Shown here piece by piece: positions 1 to 57,458 of a DNA stretch of 57,458 nucleotides (positions are counted from its first letter, which is position 1; each line of letters starts with the position of its first letter). The stretch lies in NCBI GenBank assembly GCA_903842945.1, contig CAIMNS010000100.1:1-57458 (forward strand), read 5' to 3'. Made by a program: the position numbers and the translations under genes. This DNA comes from an uncultured Burkholderiales bacterium. Lineage in GTDB: Bacteria; Pseudomonadota; Gammaproteobacteria; Burkholderiales; Burkholderiaceae_C. The notes under the pieces are model-generated. The model had not been told where the DNA came from, did no database searches, and worked only from the letters and a program-made list of their open reading frames with translations.

Positions 1-387
1 AGTGACAGCATTCAAGTGATGGTCGCAACTCCCCCCTCGGTTTTGAATTTGGTGTTGGAGGGCAAGGTCAGAGCCCTGGCATTCACGGGGAGCAAAAAAT
101 TTGCGCCTTTGCCAGAAGTCCCCTTGCTCAAAGAGATGTATCCCAGCTTTGATCCCATCGGGTCTTGGGGCATATTTTTTGCGCCCTCAAAAACGCCCAT
201 TGAGGTGATCGATAAACTCAATGCAGCAGTTCGTGAAGCCGTCAAAGTGAGCAATGTCGCAAGCTTGCTGCAAAGAGATGGATACTTTCCTGACAACCGC
301 AATGCTCAAGAAGCCAATGCTTTTTTTAGAAACGAAGTCTTGAGAATGAAAGAGCCCTTTAGGGCTGCAAAGATTGAACCGATGTAA
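1..387 (+). CDS. Bug/TctC family tripartite tricarboxylate transporter substrate-binding protein, C-terminal fragment (gene begins upstream of window)
   Basis: Frame open from base 1; 'GKVRALAFTGSKKFAPLPEVPLLKEMYPSFDPIGSWGIFFAPSKTPIEVIDKLNAAVREA' is a typical Bug C-terminal half. Confidence 0.85.
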   Translation, partial: SDSIQVMVATPPSVLNLVLEGKVRALAFTGSKKFAPLPEVPLLKEMYPSFDPIGSWGIFFAPSKTPIEVIDKLNAAVREAVKVSNVASLLQRDGYFPDNRNAQEANAFFRNEVLRMKEPFRAAKIEPM

Positions 388-867
388 TTAGCCATGTGCG
401 CTCAATGAGCAACCATTGATGACAACAGGTTTTGCACTGATGAGGACAAAAGCAATGAGGCAGTCCTCGCTGTAGCGGTTGTTCCAGTTGTGGACGGTTC
501 CACGCTGGACCAAGACGTCGCCAGCATTGAGCGTGGTCGTGATGCCATCGTCCATTTCCATGTCAATTTTTCCAGACATCACCACTGCATAGTCGATCGA
601 GTCGGTTCGATGGTGTCTTGGCAAAACCCCAGGTTCATAGCGCACAACCCTGAAGATGCTACCGTTGTCCAAAGTGGTTTGATAAACCGCCTGACTCGGA
701 TCGTGCAAGCCATCGTTGTTGACTGGAAAGCCTTGGGTGGACCAAGCAACACAGGAGGTGACGCCCACTCGACCTGAACTTGCGTTGCTGATGTCACCAT
801 CAATGTGTACGATGGCTCGTCCACTTGGGTCGTGCCCAGTGATGACCCTACGTATTGCGATGGCCAT
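388..867 (-). CDS. cupin domain-containing protein
   Basis: 159 aa ORF; cupin motif 'PGVLPRHHRTDSIDYAVVMSGKIDMEMDDGITTTLNAGDVLVQRGTVHNWNN'. Confidence 0.75.
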   Translation of the reverse strand: MAIAIRRVITGHDPSGRAIVHIDGDISNASSGRVGVTSCVAWSTQGFPVNNDGLHDPSQAVYQTTLDNGSIFRVVRYEPGVLPRHHRTDSIDYAVVMSGKIDMEMDDGITTTLNAGDVLVQRGTVHNWNNRYSEDCLIAFVLISAKPVVINGCSLSAHG

Positions 868-961
868 GGAGTTCTTTCTTGCTGGGTGTTTGTTTGTACA
901 AGCCGACTTTTAAGAATAGCGTCAAGTCCTCTTAAAGGACGGCGAAGGCTTTAAGCAGGAC

Positions 962-1603
962 TTAGTTTGCCGCAAAAGTTTTTTGCACTTCTTTTTCAAA
1001 GGCCAAAAGTTTTTGAACACTGGGTCTTTGCTCCATGAGCTGCAAATGTCGCTGGCAATTTTTAAAGATCAAGGTGTCGCCTTTGAACATGGAGCCACGC
1101 TTGAAACACCAGTAAAAGTAAGCATCTACACAAGTGAAGTGATCAAAGAAATGTTGCCGCCCTTCAAGCATGTTGTCTGCGATTGCAAACAGTTCGAGCA
1201 TTGAATGTGAGCCCAGGTTTTGTACGCTTTCTGCAGACTCGGGCAGATCGCAGTAGCGCTCAGGGCGCGCTTGTTGAGTGAGTTTGGGGTGAATGGCTGA
1301 GCTGCACCAAGACATCACAGACAGGGCTTGTGCAAATTTGAGGGGTTCTTTGGGCATCAGCTCAAAGGAGGGGAACTGTTGTGCAATCCAAACCTGAATA
1401 GCGATGTTTTCGGTCAGTGCTTGACCATCGATCAGCAGTGTTGGCACCTTGCCTTTGGGGTTCAGAGCAAGGTATTTTTCTGATAAATGTTCGGCCTTTC
1501 CTAAATTGATGACCATCGTTTCAAACTCGGCCTTGGCCTCGGTCAATAAAATATAGGGCACCATGGAGCAAGCGACAGGGCAGTAAGCAAGTGTTAATTT
1601 CAT
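962..1603 (-). CDS. glutathione S-transferase family protein
   Basis: 213 aa; 'KLTLAYCPVACSMVPYILLTEAKAEFETMVINLGK...NPKGKVPTLLIDGQALTENIAI' GST N-terminal thioredoxin-fold pattern. Confidence 0.85.
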   Translation of the reverse strand: MKLTLAYCPVACSMVPYILLTEAKAEFETMVINLGKAEHLSEKYLALNPKGKVPTLLIDGQALTENIAIQVWIAQQFPSFELMPKEPLKFAQALSVMSWCSSAIHPKLTQQARPERYCDLPESAESVQNLGSHSMLELFAIADNMLEGRQHFFDHFTCVDAYFYWCFKRGSMFKGDTLIFKNCQRHLQLMEQRPSVQKLLAFEKEVQKTFAAN

Positions 1604-1791
1604 CGTGAATGGGTCGTCAATAAAGTCATGGGGCTCTTGATCGAATGAGAGCTCAAAGCCATGATCAAGGGGGTGTCTTGCTCATTATCTCCGAAAATTG
1701 ACTTTGCCCCTTCAGGGCAAACCATGTCTAGATTTATAAGCTTACAAAAAACGCCATAGATTAGCGCTGATGGACAGGGGTGTTTGACAAC

Positions 1792-2328
1792 CTAGGGTAG
1801 GACGGAGGCCTTGTTTTTGGGGGTTCTTCGCAAGTGCATTTCTCTTCCAATGCCTGGAGAGTCCCAAGACCAAACGCATTCTTTGGCGCTTGGGTAGGCG
1901 ATGGATTCTTCAAGTTTCAGATGCTCCATGTTCAAAGTCGAAAACACATCAAAGCAGTGTTGCAACTCTTCATGGATGAACCATGCGTTTTGATGGATCA
2001 GTCCTTTGAGCATAGGGGCGAGTTCCATCCAATTGCTCTCTAGCCACCCATGGTCTTGGTACAGTTGCTGGGTCATGGCAATCAACTTGTCATCGTGGCT
2101 GGCGATGAGTGCGGGAAAGACGTGCCGTTCTTCATCGATGTGGTGTTGTCTGACAGAGGTGTCAAAGAAAACACAGATGTCGCTCAGTTCCGTGGGGTCG
2201 ATCTGTTTTTCTTGTCCGATTGTCACAAGTTCGATGATGCTTTGCAGTTGTGAGAGTTTTTTTTGAATTTCTTGATGGGTTTGATCTAAAAAATCGAACA
2301 TACCCATGGGTAGGTTTTTATGGGTCAT
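1792..2328 (-). CDS. hemerythrin domain-containing protein
   Basis: 178 aa; 'H...RQHHIDEERHVFPAL...H...HxxxEE' iron-ligand spacing. Confidence 0.8.
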   Translation of the reverse strand: MTHKNLPMGMFDFLDQTHQEIQKKLSQLQSIIELVTIGQEKQIDPTELSDICVFFDTSVRQHHIDEERHVFPALIASHDDKLIAMTQQLYQDHGWLESNWMELAPMLKGLIHQNAWFIHEELQHCFDVFSTLNMEHLKLEESIAYPSAKECVWSWDSPGIGREMHLRRTPKNKASVLP

Positions 2329-2373
2329 CTTCCTGGCTCCTCAAGTTCAGTTAGCTGTCTACAACGTCACATT

Positions 2374-2967
2374 TCACTCGTCTGGGTCTTCATACTCTTT
2401 GGGTAGATGGTGAGCAATGCCTTTGTGGCAGTCGATGCATGTCTTGCCCTCATCTTTGGCTTTCATGTGTTTTTTGTAGGGCGTTTGTTTTTGTAATTCT
2501 GCTGACATGGCTTCAAAACTATGACAATTTCTGCATTCCCGAGAATCGGTGGCTTTCATGCGATTCCATTCGTGGGTGGCCAACTCCATTCGTTTGGCTT
2601 CAAACTTTTCTTTGGTGTCAATGCTGCCCATGATTTTGCCCAGGACCTCAAAGCTGGCTTGGGACTTTCTAATCATCTTATGGGTCCAGTCCTTGGGAAC
2701 GTGACAGTCTGAGCAAACGGCTCTCACGCCCGTGCGGTTGCTGAAGTGGATCGTCTCTTTGTATTCTGCATAGACGTTGTCCCTCATTTCGTGGCAAGAG
2801 ATACAGAACTCAAGACTGTTGGTCATCTCAAGTCCCGTGTTGAAGCCTCCCCAAAAGATAATGCCAGCCAAAAATCCGAGACCTGAAATGGCCAATATGG
2901 AATATTTGGCACTTGGTTTTCGAATGAAGGCGATGAATTTAGAAATGCGACCGCTGGATTCGGACAT
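2374..2967 (-). CDS. NapC/NirT (CymA/MtoC-like) tetraheme cytochrome c, membrane anchored
   Basis: 197 aa; single N-terminal TM helix; four CxxCH motifs (CISCH, CSDCH, CRNCH, CIDCH). Confidence 0.88.
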   Translation of the reverse strand: MSESSGRISKFIAFIRKPSAKYSILAISGLGFLAGIIFWGGFNTGLEMTNSLEFCISCHEMRDNVYAEYKETIHFSNRTGVRAVCSDCHVPKDWTHKMIRKSQASFEVLGKIMGSIDTKEKFEAKRMELATHEWNRMKATDSRECRNCHSFEAMSAELQKQTPYKKHMKAKDEGKTCIDCHKGIAHHLPKEYEDPDE

Positions 2968-2982
2968 GATGATCTTTCTGTC

Positions 2983-5328
2983 TCAATTGAATTGATGAAT
3001 CAAGCTCAGAGCAATCAAATTGATGCTGTAGTTGCCAGGTTGTTGGTTCGTGGGCATCAAGGTGGTGGGTGTCATGCCACTTTGAAGGCTGTTGTAGTAG
3101 TAATCCACGGTGTTCAATTTGCTGTACATGTAGCGCACTGAAACCTTGGTTTCCTTGTCAACGGTGTAGACCCCTGCAAGCTTGAGTTGTCCAATCACCG
3201 TTCTGATGTCAGGCAAGGCACCACAAGACAAGACGCTACCCAGGGAGCATGAGGTGCTGGTGTTAGAGGCTTGTGCAGCAGCGCTTGCATAACTGACGTA
3301 GTCACTTCCTACAACGGTGCTGTAGGTGCTGGTCGACACGGTGTAAGCGTAGTCTCCTGAGACCTCCAAGCGTCCGGCCATGAGGTTGGCTTGTTTGAAG
3401 CCTATGCCCATGGAGTCGTCGGCATCTGTCAGTGTGTTGCTCCACGATCCTCGTCCACCAAGATAGGCGGTAGGATTGGTGCTGCTGACAGCTCGGTAAG
3501 AGTAGAAGTAGTCGGTCATGTCTCGACTTCGCCGTTGGTGGCTCAAGTAAACATTGAACTGTCCAGACTCGCTGTAGTTGTAGGCCGAGTCCAAGTTGAT
3601 GCTAAAGGCGTTACCACCCAAAACACCATATGTGGAATCGTTGTAGGCGTCTTTAGATATCTTTCCAGAAACACCAAAGGTCAGATGTTGATTGGCCTCC
3701 CAGTTGGTGCCAGCTTTGACAAACTGCTGCTTTCTAGAGGCATCAAAGAAAGGGTAAAAACCCGGAAAGTCTCCGCCATTCAAGCCCTTGGTGTACAAAG
3801 ACGCTGTGTTGTTGAATGTTGATGTGTAGTTGTAACTGCCCAACTGGCCAATGAACGCTGCAATCGCATTGGGATCAAAAGTGGCTTGTTTGGCGGCGTA
3901 GCCAGCGCCTAACTTGTAGCTGAAACCATCCCCATCGTTGAACCGATAGGTCGCATCGATTTTGTCTTCTTTGCTTTGCTTGGCGGTGACGCAGTTCGAG
4001 CCTGCAGGGTATCCCACGCCCGTAGCGTAGTTGTTGCACCAGCGGTCAATGTTTTCATGGTTGAAGGCCACACGGACATACTCGCCCTTGTTGATTCTGT
4101 AATCAGACGCCAAGTCCACGGATCCCTTTTTATTGCTGATGGGCGTGTTGGGGTAATTGGCGTCGTTTCCACCATCGATCGAGTGAAAGTTGTACATGCT
4201 AGAGGGGGTTTTGTTGTTGCGCTCATCCAACCTAAATCCTGCGGTGATGTTCATGTCATTGGAGAATTGGTTGCTGAGTTTCAGGTCTGCATGGTAGGTC
4301 TCAACCACACCTCCCAAGGATTGCCTAGGCAGCGCTGCAAGGTTGGGGTTGACCATCGAGAAGGCATCGACAACAAAGGGGTCGCTTTGGGTGTTCAAGC
4401 CATAAGACACAGAACTGGTGAGTTTGGTTTTTGGGGAGACCTTCATGCCGCCATTCAAGAGCAACTGGTTGAAGTTGTTGTTGGGCATCGTGCTCATGTT
4501 TTGCGTGTCGTTGGCCCCGTTGTAGGTGCTGAAAGTCACACGATCAACCTTGTCCCTGTAAAAGGAGCCAAAGTAAGCGAGCGTAAAAAACTTGTCGTCC
4601 AGTCTGTAATTCAAGCCCAGGTTCAGGGTATCGGTTTTGGAGTTGGTCGGGTTGGGTAAGATCGATACGCCTTGGCCCTTTTCATTGCCATTTTTGGCCG
4701 ACCCAAATCCCATGAGTTTGGCGCCAGTTTGTTCCAAGTGGTTGTAGTCAAAGTTGATGTCCCAAAAGTGGTCGATCACTTTTGCGCCAAAGAGGTTCGA
4801 ATTTTTTCGAATATTTTCAATCCCCATGGTAGTGAGTGCAGGCAAAGAACTCAACACGGTCGTGTCAGCGGTGTTTTTGTTCAAAAAAAACTGATTGCCA
4901 CCCATGGCACCTGAGTACGGTGTTTGGTAGGTGTCGGACAGGTTGTGATGCAATTCATCGAATTTGCTACCCAAGGTCCAATCCCCTTGATCGCCCACCG
5001 ACAGATTCAAGGACCGGTTGGTGAGACCCAGATTCTCGCCATTGATGGTCCAGCGTCGAATACCTCCCTTTTCATTGTTGCTAAAACCATCCCCGCCTTT
5101 GAGCAAGATGTTGCCAATCAGGTGTGGGCCTGATTTGCTCAAGCCGTTGTATTCGCCAAATTTGGATGAATCTTGAGATGTATGCACGACACCGAGTTCT
5201 AAGGTGTTGGTGGGTTGGGTCAATGCGGTTTCTTCTTCGTCAGCCGCCAAAACACCGGTTTGGAACGCGGCCAAGGCAAGAACAATCGCACTTCTTTTGA
5301 AGATGAGTTGGGGATTCAATGTTTTCAT
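2983..5328 (-). CDS. mtrB: MtrB/MtoB/PioB family decaheme-associated outer membrane beta-barrel protein
   Basis: Start re-assigned to ATG at 5328 (MKTLNPQLIFKRSAIVLALAAFQTGVLAADEEE signal peptide); the longer ORF-track start overlaps the upstream cytochrome gene. ~781 aa barrel-like protein ending in ...SLIHQFN, directly after a decaheme cytochrome. Confidence 0.88.
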   Translation of the reverse strand: MKTLNPQLIFKRSAIVLALAAFQTGVLAADEEETALTQPTNTLELGVVHTSQDSSKFGEYNGLSKSGPHLIGNILLKGGDGFSNNEKGGIRRWTINGENLGLTNRSLNLSVGDQGDWTLGSKFDELHHNLSDTYQTPYSGAMGGNQFFLNKNTADTTVLSSLPALTTMGIENIRKNSNLFGAKVIDHFWDINFDYNHLEQTGAKLMGFGSAKNGNEKGQGVSILPNPTNSKTDTLNLGLNYRLDDKFFTLAYFGSFYRDKVDRVTFSTYNGANDTQNMSTMPNNNFNQLLLNGGMKVSPKTKLTSSVSYGLNTQSDPFVVDAFSMVNPNLAALPRQSLGGVVETYHADLKLSNQFSNDMNITAGFRLDERNNKTPSSMYNFHSIDGGNDANYPNTPISNKKGSVDLASDYRINKGEYVRVAFNHENIDRWCNNYATGVGYPAGSNCVTAKQSKEDKIDATYRFNDGDGFSYKLGAGYAAKQATFDPNAIAAFIGQLGSYNYTSTFNNTASLYTKGLNGGDFPGFYPFFDASRKQQFVKAGTNWEANQHLTFGVSGKISKDAYNDSTYGVLGGNAFSINLDSAYNYSESGQFNVYLSHQRRSRDMTDYFYSYRAVSSTNPTAYLGGRGSWSNTLTDADDSMGIGFKQANLMAGRLEVSGDYAYTVSTSTYSTVVGSDYVSYASAAAQASNTSTSCSLGSVLSCGALPDIRTVIGQLKLAGVYTVDKETKVSVRYMYSKLNTVDYYYNSLQSGMTPTTLMPTNQQPGNYSINLIALSLIHQFN

Positions 5329-5345
5329 TTTTTTCACCTGTTCCT

Positions 5346-6329
5346 TTACCGTTGTAAATAGCCGCCTGCAGGACTGTTGGAGCCATGCACCATGGAGTGA
5401 CAATTCATACAGGCTCGACCCACCACGTTCTTGTTGGGTGCGACCGTTAAGCCAGACTGCTTGCCTGCAGCTGAGGGCCCCACAGGGCTTTGACTGGCGT
5501 GCGTGCCATCGTGACACTCTTGGCACATGAAGGGTGGGCGAGATTTCAGCAAAGGTGTGATGTTGGAGCCATGCGGGTTGTGACAGTTGGCGCAGTCTTC
5601 GACAACGGGTTGATGTTCAAAGAGGAAAGGACCACGTTTTTCAGCATGGCACTGAAAGCAGGTTTCATTGACCGTGTTTTTCTTCATCAATTTAGGACCG
5701 GATGAGCCATGCGGGTTGTGGCAATCGGCGCAGGAGACTTTGCCTTCTAAAATGGGGTGGTGTGATATTTTTTTGACGTCCACCCTTTGCTCTTTGTGGC
5801 AGGTGAAGCAGACCTCAGCTTGAGTGACCTTGGCCAGCACCTTGTCAGCCGGTCTGTGCACCGTGTGGCAACTGTTGCAAGCGACGCCATTGTTTTGGTG
5901 AGCGGCTCCATCCCAGTTGTTTCTTTTTGTGCCCGTATGGCAGTTCAGGCATTGGGACGATCTCTCTTTGTCATCGGAGACCGGGAAGGCGCCTTTTTTG
6001 AAGACGGTATCGGGCGCGACTCGCACCTTGGTGACCGGGTCACCTTTGACGTGTTTTTCGCTTGTGCCGTGACAGGACTGGCAAGTCGGGGTCCGACTGT
6101 CACCTCTTAAGCCGTGTTTGGTTTGATAAAGCGATAAAACAGGAGCCGTTTCGCTTGCATCATGGCATTTGGTGCAAACCGCATCTTTTTTCAGGGCTTC
6201 TTTTGCAATGATTTCTCGCGAGACGGTTTCACCTAAATTGGGTAAGACTGGGGATTGCGCGTATCCCATGTTGAATCCGCTCCCTAAAAGAACGAACAAC
6301 ACGGGCAGGATCAATGGAGTTAACTTCAT
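5346..6329 (-). CDS. mtrA: decaheme c-type cytochrome, MtrA/MtoA/PioA (DmsE) family
   Basis: 327 aa; signal peptide and exactly ten CxxCH motifs (CTKCH, CQSCH, CLNCH, CNSCH, CFTCH, CADCH, CFQCH, CANCH, CQECH, CMNCH). Confidence 0.93.
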   Translation of the reverse strand: MKLTPLILPVLFVLLGSGFNMGYAQSPVLPNLGETVSREIIAKEALKKDAVCTKCHDASETAPVLSLYQTKHGLRGDSRTPTCQSCHGTSEKHVKGDPVTKVRVAPDTVFKKGAFPVSDDKERSSQCLNCHTGTKRNNWDGAAHQNNGVACNSCHTVHRPADKVLAKVTQAEVCFTCHKEQRVDVKKISHHPILEGKVSCADCHNPHGSSGPKLMKKNTVNETCFQCHAEKRGPFLFEHQPVVEDCANCHNPHGSNITPLLKSRPPFMCQECHDGTHASQSPVGPSAAGKQSGLTVAPNKNVVGRACMNCHSMVHGSNSPAGGYLQR

Positions 6330-6355
6330 GGCAATCTCACTTCTTAATTAGTTAC

Positions 6356-6706
6356 TTACAAGGACAAAATCCACTGGACCAAGTTTTTGATTTGTTCCAT
6401 GTCCTTAGGGGGTGAAGTTTTTACAATTTTGTGTTCTTCTTCGTGACCATCTGCGAACTTGGCTTTTTCACCAGAAGTGATGTGTTCGATCAGTCTTGCC
6501 TCGGCGTTGGGTTTGCCTTTGAATTTTTCAGCCACTGCGTGGTACGCTGGACCGTCTTTTTCTTTGTCCACCGCATGACACTTAAGGCAATTGTTTTGCC
6601 GTGCCAAGGCCTTGGCCGCTTCAACGTCCAGGCCCCAAGCTTGCAGACTCAAGCCCACAGTCAGCGCTAGCGTGCTGATTTGTAAAATACTCATTGTGCT
6701 TTTCAT
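6356..6706 (-). CDS. small monoheme class I cytochrome c (MtoD-like)
   Basis: Signal peptide plus one CLKCH motif; ATG at 6706 preceded by an AAAGGTG-like RBS (a GTG at 6715 is the ORF-track start). Confidence 0.85.
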   Translation of the reverse strand: MKSTMSILQISTLALTVGLSLQAWGLDVEAAKALARQNNCLKCHAVDKEKDGPAYHAVAEKFKGKPNAEARLIEHITSGEKAKFADGHEEEHKIVKTSPPKDMEQIKNLVQWILSL

Positions 6707-6722
6707 CGTTGACACCTTTGGG

Positions 6723-8105
6723 TTAAATGATTTTTGAAAAATTGTTGGTTTTGAAATCGAAATTTAAATATTTGTCAAACTGCATGGCAACAGCTCGTAC
6801 AAAGTACCATCCCATGTCGGTGACTTTGAAGCCTTTTTCATTCATGGTGATCAGGCCTTGATGGCAAAAGGCCTCGAGTTTTTCAAGTTCATGCTTGAAG
6901 CTTTCTTTGAAATGGATCAAGTAGTCAAATTCAACAGACTCATAAACAATTTCGCCTTGACACATGATGGACATGATGACGGAGCGCCTCAAGAGATCTT
7001 CTCTGGACAGCCGGATGCCTTTGATGATGGGGATTTGACCTTGTTCAAGAAGGTCGGCATATTCCTCTAATGTTTTGGCGTTTTGACTGTAAGTGGCACC
7101 CACTTTGCCAATGGCTGAAACCCCAAACGCGAGCAAGTCGCCATCGGGCTGCGTGCTGTAGCCCTGAAAGTTTCGATGCAAGCTTCCTGTGCTTTTTGCA
7201 ATGGCCAGACTGTCCAGGGTTTTTGCAAAATGATCCATGCCAATGTAGATGTAAGCTTGGGACGCCAAACTGTTGATCGCAAGGGTCAACATTTCGATTT
7301 TGTCAGAGGCGCTTGGAAGCTCCTCTGAATGGATCCTTCTTTGAGGTTTGAACTTTTCGGGCAAATGGGCATAGCCGTAAATCGCAATGCGATCGGGACT
7401 GATTTCAATGATTTGCTGAAGAGTTTTCTCGAAAGACTCAGGACTTTGTTTAGGTAAGCCGTAGATCAAGTCGGTGTTGATCGATTGAAAGCCAATCTTT
7501 CGTGCCGCTTGCATGAGCGCTTTGACTTGTTCGAAGGGTTGAATGCGGTGAATGGCTTGTTGAACTTGGGGATCAAAGTCTTGCACGCCAAAGCTGATGC
7601 GGTTGAAACCCAGTTCTTTCAAGTGCACGAGTCTACTTTCGGTGACGGTTCTAGGATCAATTTCAATGGACATTTCAGCATGTGCCGTGAAGTTGAACTT
7701 TGCCCTGAGTGTGATCATCAGTTGGTGCAAGTCATCGTCATTGATGTAGGTCGGTGAGCCGCCTCCTAAGTGCAATTGAGAGGCGGCTTGCTTAGGTCCC
7801 AGAAAATTGGTTTGTAACTCAATTTCTTTCTCTAAGAGATCCAAATAGTTGAGCGCTTTGTCGTAGTGTTGGGTGATGATTTTGTTACAGGCACAGAAGT
7901 AACAAAGGGATGCGCAAAAAGGGATGTGGATATAAATGCTCAAGGGCAACACATTGGAAGTCATGCCCTTTCTTCTCAAGGCCAATGCGTTCGTGTATTG
8001 ATCGTGATCGAATGCGCTGACAAAGCGGTCTGCTGTAGGGTAGGAGGTATAGCGTGGCCCAGCAATGTCGTACTGTTTGATGAGCTCTTGTGTGATGACT
8101 TGCAT
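6723..8105 (-). CDS. hemN: oxygen-independent coproporphyrinogen III dehydrogenase
   Basis: ~460 aa; 'GPRYTSYPTADRF', radical-SAM 'CASLCYFCACNK', 'LHLGGGSPTYI'; start ATG at 8105. Confidence 0.95.
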   Translation of the reverse strand: MQVITQELIKQYDIAGPRYTSYPTADRFVSAFDHDQYTNALALRRKGMTSNVLPLSIYIHIPFCASLCYFCACNKIITQHYDKALNYLDLLEKEIELQTNFLGPKQAASQLHLGGGSPTYINDDDLHQLMITLRAKFNFTAHAEMSIEIDPRTVTESRLVHLKELGFNRISFGVQDFDPQVQQAIHRIQPFEQVKALMQAARKIGFQSINTDLIYGLPKQSPESFEKTLQQIIEISPDRIAIYGYAHLPEKFKPQRRIHSEELPSASDKIEMLTLAINSLASQAYIYIGMDHFAKTLDSLAIAKSTGSLHRNFQGYSTQPDGDLLAFGVSAIGKVGATYSQNAKTLEEYADLLEQGQIPIIKGIRLSREDLLRRSVIMSIMCQGEIVYESVEFDYLIHFKESFKHELEKLEAFCHQGLITMNEKGFKVTDMGWYFVRAVAMQFDKYLNFDFKTNNFSKII

Positions 8106-8157
8106 GTTTAGACCAACCTCCGAACATTCAGTATGCATTTTTGTGAAGTTCGATGCT

Positions 8158-8171
8158 TTGAGTTAGATCAA
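8158..8171. promoter_or_regulatory. FNR/ANR-like box upstream of hemN
   Basis: TTGAG-TTAG-ATCAA, 9/10 match to TTGAT-N4-ATCAA, centred ~60 bp upstream of hemN ATG. Confidence 0.7.
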
Positions 8172-8296
8172 TGTTTCTGTCTGTTTTTGATTTTTTTGAG
8201 TCCTCTTTGCATAGAGGTCATGGGGCGCACCGCTCCCTTTGGACGCCATGCAAGGGGCGATAGCGATGAGCAGTGGATTGTTTTGAGTTGGCCTTT

Positions 8297-9139
8297 TTAA
8301 TTCACGTGTTCAAGCAGCATGATGCCGCCGGCTGTATTTGAAATGGGGACGTGGTAGGTGCTGGAGATGAGTTTGACGTGACCACCGAGTGCTGCGCGAG
8401 CGGCCAGCCACATGATCAGTTCAATGCCTTGTGTGCCCACTTGCTCTATCAGCTCAAGGTTGGTGTATTGAGTCGCCCAAGCAGGGTGAGTCACCAAGCT
8501 GTGCATGAAGTCTTGATCAAATTTTTTATTGATCAAGCCTGCCCTTTCTCCGTCCAATTGGTGTGACAAGCCGCCTGAGCCGAGGATCAAAAATTTCAAA
8601 CGAGAGTCCAAGGATTGGATGATGTCTCCCACGGCCTTACCAAGTTGATAGCACCGGCTTGCACTTGGAAGGGGGAACTGAACCGTGTTGATGCAAATCG
8701 GTATGGTGATGACGGGGCAAGATTCCTCAGTGGGCCAAAGCAACTTCAAGGGAAGCGTAAAAGCATGGTCCACTTTCATTGTTTGGCACGAGGCGACATC
8801 GAATTCTCTTTGTACAAGTCCTTCAATGATTTCCCATGACAATGTGGCGTCGCCTTTAAAGGGTGGCAGGGTTGGAATCCCCCAACCTTCATCTTCATTG
8901 GTGTACTGCTCGGCGGCCCCCACAGAGAAGGTGGGCATGGTGTCCAGGAAAAAATTAAGCCCGTGGTCGTTGTAAAAAACCACAACCACATCGGGTTGGT
9001 GTTCTTTGAGCCAAGGGTGAATGGGTTTGAATCCATCAAAAAAAGGCCCCCAATAGGCATCGTGTTGACTGTTTTTTGCAAGGGCATTTCCAATGGATGG
9101 AACATGCGAGCATGTGACCATGCCAATGATCTCAGCCAT
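8297..9139 (-). CDS. class III extradiol ring-cleavage dioxygenase, LigB-type catalytic subunit
   Basis: 'MVTCSHVPSIGNAL...DVVVVFYNDHGLNFFLDTMPTFSVG...' LigB/DODA-type; start ATG at 9139 overlaps the stop of the LigA ORF. Confidence 0.88.
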   Translation of the reverse strand: MAEIIGMVTCSHVPSIGNALAKNSQHDAYWGPFFDGFKPIHPWLKEHQPDVVVVFYNDHGLNFFLDTMPTFSVGAAEQYTNEDEGWGIPTLPPFKGDATLSWEIIEGLVQREFDVASCQTMKVDHAFTLPLKLLWPTEESCPVITIPICINTVQFPLPSASRCYQLGKAVGDIIQSLDSRLKFLILGSGGLSHQLDGERAGLINKKFDQDFMHSLVTHPAWATQYTNLELIEQVGTQGIELIMWLAARAALGGHVKLISSTYHVPISNTAGGIMLLEHVN

Positions 9140-9483
9140 CACGCTCTGGCCGAGGCCAGTAATTTGTTGCAAAAGGCCTCTCGTGTCATGCCTGTTTGCT
9201 GTGCCCCCAGGTCTTGAACATCAAGACCTAAAATGCCGGCAAATTTTGCCAAATAGTAAATATTTCCCCCTTGGTGGATGAGATCCAGAACATCTCTGTT
9301 GGTCACAGCCTGTCTTTGAGCCGGGGTGAGTTCGTAGCGGTCCATGTACTGTCCTTCATTGCTTTTGAAGTCTTGTCTGTTGGTCGATGCATTGAACGAA
9401 AAGCACATTTTGTTCAAGGCGTAGCCCTTTTGGGCTTGCTCGCCATCAAAGAGGGTGGTGCCAAAGATGGCTTGGTGCTTCAT
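9139..9483 (-). CDS. LigA-type extradiol dioxygenase small (alpha) subunit
   Basis: ~114 aa; 'KGYALNKMCFSFN...TPAQRQAVTNRDVLDLIHQGGNIYYLAKFAGILGLDVQDLGAQQTGMT' LigA fold. Confidence 0.88.
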   Translation of the reverse strand: MKHQAIFGTTLFDGEQAQKGYALNKMCFSFNASTNRQDFKSNEGQYMDRYELTPAQRQAVTNRDVLDLIHQGGNIYYLAKFAGILGLDVQDLGAQQTGMTREAFCNKLLASARA

Positions 9484-9546
9484 GGTGTTGATCATCCGTG
9501 GATGGTGAATCGTTGGATGATCTTAAGCTTTTGATGTTTCCAAGGT

Positions 9547-9560
9547 TTGACTTACATCAA
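9547..9560. promoter_or_regulatory. FNR/ANR-like box between ligA-type gene and hemerythrin gene
   Basis: TTGAC-TTAC-ATCAA, 9/10 consensus match, centred ~64 bp upstream of the hemerythrin ATG at 9618. Confidence 0.65.
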
Positions 9561-9617
9561 GAAAAATCATGTCCTCGGGTCTCAAAATCAGCGCATAGAT
9601 ATTTTTTAGGTCCGATC

Positions 9618-10199
9618 ATGAACCACAAATCGATACAAATCATCAACCAAGAACATGCCACGATCTCAGCGATGCTTTATTCCATTGAAATGATGGAGAG
9701 GAGAGGACCCAAGGGCAATCGAGCTTTATTTTTTGAAGTTTTGAGGTCCATGCTGTTCTACATCGATGAGTTTCCCGAAAAGCAGCACCACCCTAAAGAG
9801 AATCTGTATTTGTTTCCACCTGTTTTGAAAAAAGCCCCTGAGCTCAAAGATGCCATTGAGCAACTTGAACTCGACCACAAAGTCGGTGAGTACCGCATCC
9901 GAGAGTTGCAGCACTTGTTGCTGCGTTGGGAGATCTTGGGAGATGAGCATCAAGCAGCCTTCAAGCTTGCATACAAAAAATACCATGACTTCTACTTGCA
10001 TCACCTGCAACTTGAAAACTCATTGATTCTTCCTAAAGCATTGAAGGTGCTCGATGAGCAGGAGTGGGCCTTGATGGATGAAGCCTTTGAGGAGAACACC
10101 GACCCATGGCTTGAGCACTCAGGGCAAGGCGTTTATCAAAACCTTTTTAGCAAAATCACCAACCACGCTCCTGCACCCATAGGTCTTGGGGAACAGTGA
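9618..10199 (+). CDS. hemerythrin domain-containing protein
   Basis: Start ATG 9618 (MNHKSIQIINQEHATISAML...); H-x-E/HH ligand pattern 'HHPKENLYLFP', 'ELDHKVGE', 'HHLQLENSLILP'. Confidence 0.85.
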   Translation: MNHKSIQIINQEHATISAMLYSIEMMERRGPKGNRALFFEVLRSMLFYIDEFPEKQHHPKENLYLFPPVLKKAPELKDAIEQLELDHKVGEYRIRELQHLLLRWEILGDEHQAAFKLAYKKYHDFYLHHLQLENSLILPKALKVLDEQEWALMDEAFEENTDPWLEHSGQGVYQNLFSKITNHAPAPIGLGEQ

Positions 10200-10235
10200 G
10201 CTTTGGCGTAGATGGGACGGACTTGGTTGCAAGAG

Positions 10236-10267
10236 ATAAAAAAAGGGCTTGATCACGTCAAGCCCTT
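10236..10267 (-). terminator. intrinsic terminator (read on minus strand, downstream of the 10289-11623 gene)
   Basis: AAGGGCTTGA-TCACG-TCAAGCCCTT perfect 10-bp stem, followed on the minus strand by a T-run. Confidence 0.8.
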
Positions 10268-10288
10268 CTTCATGTCTTGGAGGCCTCT

Positions 10289-11623
10289 TCAATAAGGGGT
10301 CTTGTTGATCTGACCACTGGAGGTGATGAACCATCGCTCACTTGGAAAGGTCTTGCCTTGAAGTTGAGACAACATCCATTCGGCCACATGCGTGCCTGGA
10401 TTGGGCCCCAAAAAGGCCGCTGGCACGTTGCCCACAGAATGGCGGGAGTCTTGATAGACCACGAGCCTTTTGGGGCCTGGCAGGGTCTTCATCAAACGTT
10501 CGGTGTTTTCGATGGGGGAGAGTTCATCGGACTCGCCGGCCAAGCACAAATACGGCTGTTTGATTTTGGTCGTGTGGCCCTCCCAAGTCATGGTCTTTCT
10601 AAAGGCATCAAATTTTGCTTCGTCGGTAAACCCTGACATGTACATGAACCGCATCTTGAAGGTGGGCGAAGCTTCTTCAAAGATGGTGTGAAAGCCGGGT
10701 TCGTGGCACACCGAGGTCACTGCCACAGCACCGATCCTGGGCTCACTTGCAGCTGCAATGGTCGAGAAGAAAGACCCAAAACTGCCCCCCGCAATACCAA
10801 TTTTTTTGCTGTCAATTTCTGCCCGCTGACTGAGCCAATCCACACAGGCCGTGCCCGTTGCCATCCAAGCTTGCATGGAGAAATAAATACCCAAAACGGC
10901 AGCTTCGTATTGGCCTGGTCCATCGATGTTGAGCACGGCCATGCCGCGCGTGAGGTATTTGTCCCCATACAAGAAGGTGCCAATTTCTTTGAAGCTGTCC
11001 ATGCCTGGTACATTGATGACCACAGGGATTTTGCCGCCCTTGTAGTCAGCAGGCAAATGAAGCCATGCGGGCAGTGACTTTCCACCCAGAGAGGCGGGCA
11101 GGGGAATCCACACTTCTTCGACTTTGTGATCAGCTAGTTTTGCGTACTGTTGGTAGCACTCGCGTTTGCGTTGGTTGAAGAATTTGTTTTGTTCATTGTT
11201 TTCATCGATAGGCCACTGCGCTGCGCCCCAATGAACGGAGGCAATGAAGTAATTGTCCCGTGCGTTGACCGTTTCTCCAGCCGCCAGTGCTGCAATGGCA
11301 TGGGCTTCGCGCCTTTTGGCCTGAGCTTCAAAGGCCGGGGCGGCGTCGGCATATTTTTGAATGCGTTGCCTGACCATCATGAAGTCTCCCGCCGCGGCGG
11401 GTCCACACGGAGCGGAGAGGTAAATGGACCTGGGCTGATCCCAGTCCATACCCACTGCGCGAATGGTGTTGTCCAAGGTCCAACGCTGCTCGGTCCAGCG
11501 TTTGGTCAAGGGGCCATGGTGGGTGGTGTCCGCATTTGCAGCGGTTTGAGAGAGCCCAGCACCTGCGACCAAGGCCGTGGCATGGTGAAGAAAGGAGCGA
11601 CGGTTGTTTAAAAGTTGCTTCAT
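10289..11623 (-). CDS. alpha/beta hydrolase (FrsA/DUF1100-like) with twin-arginine signal peptide
   Basis: 444 aa; 'NNRRSFLHHATALVAGAGLSQTAANA' Tat signal; 'GIAGGSFGSFFSTIAAA' nucleophile elbow. Confidence 0.75.
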   Translation of the reverse strand: MKQLLNNRRSFLHHATALVAGAGLSQTAANADTTHHGPLTKRWTEQRWTLDNTIRAVGMDWDQPRSIYLSAPCGPAAAGDFMMVRQRIQKYADAAPAFEAQAKRREAHAIAALAAGETVNARDNYFIASVHWGAAQWPIDENNEQNKFFNQRKRECYQQYAKLADHKVEEVWIPLPASLGGKSLPAWLHLPADYKGGKIPVVINVPGMDSFKEIGTFLYGDKYLTRGMAVLNIDGPGQYEAAVLGIYFSMQAWMATGTACVDWLSQRAEIDSKKIGIAGGSFGSFFSTIAAASEPRIGAVAVTSVCHEPGFHTIFEEASPTFKMRFMYMSGFTDEAKFDAFRKTMTWEGHTTKIKQPYLCLAGESDELSPIENTERLMKTLPGPKRLVVYQDSRHSVGNVPAAFLGPNPGTHVAEWMLSQLQGKTFPSERWFITSSGQINKTPY

Positions 11624-11644
11624 GGTGATGTGGCCCTTTGAGGA

Positions 11645-12703
11645 TCAATTGAAATAGTGACCCGTGCGATTGGTTTGAAGTTCATAGATTTTCCAGGGTA
11701 GGGCCGAACTCATGAACAAGAGATTGGACTGCGGGCCGCGTCCAAACCCCAGATTGGTTGAAAGCGAGCCAGGCGGTGTAGCAATCACTTTCAGCATCTC
11801 ACCTTGGGCAGAAAGCACCACAATGCGTGACTTGGGTTCTTTGGGGTTGCCGTTGTGGGTGGCGACATATAAATTACCTGAAACATCCATGGTCATGCCA
11901 TCGGCGGCCAACTCATCGTCTTTGTAAATCAGTTTGCCATTTGAAATGTCACCCGCTGGACTCAAATCAAACACCACCACGCCGCCAGCAGAGATGCCAA
12001 AACGGTCCACTTGTGGCCCTAGAGGATTGATCGGCAGTCGAGTGAAGTTGGTGACTGAAATGTAGAGTTTTTTCCCGTCCGGAGACACCTCAATGCCATT
12101 GGGGCGAAAAATCCCAGTGTCCAAAGCCGTCATTTGACCATTGGTGTCCAAGCGGTAAACGGCATTGGGCAATTCGAAGGCTTCGGAACCTGGTGCATAG
12201 CGAGCGTCGGTGAAGTAAATACGTCCTTGGGCATCGCTTGTGATGTCGTTGACACCATTCAGGCGCTTGCCTTGGTAAGTCTTCACGAGTGTTTTGAGTT
12301 CGCCCGTTGAGAGATTCTTTCTGAGCAGCGCGCGGCCTCCTGTATCGTCGCCTTGTGCAATGAGCAGGTCTCCATGTTTGTCCACATGAAGGCCATTGGC
12401 CATGCCACTGGGCTCCATGAACTTGACGGTTTGCCCAGTGCTTGGATCGTATTGATAGATGGTGCCGCCTGGGTTGTTGTCTTTCATGATGAAAGTACGT
12501 GTGAGGTCGGTGGCGTAGATTTTTCCGGATTTATCAGCTACCACGCCTTCAGCAAAAACGAGGCCTGTTTTGGAGGCTTCTCTCCATTGCGAGGTCGGTG
12601 AAATGAGCTCTGAGGTGGACGTGCTGAGTGACTGGCAGCTGCATAGCAGGCACAGTGATGCGGCTGAAAGCAAGCCATGGGACTTTTTTAAAATGAACTT
12701 CAC
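11645..12703 (-). CDS. SMP-30/gluconolactonase/LRE family lipoprotein
   Basis: 352 aa; lipobox 'LCLLCSC'; 'RLNGVNDITSDAQGRIYFTDARY', 'FRPNGIEVSPDGKKLYIS'. Confidence 0.88.
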   Translation of the reverse strand: MKFILKKSHGLLSAASLCLLCSCQSLSTSTSELISPTSQWREASKTGLVFAEGVVADKSGKIYATDLTRTFIMKDNNPGGTIYQYDPSTGQTVKFMEPSGMANGLHVDKHGDLLIAQGDDTGGRALLRKNLSTGELKTLVKTYQGKRLNGVNDITSDAQGRIYFTDARYAPGSEAFELPNAVYRLDTNGQMTALDTGIFRPNGIEVSPDGKKLYISVTNFTRLPINPLGPQVDRFGISAGGVVVFDLSPAGDISNGKLIYKDDELAADGMTMDVSGNLYVATHNGNPKEPKSRIVVLSAQGEMLKVIATPPGSLSTNLGFGRGPQSNLLFMSSALPWKIYELQTNRTGHYFN

Positions 12704-13007
12704 GTGAGAGGTCTCCTTTTTCTTGGGTCAACATTGAGTTAAAAGTCTCCAAATGAATGTAATATCAAATGCAATCGTTTCGTGATGTGGAAACCCTAAT
12801 TCATCCTTCCTTTTTGTTGGGAACTGGCCTTGAACATCGCTTGGAAACTCTGCAAATGCATCAAGGGTCTTTCCCTTTGAAAGAGAGCCGAGAACTTGAT
12901 CTTGATCCATCATTGCCCCTATGGCGCTTCAAGCAAGTGCTTGAATGCTGAGGGACATGACATTGGTGTTAAAGTTCTTCTTTTAAGCACCTAAGCACAT
13001 TTTTTTC

Positions 13008-13754
13008 ATGCACCTGCACCCCCCTGTTGAGTCCCTGTCTGATATCACCCAAGCGATGAACGCTCAGGGCTTTTGTCTTGTCCCTGCAAACGTCGTGGCC
13101 CACTTGGCGCAATGCGACTTGACTGAGTTGGTCGCCTTGTCAGGCTTTTGGAACGCCTTGCTGCCCGATGCCTTTTTAAAGGATTTAGGCCGCTACAGGC
13201 AGCGCCGCCATGACAGTTTGCTGGTAGAAAAAGGCCTGGTCCATCTGATGCCTCACCGCGCGCACTGGCAGTCTTTGGACTACAACGCCTTGCATGGAGG
13301 TCTTGAGAGAATGTTCGAGCCCATTGACCCTGCCTTGAGTGGGGCTCAAGTTTGGCAACAGTTGATACTTGGGCTGGGGTCCTTGTGGGATCAACTCCAA
13401 GGCGCGCAAACTTGGTACACCGAGGCCCATCAATTTCGCATCAACACGGTCGATGGCATAGGACGCCCCACGCCTGAAGGGGCGCACCGAGACGGTGTGG
13501 ATTATGTGGCGGTGATTTTGGTGTCCAGAGAAAACATCAAAGGTGGAGAAACAAGGATTTTTGAACTCACGGGCAACGAAGGTTTGCGGTTCACGCTGGT
13601 GGAGCCTTGGTCGATGTTGTTGCTAGACGATCGGCGCATTGTTCACGAGACCACGCCCATTCAAGGCGAGGAGGGCGTGGGCCACAGAGATACTCTGGTG
13701 TTGACGTACCGCTCGGGTGGGTTTCAAGCGCCCATCAAAGCGCCCATCAACTAG
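13008..13754 (+). CDS. 2OG-Fe dioxygenase family protein
   Basis: 248 aa; 'HQFRINTVDGIGRPTPEGAHRDGVDYVAVILVSRENIKGGETRIF...WSMLLLDDRRIVHETTPI', metal-binding HxD...H. Confidence 0.85.
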   Translation: MHLHPPVESLSDITQAMNAQGFCLVPANVVAHLAQCDLTELVALSGFWNALLPDAFLKDLGRYRQRRHDSLLVEKGLVHLMPHRAHWQSLDYNALHGGLERMFEPIDPALSGAQVWQQLILGLGSLWDQLQGAQTWYTEAHQFRINTVDGIGRPTPEGAHRDGVDYVAVILVSRENIKGGETRIFELTGNEGLRFTLVEPWSMLLLDDRRIVHETTPIQGEEGVGHRDTLVLTYRSGGFQAPIKAPIN

Positions 13755-13768
13755 ACCATCAACGCCAG

Positions 13769-15187
13769 TTAAGCGAAGGTGTCATGGGTCTCTTTTTCAA
13801 CAGGTCGGCGAGTCAGCTGCACCAGGGCGTCTGAGCTCAAATTCGCCATGCTCTTTTTGAGCAGTTGGTAGGTGTCCATCTCAAACTCACCCCGGCCTTG
13901 GTGGAGAATGTCATCCAATTGAGCGTCGTCTTTGGCGCTACCCAAATAGCACCATTGGTCCACCACATGGATTTCTTCCCCCTCTTTGATACCGACAGGA
14001 CCTTTGTAGGGCCAATGGCTGATTCGAAGGCGCGTCAAGGCGGTGGTCAATTTGAGGTTGTGCTTGAGGGGACTTTCTTTGCCCACACAAGCGCCGGCAC
14101 AGACCTTGACTTGAAAGCCAAAGCATGGAGCGCCAGGGCTTAGTTTTTCCAGGCCCAACAAGCCTTCGCAAAGAAGACTTTTTTTCGCGATGCTGGCCAT
14201 GGCCGTTGTTGCGGACCTTTTGCTTGAAAATAAGCCATACACGTGCGTTTGCTGGCCTGCTTGCATGTCCTTGGCCGTGATGAGTTCAGGCCTTAGAAAG
14301 CCTTGTCGGTCTTCATGCAAGGTCCATGCACAGAGTTCCTTGGTTCTTCTGAGCTTGATGTTCATCTGCGGCAATTGGGTCTTGATCAATCGGGACTCCA
14401 ACAGCAAGGCGCCCAATTCTCCTGCTGTTTCAATCCACTCGATGCGCTTGACTTGAAGGGACAGTTTCATCTCTTTTCTGTGACCCAGTGCACTTTGAAA
14501 ATGGCTCAAGACGCGTTGTCTTAAATGTTTGCTTTTGCCAATGTACAAAGGCAAGTCGTTGTCTGCGTAGAACAAATAAACCCCGGGGCTGTCAGGGATG
14601 TCGTCAACCATCGCGCTGTCGATATGGGGTGGCAAACTGGCGTGGCCGAGTTGATCCGCAACTGCTTCGTTCAATTTCTCTTGACCGAACTTTTCTTGGC
14701 AGAGGGTCCAAAATTGGTAGAGCAAATGGGCGTCACCCATGGCTCGGTGGCGTTGGGTGACTTCAAGCCCATGGGTCTCAATCAGGGTGTCCAAGTTGTG
14801 GCGTTTTTGCTCAGGAAACAAATACCTGGACAACTTCACGGTACAGATGACTTTGGGCTTGAAGTCCAAGCCGGCCCTTTTAAAGGCCGCCTTTAAAAAG
14901 CCATGATCAAAACGGGCGTTGTGTGCGATGAACAATTTACCCTGTAACTCCTCAAACAGTTTCTTGGCCTCCTCTTCAAATGGCGAGCGATCCATCACCA
15001 TGTCTGGCGTGATGCCGGTGAGGGTTTGAATGAAGCTAGGGATGGGGCGCTTGGGATTGATCAGTCTCTCGTAGCCCATGACGCCCTCAGACGACAGCGT
15101 GAGGACCGCGACTTCCGTGATCCGATCGTGATCAAAGTGAGACCCTGTGGTCTCGATGTCTACAAACGCCAAGGGCAAGTCGATCAT
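13769..15187 (-). CDS. DnaQ-like 3'-5' exonuclease fused to GIY-YIG nuclease domain (epsilon/UvrC-Cho-like)
   Basis: 472 aa; 'FVDIETTGSHFDHDRITEVAVL' ExoI motif and 'DSPGVYLFYADNDLPLYIGKSKHLRQRVLSHF' GIY-YIG motif. Confidence 0.92.
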   Translation of the reverse strand: MIDLPLAFVDIETTGSHFDHDRITEVAVLTLSSEGVMGYERLINPKRPIPSFIQTLTGITPDMVMDRSPFEEEAKKLFEELQGKLFIAHNARFDHGFLKAAFKRAGLDFKPKVICTVKLSRYLFPEQKRHNLDTLIETHGLEVTQRHRAMGDAHLLYQFWTLCQEKFGQEKLNEAVADQLGHASLPPHIDSAMVDDIPDSPGVYLFYADNDLPLYIGKSKHLRQRVLSHFQSALGHRKEMKLSLQVKRIEWIETAGELGALLLESRLIKTQLPQMNIKLRRTKELCAWTLHEDRQGFLRPELITAKDMQAGQQTHVYGLFSSKRSATTAMASIAKKSLLCEGLLGLEKLSPGAPCFGFQVKVCAGACVGKESPLKHNLKLTTALTRLRISHWPYKGPVGIKEGEEIHVVDQWCYLGSAKDDAQLDDILHQGRGEFEMDTYQLLKKSMANLSSDALVQLTRRPVEKETHDTFA

Positions 15188-15418
15188 GGGAAAAAAGTTA
15201 CAAGTTGCTGTAGATGAGGTCAGGTCAAACCAAGAAGAGCTTTCACTTGAAGTTTAACGCGAGCAAAGACGACCCGTTTTTGAGCCTTGCAAAGGATGGG
15301 TTTTTTGACGGGTATGCAGGGGGGCCTAACCTAGACCCGTCCACGTGGGTTGGGGACGGGTGAGGAAAAAAAGGGGGGGCTACAAAGCCAGACCCTTTGC
15401 CAAGCGATGCGTTTTTCC

Positions 15419-16417
15419 TTACTGGTCCAGTTTGGCGCCAGAGATCTTCACCTTTTGGGCGCCGAGCTCACGGTCGATTTTCATGAAGGCGCCAAATTGT
15501 TCGGGCGTGTCGCCTACCGCCTCAAAACCCAAGGTTTGTAGATATTTGGCCTTGAATTCGGTGGTGTTGACAATCAGGCTGATTTCTTTGGACAGACGTT
15601 GGGTGATGTCGTTGGGTGTGGCCTTGGGGGCCACAACGCCAAAATAATAAGAGGCATCAAAATTGGGATACCCAAGCTCAGCAAAGGTCGGGACCTTGGG
15701 GGCAGCGGGTTGGCGGGATTTGCCAGAGATGGCCAAGGCTTTGACTTTTCCTGACTCCAAGTAACTGGCGACCCCCCCGGTCACGGAGAACATGGCGTCG
15801 ATTCTGCCAGCCATCAATTCTTGAACCGCAGCGGGCAGGCCCTTGAAAGCAATGTGCTCCATTTGCAGGCCATGTGTATTGTTGAACCAAGCTGAGGCCA
15901 GATGGTTCACCCCACCAGCACCAATGGAGGCGTAGTTGAACTTACCCGGATGCGCCTTCACTTGGTCAATGAAGTCGTTGAGCGTGTTGGCTGGAAAATC
16001 CGCTCTGGTCACCAGCATCAAGTGTCCGATGGCCAATTTACCAATGGGTGCAAAGTCTTTGGCCGGGTCATACGGAATTTTGGGATACAGGCTTTGGTTC
16101 AAGCTGAAGGCGCCGTCAGAGGCAACCAAAAGGGTGTAGCCATCGCCCATACTTTTGGCGACAAAGTCAGCCCCGATGATTTCATTGGCCCCGGGTTTGT
16201 TGTCCACGACCACGGGTTGCGTCAAGGCGTCCCCCAACTTTTGAGCGATGGCTCTGACCATCACATCTGCTGGCCCCCCAGCCGCAAAGGGAATCACGAT
16301 TTTGATGGGCTTGTTGGGGTAGGTTTGGGCCCAGCTCATGGGTGACAAAAGCGTCACGATGATGCCAAGGTTTAAGGCGGACCTTTTGATCCAAGGGGTG
16401 GAGGTCAGGTCTTGCAT
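15419..16417 (-). CDS. Bug/TctC family tripartite tricarboxylate transporter substrate-binding protein
   Basis: 332 aa; 'YPNKPIKIVIPFAAGGPADVMVRAIAQKL...VVDNKPGANEIIGADFVAKS'. Confidence 0.95.
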   Translation of the reverse strand: MQDLTSTPWIKRSALNLGIIVTLLSPMSWAQTYPNKPIKIVIPFAAGGPADVMVRAIAQKLGDALTQPVVVDNKPGANEIIGADFVAKSMGDGYTLLVASDGAFSLNQSLYPKIPYDPAKDFAPIGKLAIGHLMLVTRADFPANTLNDFIDQVKAHPGKFNYASIGAGGVNHLASAWFNNTHGLQMEHIAFKGLPAAVQELMAGRIDAMFSVTGGVASYLESGKVKALAISGKSRQPAAPKVPTFAELGYPNFDASYYFGVVAPKATPNDITQRLSKEISLIVNTTEFKAKYLQTLGFEAVGDTPEQFGAFMKIDRELGAQKVKISGAKLDQ

Positions 16418-16674
16418 GGAGAGTTCTCGCCTTGAAGTGTTTGTCTAGACGCTATCTTAGGCCCCGCTTTTCGCAAGTCTATTAGGGAAACGACGAGGCC
16501 AGGCTGTCTGCCATAGCGCTCCACAGGCTTTAAAAAATGACGTATAGAAGACACAAACCTTGTAAATTCAGGGGGTTTGTATAGGGTTTTCCATAGGAGA
16601 GACATTAAAATCCTAGGTGAACTGGGTCAACTTGCTTTCAGTTTGTTCACAAAATCAATACGGAGTTTTCTTCT

Positions 16675-17442
16675 ATGTCTTTCCAAAAAACAATTCTTGC
16701 CCTGACGATGACAGCCTCCTTGGGTGCAATGGCTCAAACGGCTCCTGCGGCGCCTGAGTCATCATTGACTTACAACTTGGGTGTGTTCAGCGAGTACCGT
16801 TACCGTGGTATTGCACAGTCGGCCAAAAAGCCTGCTTTGCAAGGTGGATTTGATTATGCAGACAAAAGCGGTGCTTATGTTGGTGCTTGGGCGTCCAACA
16901 TCAACTGGATCAACGACTCTGATCCAAAGGGCAAAGCCAAAGGACCTGTCGAGATTGACGTCTACGGTGGTTACAAAGGCAATTTGAGCGACTCCATTGC
17001 TTATGATGTAGGTGGCCTTCAATATTGGTACGCTGGCAACACACTCAGTACCGTTCCTGGTGCAGTGAATGCCAATACGTTTGAAATCTATTTGGCTTTG
17101 AGTTCTGGTCCCTTTGCAGCTAAGGTGTCCAACAGCACTGGCAATTTATTTGGTTATGCCAACAGCAAAAACAGCCGTTATCTTGATTTGAGCTACACCC
17201 TTGATTTGGGCGACGGCTTGACCGTGGTTCCCCATTTGGGCGATCAATTTGTGGCCAACAACGCAGCCAGCTACAGCGACTACTCTTTGACAGTGAACAA
17301 AGATTTTGACGGCACCGTCCTCAGCGCAACCGCTTTAAACACCAACTACAAAAACCGTCACGGTGATTATGTTCTGCCTGGCACAGGCGGCAAAGAGTTG
17401 TCAGGTGCTGCATTGGTTTTGGGCTTGAAAAAGAACTTCTGA
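16675..17442 (+). CDS. TorF family putative porin
   Basis: 255 aa; signal peptide then 'LTYNLGVFSEYRYRGIAQSAKKPALQGGFDYADKSGAYVGAWASN', ends with F. Confidence 0.9.
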   Translation: MSFQKTILALTMTASLGAMAQTAPAAPESSLTYNLGVFSEYRYRGIAQSAKKPALQGGFDYADKSGAYVGAWASNINWINDSDPKGKAKGPVEIDVYGGYKGNLSDSIAYDVGGLQYWYAGNTLSTVPGAVNANTFEIYLALSSGPFAAKVSNSTGNLFGYANSKNSRYLDLSYTLDLGDGLTVVPHLGDQFVANNAASYSDYSLTVNKDFDGTVLSATALNTNYKNRHGDYVLPGTGGKELSGAALVLGLKKNF

Positions 17443-17514
17443 TCCACACCCAGCCCCTTTGGGCTGAAGGTGCTGTGCTGATGGTGCAAAGATGCGCCAC
17501 AGCGAGCTCCAATG

Positions 17515-17573
17515 AACTGCAAACGTGGGACCAAGGCTTTCATAGCGCCTTGACTCCGTTTGCAGTTTTTTTT
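17515..17573 (+). terminator. long hairpin followed by T-run; putative terminator downstream of the porin gene
   Basis: AACTGCAAACG (17515-17525) pairs with CGTTTGCAGTT (17557-17567); inner CAAGGC/GCCTTG; followed by 8 Ts. Confidence 0.65.
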
Positions 17574-17962
17574 GTGACAGAAAGATGTGGTGCCTCAGAT
17601 CTTCATGGCCATGCCACTGAAAGGCTTTGAAGTCAAAACCCTGTTGAGTTGAGGCTTGAGCAACTCCATCGTGATTGAGCAGGAGATCGTTCAGGATGTG
17701 TTCAATCTAGACAGACAAGGGGTCCTTCGTTTCAAGTACACGTGTTTGCAGTGAAAATTTATCGCACAAGTTGTAGTGATGAATGGTTGGATAAAAGCTC
17801 ATCAACCGAACTTTTCTAAGAATCAAGCTGCCATGAAAATACTCATACCCACACCTCAAACCAGTGTTCGATGACTCAGAGTGCAAGACATAGTGACATG
17901 TTTTGCAACTCTCTTGGTTCAAGGTGCTGTTGTTCATACATTCCAAACGGATGGCTGAGATC

Positions 17963-18400
17963 TTAGGTGGTCCAGGGTGTGATGTTAGGCACTTCGCAGG
18001 GACCTTCGACTGAAATGGATCCAAAATCTGCTGGCCCCACAATCTCCAAGTATTCCATGTCTGCAGAATAATCAAATAGGTAATGTACTAGGCCCGGTCT
18101 TTGGTGCACGCAGTCCCCTGTATTGACCAAAGTGACTTTGTCCTCGTACATGAACCTTGCCCAACCTTTGAGCATGTAGACAATCTGAAATTCAGCCACA
18201 TGGTAATGCCAGCCTGTTCCGTTTTCTGGGGGTTTGTTGGCCTTGGCGATATGGGCGATGACCCGCCCATTGGTGGCTGTTGAGACGCCTAGATCTTTGT
18301 AGAGAAAGAAGTCTCTCAAGCCTCCAGGTAGAAATTGTGTCTCTTGCCCCTTCACGTGAGAGAAAAGGGTATCGCTTTGAAATTCAAGCTTGGTCGTCAT
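17963..18400 (-). CDS. cupin domain-containing protein
   Basis: Start ATG 18400 (MTTKLEFQSDTLFSH); 'GTGWHYHVAEFQIVYMLKGWARFMYEDKVTLVNTGDCVHQRPGLVHYLFDYS'. Confidence 0.8.
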   Translation of the reverse strand: MTTKLEFQSDTLFSHVKGQETQFLPGGLRDFFLYKDLGVSTATNGRVIAHIAKANKPPENGTGWHYHVAEFQIVYMLKGWARFMYEDKVTLVNTGDCVHQRPGLVHYLFDYSADMEYLEIVGPADFGSISVEGPCEVPNITPWTT

Positions 18401-18401
18401 G

Positions 18402-19058
18402 TTAAAACTCCACTTCAAGTTCATCAATATCATCGGGCTCGTTTTGAGCGTCGGCCATCCACTCTTTCATCAAGGGCATGGCGAGGACGTGTTTTGAGTA
18501 CTTCTCAAAAAGTGGGTCCAGGGCAATGCCATAGGTGACAAACCTGGTGACCACAGGCGCGTACATGGCATCGGCCATGCAGGGCAATTTGCCAAATAGA
18601 AAAGGCCCCTTGTAGGTATGCAAACAATGTTCCCAAATTTCTAAAATTCTGTCGATGTCCAATTGGGCCTTGGACCATATTTGGGTCATTGGGATGCGAG
18701 CTTTGATGTTCATGGGCAAGGACGAACGCAGCGCTGAAAAGCCTGAATGCATCTCCCCGCAGATGGCACGACAGTGGGCGCGATGCACTGTATTGGTGGG
18801 TAAAAGGTGCTGTTTTGGTGCAATCTCATTCAAGTATTCACCAATGGCCAGCGTATCCCAAACCTTGATTTGGTTGTGAAGAAGGCAAGGAACCAAAATG
18901 GAAGGTGACAAAAGAAGCAATTCGGCCCGGCCATCAGCGGTGTCTGTCGGCACTTTGACCTCTTCAAAATCAAGACCCGACATCTTGGCCATCAGCCAAC
19001 CACGCAGGGACCATGAGGAGTAATTCTTGCTGCTGATTGTCAAAGTTGTTTTAGCCAT
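18402..19058 (-). CDS. glutathione S-transferase family protein
   Basis: Start ATG 19058; 'KTTLTISSKNYSSWSLRGWLMAKMSGLDFEEVKV'; stop 2 bp upstream of the cupin start. Confidence 0.88.
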   Translation of the reverse strand: MAKTTLTISSKNYSSWSLRGWLMAKMSGLDFEEVKVPTDTADGRAELLLLSPSILVPCLLHNQIKVWDTLAIGEYLNEIAPKQHLLPTNTVHRAHCRAICGEMHSGFSALRSSLPMNIKARIPMTQIWSKAQLDIDRILEIWEHCLHTYKGPFLFGKLPCMADAMYAPVVTRFVTYGIALDPLFEKYSKHVLAMPLMKEWMADAQNEPDDIDELEVEF

Positions 19059-19176
19059 GTCTCCAACCCTCTTGTAACTGAATCTCATTAGGCAATAAAT
19101 ATGCCACCATGGCACAAGATTTGCGACTGATCCAGCAATCGTTCACGATTTGTACATTAAAAAAAGGATCATCGTG

Positions 19177-20394
19177 ATGTATCAAAATTACCAGATCTTT
19201 GCCAATGCCAACGGTTCATACCGTTACATGGCGCAAACGCTCAATGGCTATGTTTCTGAGATCTTCAAAGACATCGAGTCACCCGCACTCCATCGTTTTC
19301 AGGCTTACCAAGAACAAATTGATTTGATGGCTTTGACACACCAAAGACCTGCTTTTGCGATAGAGCCTGTCACCGACGCTTTGGGTCAGAGTTTTGAGGT
19401 CTTGGAAGAATTGGTTCATCAAACGGCCTTTTGTCGTTTGGTGAAATTCAAAAAGAACACCTCGGCTCAGTTACCCAAGGTGTTGCTCGTAGCACCCATG
19501 TCTGGCCACTTTGCAACCCTTCTTCGGGGCACCTTGCAAGTCATGGTCCAAGACCATGAGGTCTACATCACCGATTGGCTCAACATCCGTGATGTTCCCA
19601 AGTCAATGGGTGAGTTTGATTTTGATGCTTACATCGATGAAATCATCCTTGCATTGAAATTTCTGGGACCCCCCACGCACTTGATGGGCATTTGTCAGCC
19701 CACGGTGGCTTGTTTGGTGGCCACCAGTTTGTTGGCCGAGGATCAAGACGCGTGCGTTCCGGCTTCCCTGACTTTGATGGCTGGTCCCATCGATACCCGG
19801 ATCAACCCAACCGCGGTGAACGATTTGGCCCAATCAAAGCCATATAGTTGGTTTGAAAAAAATCTCATCAATGTCGTACCAGGTCAGTTTGCTGGCGCTG
19901 GCCGACGCGTCTATCCTGGCTTTATCCAGTTGAGTGCTTTTATGAACATGAACCTAGATCGACATCAACAGTCTTTCAAGGATTTGTTCAAATTGCGTGC
20001 TGAAGGCTTGCATGAAAAAGCCGACCAGATTCGTGACTTTTACAAAGAATACTTTGCCATCATGGACCTCTCTGGCCCCTTTTATTTGGAGACCATTGAC
20101 AAAGTGTTTCAAACCCACCAGTTGCCCAAAGGGGAGTTGACTTACAAAGGCCGATGCGTCAAACCGCAAGCCATCAAGAAAACATTTCTCACCACCGTTG
20201 AGGGTGACAGAGACGATATTTGTGGCGTTGGCCAAACCTTGGCTGCGCATGATTTATGCACAAGCCTGCCCCTCTACATGAAAACACATCACCTGCAAGC
20301 CGGTGTGGGCCATTACGGTGTCTTCAGTGGTCGTAAATGGGCAGGACAAATTTACCCTGTCATTCGATCGGTGATTCAAAGCATGCATCGCTAA
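19177..20394 (+). CDS. phaZ: intracellular polyhydroxyalkanoate depolymerase
   Basis: Start ATG 19177; 'VLLVAPMSGHFATLLRGTLQVMVQDHEVYITDWLNIRDVP', 'HLMGICQPTVACLVA', 'TVEGDRDDICGVGQT'. Confidence 0.93.
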   Translation: MYQNYQIFANANGSYRYMAQTLNGYVSEIFKDIESPALHRFQAYQEQIDLMALTHQRPAFAIEPVTDALGQSFEVLEELVHQTAFCRLVKFKKNTSAQLPKVLLVAPMSGHFATLLRGTLQVMVQDHEVYITDWLNIRDVPKSMGEFDFDAYIDEIILALKFLGPPTHLMGICQPTVACLVATSLLAEDQDACVPASLTLMAGPIDTRINPTAVNDLAQSKPYSWFEKNLINVVPGQFAGAGRRVYPGFIQLSAFMNMNLDRHQQSFKDLFKLRAEGLHEKADQIRDFYKEYFAIMDLSGPFYLETIDKVFQTHQLPKGELTYKGRCVKPQAIKKTFLTTVEGDRDDICGVGQTLAAHDLCTSLPLYMKTHHLQAGVGHYGVFSGRKWAGQIYPVIRSVIQSMHR

Positions 20395-20552
20395 GCGGCG
20401 CCAGCCGGTTGTTGAGCCATCAACAGCAGCGCTCATTTTTTTTGCAAATTGGGCCAGTTGAATTTTAAAGTCGACTTTTTGATGTCAGTCCATGGAAAGC
20501 TTTTCTCACACCCTTGCATGAGAATTTGGGGGCATTCGGGTTTCCACTAGGG

Positions 20553-20602
20553 TTTACGCCATTTACGCCTGAGTGCCCAGTGGTTACATTACTTTTTACA
20601 TT
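20553..20602. repeat. short direct repeats in the leader of the 20.7-40.4 kb cluster
   Basis: TTTACGCC at 20553 and 20562 (9-bp period); TTACATT at 20584 and 20596 (12-bp period). Confidence 0.5.
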
Positions 20603-20640
20603 CATGCAAATGGATGCCTTTTGAACACGAGCTGATTCAG

Positions 20641-20654
20641 TTGGTGCATATCAA
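20641..20654. promoter_or_regulatory. FNR/ANR-like box upstream of first gene of cluster 1
   Basis: TTGGT-GCAT-ATCAA, 9/10 consensus match, ~92 bp upstream of the ATG at 20739. Confidence 0.45.
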
Positions 20655-20738
20655 TTTTTTTTTCGAAATCCAAGCAGGCCGCTGGCTTATGGATTTTTAG
20701 GTATTTTCAAGCATTGAATTTACCAGGCATGAATTTCA

Positions 20739-21728
20739 ATGAAGACCATCAGAAGAGTTTTTTTTTGCAGCATCCTGTTCTTGTTGAGCACGGGTGCATT
20801 GTTTTGTGAATCGTCCAAGGCTCAATCTTACCCCTCCAAGACCATCAAAATCATTGTCAGCACCGCTGCAGGCGGTGCACCAGACGTGATTGCAAGGCGC
20901 ATTGCAGACAAACTCAAAAGCATTTTGCATCAAAGTGTCGTGGTGGAGAACAAGCCAGGTGCCACAGGCAACATCTCGGCCGTCATGGTTGCCAATTCAG
21001 CGGCAGATGGATACACCCTCCTTTATTACGACAGCCCCATTTGGGCCATCAATCCTCATTTGTATCAAAAGCTTCCCTACGATCCCTTCAAGGACTTGAT
21101 GCCAGTGGCTCAAACCCATTTGGCTCCTCTCTTTTTGGTCGTGCCAACTGCACTTCAAATCAACACGGTGGCACAGTTGATTGAATATGCGCGAAAAAAT
21201 CCAGGTAAGGTCTCTTACGCATCGGCGGGGATTGGTTCATCGCACCATTTAACCGCTGAACAATTTCGCTCTCTGGCCAACATCAACATCGTACACGTTC
21301 CTTACAAGGGGGGCGCGCCAGCTTCAGTGGCCTTGTCCGCCGGCGAGGTGGAGATGGGTTTCTTGAGTTACCCCTTGGCGGTGGCTGGTGTGCAATCGGG
21401 TAAAACCAAAATTTTGGGCATTGGCACCGCGCAACGCGCACCTTCATTTCCAGATATCCCCTCCATCGCTGAAAGTGGTTTACCTGGATTTGATATCTAC
21501 ACCACCCTTGGCTTTTTGGCCCCTGCAGGCACGCCTACTGATGTCGTTTTGAAATTAAGTGAAGCCATCTCATTGGCCATCCATGAGCCAGATATGAAAG
21601 AGCTGGTGACCTCCTACGGCATCAGTTTGGCTCCCAAAATATCACCCGCACAGTTTGGCGCAGTGATGCGAGCTGAGTTCGAGAAGTTCGGTCAGATTGT
21701 GAAATCTTCTGGCGCAAGAATGGACTGA
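20739..21728 (+). CDS. Bug/TctC family substrate-binding protein
   Basis: 329 aa; 'YPSKTIKIIVSTAAGGAPDVIARRIADKL...VVENKPGATGNISA'. Confidence 0.95.
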   Translation: MKTIRRVFFCSILFLLSTGALFCESSKAQSYPSKTIKIIVSTAAGGAPDVIARRIADKLKSILHQSVVVENKPGATGNISAVMVANSAADGYTLLYYDSPIWAINPHLYQKLPYDPFKDLMPVAQTHLAPLFLVVPTALQINTVAQLIEYARKNPGKVSYASAGIGSSHHLTAEQFRSLANINIVHVPYKGGAPASVALSAGEVEMGFLSYPLAVAGVQSGKTKILGIGTAQRAPSFPDIPSIAESGLPGFDIYTTLGFLAPAGTPTDVVLKLSEAISLAIHEPDMKELVTSYGISLAPKISPAQFGAVMRAEFEKFGQIVKSSGARMD

Positions 21729-21756
21729 ATTTAGATTTTGACATGAATGAAGATGA

Positions 21757-23232
21757 ATGACCATGGACTATAAATACGACGACCTTAGGCAGTGGCTTGA
21801 CATTGTCCAAGACATGGGTGAATTGGCTCACCCCCAAGGCGCTGATTGGAATCTAGAGATTGGCGCGATTTCCGAGATCGATTACAAAAAGCGCGGTCCT
21901 GCACTTTTGTTCGATGAAATCAAAGGGTATCCCAAAGGTTTTAGGGTGTTGACCTCTTCGACCAACAGTGCCAAGCGCTTGGGTCTGACCCTCAGAATGG
22001 GCATCGAGCACACCGATGCCAGTTTGGTGTCTGATTTAAGGGGTTTGCCTAACAAATGGACCCAAGAGGCTAAAAATTTTGATCCCGTGTATGTAGAGAC
22101 TTCGGCTGTTTTTGAAAACGTCATGGAAGGCGAAGAGGTTGACTTGATGAAGTTTCCAACCCCCTTTTGGCATGAAATGGATGGAGGTCGCTACATCGGC
22201 ACGGGGGTGTCTGTGGCCACCGTAGACCCTGAGGAGAATTGGGTCAACTTAGGCGCCTATCGCTCCATGTTGATTGATAAAAACCATGTTGCTGTGGCTG
22301 CAGTGTCTGGCAAGCATGGATACATGCATATACAAAAATGGATGGCCAAGGAGGGTCGTGCACCTGTGGTCATTCACATTGGTATGGATCCCTTGTTCAT
22401 GGTCATCAGTGGTGTAGAAGTGCCCAATGGTGTGAGTGAGTTGAATTATGTGGGTGCCATTCGCGGAGAGCCGGTGAAGGTGATCAAAAGCACGGTCACG
22501 GGTCTGCCCATCATTGCGAGTGCTGAAATCGTCCTAGAGGGATGGTTGATGGAGGGGGAAAAAACCGATGAGGGCCCCTTTGGCGAATGGCCAGGCTACT
22601 ATGTCAGCGGCGTCTCTAAAGAACCTCTTTTGAAAGTTCAGCGTGTCTTGTACAGGAACAATCCCATCATGCTTGGGTGTCCGCCCGCAAAACCTCCGCA
22701 TGATTATTCGTACATGCGCACGATTTTAAAGTCGGCGATGATTTTTGATGCGCTGGTGGCCGCTGGCATTCCAGAGATCAAGGGCGTCTATGCGCCTGAG
22801 TGCGGTGGTGGTCGGATGCTTGTGGTGGTGTCCATCAAGCAGCGTTACCCGGGTCACGCAAGACAAGCGGGCTTCATTGCTTCGCAACTTCCTGCCGCAG
22901 CTTACATGGGCAAGTACACCATCGTGGTCGATGAGGACATTGACGTGACCAACTTGGAGGAGGTGATTTGGGCGGTGTGCACCCGCACCGATCCAGATAC
23001 CAGCATTGATTTCATTCGACGTGCTTGGGCCAGCAAAGCCGAACCCATGCTTAGAAAGGGAGAGCCTACCTTCAATTCAAGAGCGGTGATCGATGCGTGT
23101 CGCCCCTTTGAGTGGATTGCGGAGTTTCCAAAGGTCGCGCAAGCGGATCCTGAGTATTTGAAAGTGATTGAGAAAAAATGGGCGCATCTGTTCGCGCCTC
23201 AATTGTCTACGGATGAAGGGACTGTCAAATGA
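21757..23232 (+). CDS. UbiD family decarboxylase (HmfF/HudA-like size and 'GPFGEW' motif)
   Basis: 491 aa; 'AEIVLEGWLMEGEKTDEGPFGEWPGYYVSG', 'IPEIKGVYAPECGGGRMLVVVSI'. Confidence 0.93.
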   Translation: MTMDYKYDDLRQWLDIVQDMGELAHPQGADWNLEIGAISEIDYKKRGPALLFDEIKGYPKGFRVLTSSTNSAKRLGLTLRMGIEHTDASLVSDLRGLPNKWTQEAKNFDPVYVETSAVFENVMEGEEVDLMKFPTPFWHEMDGGRYIGTGVSVATVDPEENWVNLGAYRSMLIDKNHVAVAAVSGKHGYMHIQKWMAKEGRAPVVIHIGMDPLFMVISGVEVPNGVSELNYVGAIRGEPVKVIKSTVTGLPIIASAEIVLEGWLMEGEKTDEGPFGEWPGYYVSGVSKEPLLKVQRVLYRNNPIMLGCPPAKPPHDYSYMRTILKSAMIFDALVAAGIPEIKGVYAPECGGGRMLVVVSIKQRYPGHARQAGFIASQLPAAAYMGKYTIVVDEDIDVTNLEEVIWAVCTRTDPDTSIDFIRRAWASKAEPMLRKGEPTFNSRAVIDACRPFEWIAEFPKVAQADPEYLKVIEKKWAHLFAPQLSTDEGTVK

Positions 23233-24194
23233 TCCATCGATACCATCGCCTGTTGTCTGGTCTCATCGCCTTGGTGTTGAGCTCTGTGGTCTTTGCGGCT
23301 GATTTTCCCAATCGACCGGTTCGGATCGTGGTGCCCTTTACTGCGGGCGGCACCTTGGATGTGACGGCCCGTGTCATTGCGGCGAAGCTACATGATCTTT
23401 GGGGACAAGCGGTCGTCATTGAAAACCGCGTGGGAGGCAATGGCGCCATTGGTGCAGACAATGTCGTCAGAAGCCAAGCCGATGGCCACACACTTTTGTA
23501 CAACGGCTCCTTGATTGTGGTCACGCAACAGTTGCAAAAGACGACATTTGACATGACCAAGGATTTGTTGCCTGTGGTTCAGCCCGTGGTGTATTGGCAC
23601 GTCTTGTGTGTGAGCTCCAAGTTGCCGGTGAACAACTTTGCAGAGTTGGTAGAACTTGCGAAAAAACAACCCGGTAAATTGAACTACGGCAGTGGTGGGC
23701 TCGGATCGAGTTTGCATCTTTATATGGAAAGACTCAAAAGCAATTTAAAAATTGATATTGCACATATCCCTTACAAAGGAAGTGCTCCCGCGACCCAAGC
23801 TTTGTTGGCTGGAGAGGTGGACATTGTCTTTGATACGACCTCTGCCATGCTGCCCTTGATCAAGGCTGGAAAAGTCAAACCCTTGGTGGTGACCGGCGAC
23901 AAAAGACTTGAGGTCTTGAGCAACATACCGACGTTGAGCAGCTACATACCCGGTATGGCCGAGGAGCCAGGTTGGCATGGTATTTTTGCACCAACGGGTA
24001 CACCTAAAGCCGTGGCGGACAAGATTGCCGCAGATGTGCGAACGGCTGTGATGTCGACGGAATTGTCTACAAAATTCAAAGAAATGGAGTTTCAACCCTC
24101 CGGTCTTTCTGGTGAAGCATTTGCAGATGTTGTCAAAAAAGACTTTGACAAGTGGAGCAAATTGATTCGTGAAAACAATATTCGCGGCGAATGA
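23229..24194 (+). CDS. Bug/TctC family substrate-binding protein
   Basis: 321 aa; 'FPNRPVRIVVPFTAGGTLDVTARVIAAKL'; ATGA-type overlap with upstream UbiD. Confidence 0.95.
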   Translation: MIHRYHRLLSGLIALVLSSVVFAADFPNRPVRIVVPFTAGGTLDVTARVIAAKLHDLWGQAVVIENRVGGNGAIGADNVVRSQADGHTLLYNGSLIVVTQQLQKTTFDMTKDLLPVVQPVVYWHVLCVSSKLPVNNFAELVELAKKQPGKLNYGSGGLGSSLHLYMERLKSNLKIDIAHIPYKGSAPATQALLAGEVDIVFDTTSAMLPLIKAGKVKPLVVTGDKRLEVLSNIPTLSSYIPGMAEEPGWHGIFAPTGTPKAVADKIAADVRTAVMSTELSTKFKEMEFQPSGLSGEAFADVVKKDFDKWSKLIRENNIRGE

Positions 24195-24229
24195 ACCCCT
24201 TTTTTAACCCTTGATCAATAGAGATTCAA

Positions 24230-25294
24230 ATGACAGATGACCATGTAACACACGCAAGAGAACACATGTTGGCGCGCTATACCATCAATGGCGTCAATGC
24301 GAGTGATTTCAAAGACGTGACCCATTCCATTGAGCATTGGGCGGATTGGTGTGACGCCTGGTCCAAGCGTGCTTTGGTGCATGAACTCATGGGTAAAGAG
24401 GCTCTTGCAAAGGGCAAATTCATCTCTGCTGCTGAGCACCTCACACGCGCAGCCGTGACCTACCACTTTGGTAAATACCTGTTTGTCAACGACATGGCTC
24501 AACACAAAGTGGCACATCAAAAGGCTGTTGAATGCCATACCTTGGCCTTGCCTCATATGAATCCTCCAGGCAGCAGAGTGTCTATTCCTTATGAGAACAC
24601 CCATTTGGTGGGCATCTTAAGAAGACCTCAGCAGGCAACTGGACCGAGTCCTGTGGTCATCATGACGATGGGTTTGGACTCGACCAAGGAAGAGTTGATT
24701 TTATTTGAGCAGTATTTTTTGGACCGAGGCATGGCGACTTTGGCCGTGGACGGCCCCGGCCAAGGTGAGGCGGAATACGATTTACCCATTCGATTCGATT
24801 ATGAAAACGTGGTGGGTCCGGTGATCGATTGGATTGAGAAAAACAAAGACTTGGATGCCAACAAGATTGGTTTATGGGGCATCAGTTTGGGGGGGTACTA
24901 CGGACCCAGGACGGTGGCCTTTGAGAAAAGAGTGAAAGCTTGTGTTTCCAATTGTGGTCCCTACCACTGGGGAAAGCTCTGGGACAAACTGCCTGAGCTC
25001 ACCAAAAAAGCATTCACCGTCAGAAGCCACTCTCAAACAGATCAAGAGGCCAGAGAGAAGGCCAATTTGTTGAGCTTAGAAGGTATCACGCACCAAATCA
25101 CTTGCCCCATCTACATTGTGGCAGGAGGCTTGGATCGTTTGTGCCCGCCTGAAGATGCCAAAAAACTCGCCTCTGAGGTGAGCGGTCCTGTGGAGCTGCT
25201 GGTCATTGAAGATGGCAACCATGTCGCCCACAACAGAGGGTATCGCTACAGGGCGCAGTCAGCCGATTGGATGGCTGAGCAGCTGGGCATTTGA
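24230..25294 (+). CDS. alpha/beta hydrolase (2,6-dihydropseudooxynicotine hydrolase/FrsA-like)
   Basis: 354 aa; 'MATLAVDGPGQGEAEYDLPIRFDYENVVGPVIDWIEKN', 'IGLWGISLGGYYGPR', 'EDGNHVAHN'. Confidence 0.85.
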   Translation: MTDDHVTHAREHMLARYTINGVNASDFKDVTHSIEHWADWCDAWSKRALVHELMGKEALAKGKFISAAEHLTRAAVTYHFGKYLFVNDMAQHKVAHQKAVECHTLALPHMNPPGSRVSIPYENTHLVGILRRPQQATGPSPVVIMTMGLDSTKEELILFEQYFLDRGMATLAVDGPGQGEAEYDLPIRFDYENVVGPVIDWIEKNKDLDANKIGLWGISLGGYYGPRTVAFEKRVKACVSNCGPYHWGKLWDKLPELTKKAFTVRSHSQTDQEAREKANLLSLEGITHQITCPIYIVAGGLDRLCPPEDAKKLASEVSGPVELLVIEDGNHVAHNRGYRYRAQSADWMAEQLGI

Positions 25295-25315
25295 TACCCA
25301 AAAAGCCATGACACG

Positions 25316-27652
25316 ATGAAAAATGCAAGTTCCGTAGCTCGGGTAGAGGACGATTTGCTCTTGAAGGGGCAGGGTCGTTTTGTGGACGACATTGAATTGG
25401 GTGGGATGCTGCATGCCTGCTTTGTCAGAAGTGCTGTGGCACATGCAAAAATCCTCTCCATTCACAAGGACGATGCGCAAGCCTTGTCTGGGGTATTTGG
25501 GATTTACGAGCACAAAGATTTGTGCTCGGTGATCAAAAAAGAACGCATCCCACAAGCGATTCAATCGGCCATGATCAACTTCGATGTGGATCCCTTTTGG
25601 CTGGCCAAGGAGGAGGTATGCTATGTGGGTGAGCCTTTTGCGGTGGTCTTGGCCGATTCTCGTCGAACGGCTGAAGACGCGGCAGCATTGGTCTACATGG
25701 AGTACGACAGTCTGCCCGTGGTGGTGGATCCAAGGCGAGGGCTTCACAAGAGTTCTCCCAAAGCACGGTTGGACTGCGAGAGTAATTTGGTCGCCCACGC
25801 TCGGGTCAATTATGGTGAAACCCAAAAAGCCTTTGAACAAGCGCCTCACCAAATGTCTCAGTTGTTCACGCTCAACAAAGGTGGCGGACACTCCATAGAG
25901 CCAAGAGGCGTGGTGGCGGTTTTTGATCAATTTGAAAAAAAACTAAAGGTATGGGACAGCACCCAAATGCCTCACCGTGCACGTGACTTGTTGGTGCAGT
26001 CCTTGGGGCTTGGCGAGCATCAAGTTCGGGTGATTGCACCCGATGTGGGTGGAGGCTTTGGACCCAAGGCCGTGATCCATCCTGAAGAAATCGTGATACC
26101 AGCTCTTGCAATCCTCTGCGGTCATCCGGTGAAATGGATCGAAGACCGATTGGAGTCCTTCAGTGCAACTGTCTTGGAGCGTTTGCAGTACTGGGACATG
26201 CACGTGGCCTTTGATCATCAGGGCAAACTCTTGGGCATCAGGGGTCATTTGTACCACGACCATGGTGCGTGCACACCCTATGGTGTGGCCTTGCCGTACA
26301 ACGCGGTCACGAATTTGGTAGGGCCCTATGTGTTGCCTGCCTTGGACATTGAAATTTCCTTGTGCTTGACCAACATGGTGCCTGCTACGCCCACACGAGG
26401 AGCGGGAAGACCTCAAGGCACGTTCGTGATGGAGCGGTTTTTGGACAAAATTGCCGATACTTTGAAGTTGGACCGTGCTGAGGTGAGAAGAAGAAACCTC
26501 ATACCCGCTGATGCCATGCCGTACACCGTTCCAATTTTGCAAAGAGATGGATCCGCCATGTGTTATGACACCGGTGACTATTTGGAATCACAAAAAAGGG
26601 CCCTTGAGGCCTTTGACTGGGTGGGCTTCAAGGAGCGCCAACGTGTTGCGCGTGGTTTGGGCAAGTTCATCGGTCTGGGCCTGGCCAATTATGTCGAGGC
26701 GACGGGCAGGGGACCTTTTGAGAGTGGCTCCGTTCGCATCGGTCCTTCTGGGCAAATCGTGGTGACCACTGGAGCGACTGCACAAGGTCAAGGTGTGAAG
26801 ACCATGTTGTCACAAATTGTGGCTGAGCAACTCTGTGTGCAAGCCCATGAAATTGAAGTGCAAGACGGCGATACCGACGCGAGCAGATTGGGTTTTGGGG
26901 CCTTTGCCTCCAGGCAAGCGGTGACCGCGGGCAATGCTGTTTTTCTGGCGGCTGGGTTGATCGCAGAAAAAATCAAATTGGCGGCCAGTGAATTTTTAGA
27001 AGTGTCCAAGGACGATTTGGAGTTCGATCAAGGCTTTGTCAAAGTCAAGGGGGCAGGCGAAATCAAAATGTCCTTTGCGCAAATTGCTAGGAAACTTGCC
27101 GGTGTGCCGGGTTTTGCTTTACCCAAAGGATTGAAACCTGGTTTGGCCGAATTTGTGGATTTTGAGCCTACGGGACTGACCTACACCAACGGGACCCACT
27201 TGGCTGAGGTTGAGGTGGATGTGGAAACGGGTGGGGTTGTGATCCATCGTTACTTGGTCATGCACGACTGTGGTCGCATCATCAATCAAATGATGGTGGA
27301 TGGACAGGTCTTGGGTGGCGTTGTCCATGGCATTGGTGCCACGCTCTTTGAGTGGATGCGCTATGACGAAGAGGGGCAGCCTTTGACGGCCACCTATGCC
27401 GACTATTTGTTGCCCACGGCAGATGTGGTGCCCAGAATTGAAATCATGCACATGGAGTCTCCTACGCCCCTCAATCCTATGGGCGTCAAGGGCGCAGCCG
27501 AGAGTGGCACGATTGGTGCGCCCTCAGCGATCGTGTCAGCCATTGATGATGCCCTGTCCGATTTCAAGCTTGACTTGTGTGATTTGCCCATCACCCCAGC
27601 TAAATTACAGGCCATGATTTCTAAGGCGCATCATCTCAACCTCAGCCATTGA
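25316..27652 (+). CDS. xanthine dehydrogenase/CoxL-type molybdopterin-binding large subunit
   Basis: 778 aa; 'APDVGGGFGPKAVIHPEEI', 'TPTRGAGRPQGTFVMERFLDKIA', 'MGVKGAAESGTIGAPSAIVSAIDDAL'. Confidence 0.93.
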   Translation: MKNASSVARVEDDLLLKGQGRFVDDIELGGMLHACFVRSAVAHAKILSIHKDDAQALSGVFGIYEHKDLCSVIKKERIPQAIQSAMINFDVDPFWLAKEEVCYVGEPFAVVLADSRRTAEDAAALVYMEYDSLPVVVDPRRGLHKSSPKARLDCESNLVAHARVNYGETQKAFEQAPHQMSQLFTLNKGGGHSIEPRGVVAVFDQFEKKLKVWDSTQMPHRARDLLVQSLGLGEHQVRVIAPDVGGGFGPKAVIHPEEIVIPALAILCGHPVKWIEDRLESFSATVLERLQYWDMHVAFDHQGKLLGIRGHLYHDHGACTPYGVALPYNAVTNLVGPYVLPALDIEISLCLTNMVPATPTRGAGRPQGTFVMERFLDKIADTLKLDRAEVRRRNLIPADAMPYTVPILQRDGSAMCYDTGDYLESQKRALEAFDWVGFKERQRVARGLGKFIGLGLANYVEATGRGPFESGSVRIGPSGQIVVTTGATAQGQGVKTMLSQIVAEQLCVQAHEIEVQDGDTDASRLGFGAFASRQAVTAGNAVFLAAGLIAEKIKLAASEFLEVSKDDLEFDQGFVKVKGAGEIKMSFAQIARKLAGVPGFALPKGLKPGLAEFVDFEPTGLTYTNGTHLAEVEVDVETGGVVIHRYLVMHDCGRIINQMMVDGQVLGGVVHGIGATLFEWMRYDEEGQPLTATYADYLLPTADVVPRIEIMHMESPTPLNPMGVKGAAESGTIGAPSAIVSAIDDALSDFKLDLCDLPITPAKLQAMISKAHHLNLSH

Positions 27653-27685
27653 TGCTGAACCCATGAACGAATCATTGAGAACATC

Positions 27686-28561
27686 TTGAAAGCTGCAAAT
27701 TTTGACTACCACGCACCCAGCACACTGGATGAGGCCTTGGCGTTGTTGTCCCATCTTGAAAACGCCAGAGTGCTAGCCGGTGGTCAGTCCTTGATGCCCA
27801 TGCTCAATTTAAGGTTGGGGGGCTTTGATCATTTGATTGATTTAGGTCGAGTTGCTGAATTGAGTGCCATCGAAAAAGTCTCAGGAGCCTACAAAATCGG
27901 GGCCATGGTCAGGCAAAGAGAGATTGAAAAATTTTCTGGTTTTGAAAAAGAAGTGCCCCTCTTGTACCAAGCGATACGTTATGTAGGACACCAACAAACG
28001 AGAAACCGGGGCACCATTGGCGGGAGCATTTGTCATTTGGATCCCTCCGCTGAGTTGCCACTGGTGGCCTTGACGATGGACGCCAGACTAGAGGTGGCCA
28101 GTACAAGGGGCAGAAGACAAATTGAATTCAAGGATTTTTTCTCAAGTCTTCTCAGTTCGGTGCTCACCGCGGACGAAATCTTGACGCGGATTTACATGCC
28201 GTTTTCTCATGCGAAAGACTGTTGTGTCTTCCTGGAGTTTTCAAGAAGGCCCGCTGACTTCTCTATTTCATCGGTGGCTGTGGTGTTGCGACTCGATGCG
28301 CAAGAAAAAATAGAACAATTGAAAATAGGTATTGGCGGACTGGGCCCCACCGCTGTTCGTTTGTACCAGCTAGAGGAAAAATACAAAGGTGAAGCTTGGT
28401 CTGAGAGCATCCTTGATGACATCCTTTCGCAGATCAAAACATTGCCAGGTGAAGGGGACTTGGACAACACGGCCGCCTACCGCAATGTGCTGGCACAAGT
28501 GCTGGTCAAACGCGCTTTGACCCAGGCCCTTCAAATGAACAAGGAGCCCGTCCATGGCTAA
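27686..28561 (+). CDS. FAD-binding medium subunit (CoxM-like) of Mo-hydroxylase
   Basis: 291 aa; 'ARVLAGGQSLMPMLNLRLGGFDHLIDLGRV', 'HQQTRNRGTIGGSICHLDPSAELPLV'; TTG start. Confidence 0.93.
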   Translation: MKAANFDYHAPSTLDEALALLSHLENARVLAGGQSLMPMLNLRLGGFDHLIDLGRVAELSAIEKVSGAYKIGAMVRQREIEKFSGFEKEVPLLYQAIRYVGHQQTRNRGTIGGSICHLDPSAELPLVALTMDARLEVASTRGRRQIEFKDFFSSLLSSVLTADEILTRIYMPFSHAKDCCVFLEFSRRPADFSISSVAVVLRLDAQEKIEQLKIGIGGLGPTAVRLYQLEEKYKGEAWSESILDDILSQIKTLPGEGDLDNTAAYRNVLAQVLVKRALTQALQMNKEPVHG

Positions 28562-29051
28562 GCATCTCATCGAATTAACGGTCAATGATCAACGCCATTC
28601 AAGAACTGTCGACAGCGCATTGAACTTGGTGGATTTTTTGAGAAATGAAATTGGATTAAAAGGCACGCACATTGGGTGCGAGCATGGGGTATGCGGTGCA
28701 TGTACGGTGTTGGTGGATCAAAAGACGGTGCGTGGTTGTTTGATGTTGGCGGTTCAAGCCAATGGTCAGCATGTTCAAACCATCGAGTCCATTGCCAATG
28801 CAGATGGATCTTTGTCAGAGATTCAAATCAAAATGAAAGAACACCATGGATTGCAATGCGGGTTTTGCACCCCTGGTGTGGTGATGACCATCAAGGAATT
28901 GATGGCAGAGAGCAAAGGGCACGTCTTGAGTGAGGAGCAAGTCAGGGCCGCTTTATCAGGTAACCTGTGTCGATGTACAGGGTATCAAGGCATGGTAGAT
29001 GCGGCCCTGGACTTGATCAATCACCAAGCCAGTGAAGCAGTGAAGCAGTGA
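28554..29051 (+). CDS. (2Fe-2S)-binding small subunit (CoxS-like) of Mo-hydroxylase
   Basis: 165 aa; 'GCEHGVCGACTVLVDQKTVRGC', 'LQCGFCTPGVVM...NLCRCTGYQGMVDA'. Confidence 0.95.
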   Translation: MAKHLIELTVNDQRHSRTVDSALNLVDFLRNEIGLKGTHIGCEHGVCGACTVLVDQKTVRGCLMLAVQANGQHVQTIESIANADGSLSEIQIKMKEHHGLQCGFCTPGVVMTIKELMAESKGHVLSEEQVRAALSGNLCRCTGYQGMVDAALDLINHQASEAVKQ

Positions 29052-29078
29052 AGATGGTTATCCAATGAAAGCACGACG

Positions 29079-30044
29079 ATGAAATACTTTTTACAAATCG
29101 GTTTACTTTTAGCAGGACTTGTTTGTTCAGCATTTGCTCAGGACTATCCCAGTCGTCCTGTCAAGGTGATCGTGACCTACCCGCCAGGTGGGGGCGCTGA
29201 CGTGACAGCGCGTATCGTAGGTCAAAGGCTCTCAGAGCTATGGAAACAACCTGTGCTCATTGAAAACAAGCCAGGAGGTGGTGGTAATGTAGGGGCGGAC
29301 TTCGTCTACCATGCACAAGCCGATGGATACACTTTGCTCTTGGTCTCAGCTTCCCAAGTTGGCAATGCAGCGCTTTTGGAGAAGACCACCTTTGATCTGG
29401 TCAGTGACTTTGCCCCGATTGGATTGGTCAGTTCCTCCCCAATTGTGATCGCCGTCAACAACCGGGTCAAAGCCAACACCTTCAAAGAGTTCATTGCTCT
29501 TTTGAAATCAGAGGCAGGTAAGATGGATTACGCCAGTTGCGGTATTGCCACGACGCATCACTTTGCCATGGAGTTGCTCAAGTATCAAACCGGCACCAAG
29601 GCGCAACACATTCCCTATAAGTGCGCCTCTGCTGTCAACGATTTGCTCGGTAATCAGTTGGATGTGATTGCGGTGACCTTGCCTCCAGCACTACCTTTTA
29701 TTCAGCAAGGCAAAATGCGAGCTTTGGCGGTCACCAGCGCAAAGCGTTCCCCCAATGCCCCAAGCATCCCAACGGTGAGCGAGTCTGGTATGGCTGAGCT
29801 CAAGGATTACGCGGTCGAAAATTATTATGGTTTGGTCGCGCACGCGGGGACTTTCAAAGCTTTGATGAAAAAGCTGGAGGCCGATATCAAGGCCGTTTCA
29901 CTCGATCCTGCCATTCAAAATAAATTGGCTGGCGCAGGGTTGGATACGTTTTACAAGACGCCTGAGCAGACCTTGTCCTTGCTATCAAGCGATATCGATT
30001 TTTATAAAAAAATGTCCAAAATAGCCAATATCAAACAAGAATAA
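29079..30044 (+). CDS. Bug/TctC family substrate-binding protein
   Basis: 321 aa; 'YPSRPVKVIVTYPPGGGADVTARIVGQRL...IENKPGGGGNVGADFV'. Confidence 0.95.
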   Translation: MKYFLQIGLLLAGLVCSAFAQDYPSRPVKVIVTYPPGGGADVTARIVGQRLSELWKQPVLIENKPGGGGNVGADFVYHAQADGYTLLLVSASQVGNAALLEKTTFDLVSDFAPIGLVSSSPIVIAVNNRVKANTFKEFIALLKSEAGKMDYASCGIATTHHFAMELLKYQTGTKAQHIPYKCASAVNDLLGNQLDVIAVTLPPALPFIQQGKMRALAVTSAKRSPNAPSIPTVSESGMAELKDYAVENYYGLVAHAGTFKALMKKLEADIKAVSLDPAIQNKLAGAGLDTFYKTPEQTLSLLSSDIDFYKKMSKIANIKQE

Positions 30045-30078
30045 GAACTCAGCTAGGACACGCTCAATCAACTTTTTC

Positions 30079-31092
30079 ATGGATCAAAAAAAACCTATGT
30101 TTAAAAGCTCTCTTCAGATCAAGACTTGTTCTTGGCTCATGCTTTTTTTGATGTCTGGTGCATGGATGTGCAGTGGGTATGCACAATCCCTTGCGTCTGC
30201 CTATCCGAACAAAGCTGTAAAGTTGATCATCCCAAGTCCTCCTGGAGGGGGAACGGATGTGTTGGCGCGAATGATCGCTACCAAGCTCAGTGAAAAATGG
30301 TCCCAGCCTGTGGTGGTGGAGAGCCGAGCGGGGGCTGGAGGTAACATTGCCGCAGAATTTGTTTACAAGGCACCTCCTGATGGCTACACCTTGATGTTGG
30401 CTCATCCAGCACCTCTGGTCATCAACAAAACGCTGTACTCAAAAATCACCTATGACCCCGAACAGTTTACTCCCATCACCGTGGTGGCATCTGTGCCGAA
30501 CGTGCTGGTGACCAAAGCAGGCGGATCGATACAAAATTTACAGCAACTGATCAATGCGGCAAAAGCAGCGCCGGATAAATTGAACTATGCATCAGGAGCT
30601 ATTGGCTCCCCCTCCTCACTGACCCCTGATTTGTTCAAGTACATGACCGGTGTGAAGATCGTTGGGATTCCTTTTCAAGGCAGTGCGCCGGCCTTGATGG
30701 CCCTTTTGGGTGCTCAAGTTGACATGTTGTTTGTCGAGCTGAGTACAGCCTTACCGCATATTCGTTCTGGAAAGCTAAAAGCCATCGCTGTGGCCAGTGA
30801 AAAAAGAAGTTCCTTGTTGCCAGAAACGCCAACTCTTGCTGAAACCCTGCCGGGTTTCAGCGCAGCTGTTTGGTTCGGTATTGTCGGTCCTCCAAAACTG
30901 GCTTCATCAATTGCCGACATGTGGGCGCACGCTGTGGCAGAGACCTTGAGAATGCCAGACGTTGCCAAACAACTGGCTGAGTTGAGCATGGAGCCCGTTG
31001 CAAGCACGCCCTTGGAATTGGCACAGTACATGCAAGACGAGAGCAAGCGCTGGAGTTCGGTGATCAAAATGAGTGGTTCGAAAGTCGATTGA
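30079..31092 (+). CDS. Bug/TctC family substrate-binding protein
   Basis: 337 aa; 'YPNKAVKLIIPSPPGGGTDVLARMIATKL...VVESRAGAGGNIAAEFV'. Confidence 0.95.
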   Translation: MDQKKPMFKSSLQIKTCSWLMLFLMSGAWMCSGYAQSLASAYPNKAVKLIIPSPPGGGTDVLARMIATKLSEKWSQPVVVESRAGAGGNIAAEFVYKAPPDGYTLMLAHPAPLVINKTLYSKITYDPEQFTPITVVASVPNVLVTKAGGSIQNLQQLINAAKAAPDKLNYASGAIGSPSSLTPDLFKYMTGVKIVGIPFQGSAPALMALLGAQVDMLFVELSTALPHIRSGKLKAIAVASEKRSSLLPETPTLAETLPGFSAAVWFGIVGPPKLASSIADMWAHAVAETLRMPDVAKQLAELSMEPVASTPLELAQYMQDESKRWSSVIKMSGSKVD

Positions 31093-31122
31093 CCTTAAGA
31101 ACTGCTGTTCAAAATTTAAATC

Positions 31123-32814
31123 ATGACACGTGTAAAACCTTCTCACAAGACCCGGATTGCTTGTTGTCAAATTTCATTGGTTCCCGATGAGAATTTAAAT
31201 TTGATCCAATGTTTGAACATGATTGATCAAGCCAGCAGTGTGGGGCCTGATTTGATCGTCTTGCCTGAGATGTCGAATTGGTCTGCAGGTTTGGTCAAGT
31301 CTAAGTCTGATGCACTCGCTCATGGTGTGACGATGCAGGGGCCGTTTTTGTCTGCCATCGCTGAGAAAGCAAGAGCGCATGGTTGTTTCATTGCCATTGG
31401 CGTGATTGAGCGCTTGGAAGAAGAGACGTTCATCACCAGTGTCATCATCTCAGCAGAAAAAAAGATCGTTCTTAAATACCAAAAGCAAATACCCTTTGGG
31501 CCTCAAATTGCATGGGCCACTCCAGGGCGCACTGGCAACCCCGTGGTTCAATTGCCTTTTGCTCGGGTGGGTCTTTATATTTGTGCAGATGGCTTGATCC
31601 CAGAGACGACACGTGTGCTTGCATTGAGTGGCGCTCAATTGCTGATCAACACCTTGCATTCTGGAGGATCGGATGAAACGCATTTGCACGTCCCTGCTCG
31701 TGCTTATGAAAACCAGGTTTGGATCGCCAGTGCGAACAAAGTCGGTCAAAGAGATCTGGGCGCTTTGGATCGTTTCAGCGGTGGCAGTCAAATTGTCTCT
31801 CCCCGTGGCGACGTGGTCGCCCGAGCCGATGCTTTGAACGACTCGTTTGTATGGGCCGATGTGGACTTCAATGACCCAGAGTTTTTGCCAGTCAAGGAAA
31901 ATAAACTCTTTAAACTCAGGCGTCCTGAGTGCTATGCAGATCTTTTGAAAAAGCCAAGCTACCCATCGGGCACCCATCAGAGCAAAGGGCCAGCCTCTCT
32001 TGGCGTGGCGGTGCTTCAGCCCAAAGGCTTTGGTACCGAAGCTTTGCATGCTGCCCTTCAAGAGTGCGCTCAGGTGGTGCTGGAAAAAGGTGCCAGGCTG
32101 GTGGTGTTGCCGCAATTGATCATGCATGACCTAAAGGCACAAGATTTCGACCCCGTCAATGCAGCGCTCCTGGACATCAAAGCCCTTCAAGAGGTCCAAG
32201 CAACCGCACGAAAGACCTCCTGTTGGATGGTCTTCTCATCCATCAAAGTCAGTGCCCGACACGCTACAAAATATGACCTTTGTATGGATTTGATTGATCC
32301 TACAGGTGCTGTTCATGGAACACAAATTCAAATTCATGTGTCAGAACAGACGCGTCATTGGGCATGTGAAGGCTCTGAATTCAAGGTGTTTCAAACACCC
32401 ATCGGTCGTATCGGACTCTTAGGTGGCTTGGATGCTCAGATCTTGGAGTCTTTTAGAGTCTTGACCTATTTGGGTGTTCAAGTGGTGTGTGTGAGTGGAT
32501 CCATTGAAAATGACAAGGAAGTGGACTTGGGCCTGAGGGAGAGGGTGGCTGAAAACAGAGTTCACATCATGTTTGCCAGTCGAAGTGATGCACCATGCAC
32601 CAAAGGGTCGGTGATCGTTCAAGCGAGTGCTTACCCCAGTGAGCCGCATTGGAGGGTGCGTTTCCCGGATGTGCTCTGTATCAAATCGGATGAAACGCAA
32701 TTGTGTGCAAGTTTGGATCTCTTGGCGACCAATGACAAAACCGTGGCAGCTCTAGGCTGTGATTTGCTCTTGAGTCCCCTGCACGATCAATATCAAAGCC
32801 TGCATCAACACTGA
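31123..32814 (+). CDS. carbon-nitrogen hydrolase (nitrilase superfamily), tandem-domain protein with catalytically degenerate C-terminal half
   Basis: 563 aa; N-half has LPEMS / KYQKQIPFG / LYICADGLIPE (E-K-C); C-half 'GVAVLQPKGF...VVLPQLIMHD...IGRIGLLGGLDAQILESFRVL' lacks E and C. Confidence 0.85.
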   Translation: MTRVKPSHKTRIACCQISLVPDENLNLIQCLNMIDQASSVGPDLIVLPEMSNWSAGLVKSKSDALAHGVTMQGPFLSAIAEKARAHGCFIAIGVIERLEEETFITSVIISAEKKIVLKYQKQIPFGPQIAWATPGRTGNPVVQLPFARVGLYICADGLIPETTRVLALSGAQLLINTLHSGGSDETHLHVPARAYENQVWIASANKVGQRDLGALDRFSGGSQIVSPRGDVVARADALNDSFVWADVDFNDPEFLPVKENKLFKLRRPECYADLLKKPSYPSGTHQSKGPASLGVAVLQPKGFGTEALHAALQECAQVVLEKGARLVVLPQLIMHDLKAQDFDPVNAALLDIKALQEVQATARKTSCWMVFSSIKVSARHATKYDLCMDLIDPTGAVHGTQIQIHVSEQTRHWACEGSEFKVFQTPIGRIGLLGGLDAQILESFRVLTYLGVQVVCVSGSIENDKEVDLGLRERVAENRVHIMFASRSDAPCTKGSVIVQASAYPSEPHWRVRFPDVLCIKSDETQLCASLDLLATNDKTVAALGCDLLLSPLHDQYQSLHQH

Positions 32815-32875
32815 GGGTCATTGGCCTGGTCGTTTGAGCTGGAATTGAATGTAGGTATGATTTTTTAACTGGAGT

Positions 32876-33580
32876 TTGGGTTTGATAAATAAGCAAATAG
32901 ACAGTTGTGATCAAGCAGTCGAAGGTGTCTTTGATGGCGCTAGCATCATGCTTGGTGGATTTGGTAACGCTGGGATGCCGGGTCAATTGATCGATGCACT
33001 TCGACGAAAGGCAGTCAAAAACTTAACGATCATCAGCAATGGAGCGGGAACGGGGCCATTTGCTTTGGGCGCTCTTTTTGCTGAGGGGTTGGCCAGAAAA
33101 CTCATCGCCTCTTATCCTGCGCCAACAGCTACAGGGTTTAGAGATCTTTACTTAAAAGGGGAAGTCGAGTTGGAGTTGGTCCCGCAGGGCAGTTTGGTTG
33201 AACGTATCCGTTGCGGCGGCAATGGATTGGGTGGCTTTTATACCCCAACCGGTGCGGGAACAGAATTGGCGCACGGCAAGGAGACTCGAACCATGAATGG
33301 TCGCGAACATGTGCTCGAACTCGCTTTAAGAGCAGATTTTGTTTTCTTGAAAGCCCACTTGGGAGACCGTTTTGGAAACCTGTCTTACAGAGGCACCATG
33401 CGCAATTTCAACATGGTCATGGCCAGTGCGGGTGACAGAGTCTTTGCTGAGGTGGACCACTTGGTTCCAGCTGGGGACATCCAGCCAGACAATGTTCACA
33501 CCCCAGGTATTTTTGTGGATCACGTGATTGAGGTCGCTCGGCTGCCTAAATTATTAGAGCTTCCAAAGGAGGGTTCATGA
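32876..33580 (+). CDS. CoA-transferase subunit A (3-oxoacid CoA-transferase family I)
   Basis: 234 aa; 'ASIMLGGFGNAGMPGQLIDAL', 'LTIISNGAGTG', 'VELELVPQGSLVERIRCGGNGLGGFYTPTGAGTE'; TTG start. Confidence 0.92.
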   Translation: MGLINKQIDSCDQAVEGVFDGASIMLGGFGNAGMPGQLIDALRRKAVKNLTIISNGAGTGPFALGALFAEGLARKLIASYPAPTATGFRDLYLKGEVELELVPQGSLVERIRCGGNGLGGFYTPTGAGTELAHGKETRTMNGREHVLELALRADFVFLKAHLGDRFGNLSYRGTMRNFNMVMASAGDRVFAEVDHLVPAGDIQPDNVHTPGIFVDHVIEVARLPKLLELPKEGS

Positions 33581-34278
33581 TGGGAAATTTGTCTAGAGAT
33601 GGTATTGCATGGAGAATTGCAAGGGATTTGCATGAGGGAAGTTATGTCAATTTGGGGGTAGGCATACCCGTCTTGGTCTCTAACTATTTGGACCCAAATC
33701 AGGAAATCTTTTTGCACAGTGAAAACGGTATTTTGGGCGTGGGCCCCAAACCTGACAAGGAGAGCCTTGATTTGGACTTGATCAGCGCTGGCAAGGGTTT
33801 TTGTACCCTTGCGCTGGGGGCCAGTTTGTTTGATCAACAAATCTCTTTTACCATGATGCGAGGTGGACACTTGACGCATGCCATTTTGGGAGCCCTTGAG
33901 GTGGCTGAAAATGGAGACTTTGCCAATTGGAAAGTCCCGGGTGAGGCTGTCCCTGGCGTAGGTGGCGCGATGGATTTGGCCATAGGATCCCCCAATATTT
34001 ATGTGGCCATGACCCATGTGAGCAACAAAGGTCAACCTAAGATCGTTCGCCGCTGTGCAGCTCCTCTAACAGCCCAACAGTGTGTGAAGAGAATTTACAG
34101 TGATATTGCTGTGATCGACTTGACACCGCAAGGTTTGGTTCTGATGGAGTACATGCCGGGTTTTGATCCTGTCAAAATTCAATCGATGACAGAGGCGTCC
34201 TTGAGGGTGTCAGAGCATTGTCGCGAAATGGTCATTCCTCAAACGGCTTCCAATGGGGCCAAGTTGTATCAATCTTAA
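33577..34278 (+). CDS. CoA-transferase subunit B
   Basis: 233 aa; 'SYVNLGVGIPVLVSNYL', catalytic-Glu motif 'HSENGILGVGP'; overlaps subunit A. Confidence 0.93.
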   Translation: MMGNLSRDGIAWRIARDLHEGSYVNLGVGIPVLVSNYLDPNQEIFLHSENGILGVGPKPDKESLDLDLISAGKGFCTLALGASLFDQQISFTMMRGGHLTHAILGALEVAENGDFANWKVPGEAVPGVGGAMDLAIGSPNIYVAMTHVSNKGQPKIVRRCAAPLTAQQCVKRIYSDIAVIDLTPQGLVLMEYMPGFDPVKIQSMTEASLRVSEHCREMVIPQTASNGAKLYQS

Positions 34279-34293
34279 ATTTCAAGGCGAAAC

Positions 34294-34815
34294 GTGAGTA
34301 AATCTGATATTCCACTGAACGATGCTGAAGTTCAAAACATCAAAAAAATCATCTCTACATTCAATGATTCAAGTCTGAATTATTTGGATCTTGAGTTGGG
34401 AGACTTAAAAATAAAAATTGGCAAGGGCAACTTGCCAACTCAACCCACGGTGCTGTCGCCAAGTGCTGCGGCCCCTGAAGCTTCATCTTTGCAAGTGCCA
34501 CCCTTTCAAGCGCCAAATGGCTCACTTTCGTCGCGAGCCACTGTGCTTGATGAAGCGCTCAGCTTGGGTCCCGATGAGGTCCACATCAAATCGCCCTTGG
34601 TGGGTCGTTATTACTCGCAGGCTGAGCCTGGGGCAAAAAAGTATGTGGAATTAGGCACCCTTGTGCTGGCGGATACGACGGTGGCCTTGATTGAGGCCAT
34701 GAAAATGTTCAACGCAGTTCCTTCAGGCGTGCAGGGGCATGTTTCTAAAATTTGCGTGACCGATGGTGAGTTGGTTGAGTATGGCCAGATCTTGTTTCAT
34801 GTCAAAGTGAAATAG
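34294..34815 (+). CDS. accB: biotin carboxyl carrier protein (AccB-like)
   Basis: 173 aa; 'IKSPLVGRYYSQAEPGAKKYVELGTLV...LIEAMKMFNAVPSGVQGHV' biotinyl-lysine motif; GTG start. Confidence 0.9.
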   Translation: MSKSDIPLNDAEVQNIKKIISTFNDSSLNYLDLELGDLKIKIGKGNLPTQPTVLSPSAAAPEASSLQVPPFQAPNGSLSSRATVLDEALSLGPDEVHIKSPLVGRYYSQAEPGAKKYVELGTLVLADTTVALIEAMKMFNAVPSGVQGHVSKICVTDGELVEYGQILFHVKVK

Positions 34816-34860
34816 AGTTGTCTGAATTGACCCAAGTGTTTTAACCCGCGAGTATGATTT

Positions 34861-36264
34861 TTGACCATGGCTCAAGCTATTGATACTGTGACTTTCAAGC
34901 GAATTTTGATTGCCAACCGAGGTGAAATTGCTGTTCGCATTGTTCACGCTTGTCGAGCCCTAGGTATTGAGTCGGTCTTGGTCGTGTCCGAGGCCGATCG
35001 AACGACATTGGGCGCCCAAATGGCAGACAAGGTGGTGTGCATTGGTCCTGCAAGTTCAAGTGAAAGTTACTTGAAGATCTCAGCGCTGATGGCCGTTGCA
35101 ACTGGCACGCAATGTCAGGCCTTGCATCCGGGCTATGGCTTTTTGGCTGAATCCGAAGACTTGGCCTTGGCGTGTGAAGAGGAGGGCATTGTTTTTATTG
35201 GTCCCACCTCAAGCCAAATTTTAAGCATGGGCAATAAATTGCAAGCTAGGGCGCTTGCCAAGTTAGCCAAGGTGCCTATGCTCAACGGCTCAGAAAAGGT
35301 GATAGACGCCCATCATGCCTTGGTTTTGGCTGAGAACATTGGATTTCCCGTGATGCTCAAAGCGGCAGCTGGCGGTGGTGGCAAGGGCATGAAGATTGTC
35401 CGCTCGGCAGAACAAATGCCAAGTCTTTTTAGCTCTGCTAGCGCAGAGTCCAGATCTGCTTTTGGGGACGACACCCTTTATTTGGAGAAATACATCTCCA
35501 ACGCCAGGCACGTTGAAGTTCAAGTGCTTGGGGATCACCATGGTCAATTGATTCATTTGGGAGAGAGAGACTGCTCGCTTCAAAGACGGCATCAAAAGGT
35601 GGTTGAAGAGTCTCCTGCGCCAGCTTTGACTCAAACCGTTCGCGATCAAATTCGAACAGCTGCCTTGAAGTTGGCCAAGGCCATTGAATACAGAAACGCG
35701 GGTACCGTTGAATTCATCTTGGATGGAGACACATCGAAATTTTATTTTTTGGAGATGAACACCAGAATTCAGGTGGAGCATCCCGTGTCTGAAACCGTGT
35801 CTGGCATCGATTTGGTGGAGGAGCAAATTCGCATTGCCAGCGGTCAAGCTTTGAGGTTTAGGCAAGAGGATGTTATTTTTAGAGGCCATGCCATTGAATG
35901 CCGCATCAATGCGGAAGTACCCTCTGAGGGCTTTCGACCCAGTCCGGGCTTGATCACCAAATGGACGCCTCCAACAGGACCCAATATTCGTTTGGATACC
36001 CACTGTTTTGTGGGATACCGAGTTCCCATTGATTACGACTCGATGTTGGCCAAATTGATCGTCTATGGCGTGGACCGTTTGGACGCCATCAGACGGCTCA
36101 AGCACGCACTTGATTATTTTGAAATTGAGGGGATTGGTACGACCTTGCCCTTCATCAAATTTGCCATCACACATCCCAGTTTCATCAGTGGGGAGGTCAA
36201 CACGGTCTTGGTTGACCAGATGATTGAAGAGATGGCGCTGATCGATCGCAAAGGATTGGTTTGA
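34861..36264 (+). CDS. accC: biotin carboxylase (AccC-like)
   Basis: 467 aa; 'RILIANRGEIAVRIVHACRALGI', 'KAAAGGGGKGMKIV', 'FYFLEMNTRIQVEHPVSE'. Confidence 0.95.
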   Translation: MTMAQAIDTVTFKRILIANRGEIAVRIVHACRALGIESVLVVSEADRTTLGAQMADKVVCIGPASSSESYLKISALMAVATGTQCQALHPGYGFLAESEDLALACEEEGIVFIGPTSSQILSMGNKLQARALAKLAKVPMLNGSEKVIDAHHALVLAENIGFPVMLKAAAGGGGKGMKIVRSAEQMPSLFSSASAESRSAFGDDTLYLEKYISNARHVEVQVLGDHHGQLIHLGERDCSLQRRHQKVVEESPAPALTQTVRDQIRTAALKLAKAIEYRNAGTVEFILDGDTSKFYFLEMNTRIQVEHPVSETVSGIDLVEEQIRIASGQALRFRQEDVIFRGHAIECRINAEVPSEGFRPSPGLITKWTPPTGPNIRLDTHCFVGYRVPIDYDSMLAKLIVYGVDRLDAIRRLKHALDYFEIEGIGTTLPFIKFAITHPSFISGEVNTVLVDQMIEEMALIDRKGLV

Positions 36265-36285
36265 AATTGCATTGAGGATTATTGA

Positions 36286-37737
36286 ATGAATAAAATTGAA
36301 CTCGTTGACGTCACACTCAGAGACGGTCATCAAAGTCTTTGGGCTGAGAGGATGACCACTGGCATGATGATGCCGATCATAGGGCGCTTGGATCGAGCAG
36401 GATTCAACGCCTTGGAGGTTTTGTCGCCGTCTTTCATTGGCAAGTGCGTGAGAGATTTGTCCGAGGACCCTTTTCAAAGGATGCGCTTGTTGCATCAAAA
36501 GGGTGGCAAGACCCCTTTGCGCGTCAATGCGGGGGGCTTGAATGTGTTTGGTACCGACCAACCGGCGATGCTTGATTTGTTTTGGCGCATCATGGCTGAG
36601 ACTGGCATTCAAGAGGTGCGGGTGTCGGATTCTTGGAACGATCCAAAAGTATGGAAATTAAGAGCGGGCTCTGCTAGCAAAGCGGGTGTCAAACCGATCA
36701 TCAACATCACCTACTCGATTTCTCCTAAACACACAACCGATTACTATGTGCAAAAAACCAAAGAAGCGCTCAAATTAAAGCCCTTTAGAATTTGTTTGAA
36801 GGACCCAGGTGGTCTATTGACGCCGGAGCGAACGCGTGAATTGGTGCCCTTGATGTTAAAGCTTGCCAAGGATACGCCACTTGAGTTGCATACCCATTGC
36901 TCCACAGGTCTAGGGCCCTTGTGTGTCATTGAGGCGGTGAAGTTGGGTGTGACAATCATCAACACATCCATTCCTCCCTTGGCCGATGATGCTTCATTGC
37001 CGTCGGTCTTCAATGTGATATCCAATTTACGGGTCTTAGGCTATCAAGTGGATGTGGATGACACGAGCCTGCATCCCATTCGAGAGCATTTTGAAAAAAT
37101 TGCCCTGAGAGAGAATTTTCCTGTGGGCCGACCCGTAGAATTTGATAGCGCACAATACATCCACCAAGTCCCAGGTGGCATGATCTCCAACCTAAGAAAT
37201 CAACTCAAGGAAGTGGGTGCTGAGGACAAGTTGCCTTTGGCGCTTGAAGAGGCGGTTCAAGTGAGGGCGGACTTTGGTTATCCCATCATGGTGACTCCTT
37301 TGTCGCAATTTGTGGGCAGCCAAGCAGCGGTGAACGTGATGAGGGGCAAGCGTTATGAGCAAGTCACCGATCAGTCGATTCGATTTGCCTTGGGTCATTT
37401 TGGTGGGAATGTGGCCCATGACATGAACCCAGACGTGAGAGAGAAAATCTTGAACAGTCCCAGGGCGAAAGAGTTGTCGCGGTCGAGCTTTCAAGAGTTG
37501 TCCTTGAGTGAGTTGAGGAAAAACTTGGATGCGCAATCTTTGTCAGACGAGGATTTTTTACTGAGCTACTTGATGAGAAAAGAGGACATTCAAAAGATGC
37601 GATCAAAGGGCACGCATGTCGAACTTTATCAAACTGAGGGCTTGAGTTTGTCCGAGTTGATCAAGGACCTCTCCAGTGTGGCCAAGGGCAACATGATCCA
37701 TATCTCAAAGGATGGTTTTAACTTAACAATGGGTTAA
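36286..37737 (+). CDS. carboxyltransferase of the pyruvate carboxylase/OadA/transcarboxylase-5S family
   Basis: 483 aa; 'VDVTLRDGHQSLWAERMTTGMM', 'ICLKDPGGLLTPERT', 'LELHTHCSTGLG'; no C-terminal biotinyl domain. Confidence 0.92.
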   Translation: MNKIELVDVTLRDGHQSLWAERMTTGMMMPIIGRLDRAGFNALEVLSPSFIGKCVRDLSEDPFQRMRLLHQKGGKTPLRVNAGGLNVFGTDQPAMLDLFWRIMAETGIQEVRVSDSWNDPKVWKLRAGSASKAGVKPIINITYSISPKHTTDYYVQKTKEALKLKPFRICLKDPGGLLTPERTRELVPLMLKLAKDTPLELHTHCSTGLGPLCVIEAVKLGVTIINTSIPPLADDASLPSVFNVISNLRVLGYQVDVDDTSLHPIREHFEKIALRENFPVGRPVEFDSAQYIHQVPGGMISNLRNQLKEVGAEDKLPLALEEAVQVRADFGYPIMVTPLSQFVGSQAAVNVMRGKRYEQVTDQSIRFALGHFGGNVAHDMNPDVREKILNSPRAKELSRSSFQELSLSELRKNLDAQSLSDEDFLLSYLMRKEDIQKMRSKGTHVELYQTEGLSLSELIKDLSSVAKGNMIHISKDGFNLTMG

Positions 37738-37756
37738 GGCTTTTTGTATTCAAAAC

Positions 37757-38920
37757 GTGGGGTTCAAGACGGTGAATATTTATTCTTCTTTAGCGATTGC
37801 TGGTGTGGGCGAGGCCGATCTTTTTGTAGATCGAGTGAGGTCAGCCAAAGATTTGGCCGTAGAGGCTGCACTCAAAGCCATGGACGATGCGGGCATCACA
37901 AGTCATGACGTTGACGGCGTGATCACTGCCAGTCCTGCGGCAGATCCGCATTTTGTTTTTTCATCCTTGGTGGGTGAGGCCTTGAACATCAATGCTCGCC
38001 TGAGTACCGCCTTGCAAAATGCCGGTGCATCTCCTATGCTGGGTGTGATGTACGCGGCAAGAGCGATTGCCAGTGGGGAAGCACACACGGTGCTTGTGTG
38101 TGAGAGTGACTCTCGAGGCGCTAAATTCAAGGGCGATAAGATCCAAGCCATGCGAGCGGCAAGGCCTTGGAGCGACGATTTTGAAGATCCATTTGGCCTA
38201 ACTGTGCCTGCTAAGTACGCACTCCTTGCACAGGCCTGGATGCATCGCCATGGCGCCAAGCCACAGGACTTGGCAGGCGTGGCGGTTGCAGCGCGAGAGC
38301 ATGGTAGGCGTCAGCCGAACGCTTTAAAAAAGGAGCCCTTGAGCATTGAAGCAGTTTTAAACTCTCCCATGATCGCATCTCCCCTTCGTGCACTGGACTG
38401 TTGTCCTGTATCCGACTGGGGCGGTGCGTTGATCGTTACAACTCTTGAGCGCGCCAAAGACATGAAGTCCAAGCCAGTGAGGATTTTAGGTGCTGGTGAG
38501 GGCCATAGCGCCTACCATTTGCATGAAACGCGGGACTTGCCATCCCTTGCTACACATTTGGGCGCCAAGCGAGCTTTTGAAATGGCTGGCCTTAAGCCCT
38601 CGGACGTTGATGTCGCGCAGGTGTTTGATGCGTTCTCCATTGCGGCGATTTTGGCCTTGGAGGAAATAGGTTTGTGCGAAAAAGGTGATGGCGCTTCTTA
38701 TTTTTCTTCTGGTAAGACCGCTTTAGGTGGGGTGTTGCCAACGAACACCACTGGGGGCATGATGACCTGGGGCAATGCGCATATCATTGTGCTGCCAGAG
38801 GCGGTCCGGCAGGCCAGAGGGGATGCGGGGATCAATCAGGTCAAAGACGCCAAGGTGAGCTTGGCGCATGGGATTGGTGGGCCGATGTCCTTGTCCAGTA
38901 CATTGCTTTTGGGTCAATGA
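37757..38920 (+). CDS. thiolase-fold (SCP-x/Ltp-like) protein, probable non-canonical active site
   Basis: 387 aa; 'LAIAGVGEADLF...SAKDLAVEAALKAMDDAGITSHDVDGVITASPA', 'DVAQVFDAFSIAAILALEEIGLCEKG', 'NTTGGMMTWGNAH'. GTG start at 37757 or 37772. Confidence 0.85.
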   Translation: MGFKTVNIYSSLAIAGVGEADLFVDRVRSAKDLAVEAALKAMDDAGITSHDVDGVITASPAADPHFVFSSLVGEALNINARLSTALQNAGASPMLGVMYAARAIASGEAHTVLVCESDSRGAKFKGDKIQAMRAARPWSDDFEDPFGLTVPAKYALLAQAWMHRHGAKPQDLAGVAVAAREHGRRQPNALKKEPLSIEAVLNSPMIASPLRALDCCPVSDWGGALIVTTLERAKDMKSKPVRILGAGEGHSAYHLHETRDLPSLATHLGAKRAFEMAGLKPSDVDVAQVFDAFSIAAILALEEIGLCEKGDGASYFSSGKTALGGVLPTNTTGGMMTWGNAHIIVLPEAVRQARGDAGINQVKDAKVSLAHGIGGPMSLSSTLLLGQ

Positions 38921-38930
38921 GGAGTTCAAG

Positions 38931-39341
38931 ATGAGTGAATTTAAAAAGCCACAGCCTTCACCCACGGCTTGGACCCAGTCCTTCTGGCAAAACTGCGCTA
39001 GCGAGCGTTTGATGCTTTTGAGGTGTTCAACTTGCAGCGCACACCATCTGCCAACTCGCAGGGTTTGTTCATGCGGCGCGATCAACTTTGACGCTGTGGA
39101 GTCGGTGGGCCTTGGAGAGATCATCTCTTACACGGAGGTTCACCGAGCGCCAGATCCTGCTTTCAAGGCCGAGTTGCCTTATGTCATTGCCATCATTGAA
39201 CTCCAAGAGGGCGTGCGCTTGATGAGCAACATCATTCAAAGTGAGGCGAAAGACCTAGGCATTGGAAAAAAAGTGCAATGTGTTTTCGAAACCTTGGATG
39301 AAACCCTTGGGGTGCCTAAATTCAAATTGATCAAGGATTAA
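38931..39341 (+). CDS. Zn-ribbon/OB-fold (DUF35) acyl-CoA-associated protein
   Basis: Start ATG 38931; 'LMLLRCSTCSAHHLPTRRVCSCG' Zn-ribbon; 'VGLGEIISYTEVHRAPDPAFKAELPYVIAIIELQEGVRLMSNI'. Confidence 0.92.
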   Translation: MSEFKKPQPSPTAWTQSFWQNCASERLMLLRCSTCSAHHLPTRRVCSCGAINFDAVESVGLGEIISYTEVHRAPDPAFKAELPYVIAIIELQEGVRLMSNIIQSEAKDLGIGKKVQCVFETLDETLGVPKFKLIKD

Positions 39342-39398
39342 AACTTCAAAAAGAAGGTTGGTAGTTAGGTGATACATAAAACTTAGAAAGGCTTTCAC

Positions 39399-40394
39399 AT
39401 GAGACACACATTTCGAACATTATTGAGTCCTAAAAACTTCAAGGTCTTGCTCTTTGGTGCATTTTGTTTCTATGGGGCCTTGCATGCGCAAATTGCTCCC
39501 TATCCCAATCGGCCTCTTACCATGGTCTTGCCATATGCAACGGGTGGGACGGTGGATATACAAGCGCGTTTACTGGCCTCAGGCCTGACTCAAAAATTAG
39601 GTCAACCTGTGATTGTTCGCAACATGCCAGGTGCGACTGGAGCGATTGCAACGGATTTTGTAGTTCATGCCGTGCCCGATGGATACACCTTGCTTTTTGC
39701 GTCTTCAGCACAAACAACCAGCGTACCTTTGACTGAAAAAGTCAACTACAAGCTGGAGGATTTGGCTCCCGTGAGCGCATCGGGTCGAGGCACCATGATT
39801 CTTGCTATCAACTCACAAGTGCCTGCAAAAAATTTGACCGAATTCATCGCTTATGGCAAAGCCAACCAAGGAAAAATCAGTTATGGCTCCTCGGGCACGG
39901 GTTCAGTGGGTCACCTGGTGGGCGCCTTGTTTGGAGCCAGGGCTGGGTTAGAAATTGTGCACATCCCCTATAAAGGCGGTGGTCCTGTGATGTCTGATTT
40001 GCTGGGCGGACAAATCCCTATGCTGTTTGGTAATTCTGCAGAGGTGATGGGCAGCTCAAAGAACCCAAGACTCAGAATCTTGGCGGTATCAAGCAAGGAG
40101 CGCATGAAGCAGTTGCCCGATACTCCTACGGTGTCTGAATTTTTACCCAATTTTGAGATGACGGCATGGCAAGGCACGCTGGCTCCTGTTAAAACACCTA
40201 GGGCCATCATTGACATCGTCTCCAATGCCATTCAAGAACTCTCCAAAGATCCTAAAGTCATTGAGACACTGGGGAGCTACGGTGTTGATGCGCTGACAAC
40301 TACGCCAGAGCAAATGGCGGCCATGATCAAAGGTGAGGTACCGGTTTACACAGAAGCGGTCAAAGCTGCAGGGTTGACAAAGCCGATCAATTGA
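39399..40394 (+). CDS. Bug/TctC family substrate-binding protein
   Basis: 331 aa; 'YPNRPLTMVLPYATGGTVDIQARLLASGL...VIVRNMPGATGAIATDFV'. Confidence 0.95.
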   Translation: MRHTFRTLLSPKNFKVLLFGAFCFYGALHAQIAPYPNRPLTMVLPYATGGTVDIQARLLASGLTQKLGQPVIVRNMPGATGAIATDFVVHAVPDGYTLLFASSAQTTSVPLTEKVNYKLEDLAPVSASGRGTMILAINSQVPAKNLTEFIAYGKANQGKISYGSSGTGSVGHLVGALFGARAGLEIVHIPYKGGGPVMSDLLGGQIPMLFGNSAEVMGSSKNPRLRILAVSSKERMKQLPDTPTVSEFLPNFEMTAWQGTLAPVKTPRAIIDIVSNAIQELSKDPKVIETLGSYGVDALTTTPEQMAAMIKGEVPVYTEAVKAAGLTKPIN

Positions 40395-40570
40395 CGCTCG
40401 TTGAGCAAATCGAAGCTCTGAAAGCTGCATCTTCAAAACCGTGCACACTTGAAGTGCAAATCAAGCGTGCCATTTTCTTATAGGCGTCGATGTTCAAAGT
40501 GTCCCATTGCCGAGAAGTCTTCGCAATGGGCAGGGGGCAGTTAAGGGTCTGGCGCATCAGGCTGGTCTTT

Positions 40571-41035
40571 TTAAACGTAAAGATCAACTTGTGAGCCTTG
40601 GCCAAAGAGTTGAGCCAAACTGTTGTTACTGACCCGTGCTTGTGCCATGTTGTTGGCCATGCTCGGAGATGTTTGAGGGTTGGGTGTGACTGTCGAGGGG
40701 CTCGCGCTTGGACGCTCTTGTGAGCTGAAGGCAGCATAATTGTTTTTATAGGATGCAATGGTTTGTGCAATCTTGCTTGCATCGTCCAATTGACCCTTCG
40801 CCAAGGCAACTCCTATTTGCGCCATGGGACTTGAGGGCGTTAGAACAGGGCTGTTTTTTGCAACACTTTCAAAGGCCTTTTGTGCATTGACCAAGTTACC
40901 CGATTGCAGGCTTGAGAACAAATCGTTCACGCTGTGTTGGCGCTTTTGAACAAAGCTGTTCGCGTTGGCTTGAGCACTCCAAGCTGAAACGGCTGCATAT
41001 GCATTTAAACGCATCAAGGGCTCAAATCTGAACAA
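40571..41035 (-). CDS. hypothetical protein, Ala/Ser/Gln-rich
   Basis: 154 aa ORF with plausible composition; alternative start at MRLNAYAAVSAW (41014); no family recognised. Confidence 0.55.
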   Translation of the reverse strand: MFRFEPLMRLNAYAAVSAWSAQANANSFVQKRQHSVNDLFSSLQSGNLVNAQKAFESVAKNSPVLTPSSPMAQIGVALAKGQLDDASKIAQTIASYKNNYAAFSSQERPSASPSTVTPNPQTSPSMANNMAQARVSNNSLAQLFGQGSQVDLYV

Positions 41036-41225
41036 AAGGAGATTTTGCTAATTGCTATCCCTCTTTGTGAGATCGGCTTGAAAGCTTAAAACTTGAGTGG
41101 GCTTTGAGAAGTCGATCGCGTCAGTGAGAGCTCTGAGCTCTTACAAGTGCTAGGTGACCCTCATCCCTTGGACGCTGAAAGAAAAGAGCTACATTGAACG
41201 CTCAAAGCTCTTAAAGCCATGCGGG

Positions 41226-41711
41226 TCACTTGTAGTTGGCGTACTTCAAGTGACAAGACTCGCAGGCCTGGTCCAAATCACCACCGATTTCAAAGAGTTG
41301 GTCCACATTTTTTTCTTCAATGGCTTTCAAGTTCTTCCTGGCCTCAAGTCCAAATTTACGGGCTTGTTGCATCCAAACCCCTTGGTCTTTCGCGCGTCCT
41401 TCCAGCATCAGCAAATTGGCCGACTCCACCAAAATACTCGCTTGAATCTTCAACGCTTTCCAATCCTCTTCGGTTTTAGGTGCGTTGGCCTTGGTACCTT
41501 TTTCATTGCTGATCCAAGAGACCGAGTCCCATATCGTGTCCGCAGCAGGATCGATCACCCACAGCATCAACTCAGACATGGTTTGTTGGGTGTCAAAGAC
41601 CACGGCTGCTTTGATCGGTTCAGGCGTGCTCTGCTCTTTGGGTGTGCAAGCCAAGTTCAGGCTCAGCACCAGTGCGGCCAAAGGGGCGAAGGTATGTCTT
41701 TTAGGAATCAT
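41226..41711 (-). CDS. lipoprotein cytochrome c'-like (single C-terminal CxxCH)
   Basis: 161 aa; lipobox 'LSLNLAC', C-terminal 'LDQACESCHLKYANYK' heme motif. Confidence 0.75.
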   Translation of the reverse strand: MIPKRHTFAPLAALVLSLNLACTPKEQSTPEPIKAAVVFDTQQTMSELMLWVIDPAADTIWDSVSWISNEKGTKANAPKTEEDWKALKIQASILVESANLLMLEGRAKDQGVWMQQARKFGLEARKNLKAIEEKNVDQLFEIGGDLDQACESCHLKYANYK

Positions 41712-41741
41712 CAGTGGGGCCAGTTGATCAAGTCAAAGGAA

Positions 41742-41770
41742 TAAAAAAAAGGGCTTGAAAGTTCAAGCCC
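41742..41770 (-). terminator. intrinsic terminator (minus strand) for the MFS gene
   Basis: GGGCTTGAA-AG-TTCAAGCCC stem followed on the minus strand by TTTTTTTTAT. Confidence 0.85.
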
Positions 41771-41790
41771 TACTTTAAACGGTTTAAGTC

Positions 41791-43032
41791 TCAAGTGAAA
41801 CTGTTCTTTGTACGGGTTTTCATGTAAATGAAGAGCACCACCCCCAGCAAGATCAGGCACGCCAGGGCCAAAGAGGCGTGAATACCGACCAGGCCTGCGC
41901 TCAGACCCACCACCAAGCCAGAACCCGCTCGCATGCCCAGCGAAGACATGTTGTACAGACCGATGACCCGTCCGCGCATTTGAGGTGGGGCGTTCATTTG
42001 CACAATGGCTTGTGTCATGGTGCTGAAAGCGAGTTCCAAGAAGCCTGCACAGACCAACAAGATCAGGGCCAAAACATAGTTGGTGCTCAAAGCAAAAGCC
42101 CCCAAGCTCAAGCACCAAAGAGCCGCAAGGATCAGAACGGCCCTGGGCGTGTTAGGAATCCAGTTGTACCTCTCAAGCAGCAAGCCTGCCAGCAAAGCAC
42201 CCAAAGCGTCTGCCGCCAAAAGCATGCTGTACACAAAGCCTTGGTCGGTGTGTGCCAAGTCGTGCACATAGCCGGGCATTTGCGCTTGGTAACTGTTGCC
42301 AACAAAAAAGGAGGCCGCACCGGCCAAGAGCAGCATGCTCAACAAGGTGGGGTTAAAGGAGACGTCTTTGAAGGTCGATTGAATGTCTGCCAGGCCTTTG
42401 ATGGCTCTTCTCGAGGTGACCGTGACTTGGTTGAAGACATGACCATATGGCGCCTTCCAAAGCCAAAGGATGGTGGGCACGTAAAAGAAAGCATTGAGGA
42501 CCATGCCCTCTATGGCGCCGACTTGCAAGAGGATGAAGCCGCCTACGGCCGGTCCGACCAATAGACTCAAATAGCGCCCCGTGGCCAAGAGCCGAATGGC
42601 ACTGGGCAAAAGTGGGGCCTCCACCACGTCGTACAAAAGCATTTGACTCGAGGTGTGCCACAAAACCCCTGAGCATCCGTGAAGGATGAGCAGCACCATG
42701 GCAGCCCATTGGGTCAAAGAGTCGGTCACAAAGAAGTAGGCCCATCCAAGGGAGGCGCTGATGAACATCAGCATGCCTAACTGAATGAGGCGTCTGGGAT
42801 CGTAGCGCTCGGCCAAGGCGCCTGCAGGCACCGAGAAGAGCAAAAACGGCAACCAGTGCGATACCACCGCAAAGCCACCCAAGACGGGAGAATGGAACTT
42901 CTCAAACATGATCCAGTAACTGATCACATGCTCAATGTTGTCGGCCATCATGGCCAAGACAAAGGTGCCCAATTGCTTTTGAAAGCCTTTGTTCTTCAAT
43001 GCGGCAAAGGAGGGGGTGTTGGAGGTGGTCAT
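41791..43032 (-). CDS. MFS transporter
   Basis: Start ATG 43032; ~413 aa with repeated hydrophobic helices, 'AGALAERYDPRRLIQLGML' MFS loop. Confidence 0.9.
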   Translation of the reverse strand: MTTSNTPSFAALKNKGFQKQLGTFVLAMMADNIEHVISYWIMFEKFHSPVLGGFAVVSHWLPFLLFSVPAGALAERYDPRRLIQLGMLMFISASLGWAYFFVTDSLTQWAAMVLLILHGCSGVLWHTSSQMLLYDVVEAPLLPSAIRLLATGRYLSLLVGPAVGGFILLQVGAIEGMVLNAFFYVPTILWLWKAPYGHVFNQVTVTSRRAIKGLADIQSTFKDVSFNPTLLSMLLLAGAASFFVGNSYQAQMPGYVHDLAHTDQGFVYSMLLAADALGALLAGLLLERYNWIPNTPRAVLILAALWCLSLGAFALSTNYVLALILLVCAGFLELAFSTMTQAIVQMNAPPQMRGRVIGLYNMSSLGMRAGSGLVVGLSAGLVGIHASLALACLILLGVVLFIYMKTRTKNSFT

Positions 43033-43136
43033 GGTGGATCTTAAGAGGTCAAGGCTTGGCATCGACCATGCTGCAATGGGTGGTGTTCAAGCTCTAGGTC
43101 CCTGTTCTCTTGGCGTCTTTCAGAACGTCCGTCTGT

Positions 43137-44948
43137 TTACTTTTTAGACTTGGCGGTCTTTTTGCTCGGCACAGCCTTTTTCGCAACTGTTTGGGCACTG
43201 GATTTTTTTGAAGCGGCCTTCTTGGTCAGTGCTTTGTTGGATTTGGCCGCTTTTGCAAAGAAAGCTTCGTCCATGTGGTGCTTGATCTCTGTGTTCATGG
43301 GCAGATCGGATCTGCGCTGCTTGGCGATCTCCTCACCTGTGATGAAGTAATCGCTCTTGACGGCACGCTTGGCCATGAGGTCGTTTCTCTCGGTCCAGTC
43401 GCCCAAGGAGTAGCCAAACCAAGGCGCCTCGGGACGCAAGGGCGGCAACTTCAACTCTTCCCAAATGTGCTTTGCATGCTCCATGAACTCACGCGTGGGC
43501 AAAGCAATGGGCGGGAAGTTGTCCTTCAAGGTCGCATCCACCAAGAGGGACGCGTCTTCTCCATGGTTTCTCTCGCTTCTGGGTCCATGTCCTGGGTCGC
43601 GGTGATTGAGGATTTGTAAATCAAGGGAGAAATTGGCGCGGTAACTCATCGCCCACAAGAGCGCATCTGCGTTGTCGGGATCGATGTCGTCGTTGATGGC
43701 AATCACAAACTTGCCCCCCGATCTGAGCAGCGAAGAGGCGCCGTACAAGGCCCTCCAGACCTCGGTGGCCGGGGTTTTTCTGTCGACCACCACCGCAATG
43801 ACTTTTCTAAGGTTGGTGAGGGGTTCGTGCATGGACACACGGATCACCCCTTTGATGCCCAGATTGCGTTTCAAGTGGTTGGTGAACACGGGCTCCAAGG
43901 CCACGCGCTTGATCAGTGAAGACTCGGAAGGGGTGACTTGAGAAATGATGGAGGTCAGAATCGCTTTTTTTCTTCTGGTGATGGCGGTGACTTCCATGTA
44001 AGCGTTGTACTCTTGCAAGTTCACGTGTCCATGGGACTCCCCAAAGGGTGCCTCCGGCTCCAAATCCTTGGTGATGATGTAGCCCTCGATCACGATCTCA
44101 GCCTCTGCGGGGACCAAGAGGTCCACCGTTTTGCACTTGACCACATTGATGGGTGCACCTGCCAGACCACCGGCCACATCGAACTCATCGGTGTCTTCAG
44201 AGAGTTTTTGAGCAGAGGTGAAGGCCACACTGGGTGGGCAACCCAAGATCACCGCAGCCGGTAACTTCTGACCCTTGGCTTTGGCTTTTTCCCAATGCGC
44301 ATAAATGCCAGGTTGGTTCTCTAAAGATGGGTTCATGCCAAGCCGCGTGGGTGACTTGATCTGCCCTCGGTAGATGCCCATGTTTTGAATGCCCGTCTCA
44401 GGATCCTTGGTGATGTATTGAGACAAGGTGGTGTAGGGTGCATTGTCCCATCCTGGTGTTGAAATGGGCACGGGAATGCCGTCCAGGCCTTGACCAGGTT
44501 TTAAAAGATCTTTACCCGTGATCACGATTTCTTGGCAGGGCGCTTCTTTTAAAACACGCGGCTTGATGGGGTTGGCGATCGCTTTGTTCCAAGTTTTTCC
44601 GATGTCTTGAATGTTGCAGCCCATGCCCATGCTGTAGATTTCTCGGTTCGCGGCCAAAGCGCCCACAACCACCGGGATGTCGTATTTGTGGCCTTTGCTG
44701 TCGGTCACATTGGTGAACAAAAAGGCTTTGCGATCGGGCTCGGCAATGCCGCCTCTGAATTGCCATCTGACCAAAGGATGCATCTCGGTGTCTTTGTTGA
44801 TCTCACGATCAACCGTGATCAACAGGCCGGCACGCTTAAGGGAGGCCAGGTGTTCATGCAAATCCGGATAGTCGCGAGCGGGTTCATGCTGGGATGGAGG
44901 GGTGGTTTTGGGAGTTGCAGCAGTTTTGGCGCGCGTTGTTTTCTTCAT
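43137..44948 (-). CDS. UbiD family decarboxylase with Lys/Ala-rich N- and C-terminal extensions
   Basis: 603 aa; 'AEIVIEGYIITKDLEPEAPFGESHGHV', 'LWAMSYRAN'; C-terminal 'KKAASKKSSAQTVAKKAVPSKKTAKSKK'. Confidence 0.93.
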   Translation of the reverse strand: MKKTTRAKTAATPKTTPPSQHEPARDYPDLHEHLASLKRAGLLITVDREINKDTEMHPLVRWQFRGGIAEPDRKAFLFTNVTDSKGHKYDIPVVVGALAANREIYSMGMGCNIQDIGKTWNKAIANPIKPRVLKEAPCQEIVITGKDLLKPGQGLDGIPVPISTPGWDNAPYTTLSQYITKDPETGIQNMGIYRGQIKSPTRLGMNPSLENQPGIYAHWEKAKAKGQKLPAAVILGCPPSVAFTSAQKLSEDTDEFDVAGGLAGAPINVVKCKTVDLLVPAEAEIVIEGYIITKDLEPEAPFGESHGHVNLQEYNAYMEVTAITRRKKAILTSIISQVTPSESSLIKRVALEPVFTNHLKRNLGIKGVIRVSMHEPLTNLRKVIAVVVDRKTPATEVWRALYGASSLLRSGGKFVIAINDDIDPDNADALLWAMSYRANFSLDLQILNHRDPGHGPRSERNHGEDASLLVDATLKDNFPPIALPTREFMEHAKHIWEELKLPPLRPEAPWFGYSLGDWTERNDLMAKRAVKSDYFITGEEIAKQRRSDLPMNTEIKHHMDEAFFAKAAKSNKALTKKAASKKSSAQTVAKKAVPSKKTAKSKK

Positions 44949-44992
44949 GGTAAAAATCCGGGAAAATAAAAAAAGATTGAAAAAGGGGGACC

Positions 44993-46057
44993 TTAGTTTT
45001 TGGGAATCTTGGTCACGTTTTGCTCATAGAGCTTGGTCCACTTTGCATAATTGTCGATGATGTAGTTGGGGTCGATCACCTGGATCTTGAGCTCTGGATA
45101 AGGATTGGTCGCTTTGGTGCTTGTGGGGTAGTAGCCCAACGTGGTGAGCAACTTTTGCGTCTCAGGCGACAACAAATAGTCATAAAACAGCAAGGCGGTG
45201 TAGGGATGAGGCGCTTTGGCAGCCACGCCCATGTTAAAGCCTTGGGCCACCACAGGATCCAAGGCAAACCAGTCCACCGGTTTGCCTGCTTTTTTATCCT
45301 TTTCAGGCAAATCGATGTACACCGTCAAGCCCAGTGGCACTTCGCCTGCGATCACCAAGTTGTGCAACAAGGACACGCCAAGGCGTGAGGAAAAACCGTT
45401 TTTCTGACCGATCTCTTTGAACAATGCGATGCCTTTTTCCTCCCCCATGGATTGCGTGACTTTGGCAAACCATTCCTCGGCCTTGGACTCAATGCCAAGA
45501 TTGCCCTTGAAGCGCGGGTCCAGCAAGTCGTTGAAACTCTTGGGCAAGGTTTCTTTTTTAAAGGCTTGCGTGTTGTAGGACTGAACCACCACGTTCATGA
45601 ACACGCTGGACCACAGTTGGTGCGCCACGACCGCACTTGGAATCAAGTCTTTCAAGTGGGGCGAGTAAACGGGTTGGAGCAAATGCTCACGGGACATGGC
45701 CAGCATTTCGCCTGCGGGTGTCATCACCACATCCACATCGGCGTGCTTGGAGGAGGCTTCACGAACCACGCGTTGAAGGACGTTGTCACTGCCTGAGCGC
45801 CAGGCTTTGACCTTGATGCCTGTTTTGGCTTCAAAGGGCGCCAAAAGAGCTGCCAAATCCTGTGGCCTAGACGCCGTGTAGACGGTCAACCCACCCTCAG
45901 ACTTGGCCAAGGCGGTGATTTTTTCTGTTCGGTCAGCTTTGTCATAGGTGAGCGGCAAGGGCGCAACGCTTTGTCCAAAGACCAAGCCACTCATGAGGCA
46001 TCCCAGGCACAGGCCAAGTTTCAAGTTCCATTCAGCTAGGCTTGATGTCATGTTCAT
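44993..46057 (-). CDS. extracellular solute-binding protein, family 1 (Fe3+/putrescine ABC-type, FbpA-like)
   Basis: 354 aa; 'LTVYTASRPQDLAALLAPFEAKTGIKVKAWRSGSDNVLQRVVREASS', 'SFNDLLDPRFKGNLGIE'. Confidence 0.85.
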   Translation of the reverse strand: MNMTSSLAEWNLKLGLCLGCLMSGLVFGQSVAPLPLTYDKADRTEKITALAKSEGGLTVYTASRPQDLAALLAPFEAKTGIKVKAWRSGSDNVLQRVVREASSKHADVDVVMTPAGEMLAMSREHLLQPVYSPHLKDLIPSAVVAHQLWSSVFMNVVVQSYNTQAFKKETLPKSFNDLLDPRFKGNLGIESKAEEWFAKVTQSMGEEKGIALFKEIGQKNGFSSRLGVSLLHNLVIAGEVPLGLTVYIDLPEKDKKAGKPVDWFALDPVVAQGFNMGVAAKAPHPYTALLFYDYLLSPETQKLLTTLGYYPTSTKATNPYPELKIQVIDPNYIIDNYAKWTKLYEQNVTKIPKN

Positions 46058-46113
46058 TCTCCAATGTGTTGGTGCGATGAGGCAGCGTTCGCCGATGATC
46101 GGCGAATCAAGCC

Positions 46114-47127
46114 TTATTCTTTTTCAATGTTGCTTCTCTTGACCACCTCGCCCCAATAGGCGAATTCGCTTTTCATGTACTGCGACGCCTCTTCAGGCGA
46201 GGTGCTGAACCTGGGTTGCAAACCCAATGCATTGAGCTTTTGCTCCATCTCAGGCGTCGACACCACGCTCATCAAGGATGTGTAGGTCGATTGCACCAGT
46301 GTTTTGGGGCTGCCTTGGGGCAACAAGAGCATGAGCCAAGTCACGGCGGTAAAGTCCGTCATGCCTTGCTCTTTGAAGGTGGGCACTTGGGAGAAGATGC
46401 CGCCTAGGCGCTTGCTGCTGCCCGTGGCAATCGCTCTGAGGCGACCCGACTCCACGTGCGTTCTCACCGACGAGGCGGTCTCCAGCGCCATAGACACGTT
46501 GCCAGCCACCACATCGGTCAAACCGGCCACACTGCCCTTGTAGGGGATGTGCGTGATTTTCAAGCCGGCACGGCGCTTTAACTCTTCCATGGCCAAATGG
46601 GACACCGTGCCATTGCCTGAGGAGGCATTGGTCAACTTGTCCGGATTGCTCTTGGCATAAGCCAAGAGTTCTTTCAAGTTGAGGGCTGGCAGGTTGGGGT
46701 TGCAAACCAGCACAAAGGGCAAGTCACCGACCAGACCCACCGAGTCAAAGTCCTTCAAGGTGTCGTAACCCACGCTTTTGTAAATGTGCGGGTTGGTGTC
46801 CAAGGCTGACATGTGGGCCATCATCATCACGCTGCCATTGGCAGGGGATTTGGCCAACTGGGACAAAGCCATGCTGCCGCCTTGACCGGGTCGGTTGTCG
46901 ACAATGAAATTGTCGCCCGTCAAGGTGTTGAGTTTTTCCGCAATCACTCGCGTCACCATGTCGGTGGCTTGTCCCGCTGGAAAGCCGACAAACACTTTTA
47001 CCACTTTGCCCGAGCTCGTTTGAGCCAAGCTGCTTTGAAGGCCAAGGGCGCCCAGGCCTGCCCAAAGACCTTTGAGGGTCAATCGACGAGCTTTTTCTGT
47101 TGCGTTCAAGGGGTAGAGTTTTTTCAT
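46114..47127 (-). CDS. Bug/TctC family substrate-binding protein
   Basis: 337 aa; 'VKVFVGFPAGQATDMVTRVIAEKL...VDNRPGQGGSMALSQL'. Confidence 0.93.
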   Translation of the reverse strand: MKKLYPLNATEKARRLTLKGLWAGLGALGLQSSLAQTSSGKVVKVFVGFPAGQATDMVTRVIAEKLNTLTGDNFIVDNRPGQGGSMALSQLAKSPANGSVMMMAHMSALDTNPHIYKSVGYDTLKDFDSVGLVGDLPFVLVCNPNLPALNLKELLAYAKSNPDKLTNASSGNGTVSHLAMEELKRRAGLKITHIPYKGSVAGLTDVVAGNVSMALETASSVRTHVESGRLRAIATGSSKRLGGIFSQVPTFKEQGMTDFTAVTWLMLLLPQGSPKTLVQSTYTSLMSVVSTPEMEQKLNALGLQPRFSTSPEEASQYMKSEFAYWGEVVKRSNIEKE

Positions 47128-47183
47128 GGTGGGGTCTCCAAATCTATTTTTTTATCCATCGATGGCTTGGTTCCAAGCTTTTT

Positions 47184-47873
47184 TCAATGCATGAATTTAG
47201 CACCCGCAATGGCTAAAAGAGCACCCAGGGTTGCAGCCGGTGCAAGCCACCAAGCCGGGACCACGTAAGCATGGCGATGGGCTTCATCCACACTTGTCGT
47301 CGCACTTTTGCTTGCGTTTGCCACAACATGGCCTTGGGTGGCCAAGGTGCCAGCTGTTGTGGACGAACTTGAACTTGGGCTTGGGTTTGGGCTTGAGATG
47401 GAGCTGACCACCGCCGAGCTCGGTGGACTAGGGGTCGGGTTGAGTTGACTCTCAAAGGCCTTGAAGAAGTCATCGGTCATTTTTTTAGCCACGCTGTCAA
47501 TCAAACGAGAGCCGACCTGCGCCAATTTACCCCCCACTTGGGCTTTGGCTTCGTAGGACAACTCCGTGCCTCCATCCACCGTGCGCAACGTGACACTGGA
47601 AGAGCCTTTGCCAAAACCAACTGCACCGCCTTGACCTTCAAAGAGCATCACACACGATTCAGGGGCGTTGACTTCGGTCATTTTCAAGGAGCCTTGGAAA
47701 CGCGCTCTCAAGGGCCCTATGGCGGTTTTGATGATCACTTTGAATTCATCGGTGTCCGTTTTCTCCACCGACTCACATCCAGGCAAGCACAGCTTCAAAA
47801 TAACGGGATCGTTCAATGCATGCCAAACAGTTTCACGCTTGGAGGGGATGATTTTTTTTCCGATGATTTCCAT
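47184..47873 (-). CDS. coxG: CoxG-like SRPBCC family protein with C-terminal TM helix
   Basis: 229 aa; 'VWHALNDPVILKLCLPGCESVEKTDTDEFKVIIKTAIGPLRARFQG'; Ser/Pro-rich linker and terminal hydrophobic helix. Confidence 0.9.
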   Translation of the reverse strand: MEIIGKKIIPSKRETVWHALNDPVILKLCLPGCESVEKTDTDEFKVIIKTAIGPLRARFQGSLKMTEVNAPESCVMLFEGQGGAVGFGKGSSSVTLRTVDGGTELSYEAKAQVGGKLAQVGSRLIDSVAKKMTDDFFKAFESQLNPTPSPPSSAVVSSISSPNPSPSSSSSTTAGTLATQGHVVANASKSATTSVDEAHRHAYVVPAWWLAPAATLGALLAIAGAKFMH

Positions 47874-47933
47874 TTGATTTGACTTCTTTTAAAAAACTAA
47901 AAAATTGACCCCGGATTTTTCAAGGACAAGCGT

Positions 47934-47947
47934 TTGATGTTGATCAA
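47934..47947. promoter_or_regulatory. FNR/ANR box, perfect consensus, upstream of coxG-like gene
   Basis: TTGAT-GTTG-ATCAA, 10/10 match, centred ~68 bp upstream of the coxG ATG (47873) in a 145-bp intergenic gap. Confidence 0.75.
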
Positions 47948-48018
47948 TAGTTCAATGGGATGCAAAGCCACTCTAAAGCAGTTCTTCGCACCCCAAGGAT
48001 CTTACATCGAGGAGTCTC

Positions 48019-48750
48019 TCAATGGGCCTTTTTCTTCATCTCTTGCGCCGTGTTGACCATCGAGTGAAGGCTTCTGGCGTAATCGATGGCGCCTTGCTCG
48101 TCCATGCGAGGTGCCACTCTTAAATACTCTTTCAAACCTAAAATCGCTGGCCTTGGTCTTGAGAGCAGCAGATCGCAGAATCTTTGCACTTCTGCGTCAA
48201 GTTGGTCCTCGCTCACCACATTGCTCACGATGCCGAAAGACAGCGCTTTGTGAGCGTCGATAAAGTCGGCCGAGTAGGCCATCCATAAAATTGCATTGCG
48301 GTTCATGCGGTCATAGATCGCTGACATCACCATGGTGGGCATCACATTGTGGGCAATTTCAGGAATGTTGAAGGTGCTGGTATCACTGGCAAAGCTCACG
48401 TCACACAGCGAGGCAATGGCTGTTCCAAAGCCCATGACCCGTCCCCTCAAGACGCCAACGACCGGGACCAAGCAAGAGCGCAAGGCTTTGTAGCTGTTAA
48501 AAATAGAGTCGTATTCTGCGCGACGCGTGTAGGCCTCAGGCGCGGGTGGATGACCCGCATCGCGAACACGTCCGGTACAAAAGTCTGGGCCCACGCTGTC
48601 CAAGAGCACCATGTCCGAGGTTTCGTGCGCCATCAAAACGGCCTTGGAGAGTGCTGCCGCCATGCTGTCCGACACGCCGTTGTCCTCGCTGCGGTTGAAG
48701 GTGATTTTAAGAATGCGTCCGACTTGTTGGACGATGATGTGTTCACTCAT
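48019..48750 (-). CDS. enoyl-CoA hydratase/isomerase family protein
   Basis: 243 aa; crotonase pattern 'VGRILKITFNRSEDNGVSDSMAAALSKAV...LVPVVGVLRGRVMGFGTAIASLCDVSFAS'. Confidence 0.88.
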   Translation of the reverse strand: MSEHIIVQQVGRILKITFNRSEDNGVSDSMAAALSKAVLMAHETSDMVLLDSVGPDFCTGRVRDAGHPPAPEAYTRRAEYDSIFNSYKALRSCLVPVVGVLRGRVMGFGTAIASLCDVSFASDTSTFNIPEIAHNVMPTMVMSAIYDRMNRNAILWMAYSADFIDAHKALSFGIVSNVVSEDQLDAEVQRFCDLLLSRPRPAILGLKEYLRVAPRMDEQGAIDYARSLHSMVNTAQEMKKKAH

Positions 48751-48760
48751 GGTGGGTTCC

Positions 48761-49573
48761 TTAGGAGGTTTGAAAGAAATGACGCATCATGCTTGCGTTA
48801 AAGCGTGTGCTTTGATCGATGTTGGGCAAGTGGCCCGCGTTGGGAATGATGTCCAATTTGCTGCCCTTGACAAGACCAGCGATGTGACCCATGGCTTGAG
48901 GCAAGGGGCCATCGTTGGCGCCCACCAGCAAGGTCATGGGCACTTGGATGTCAGACACACGACCTAAATAATCAAGGGATTGAATGGATTTGGCGCAGCC
49001 TATGAAACCCTCTAGACTCGTCGCACTTGCGGTTTGAATGAAGCGTTGCGCGATGTCAGGGTTGTTTTGAATGAAGTCTGGCCCAAACCATCGCTGCACC
49101 GTGGGTGCTGCCAGCGCTTGAACGCCTTGGTCCTGGGCGATTTGTATGCGCTCATCCCAAGGCTTGGCAAAGTCTGGCGTCATGTCAGCTCGACCATCGC
49201 ACAGCAGCACACTCAAGAGTCGAGGTGCATGCGCCAAGGCCAAACCAAAACCACTCATGGCACCCAATGACAGGCCCACATAATGGGCTTGGGCCACGCC
49301 AAGAAAGTCCATGATGCGGATACAGTCCTGTGCCAAGTCATCCATGTGATAGGGGCCTTTGGGCGCCGTCGATTGGCCGTGACCTCGGGTGTCGGCCGAC
49401 ACCACTCGAAAGCCGCAAGCGCTGAGCAACTGTGACTGCTCTTGCCACATCATCGCACTCGATAAGATGGAATGGGCCATCAAAATCACGGGCGCATCGC
49501 TCGCTCCTTGGATGTGCACGGCCAAGTCGCCGTCAGGGATGGGGATCAGTTGGGTGTGAATGGGAAAAGTCAT
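48761..49573 (-). CDS. alpha/beta fold hydrolase (3-oxoadipate enol-lactonase-like)
   Basis: 270 aa; 'FRVVSADTRGHGQSTAPKGPYHMDDLAQDCIRIMDFLGVAQAHYVGLSLGAMSGFGLA'. Confidence 0.88.
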   Translation of the reverse strand: MTFPIHTQLIPIPDGDLAVHIQGASDAPVILMAHSILSSAMMWQEQSQLLSACGFRVVSADTRGHGQSTAPKGPYHMDDLAQDCIRIMDFLGVAQAHYVGLSLGAMSGFGLALAHAPRLLSVLLCDGRADMTPDFAKPWDERIQIAQDQGVQALAAPTVQRWFGPDFIQNNPDIAQRFIQTASATSLEGFIGCAKSIQSLDYLGRVSDIQVPMTLLVGANDGPLPQAMGHIAGLVKGSKLDIIPNAGHLPNIDQSTRFNASMMRHFFQTS

Positions 49574-49627
49574 GTTCGTTCGCTTAAAGAGGACAAAGAG
49601 AGATGGTATCGCCTAAAGGCTTCAAGT

Positions 49628-52036
49628 TCATACCGCGGCTTTAGCAAGTTTTGATTTTTCCACAGCACTCCAAATGGCCTGAGGTGTCATGGGCAAGTGA
49701 TCGATGCTGGCACCCATGGGTGCCAGTGCATCATTGACGGCACTGGCGATCGCGGCAGGTGCACCCAAATAACCCGCCTCACCCGAGCCTTTTTGACCAA
49801 ACTCGGTCAAGGGGGAAGGTGTGCAGTGGTCCACAATGCTGATCGGGGGCACTTCATGCGCTGTGGGCAAGAGATAGTCCATGAAGGTCCCAGCCAACAG
49901 CTGCCCTTCTTCAGAAAAGGCAAACTTCTCCATCAAAGCCGCTCCCAAGCCATGGGCAATTCCACCATAGGTCATGCCGTGCACCACGTCGGGGGAGATC
50001 ATCACGCCGCAGTCGTGTCCGCAGACGTAGCGATGAATTTGAACCTTGAAGGTGCCGGGGTCAATGCTGGCCAAAATCACATGCGCTTCAAAGGAGTGGC
50101 AGGGGTACATCTGCACCCGTCCATCTTCGGTGGGCAATTGTCCGCCAGTGGGAACTTCCCAAACAAATTTCTCTTGAAGTCCTGGCTCCATACCGCTTGG
50201 TAGGCAGTGGTATTTGCGGTGGGCGATTTCAATCAAAGCGTCCCATGACATCTTGTGTTGTGGTGTGGATTTTTCAAACACACCACCACCCTCGAAGGCC
50301 AATTCGTCCACGCTGCGCTGCATGTTATGAGCTGCAATGAGGAGCAATTTGGCGCGTATTTTCTTGGCCGCTCCTGCGGCCGCACCGCCAAGCATGATCG
50401 CCATGCGGGAGCCCACAGGGCTGTTGGAGGGGAGAGCGTTCAACGAGTCTGCGTGAACGACGCGAATGCTGTCGGGCTCGCGCTCAAGGATTTCGCCCAC
50501 CACCGTGGAGACCAAGGTCTCGTGGGCTTGGCCTGAGGAGGAGGTGCCCATCAACGCGGTGATGCTGCCAGACAAGTCGATACGCACCAAGCAAGAATCC
50601 ATCCAGGTGGTGGTCTCGTTTTTTGGATTGAACAAGGGCTCAAAGGAGGAGTTGCCGCCTGAGGGTTCCAGACAAGTGGAAAAGCCAACGCCCGCGTGAA
50701 TGCCCTTCGCTCTTAAAGCGTCGCGTTGTTGGAGCAAACTCTCAAGCCCAGCCTCTTGCAGCGCTTTGTCCAAGACCACTGAATAATTGCCCGAGTCGTA
50801 GCTTGTGCCACTGGGAATCAGGTAGGGGAACTCATCGTGCTTGATCATGTTGAGTTTTCTAAGCGCGATGCGGTCCATTTTCAAAAAGCGTGAGACTTTA
50901 TCGATACCCGTTTCAATGGCATAGTTGGTGGGAGACTGCCCAAAACCGCGGACGGCCTCTTGAGGGGTTTTGTGGGTGAGCACAGCCTTTGCATCGTACT
51001 CGACGCTGTTGATTTTATAGGGCCCCACAATTGCACCCACGGGTTTGCCCAATTGAAGCGGTGAGCGGCCAGAGTAAGCACCGATGTCTTCCAAAGCATG
51101 CATCTTCATGCACTTGATGTCCCCTTGGGAGTTAAAGCCCAGGGTCACATCAAAGATTCGGTCTGGGCCTTGCATGTCGCCTCCGCGCATGTTCTCTAAG
51201 CGGTCCTCGATCAAGCGCACAGGGCGGCCTAATTTTTTGGCCAAATAGGCCACAAGGATCGTGTGTTTCAAGCCGCGCTTGACCCCATAACTGCCGCCCA
51301 CGTCCACATCAAAGTGCACCCGCACAGCGTTGCCGGGCAACCTGAGTGCTTTGGCCACTTGGTCGGGAAACTTGGGCATTTGGATGGAGGCCCAGACGTC
51401 CAAGATCGAGGTCGCGTCATGCCACTCGCAGACCACGGCAAAGGTTTCGATCGGCACGGTCGAGTTCCTGGCCCAATGCACGCGGTAGCTCAGTTGGTGT
51501 TCGCAGTTGCTGAAGTCTTCTTCAACCGGGCCCCATACAAATTTTCTGTGAAAGATCACATTCGATCCATGCTTGGGGTGAACCAAGGGGGCATTGTCCA
51601 AAAGAGCTTTCTCTGGGTCGATGATGTGATCGAGCACTTCATATTGAATGTCCACCCATTCAGCGGCATCTTCGGCCAAGGCACGGGTCTCGGCAACGAC
51701 AGCTGCGACCCACTCTCCCGCATACCGTGCGGTACCGATGGCCAAGGGATAGCGGGTCACTTGGGGTGCATCCACGCCAGGCAAAATCGGATCAATGGCT
51801 TGAAAGAGTTCCTCCCCCGTCAAGACGGCGTGAACGCCTGGCATGGCCAAGGCAGCAGACGCATCGATGTGCAGGATGTTGGCGCAAGCGTAGGGACTTG
51901 AAATCAAGGCCACGTGCAACATGCCTGCGCGGTGGATGTCCGCGGCATAATGACCTTGGCCCACAACAAAGCGCTGGTGCTCTACGGCGCGACGGTGGCG
52001 ACCGATGTACTTGAAGGCGGTTTTTTCAGTTGACAT
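49628..52036 (-). CDS. xanthine dehydrogenase/CoxL-type molybdopterin-binding large subunit
   Basis: 802 aa; 'FDVDVGGSYGVKRGLKHTI', 'TPQEAVRGFGQSPTNYAIETGIDKVS', 'FGQKGSGEAGYLGAPAAIASAVNDAL'. Confidence 0.93.
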   Translation of the reverse strand: MSTEKTAFKYIGRHRRAVEHQRFVVGQGHYAADIHRAGMLHVALISSPYACANILHIDASAALAMPGVHAVLTGEELFQAIDPILPGVDAPQVTRYPLAIGTARYAGEWVAAVVAETRALAEDAAEWVDIQYEVLDHIIDPEKALLDNAPLVHPKHGSNVIFHRKFVWGPVEEDFSNCEHQLSYRVHWARNSTVPIETFAVVCEWHDATSILDVWASIQMPKFPDQVAKALRLPGNAVRVHFDVDVGGSYGVKRGLKHTILVAYLAKKLGRPVRLIEDRLENMRGGDMQGPDRIFDVTLGFNSQGDIKCMKMHALEDIGAYSGRSPLQLGKPVGAIVGPYKINSVEYDAKAVLTHKTPQEAVRGFGQSPTNYAIETGIDKVSRFLKMDRIALRKLNMIKHDEFPYLIPSGTSYDSGNYSVVLDKALQEAGLESLLQQRDALRAKGIHAGVGFSTCLEPSGGNSSFEPLFNPKNETTTWMDSCLVRIDLSGSITALMGTSSSGQAHETLVSTVVGEILEREPDSIRVVHADSLNALPSNSPVGSRMAIMLGGAAAGAAKKIRAKLLLIAAHNMQRSVDELAFEGGGVFEKSTPQHKMSWDALIEIAHRKYHCLPSGMEPGLQEKFVWEVPTGGQLPTEDGRVQMYPCHSFEAHVILASIDPGTFKVQIHRYVCGHDCGVMISPDVVHGMTYGGIAHGLGAALMEKFAFSEEGQLLAGTFMDYLLPTAHEVPPISIVDHCTPSPLTEFGQKGSGEAGYLGAPAAIASAVNDALAPMGASIDHLPMTPQAIWSAVEKSKLAKAAV

Positions 52037-52541
52037 GGGAGCTCACTTTCGCATCTTGGGGCTCTGACGCGTGATCGGTGGTGGCATAGATCACGGCATC
52101 GACAATTTGTTGATAGCCCGTGCAGCGACACAGGTTGGAGCTGATGGCCTCTCGCACCTCTTGGGCATTGGGTTTGGGGTTGCTCTTGAGCAGGGCATGG
52201 CAAGACACCAACATGCCGGGGGTGCAATAGCCGCATTGAAGAGCGTGTTTTTCACAAAAGGCGTCTTGCAACTTGCTCATCTGTCCCCTTTGAGTGCTCA
52301 GTCCTTCAACGGTGGTGATGTGCATGCCATCGGCTTGGACGGCAAACATGCAGCACGAGCGCACGGCTTCGTCGTTCAAGAGCACCGAGCATGCGCCACA
52401 CACGCCATGCTCACAACCCACATGCGTGCCAGTCAGCGCCAAGTCCTCTCGCAAGAAGTCAACCAAGGTGGTTCGGGGTTCTACTTCGCGTTCGTAATGC
52501 ACGCCGTTGACGTTGATGGCAATGGGTAATTTGTTGTTCAT
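52026..52541 (-). CDS. (2Fe-2S)-binding small subunit (CoxS-like)
   Basis: 171 aa; 'GCEHGVCGACSVLLNDEAVRSC', 'LQCGYCTPGML...NLCRCTGYQQIVDA'. Confidence 0.95.
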   Translation of the reverse strand: MNNKLPIAINVNGVHYEREVEPRTTLVDFLREDLALTGTHVGCEHGVCGACSVLLNDEAVRSCCMFAVQADGMHITTVEGLSTQRGQMSKLQDAFCEKHALQCGYCTPGMLVSCHALLKSNPKPNAQEVREAISSNLCRCTGYQQIVDAVIYATTDHASEPQDAKVSSHVN

Positions 52542-52600
52542 GGGGATGCTTCTCGGTAAAGGGGGCTGTTCGTGGTCAAAGGCGAGTCAGAAAGGTGCGC

Positions 52601-53497
52601 TCAATGTTGGCTGGAGCTTGCATGTCCAAGCGCCATTTGGGCGGCTTGTTGTGTGACTCGGCACAACAGAACCTGGGCCAAATGTTTGCGATAAGCGCTG
52701 CTGGCATGCATATCGCTACTTGGGTCGCAGGTCTGGATGGCTGCATGGGCGATGTCTTGCATGGCCAGGTCGGTGAATTTTTGACCGACCATTTGCATGG
52801 CCAATTGAGGAAAGACACGCGGCGTGCCGTCAACGCCACCTACGCCAAAGCTCACGCGTTTGATCACACCAGACGGTTCGAGTTGGATCTGACAGGCTGC
52901 AGAGGCCATGGCAAAGTCGCCTTTGCGAATGGAGGTCTCTTCAAAGGCCACACCGATGTGCGGGCCGCTCCAAATCGGCCATTCGATCGAATGGAGGCAC
53001 TCGTTGTCGGCAATGGCGGTGAACATGGGGCCCAGAAAGAAGTCTTCTGCTTCAACTGCGCGTGCGCCAGAGGCTTTGCTTTGGAGATGAATTTTGGCGT
53101 TCAAGATCAACGCACTCAAAGGCAATTCTGCAGAAGGGTCGGCATAGACCAAGCTGCCCCCGATGGTGCCACGGTTGCGGGTTTGAAGATGACCCACCCA
53201 GGCCAGAGCGTCTTTCAGCAGGGGAACGTGTTGGTGCAACTGGGCGTGCAATTCGAGGTCTCTTTGTCGGACCCCTGCACCAATCAAAGCGTGCTCTTGC
53301 GTGAGCTCAATGTGTTTGAGCTCAGCCAAGCGGTTGATGTCCACCAACCATTGCGGCCTGGCCAAACGCATGGCCATCATGGGCACCAGGCTTTGGCCGC
53401 CGGCGATCAATTTGGCGTCCGGGCCGTGTTCGTCGATCATGCTCAAGGCTTCATCCAAGTCCTGCGCCAAGAGGTAATCAAAGGGGGCTGCTTTCAT
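52601..53497 (-). CDS. FAD-binding medium subunit (CoxM-like)
   Basis: 298 aa; 'AKLIAGGQSLVPMMAMRLARPQWLVDINRL', 'HLQTRNRGTIGGSLVYADPSAELPL'. Confidence 0.93.
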   Translation of the reverse strand: MKAAPFDYLLAQDLDEALSMIDEHGPDAKLIAGGQSLVPMMAMRLARPQWLVDINRLAELKHIELTQEHALIGAGVRQRDLELHAQLHQHVPLLKDALAWVGHLQTRNRGTIGGSLVYADPSAELPLSALILNAKIHLQSKASGARAVEAEDFFLGPMFTAIADNECLHSIEWPIWSGPHIGVAFEETSIRKGDFAMASAACQIQLEPSGVIKRVSFGVGGVDGTPRVFPQLAMQMVGQKFTDLAMQDIAHAAIQTCDPSSDMHASSAYRKHLAQVLLCRVTQQAAQMALGHASSSQH

Positions 53498-53738
53498 GAT
53501 GGGGTGTCCCGTTGTAGTGTGAAGTCACAGACCGCTGTTTCACGGCCCATGCTTGCGTGTGAAGAGCTCAAGAGCTGAAAAGGCTTTTTTTCATGGCCTT
53601 TGCATGTCATGCAAATCAAAGCCTCAACCCATGGACAGCTATTTTAAGCCTTGCTAAAGACTAAAACTCACAGACTGAAAAATTGTTTTTTTAGCGCTGA
53701 GACTTATTTTTATTGGTCAAGTCAGGGATAATATAGGA

Positions 53739-53752
53739 TTGATTTTAATCTA
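53739..53752. promoter_or_regulatory. FNR-like / imperfect-palindrome site between coxM-like and lysR-type genes
   Basis: TTGAT-TTTA-ATCTA, 9/10 FNR consensus; also part of ATAGGATT-N6-AATCTAT, which could equally be a LysR operator. Confidence 0.4.
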
Positions 53753-53778
53753 TTGAGAGAAAAACTCACGCAGTAGGT

Positions 53779-54798
53779 GTGATCAAGGGGCTTGGCAAGC
53801 GCGGCCCTTTTGTTCACGCCTTGCCCGTGTGGGTGGATCAGGAGTCCAAAGTTTTGAGAAAATTACCTCCTTTGAACGCGGTGCGGGCCTTTGAGGCGGC
53901 GGCCAGGCATGTGAGTTTCAGCAAAGCGGCCAAGGAGCTTTTTGTGACGCACGGCGCCATCAGCAAGCAAGTCGCTCTTTTAGAGACCTGGTTGGGGGTG
54001 CCCTTGTTCAAGCGCAATCAATCGCACTTGGTGCTCACGGACGAGGGTAAGACGTTCATGTCATCGGTCACGCCTGCCTTGGACCGCATCTCGGTCACGG
54101 CCATGCAAATCATGGATCAGACCCAACCGCTGGTGATTCGTGTCAATGCACCGCCCACGTTCACCATGCGCTGGTTGATTCCTCGCATTTCAGCTTTTCA
54201 ACGCCGGCAAGAAGGCCTGGAGGTGAAGTTGACCACGTCCACGCAGGCGATTGATTTTGAAGCGCAACAGTACGATTTGGCCATTCGAGGCGCCCTGCAA
54301 CCTTTTCCCCATATGCAAAGCGTGCCCTTCATGACAGAGACCATTGTCCCCATCTGTCATCCCGATTTGCTGGAAGGGGGAGCTCTTAAAACGCCCAAGG
54401 CACTTGAGAAGCAAACCTTGATCAGTTACGACACTGAGCCTGTCAGTTGGCAACAATGGCGAGAAGGGGGTGGCCTGCAAAACAACTGGAGTGAATTGGC
54501 GCAGCACAGTACTTTGCAATTTGAGCAAATGTATTTTGCACTTCAAGCGGCCATCGAAGGTTTAGGTGTGGTTTTGGTGCCCTTGTTCATCGTGGCCGAT
54601 GACATCCTTGCGGGCCGACTTTGCGCGCCCTTTGGTTTGACGGGCAGCAGACAGAGGATGTATTACGCCAATTTCCCCAACAATTTGTCGGCCATGTCCA
54701 GCATTGAAAACTTTTGTGAGTGCTTGCTCAAAGAGGGCAAAGACACCGAGGCGTCCATAGAACAACTCTCCATCAGCATGGGGTGGAAAAAAAGCTGA
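53779..54798 (+). CDS. LysR family (GcvA-like) transcriptional regulator
   Basis: 'LPPLNAVRAFEAAARHVSFSKAAKELFVTHGAISKQVALLETWLGVPLFKRN' HTH; true start may be TTG/GTG ~50-75 bp further in. Confidence 0.93.
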   Translation: MIKGLGKRGPFVHALPVWVDQESKVLRKLPPLNAVRAFEAAARHVSFSKAAKELFVTHGAISKQVALLETWLGVPLFKRNQSHLVLTDEGKTFMSSVTPALDRISVTAMQIMDQTQPLVIRVNAPPTFTMRWLIPRISAFQRRQEGLEVKLTTSTQAIDFEAQQYDLAIRGALQPFPHMQSVPFMTETIVPICHPDLLEGGALKTPKALEKQTLISYDTEPVSWQQWREGGGLQNNWSELAQHSTLQFEQMYFALQAAIEGLGVVLVPLFIVADDILAGRLCAPFGLTGSRQRMYYANFPNNLSAMSSIENFCECLLKEGKDTEASIEQLSISMGWKKS

Positions 54799-54991
54799 AT
54801 CAAGCCGCCTGACATCCATCGCGTTTGACTTGAGCGCCTGAGGGCGTTTGGACCTTGGGGGTCACAAGAATTCACGGGTGTGAGTTTTTCTCAACATTAC
54901 CACTTCCATTTCAGCGACAATATCTCCAACGTCAACGCCAATGCAAATACCAAGGCCTATGACGTCCCTCAGTCCATTTTTTATAAAGTCT

Positions 54992-56623
54992 ATGAGTCAA
55001 GAACACACCGGATACCCAGATTTACACGACCACTTGAAGTCTTTGCAGCAGCATGGTTTGTTGCAAGTGATTGACCGTGCCATCGACAAGGACTCCGAGT
55101 TGCATCCCTTGGTGAGATGGCAATTTGTGGGAGGCATGGATGAGGCTGAAAGAAAGGCCTTTTTGTTCACCAACATCGTCAACGCACAGGGGCGCAAGTA
55201 CGACATCCCGGTGGTGGTTGGGGCTTTGGCCGCCAACCGCGCCATTTATGGCGTGGGCATGGGGTGTTCTGTGGAAGACATTCAAAAGAAATGGGATCAA
55301 GCCATTCAGCACCCTATTGCTCCCGTCTTGGTCAACAAGGCGGTTTGTCAAGAAGTGATCCATGAAGGAGAAGATTTGATCGGTGAGGGCAAAGGGCTCG
55401 ATCTGTTGCCCATCCCCATCTCCACGCCTGGCTTTGACAGCGCACCGACCTTGACGGCGACCAACGTCATCACCAAGCACCCCGTTACCGGCGTGCAAAA
55501 CATGGGCACTTACCGTTGCGCCTTGAAGGCGTCTGATCGCATGGTCGTCAGGATGGCCACCCGTGTGGGTGGTGCGGGCGGCTATTTGCATTACCAGGAG
55601 TGGAAAAAAGCCGGTCATAAAACCATGCCTTGTGCTGTGGTCTTGGGTTGTCCTCCCTTGGTGGCCTTCATGGGCCCGCAAAAGTTGCCCATTGGTGTCG
55701 ATGAGTTCGACGTTGCTGGCGGTTTGGCAGGTGTGCCCATCCAGGTCACCCCAGCGCACAGCGTGCCCCTTCGCGTGCCCGCGCAGGCTGAAATTGTGAT
55801 TGAGGGTGAGATCGATTTGGAATTCTTGGAGCCCGAGGCGCCCTTTGGAGAGTCCCATGGCCATGTGGCGTTGGAAGAATTTAATTTGCCCATGCGCATC
55901 ACGGCCATCACCCATCGCTTCAAACCGGTGATTCCGTCCTACATCAGCCAAGTGGCCCCATCCGAGTCCAGTGTGATCAAGCGCGTGGCTTATGAGCCCT
56001 TGTTCTTGTCTTACCTTAAAAACACACTCGGTATTCGAGGCGTGCAAAAGGTCTCTTTGCACGAGCCCTTGACCGGCTTGCTCAGAGTCACCGTGATCAC
56101 GGTTGACAGGAACATGCCCAAAACAGAAGTTTGGCGTGCCCTGTATGGCGCGGCTTTCTTCAAGGGAGACTGTGGCAAGATCTGTATCGCTGTGAACGAC
56201 GACATCGACACGGACAACGCGGACGCTATTTTATGGGCCATGGCTTATCGCATGAACCCCACCGTGGACGTACAAACTTTGGACCACCGTGGACAAGGCC
56301 ATGGGCCCAAGCGAGAAAACGATGGCGAAGAGGACTCCACCTTGTTGATGGATGCCACCATGAAGTCGGACATGCCCCCCTTGGCCTTGCCTACACGAGA
56401 GTACATGGAGAAGTCCAAAGCCATTTGGGAAGAGTTGGGTTTGCCCAAACTGCGCCCCCAAGCGCCATGGTTTGGTTACTCCCTTGGTGACTGGTTGCCC
56501 CAATGGGATGAGGCGGCCAAGAGGGCGGCCACAGGACGCTATTTGGAAAACGGTATGATCAGTTTGAAACAGCAAAGAAACGACGTCAAAGCCGAAAGCA
56601 AATTCAGGCCAGATGAGCAATAA
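54992..56623 (+). CDS. UbiD family decarboxylase
   Basis: Start ATG 54992 (MSQEHTGYPDLHDHL); 'AEIVIEGEIDLEFLEPEAPFGESHGHV'; clearly paralogous to 43137-44948. Confidence 0.94.
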   Translation: MSQEHTGYPDLHDHLKSLQQHGLLQVIDRAIDKDSELHPLVRWQFVGGMDEAERKAFLFTNIVNAQGRKYDIPVVVGALAANRAIYGVGMGCSVEDIQKKWDQAIQHPIAPVLVNKAVCQEVIHEGEDLIGEGKGLDLLPIPISTPGFDSAPTLTATNVITKHPVTGVQNMGTYRCALKASDRMVVRMATRVGGAGGYLHYQEWKKAGHKTMPCAVVLGCPPLVAFMGPQKLPIGVDEFDVAGGLAGVPIQVTPAHSVPLRVPAQAEIVIEGEIDLEFLEPEAPFGESHGHVALEEFNLPMRITAITHRFKPVIPSYISQVAPSESSVIKRVAYEPLFLSYLKNTLGIRGVQKVSLHEPLTGLLRVTVITVDRNMPKTEVWRALYGAAFFKGDCGKICIAVNDDIDTDNADAILWAMAYRMNPTVDVQTLDHRGQGHGPKRENDGEEDSTLLMDATMKSDMPPLALPTREYMEKSKAIWEELGLPKLRPQAPWFGYSLGDWLPQWDEAAKRAATGRYLENGMISLKQQRNDVKAESKFRPDEQ

Positions 56624-57335
56624 AGTCCAAGAACTTCAGGAACACCCATTGAGCAGTCTCACCAAAAAGCCCAAGGCCGACAAAGTTGCGGCCCAACCCA
56701 AGCATCGCGTAGCCGGTCCTGCCACGAACACCAGTGCGACCAAGTCCGCAGAGCCAAAACGTTTGATTGTGGGCATCAGTGGAGCGTCAGGCATTGTCTA
56801 TGGGGTGAGGATCTTACAAGTCCTACAGCACTCGGGTATTGAGACCCATTTGGTCATGAGCGACTCAGCGAAAATGACCTTGGCCACCGAGCTTGACATG
56901 GGTATTGAAGACGTTCAACGCTTGGCCACGCACGTTCACAATGCAAAAAACATTGGGGCCACCATTTCCTCCGGCTCTTTCAAGACCATGGGCATGGTTG
57001 TGGCCCCTTGTTCAATTCGCTCTTTGTCAGAGATTGCTTACGGCATGACCACCTCTCTTTTGTCGAGAGCGGCCGATGTGGTGCTCAAAGAAAGACGCCG
57101 CTTGGTGTTGATGCTCAGAGAGACCCCCTTGCACACTGGCCATTTGAAAGCCATGCTACAGGCCACTGAAAATGGGGCCATTTTGATGCCCCCCATGCCC
57201 GCCTTTTATGCCAGACCCAAAACCCTGGATGACATGATCAACCACAGCGTGGGTCGAGCACTGGATCTTTTTGACATTGAGACCGCCATGGTCGCGAGGT
57301 GGGCTGGCATGGGCAAAAAGTCGGCCGAGCTCTAA
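56613..57335 (+). CDS. ubiX: UbiX family flavin prenyltransferase with N-terminal extension
   Basis: 240 aa; 'RLIVGISGASGIVYGVRILQVLQ', 'SGSFKTMGMVVAPCSIRSLSEIAYGMTTSLLSRAADVVLKERRRLVLMLRETPLHTGHL'; overlaps UbiD stop by 11 bp. Confidence 0.95.
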   Translation: MSNKVQELQEHPLSSLTKKPKADKVAAQPKHRVAGPATNTSATKSAEPKRLIVGISGASGIVYGVRILQVLQHSGIETHLVMSDSAKMTLATELDMGIEDVQRLATHVHNAKNIGATISSGSFKTMGMVVAPCSIRSLSEIAYGMTTSLLSRAADVVLKERRRLVLMLRETPLHTGHLKAMLQATENGAILMPPMPAFYARPKTLDDMINHSVGRALDLFDIETAMVARWAGMGKKSAEL

Positions 57336-57357
57336 CACTTAAATCCAAGGGAACACC

Positions 57358-57458
57358 ATGAGAACCATTGAATCTATGACACCAACCATTTTGAAATCCA
57401 TCCTCACGCTCTCTATGGGTCTGTGCTTGGGCTTGAACGCCTTGGCGCAAAATGCACA
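57358..57458 (+). CDS. secreted protein, N-terminal fragment (signal peptide; possibly another Bug protein), runs off the window
   Basis: MRTIESMTPTILKSILTLSMGLCLGLNALAQNA... signal peptide, open to the window end. Confidence 0.6.
   Translation, partial: MRTIESMTPTILKSILTLSMGLCLGLNALAQNA

Follow-up and report, generated by a model that had tools for sequence, protein, structure and literature searches.

Locus and domain architecture

The window, a stretch of 57,458 nucleotides covering positions 1 to 57,458 of contig CAIMNS010000100.1 from an uncultured Burkholderiales bacterium (GenBank assembly GCA_903842945.1), contains within a run of plus-strand genes an open reading frame for a tandem nitrilase-fold protein, at the N-terminus of which no signal peptide is obvious (Table 1). 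The coordinates of this frame and the five motifs quoted from its product in the original prediction proved exact, with LPEMS starting at residue 47, KYQKQIPFG at 118, LYICADG at 151, VVLPQLI at 327 and IGLLGGLDA at 430.

Table 1. The tandem nitrilase gene, its domains and catalytic positions, and neighbouring genes in the window.
Feature	Position	Strand	Remarks
Tandem nitrilase-fold protein, 563 aa	31123..32814	+	Stop codon included
N-half, residues 1–283, CN_hydrolase with Glu-Lys-Cys	31123..31971	+	Best Pfam stretch 11–251
Glu49, catalytic acid/base position, N-half	31267..31269	+	E in 27 of 27 N-halves with sequence there
Lys121, catalytic lysine, N-half	31483..31485	+	K in 28 of 28 N-halves
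Gln128 at second-glutamate (fourth catalytic) position, N-half	31504..31506	+	Q in 6 of 6 orthologs
Cys154, nucleophile, N-half	31582..31584	+	C in 27 of 28 N-halves
Linker, about residues 272–288	31936..31986	+	Variable in ortholog alignment
C-half, residues 289–563, nitrilase-fold domain read as catalytically dead	31987..32811	+	
Gln331 at Glu position, C-half	32113..32115	+	Q/H/Y/Y/G/G in six orthologs
Gln403 at Lys position, C-half	32329..32331	+	Q in six of six orthologs
Pseudo-nucleophile elbow and next two helices, C-half, residues 413–488	32359..32586	+	Most N-half-like part
Gly435 at Cys position, C-half	32425..32427	+	Gly in 6 of 6 orthologs
TctC-type binding proteins	20739, 23229, 29079, 30079, 39399	+	
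UbiD decarboxylase	21757	+	
C-C hydrolase	24230	+	Best solved match 2,6-dihydroxypseudooxynicotine hydrolase, E 7e-46
Molybdenum hydroxylase L/M/S, CO dehydrogenase/xanthine dehydrogenase family	25316–29051	+	
3-oxoacid CoA-transferase A/B	32876–34278	+	
Biotin carrier, biotin carboxylase, PycB/OadA-like carboxyltransferase	34294–37737	+	
Thiolase and OB-fold partner	37757–39341	+	

Two stretches of the protein matched the Pfam family PF00795 (CN_hydrolase), the whole protein scoring 164.4 bits against a gathering cut-off of 23.2, and a six-frame Pfam search of the genome returned 135.6 bits at 31153–31875 and 31.7 bits at 32005–32499 (cut-off 23.2). When the halves were aligned with each other by BLAST, they proved homologous (E 4e-6; 33% over 76 aa), residues 131–206 pairing with 413–488. 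In searches against the PDB, the N-half found nitrilase-fold amidases (E 2e-21) and could be aligned over nearly its whole length with single-domain amidases of the same fold (Pyrococcus horikoshii PH0642 1j31/6ypa, 3ivz; N-carbamoylputrescine amidase 5h8i-l), with Glu, Lys and Cys in place. A profile built from six C-halves likewise matched nitrilase-superfamily chains (E 3e-14), including the PH0642 and N-carbamoylputrescine amidase structures, Gly standing where PH0642 has its catalytic Cys146 and Gln where it has its Lys. These amidases have one domain per chain and a second glutamate (in YRE), whereas the window protein has two domains fused and Gln128 instead.

An AlphaFold model of the C-half only, of moderate quality (pLDDT 57, pTM 0.66), found N-carbamoylputrescine amidase and other nitrilases as its best folds (best E 6e-9). 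The full-length model (pLDDT 69, pTM 0.54) also matched nitrilases in a structure search; it includes a low-confidence stretch at residues 255–289, spanning the linker, and is too weak for judging domain packing. Together, the Pfam score, the C-half profile and the matches of the C-half model rule out a second half of non-nitrilase fold. The predicted internal pseudoenzyme domain, maintained by the purifying selection described below, is supported. Scores for the NCBIfam equivalogs all fell below their cut-offs: 112.5 against 500 for the archaeal nitrilase, 103.3 against 410 for N-carbamoylputrescine amidase and 80.3 against 355 for deaminated glutathione amidase.

Orthologs 80% (L001), 71% (L002), 69% (L003), 52% (L004) and 51% (L005) identical to the window protein were recovered from five other metagenome-assembled genomes, and their intact frames, together with low dN/dS, rule out a pseudogene or an assembly artefact. 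The gene order around the nitrilase gene is kept in L001–L003 to the contig ends, except that L001 is without the thiolase and OB-fold genes, while L004 and L005 lie among genes for class I fumarase, acyl-CoA synthetase and TctC proteins. The combination of molybdenum hydroxylase, UbiD decarboxylase, C-C hydrolase and CoA-transferase suggests an amidase step in the breakdown of an N-heteroaromatic acid, and the context fits an amidase freeing a dicarboxylic acid from a half-amide after ring cleavage of such an acid; a search for the pathway by gene content found none.

The window also holds a second catabolic block at 43137–57335, apparently parallel to that at 20739–40394, in which, by gene names read from translations, there are two more UbiD-like decarboxylases, a UbiX-like flavin prenyltransferase, another CO dehydrogenase-like molybdenum hydroxylase, a CoxG-like protein, and enoyl-CoA hydratase-like and alpha/beta hydrolase-like genes. 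Six TctC-type (Bug) genes, namely the five in Table 1 and one at 46114, stand singly among the catabolic genes and encode proteins that are not close copies of one another, with roughly 30–39% identity in cross-matches.

Catalytic positions in the two halves

To the six orthologs (the window protein and L001–L005) we added 22 further tandem proteins from order-, family-, class- and phylum-level genomes and from plasmids, giving 28 in all. N-halves, C-halves and single-domain relatives were placed in a joint alignment, in which E49 shares a column with Q331, K121 with Q403 and C154 with G435.

The Glu-Lys-Cys set predicted for the N-half occupies these homologous columns; all three residues are invariant across the six orthologs, and the single-domain nitrilase relatives have Glu, Lys and Cys in 46/46 cases each. 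The N-half thus carries the triad, but not the second glutamate of the CEEK tetrad found in most members, the site of Gln128 being occupied by E (16) or D (6) in the other 22 tandem N-halves and by E (37), D (8) or V (1) in the 46 single-domain relatives. Since the triad defines the nitrilase superfamily, Gln128 weakens confidence in ordinary activity and not in fold membership. The original description of the N-half as active, judged on its residues, accordingly holds for the triad but not for the fourth catalytic position.

The second glutamate sets the position of both substrate and catalytic lysine, and some members cannot do without it (PMC6946656); its placement acts as the switch of beta-ureidopropionase (PMC10741476). 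Work cited in the former source reports an amidase inactivated by mutation of this residue, which, taken with Gln128, counts against the reading favoured below. With Gln128 in that place, the N-half is only probably an ordinary hydrolase, and the residue could mean unusual chemistry. An N-half with altered chemistry (acyl transfer, or a carboxylate-bearing substrate), or a composite site drawn from both halves, would account for a Gln128 that is invariant in six orthologs where nearly all other relatives have E or D, and would sit well with the essential role described for the second glutamate in some members (PMC6946656). We nevertheless think it improbable: the N-half is strongly conserved around all of its invariant Glu49, Lys121 and Cys154, and the natural occurrence of Asp at the second-glutamate site points to tolerance of change there. 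An ordinary hydrolase remains our preferred reading of the N-half.

The C-half has the nitrilase fold without the triad, having Q331, Q403 and G435 in place of Glu, Lys and Cys. A Gln at the Glu position, in VVLPQLI, and the lack of Cys in IGLLGGLDA had both been predicted and were upheld. The further claim that no matching Lys motif is visible needs correction: the loop itself is still recognisable as GTQIQIHV, with Gln replacing Lys. Across the 28 tandems the Lys site of the C-half is Q in 14 and K in 14 and nothing else, and the nucleophile site is never Cys (0/28), being Gly in 24 and Asn, Thr, Asp and Ala in one each; in many tandems Glu and Lys are kept and Cys alone is lost. Nor did the window protein have an intact triad at shifted positions, with no Cys near the site and both K and E replaced. 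By its residues, the C-half is read as catalytically dead.

The C-half might instead have a different activity of its own through other residues, for example a Cys at residue 434, immediately preceding the old site, as found in four of the six orthologs (L002–L005), and purifying selection on this half would be in keeping with that. We consider this highly improbable, given that residue 434 is Gly in the window protein and L001 and I, L, S, T or N in the remaining tandems, and that the C-half Lys and Glu are gone too. The shifted Cys of L002–L005 was rejected as a substitute nucleophile, as it is not conserved among tandems.

Spread, ancestry and selection of the tandem nitrilases

If the family is defined by two CN_hydrolase domains, a Cys in the N-half and a residue other than Cys at the nucleophile position of the C-half, it takes in 27 of the 28 tandems, including the window protein. 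The exception, L068 (genome G1475), has no nucleophile Cys in either half ('LLSGQQS', 'MLTADDA') and is possibly a fully dead tandem. All 28 proteins are encoded by full-length open frames. Their hosts belong to the Pseudomonadota, including Alpha- and Gammaproteobacteria, plus one Bacillota plasmid (L054), and a phylum-wide search gave a full-length match in about 11 of 399 genomes. A Pfam scan of ten genomes, which were chosen for holding a member and do not form an unbiased census, found a Cys-less C-half in each ORF with two CN_hydrolase matches. The search for the same architecture thus uncovered a family trait that the original prediction had missed.

In the open-access literature we found no relevant report of a described tandem or dead-half nitrilase family; members are already in public databases, under generic names. 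Uncharacterised proteins of ~555–640 aa annotated as 'nitrilase-related carbon-nitrogen hydrolase', from Klebsiella and Raoultella plasmids, Agrobacterium, Rhizobium, Novosphingobium and Priestia, share the two-domain layout with a dead C-half and are homologous to the window protein across both halves (roughly 24–30% identity). They differ from it in context (nitrile hydratase, urea-type ABC transporters), in the C-half Glu and Lys that many of them have, and in having E or D at the second-glutamate site of the N-half. More generally, distant tandems adjoin nitrile hydratase, urea-type ABC transporters, acetamidase/formamidase or allophanate hydrolase. On a Klebsiella pneumoniae plasmid (L050, 5965–13031), a tandem member accompanied by ABC transporters, nitrile hydratase and an isochorismatase-family hydrolase is a natural candidate for an amidase acting after nitrile hydratase. 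Two tandems of genome G229 (L039, 4633–6504; L087, 491–2341) have Asn at the C-half nucleophile site and, with their signal-peptide-like N-termini, look exported, unlike other tandems.

In the phylogenetic tree, the C-halves formed one clade (support 99/95; present in all 200 bootstrap trees), so the dead half is old and common to the family. The N-halves fell mostly into one clade, with weak support (65/20), and their sub-clades match those of the C-halves. This pattern is as expected if there was one tandem ancestor in which the C-half was already dead. The C-half tree requires about three changes between Lys and Gln and about four losses of Glu, and the likely order of loss would begin with Cys, followed by Lys (in every case to Gln) and finally Glu. 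That the Lys site has repeatedly changed to one and the same residue suggests that it retains a structural or binding role.

Nei-Gojobori dN/dS for close pairs was about 0.12–0.17 in the C-half and 0.10–0.13 in the N-half; being well below 1, these values show that the dead half is maintained by purifying selection. Of the two halves, the C-half diverges the faster, with C/N conservation of 0.56–0.78 in the first third of the domain, where the Glu site lies, 0.8 in the 'RAxEN' helix, 0.96–0.99 over the pseudo-nucleophile strand and the helix that follows, and 1.07 in the Lys loop. Nearly all neighbouring genes diverge more slowly than this one does as a whole (window versus L003: 69%, against 72% for BCCP and 78–94% for the others). 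Both of these faster rates are what a C-half decaying towards loss might display, yet such decay is very unlikely in view of the low dN/dS, the intact frames of all 28 tandems and a single old origin followed by retention.

Proposed role of the dead half

The reading that we favour, at a probability of about 0.6, is that the window protein works in the cytoplasm as a nitrilase-superfamily hydrolase, most likely as an amidase, and has its dimer partner built into its own chain; we infer its activity, its packing and its substrate. In the N-half (Glu49, Lys121, Cys154), Cys would attack a small amide, ammonia would leave and the acyl-enzyme would be hydrolysed to the acid. In the C-half, derived from an old duplication or fusion, loss of the nucleophile (Cys to Gly) would have come early and that of Lys and Glu later. 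The domain would have been retained as a covalently attached pseudo-dimer partner, packing on the N-half via the A-surface usual for the superfamily and keeping the active-site loops in place, which leaves a single working site per alpha-beta-beta-alpha pair. The substrate, at a guess made from gene context alone, might be something like the half-amide of an unsaturated dicarboxylic acid, produced by ring cleavage in an N-heteroaromatic carboxylic acid pathway.

A covalent pseudo-dimer is the simplest interpretation because both halves lie in one chain and the pseudo-nucleophile stretch and next helix are the best preserved in the dead half; in nitrilases, the A-surface is formed by the helices that follow the nucleophile. 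It is also the best reading in that functional members of the superfamily are described as dimers: all those known have a dimer as their base, with monomers joined at the A-surface (PMC4700190), and subunit packing stabilises a catalytic loop Glu (PMC10741476). An intramolecular dimer-partner role for the C-half, one of two roles put forward in the original prediction (the other being that of a ligand sensor), is likely but unproven. The faster evolution of the gene relative to nearly all its neighbours counts against it, as does the well-conserved C-half Lys loop, for which a pure scaffold would have no use.

That loop, as conserved in C-halves as in N-halves, also argues for a C-half that serves as a ligand-sensing or regulatory domain, its old pocket binding the substrate, the product or a pathway metabolite and tuning the N-half. 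So do the restriction of the Lys site to Lys or Gln (14:14), with some three changes on the tree always to the same residue, the retention of Glu and Lys with loss of only Cys in many tandems, and the precedent of beta-ureidopropionase, which is regulated via ligand-linked assembly (PMC10741476). We regard this as unlikely all the same: within the window's own clade the Glu site is free to vary (Q/H/Y/G), the Glu-bearing first third is the least conserved part of the C-half, and the ligand is hypothetical, none being known. A shade more doubtful is the wider proposal that dead halves are retained ligand-binding pseudo-active sites that control the live half, a homodimer having turned into an intramolecular allosteric enzyme; the independent Lys-to-Gln repeats and the conserved Lys loop would then be the trace of that allosteric function.

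Nitrilase domains are fused to another domain in NAD synthetase, NitFhit and Lnt, where the fusion partner is not known to be a second, dead nitrilase domain. Pairs of an active copy and a dead paralog are described for AdoMet decarboxylase and its prozyme (PMC6221367) and for receptor phosphatase D1/D2 (PMC7320164); their folds are other than nitrilase, and the prozyme is a separate chain.

Enzymes of the nitrilase superfamily are described as dimers or larger assemblies. The catalytic contribution of a partner is hard to test in homodimers, where both sites change at once, and a natural single-chain pair of live and dead halves in a widespread family would allow that contribution to be tested directly. 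Generic 'carbon-nitrogen hydrolase' annotations conceal this two-domain family, the second half of which should not be counted as an enzyme.
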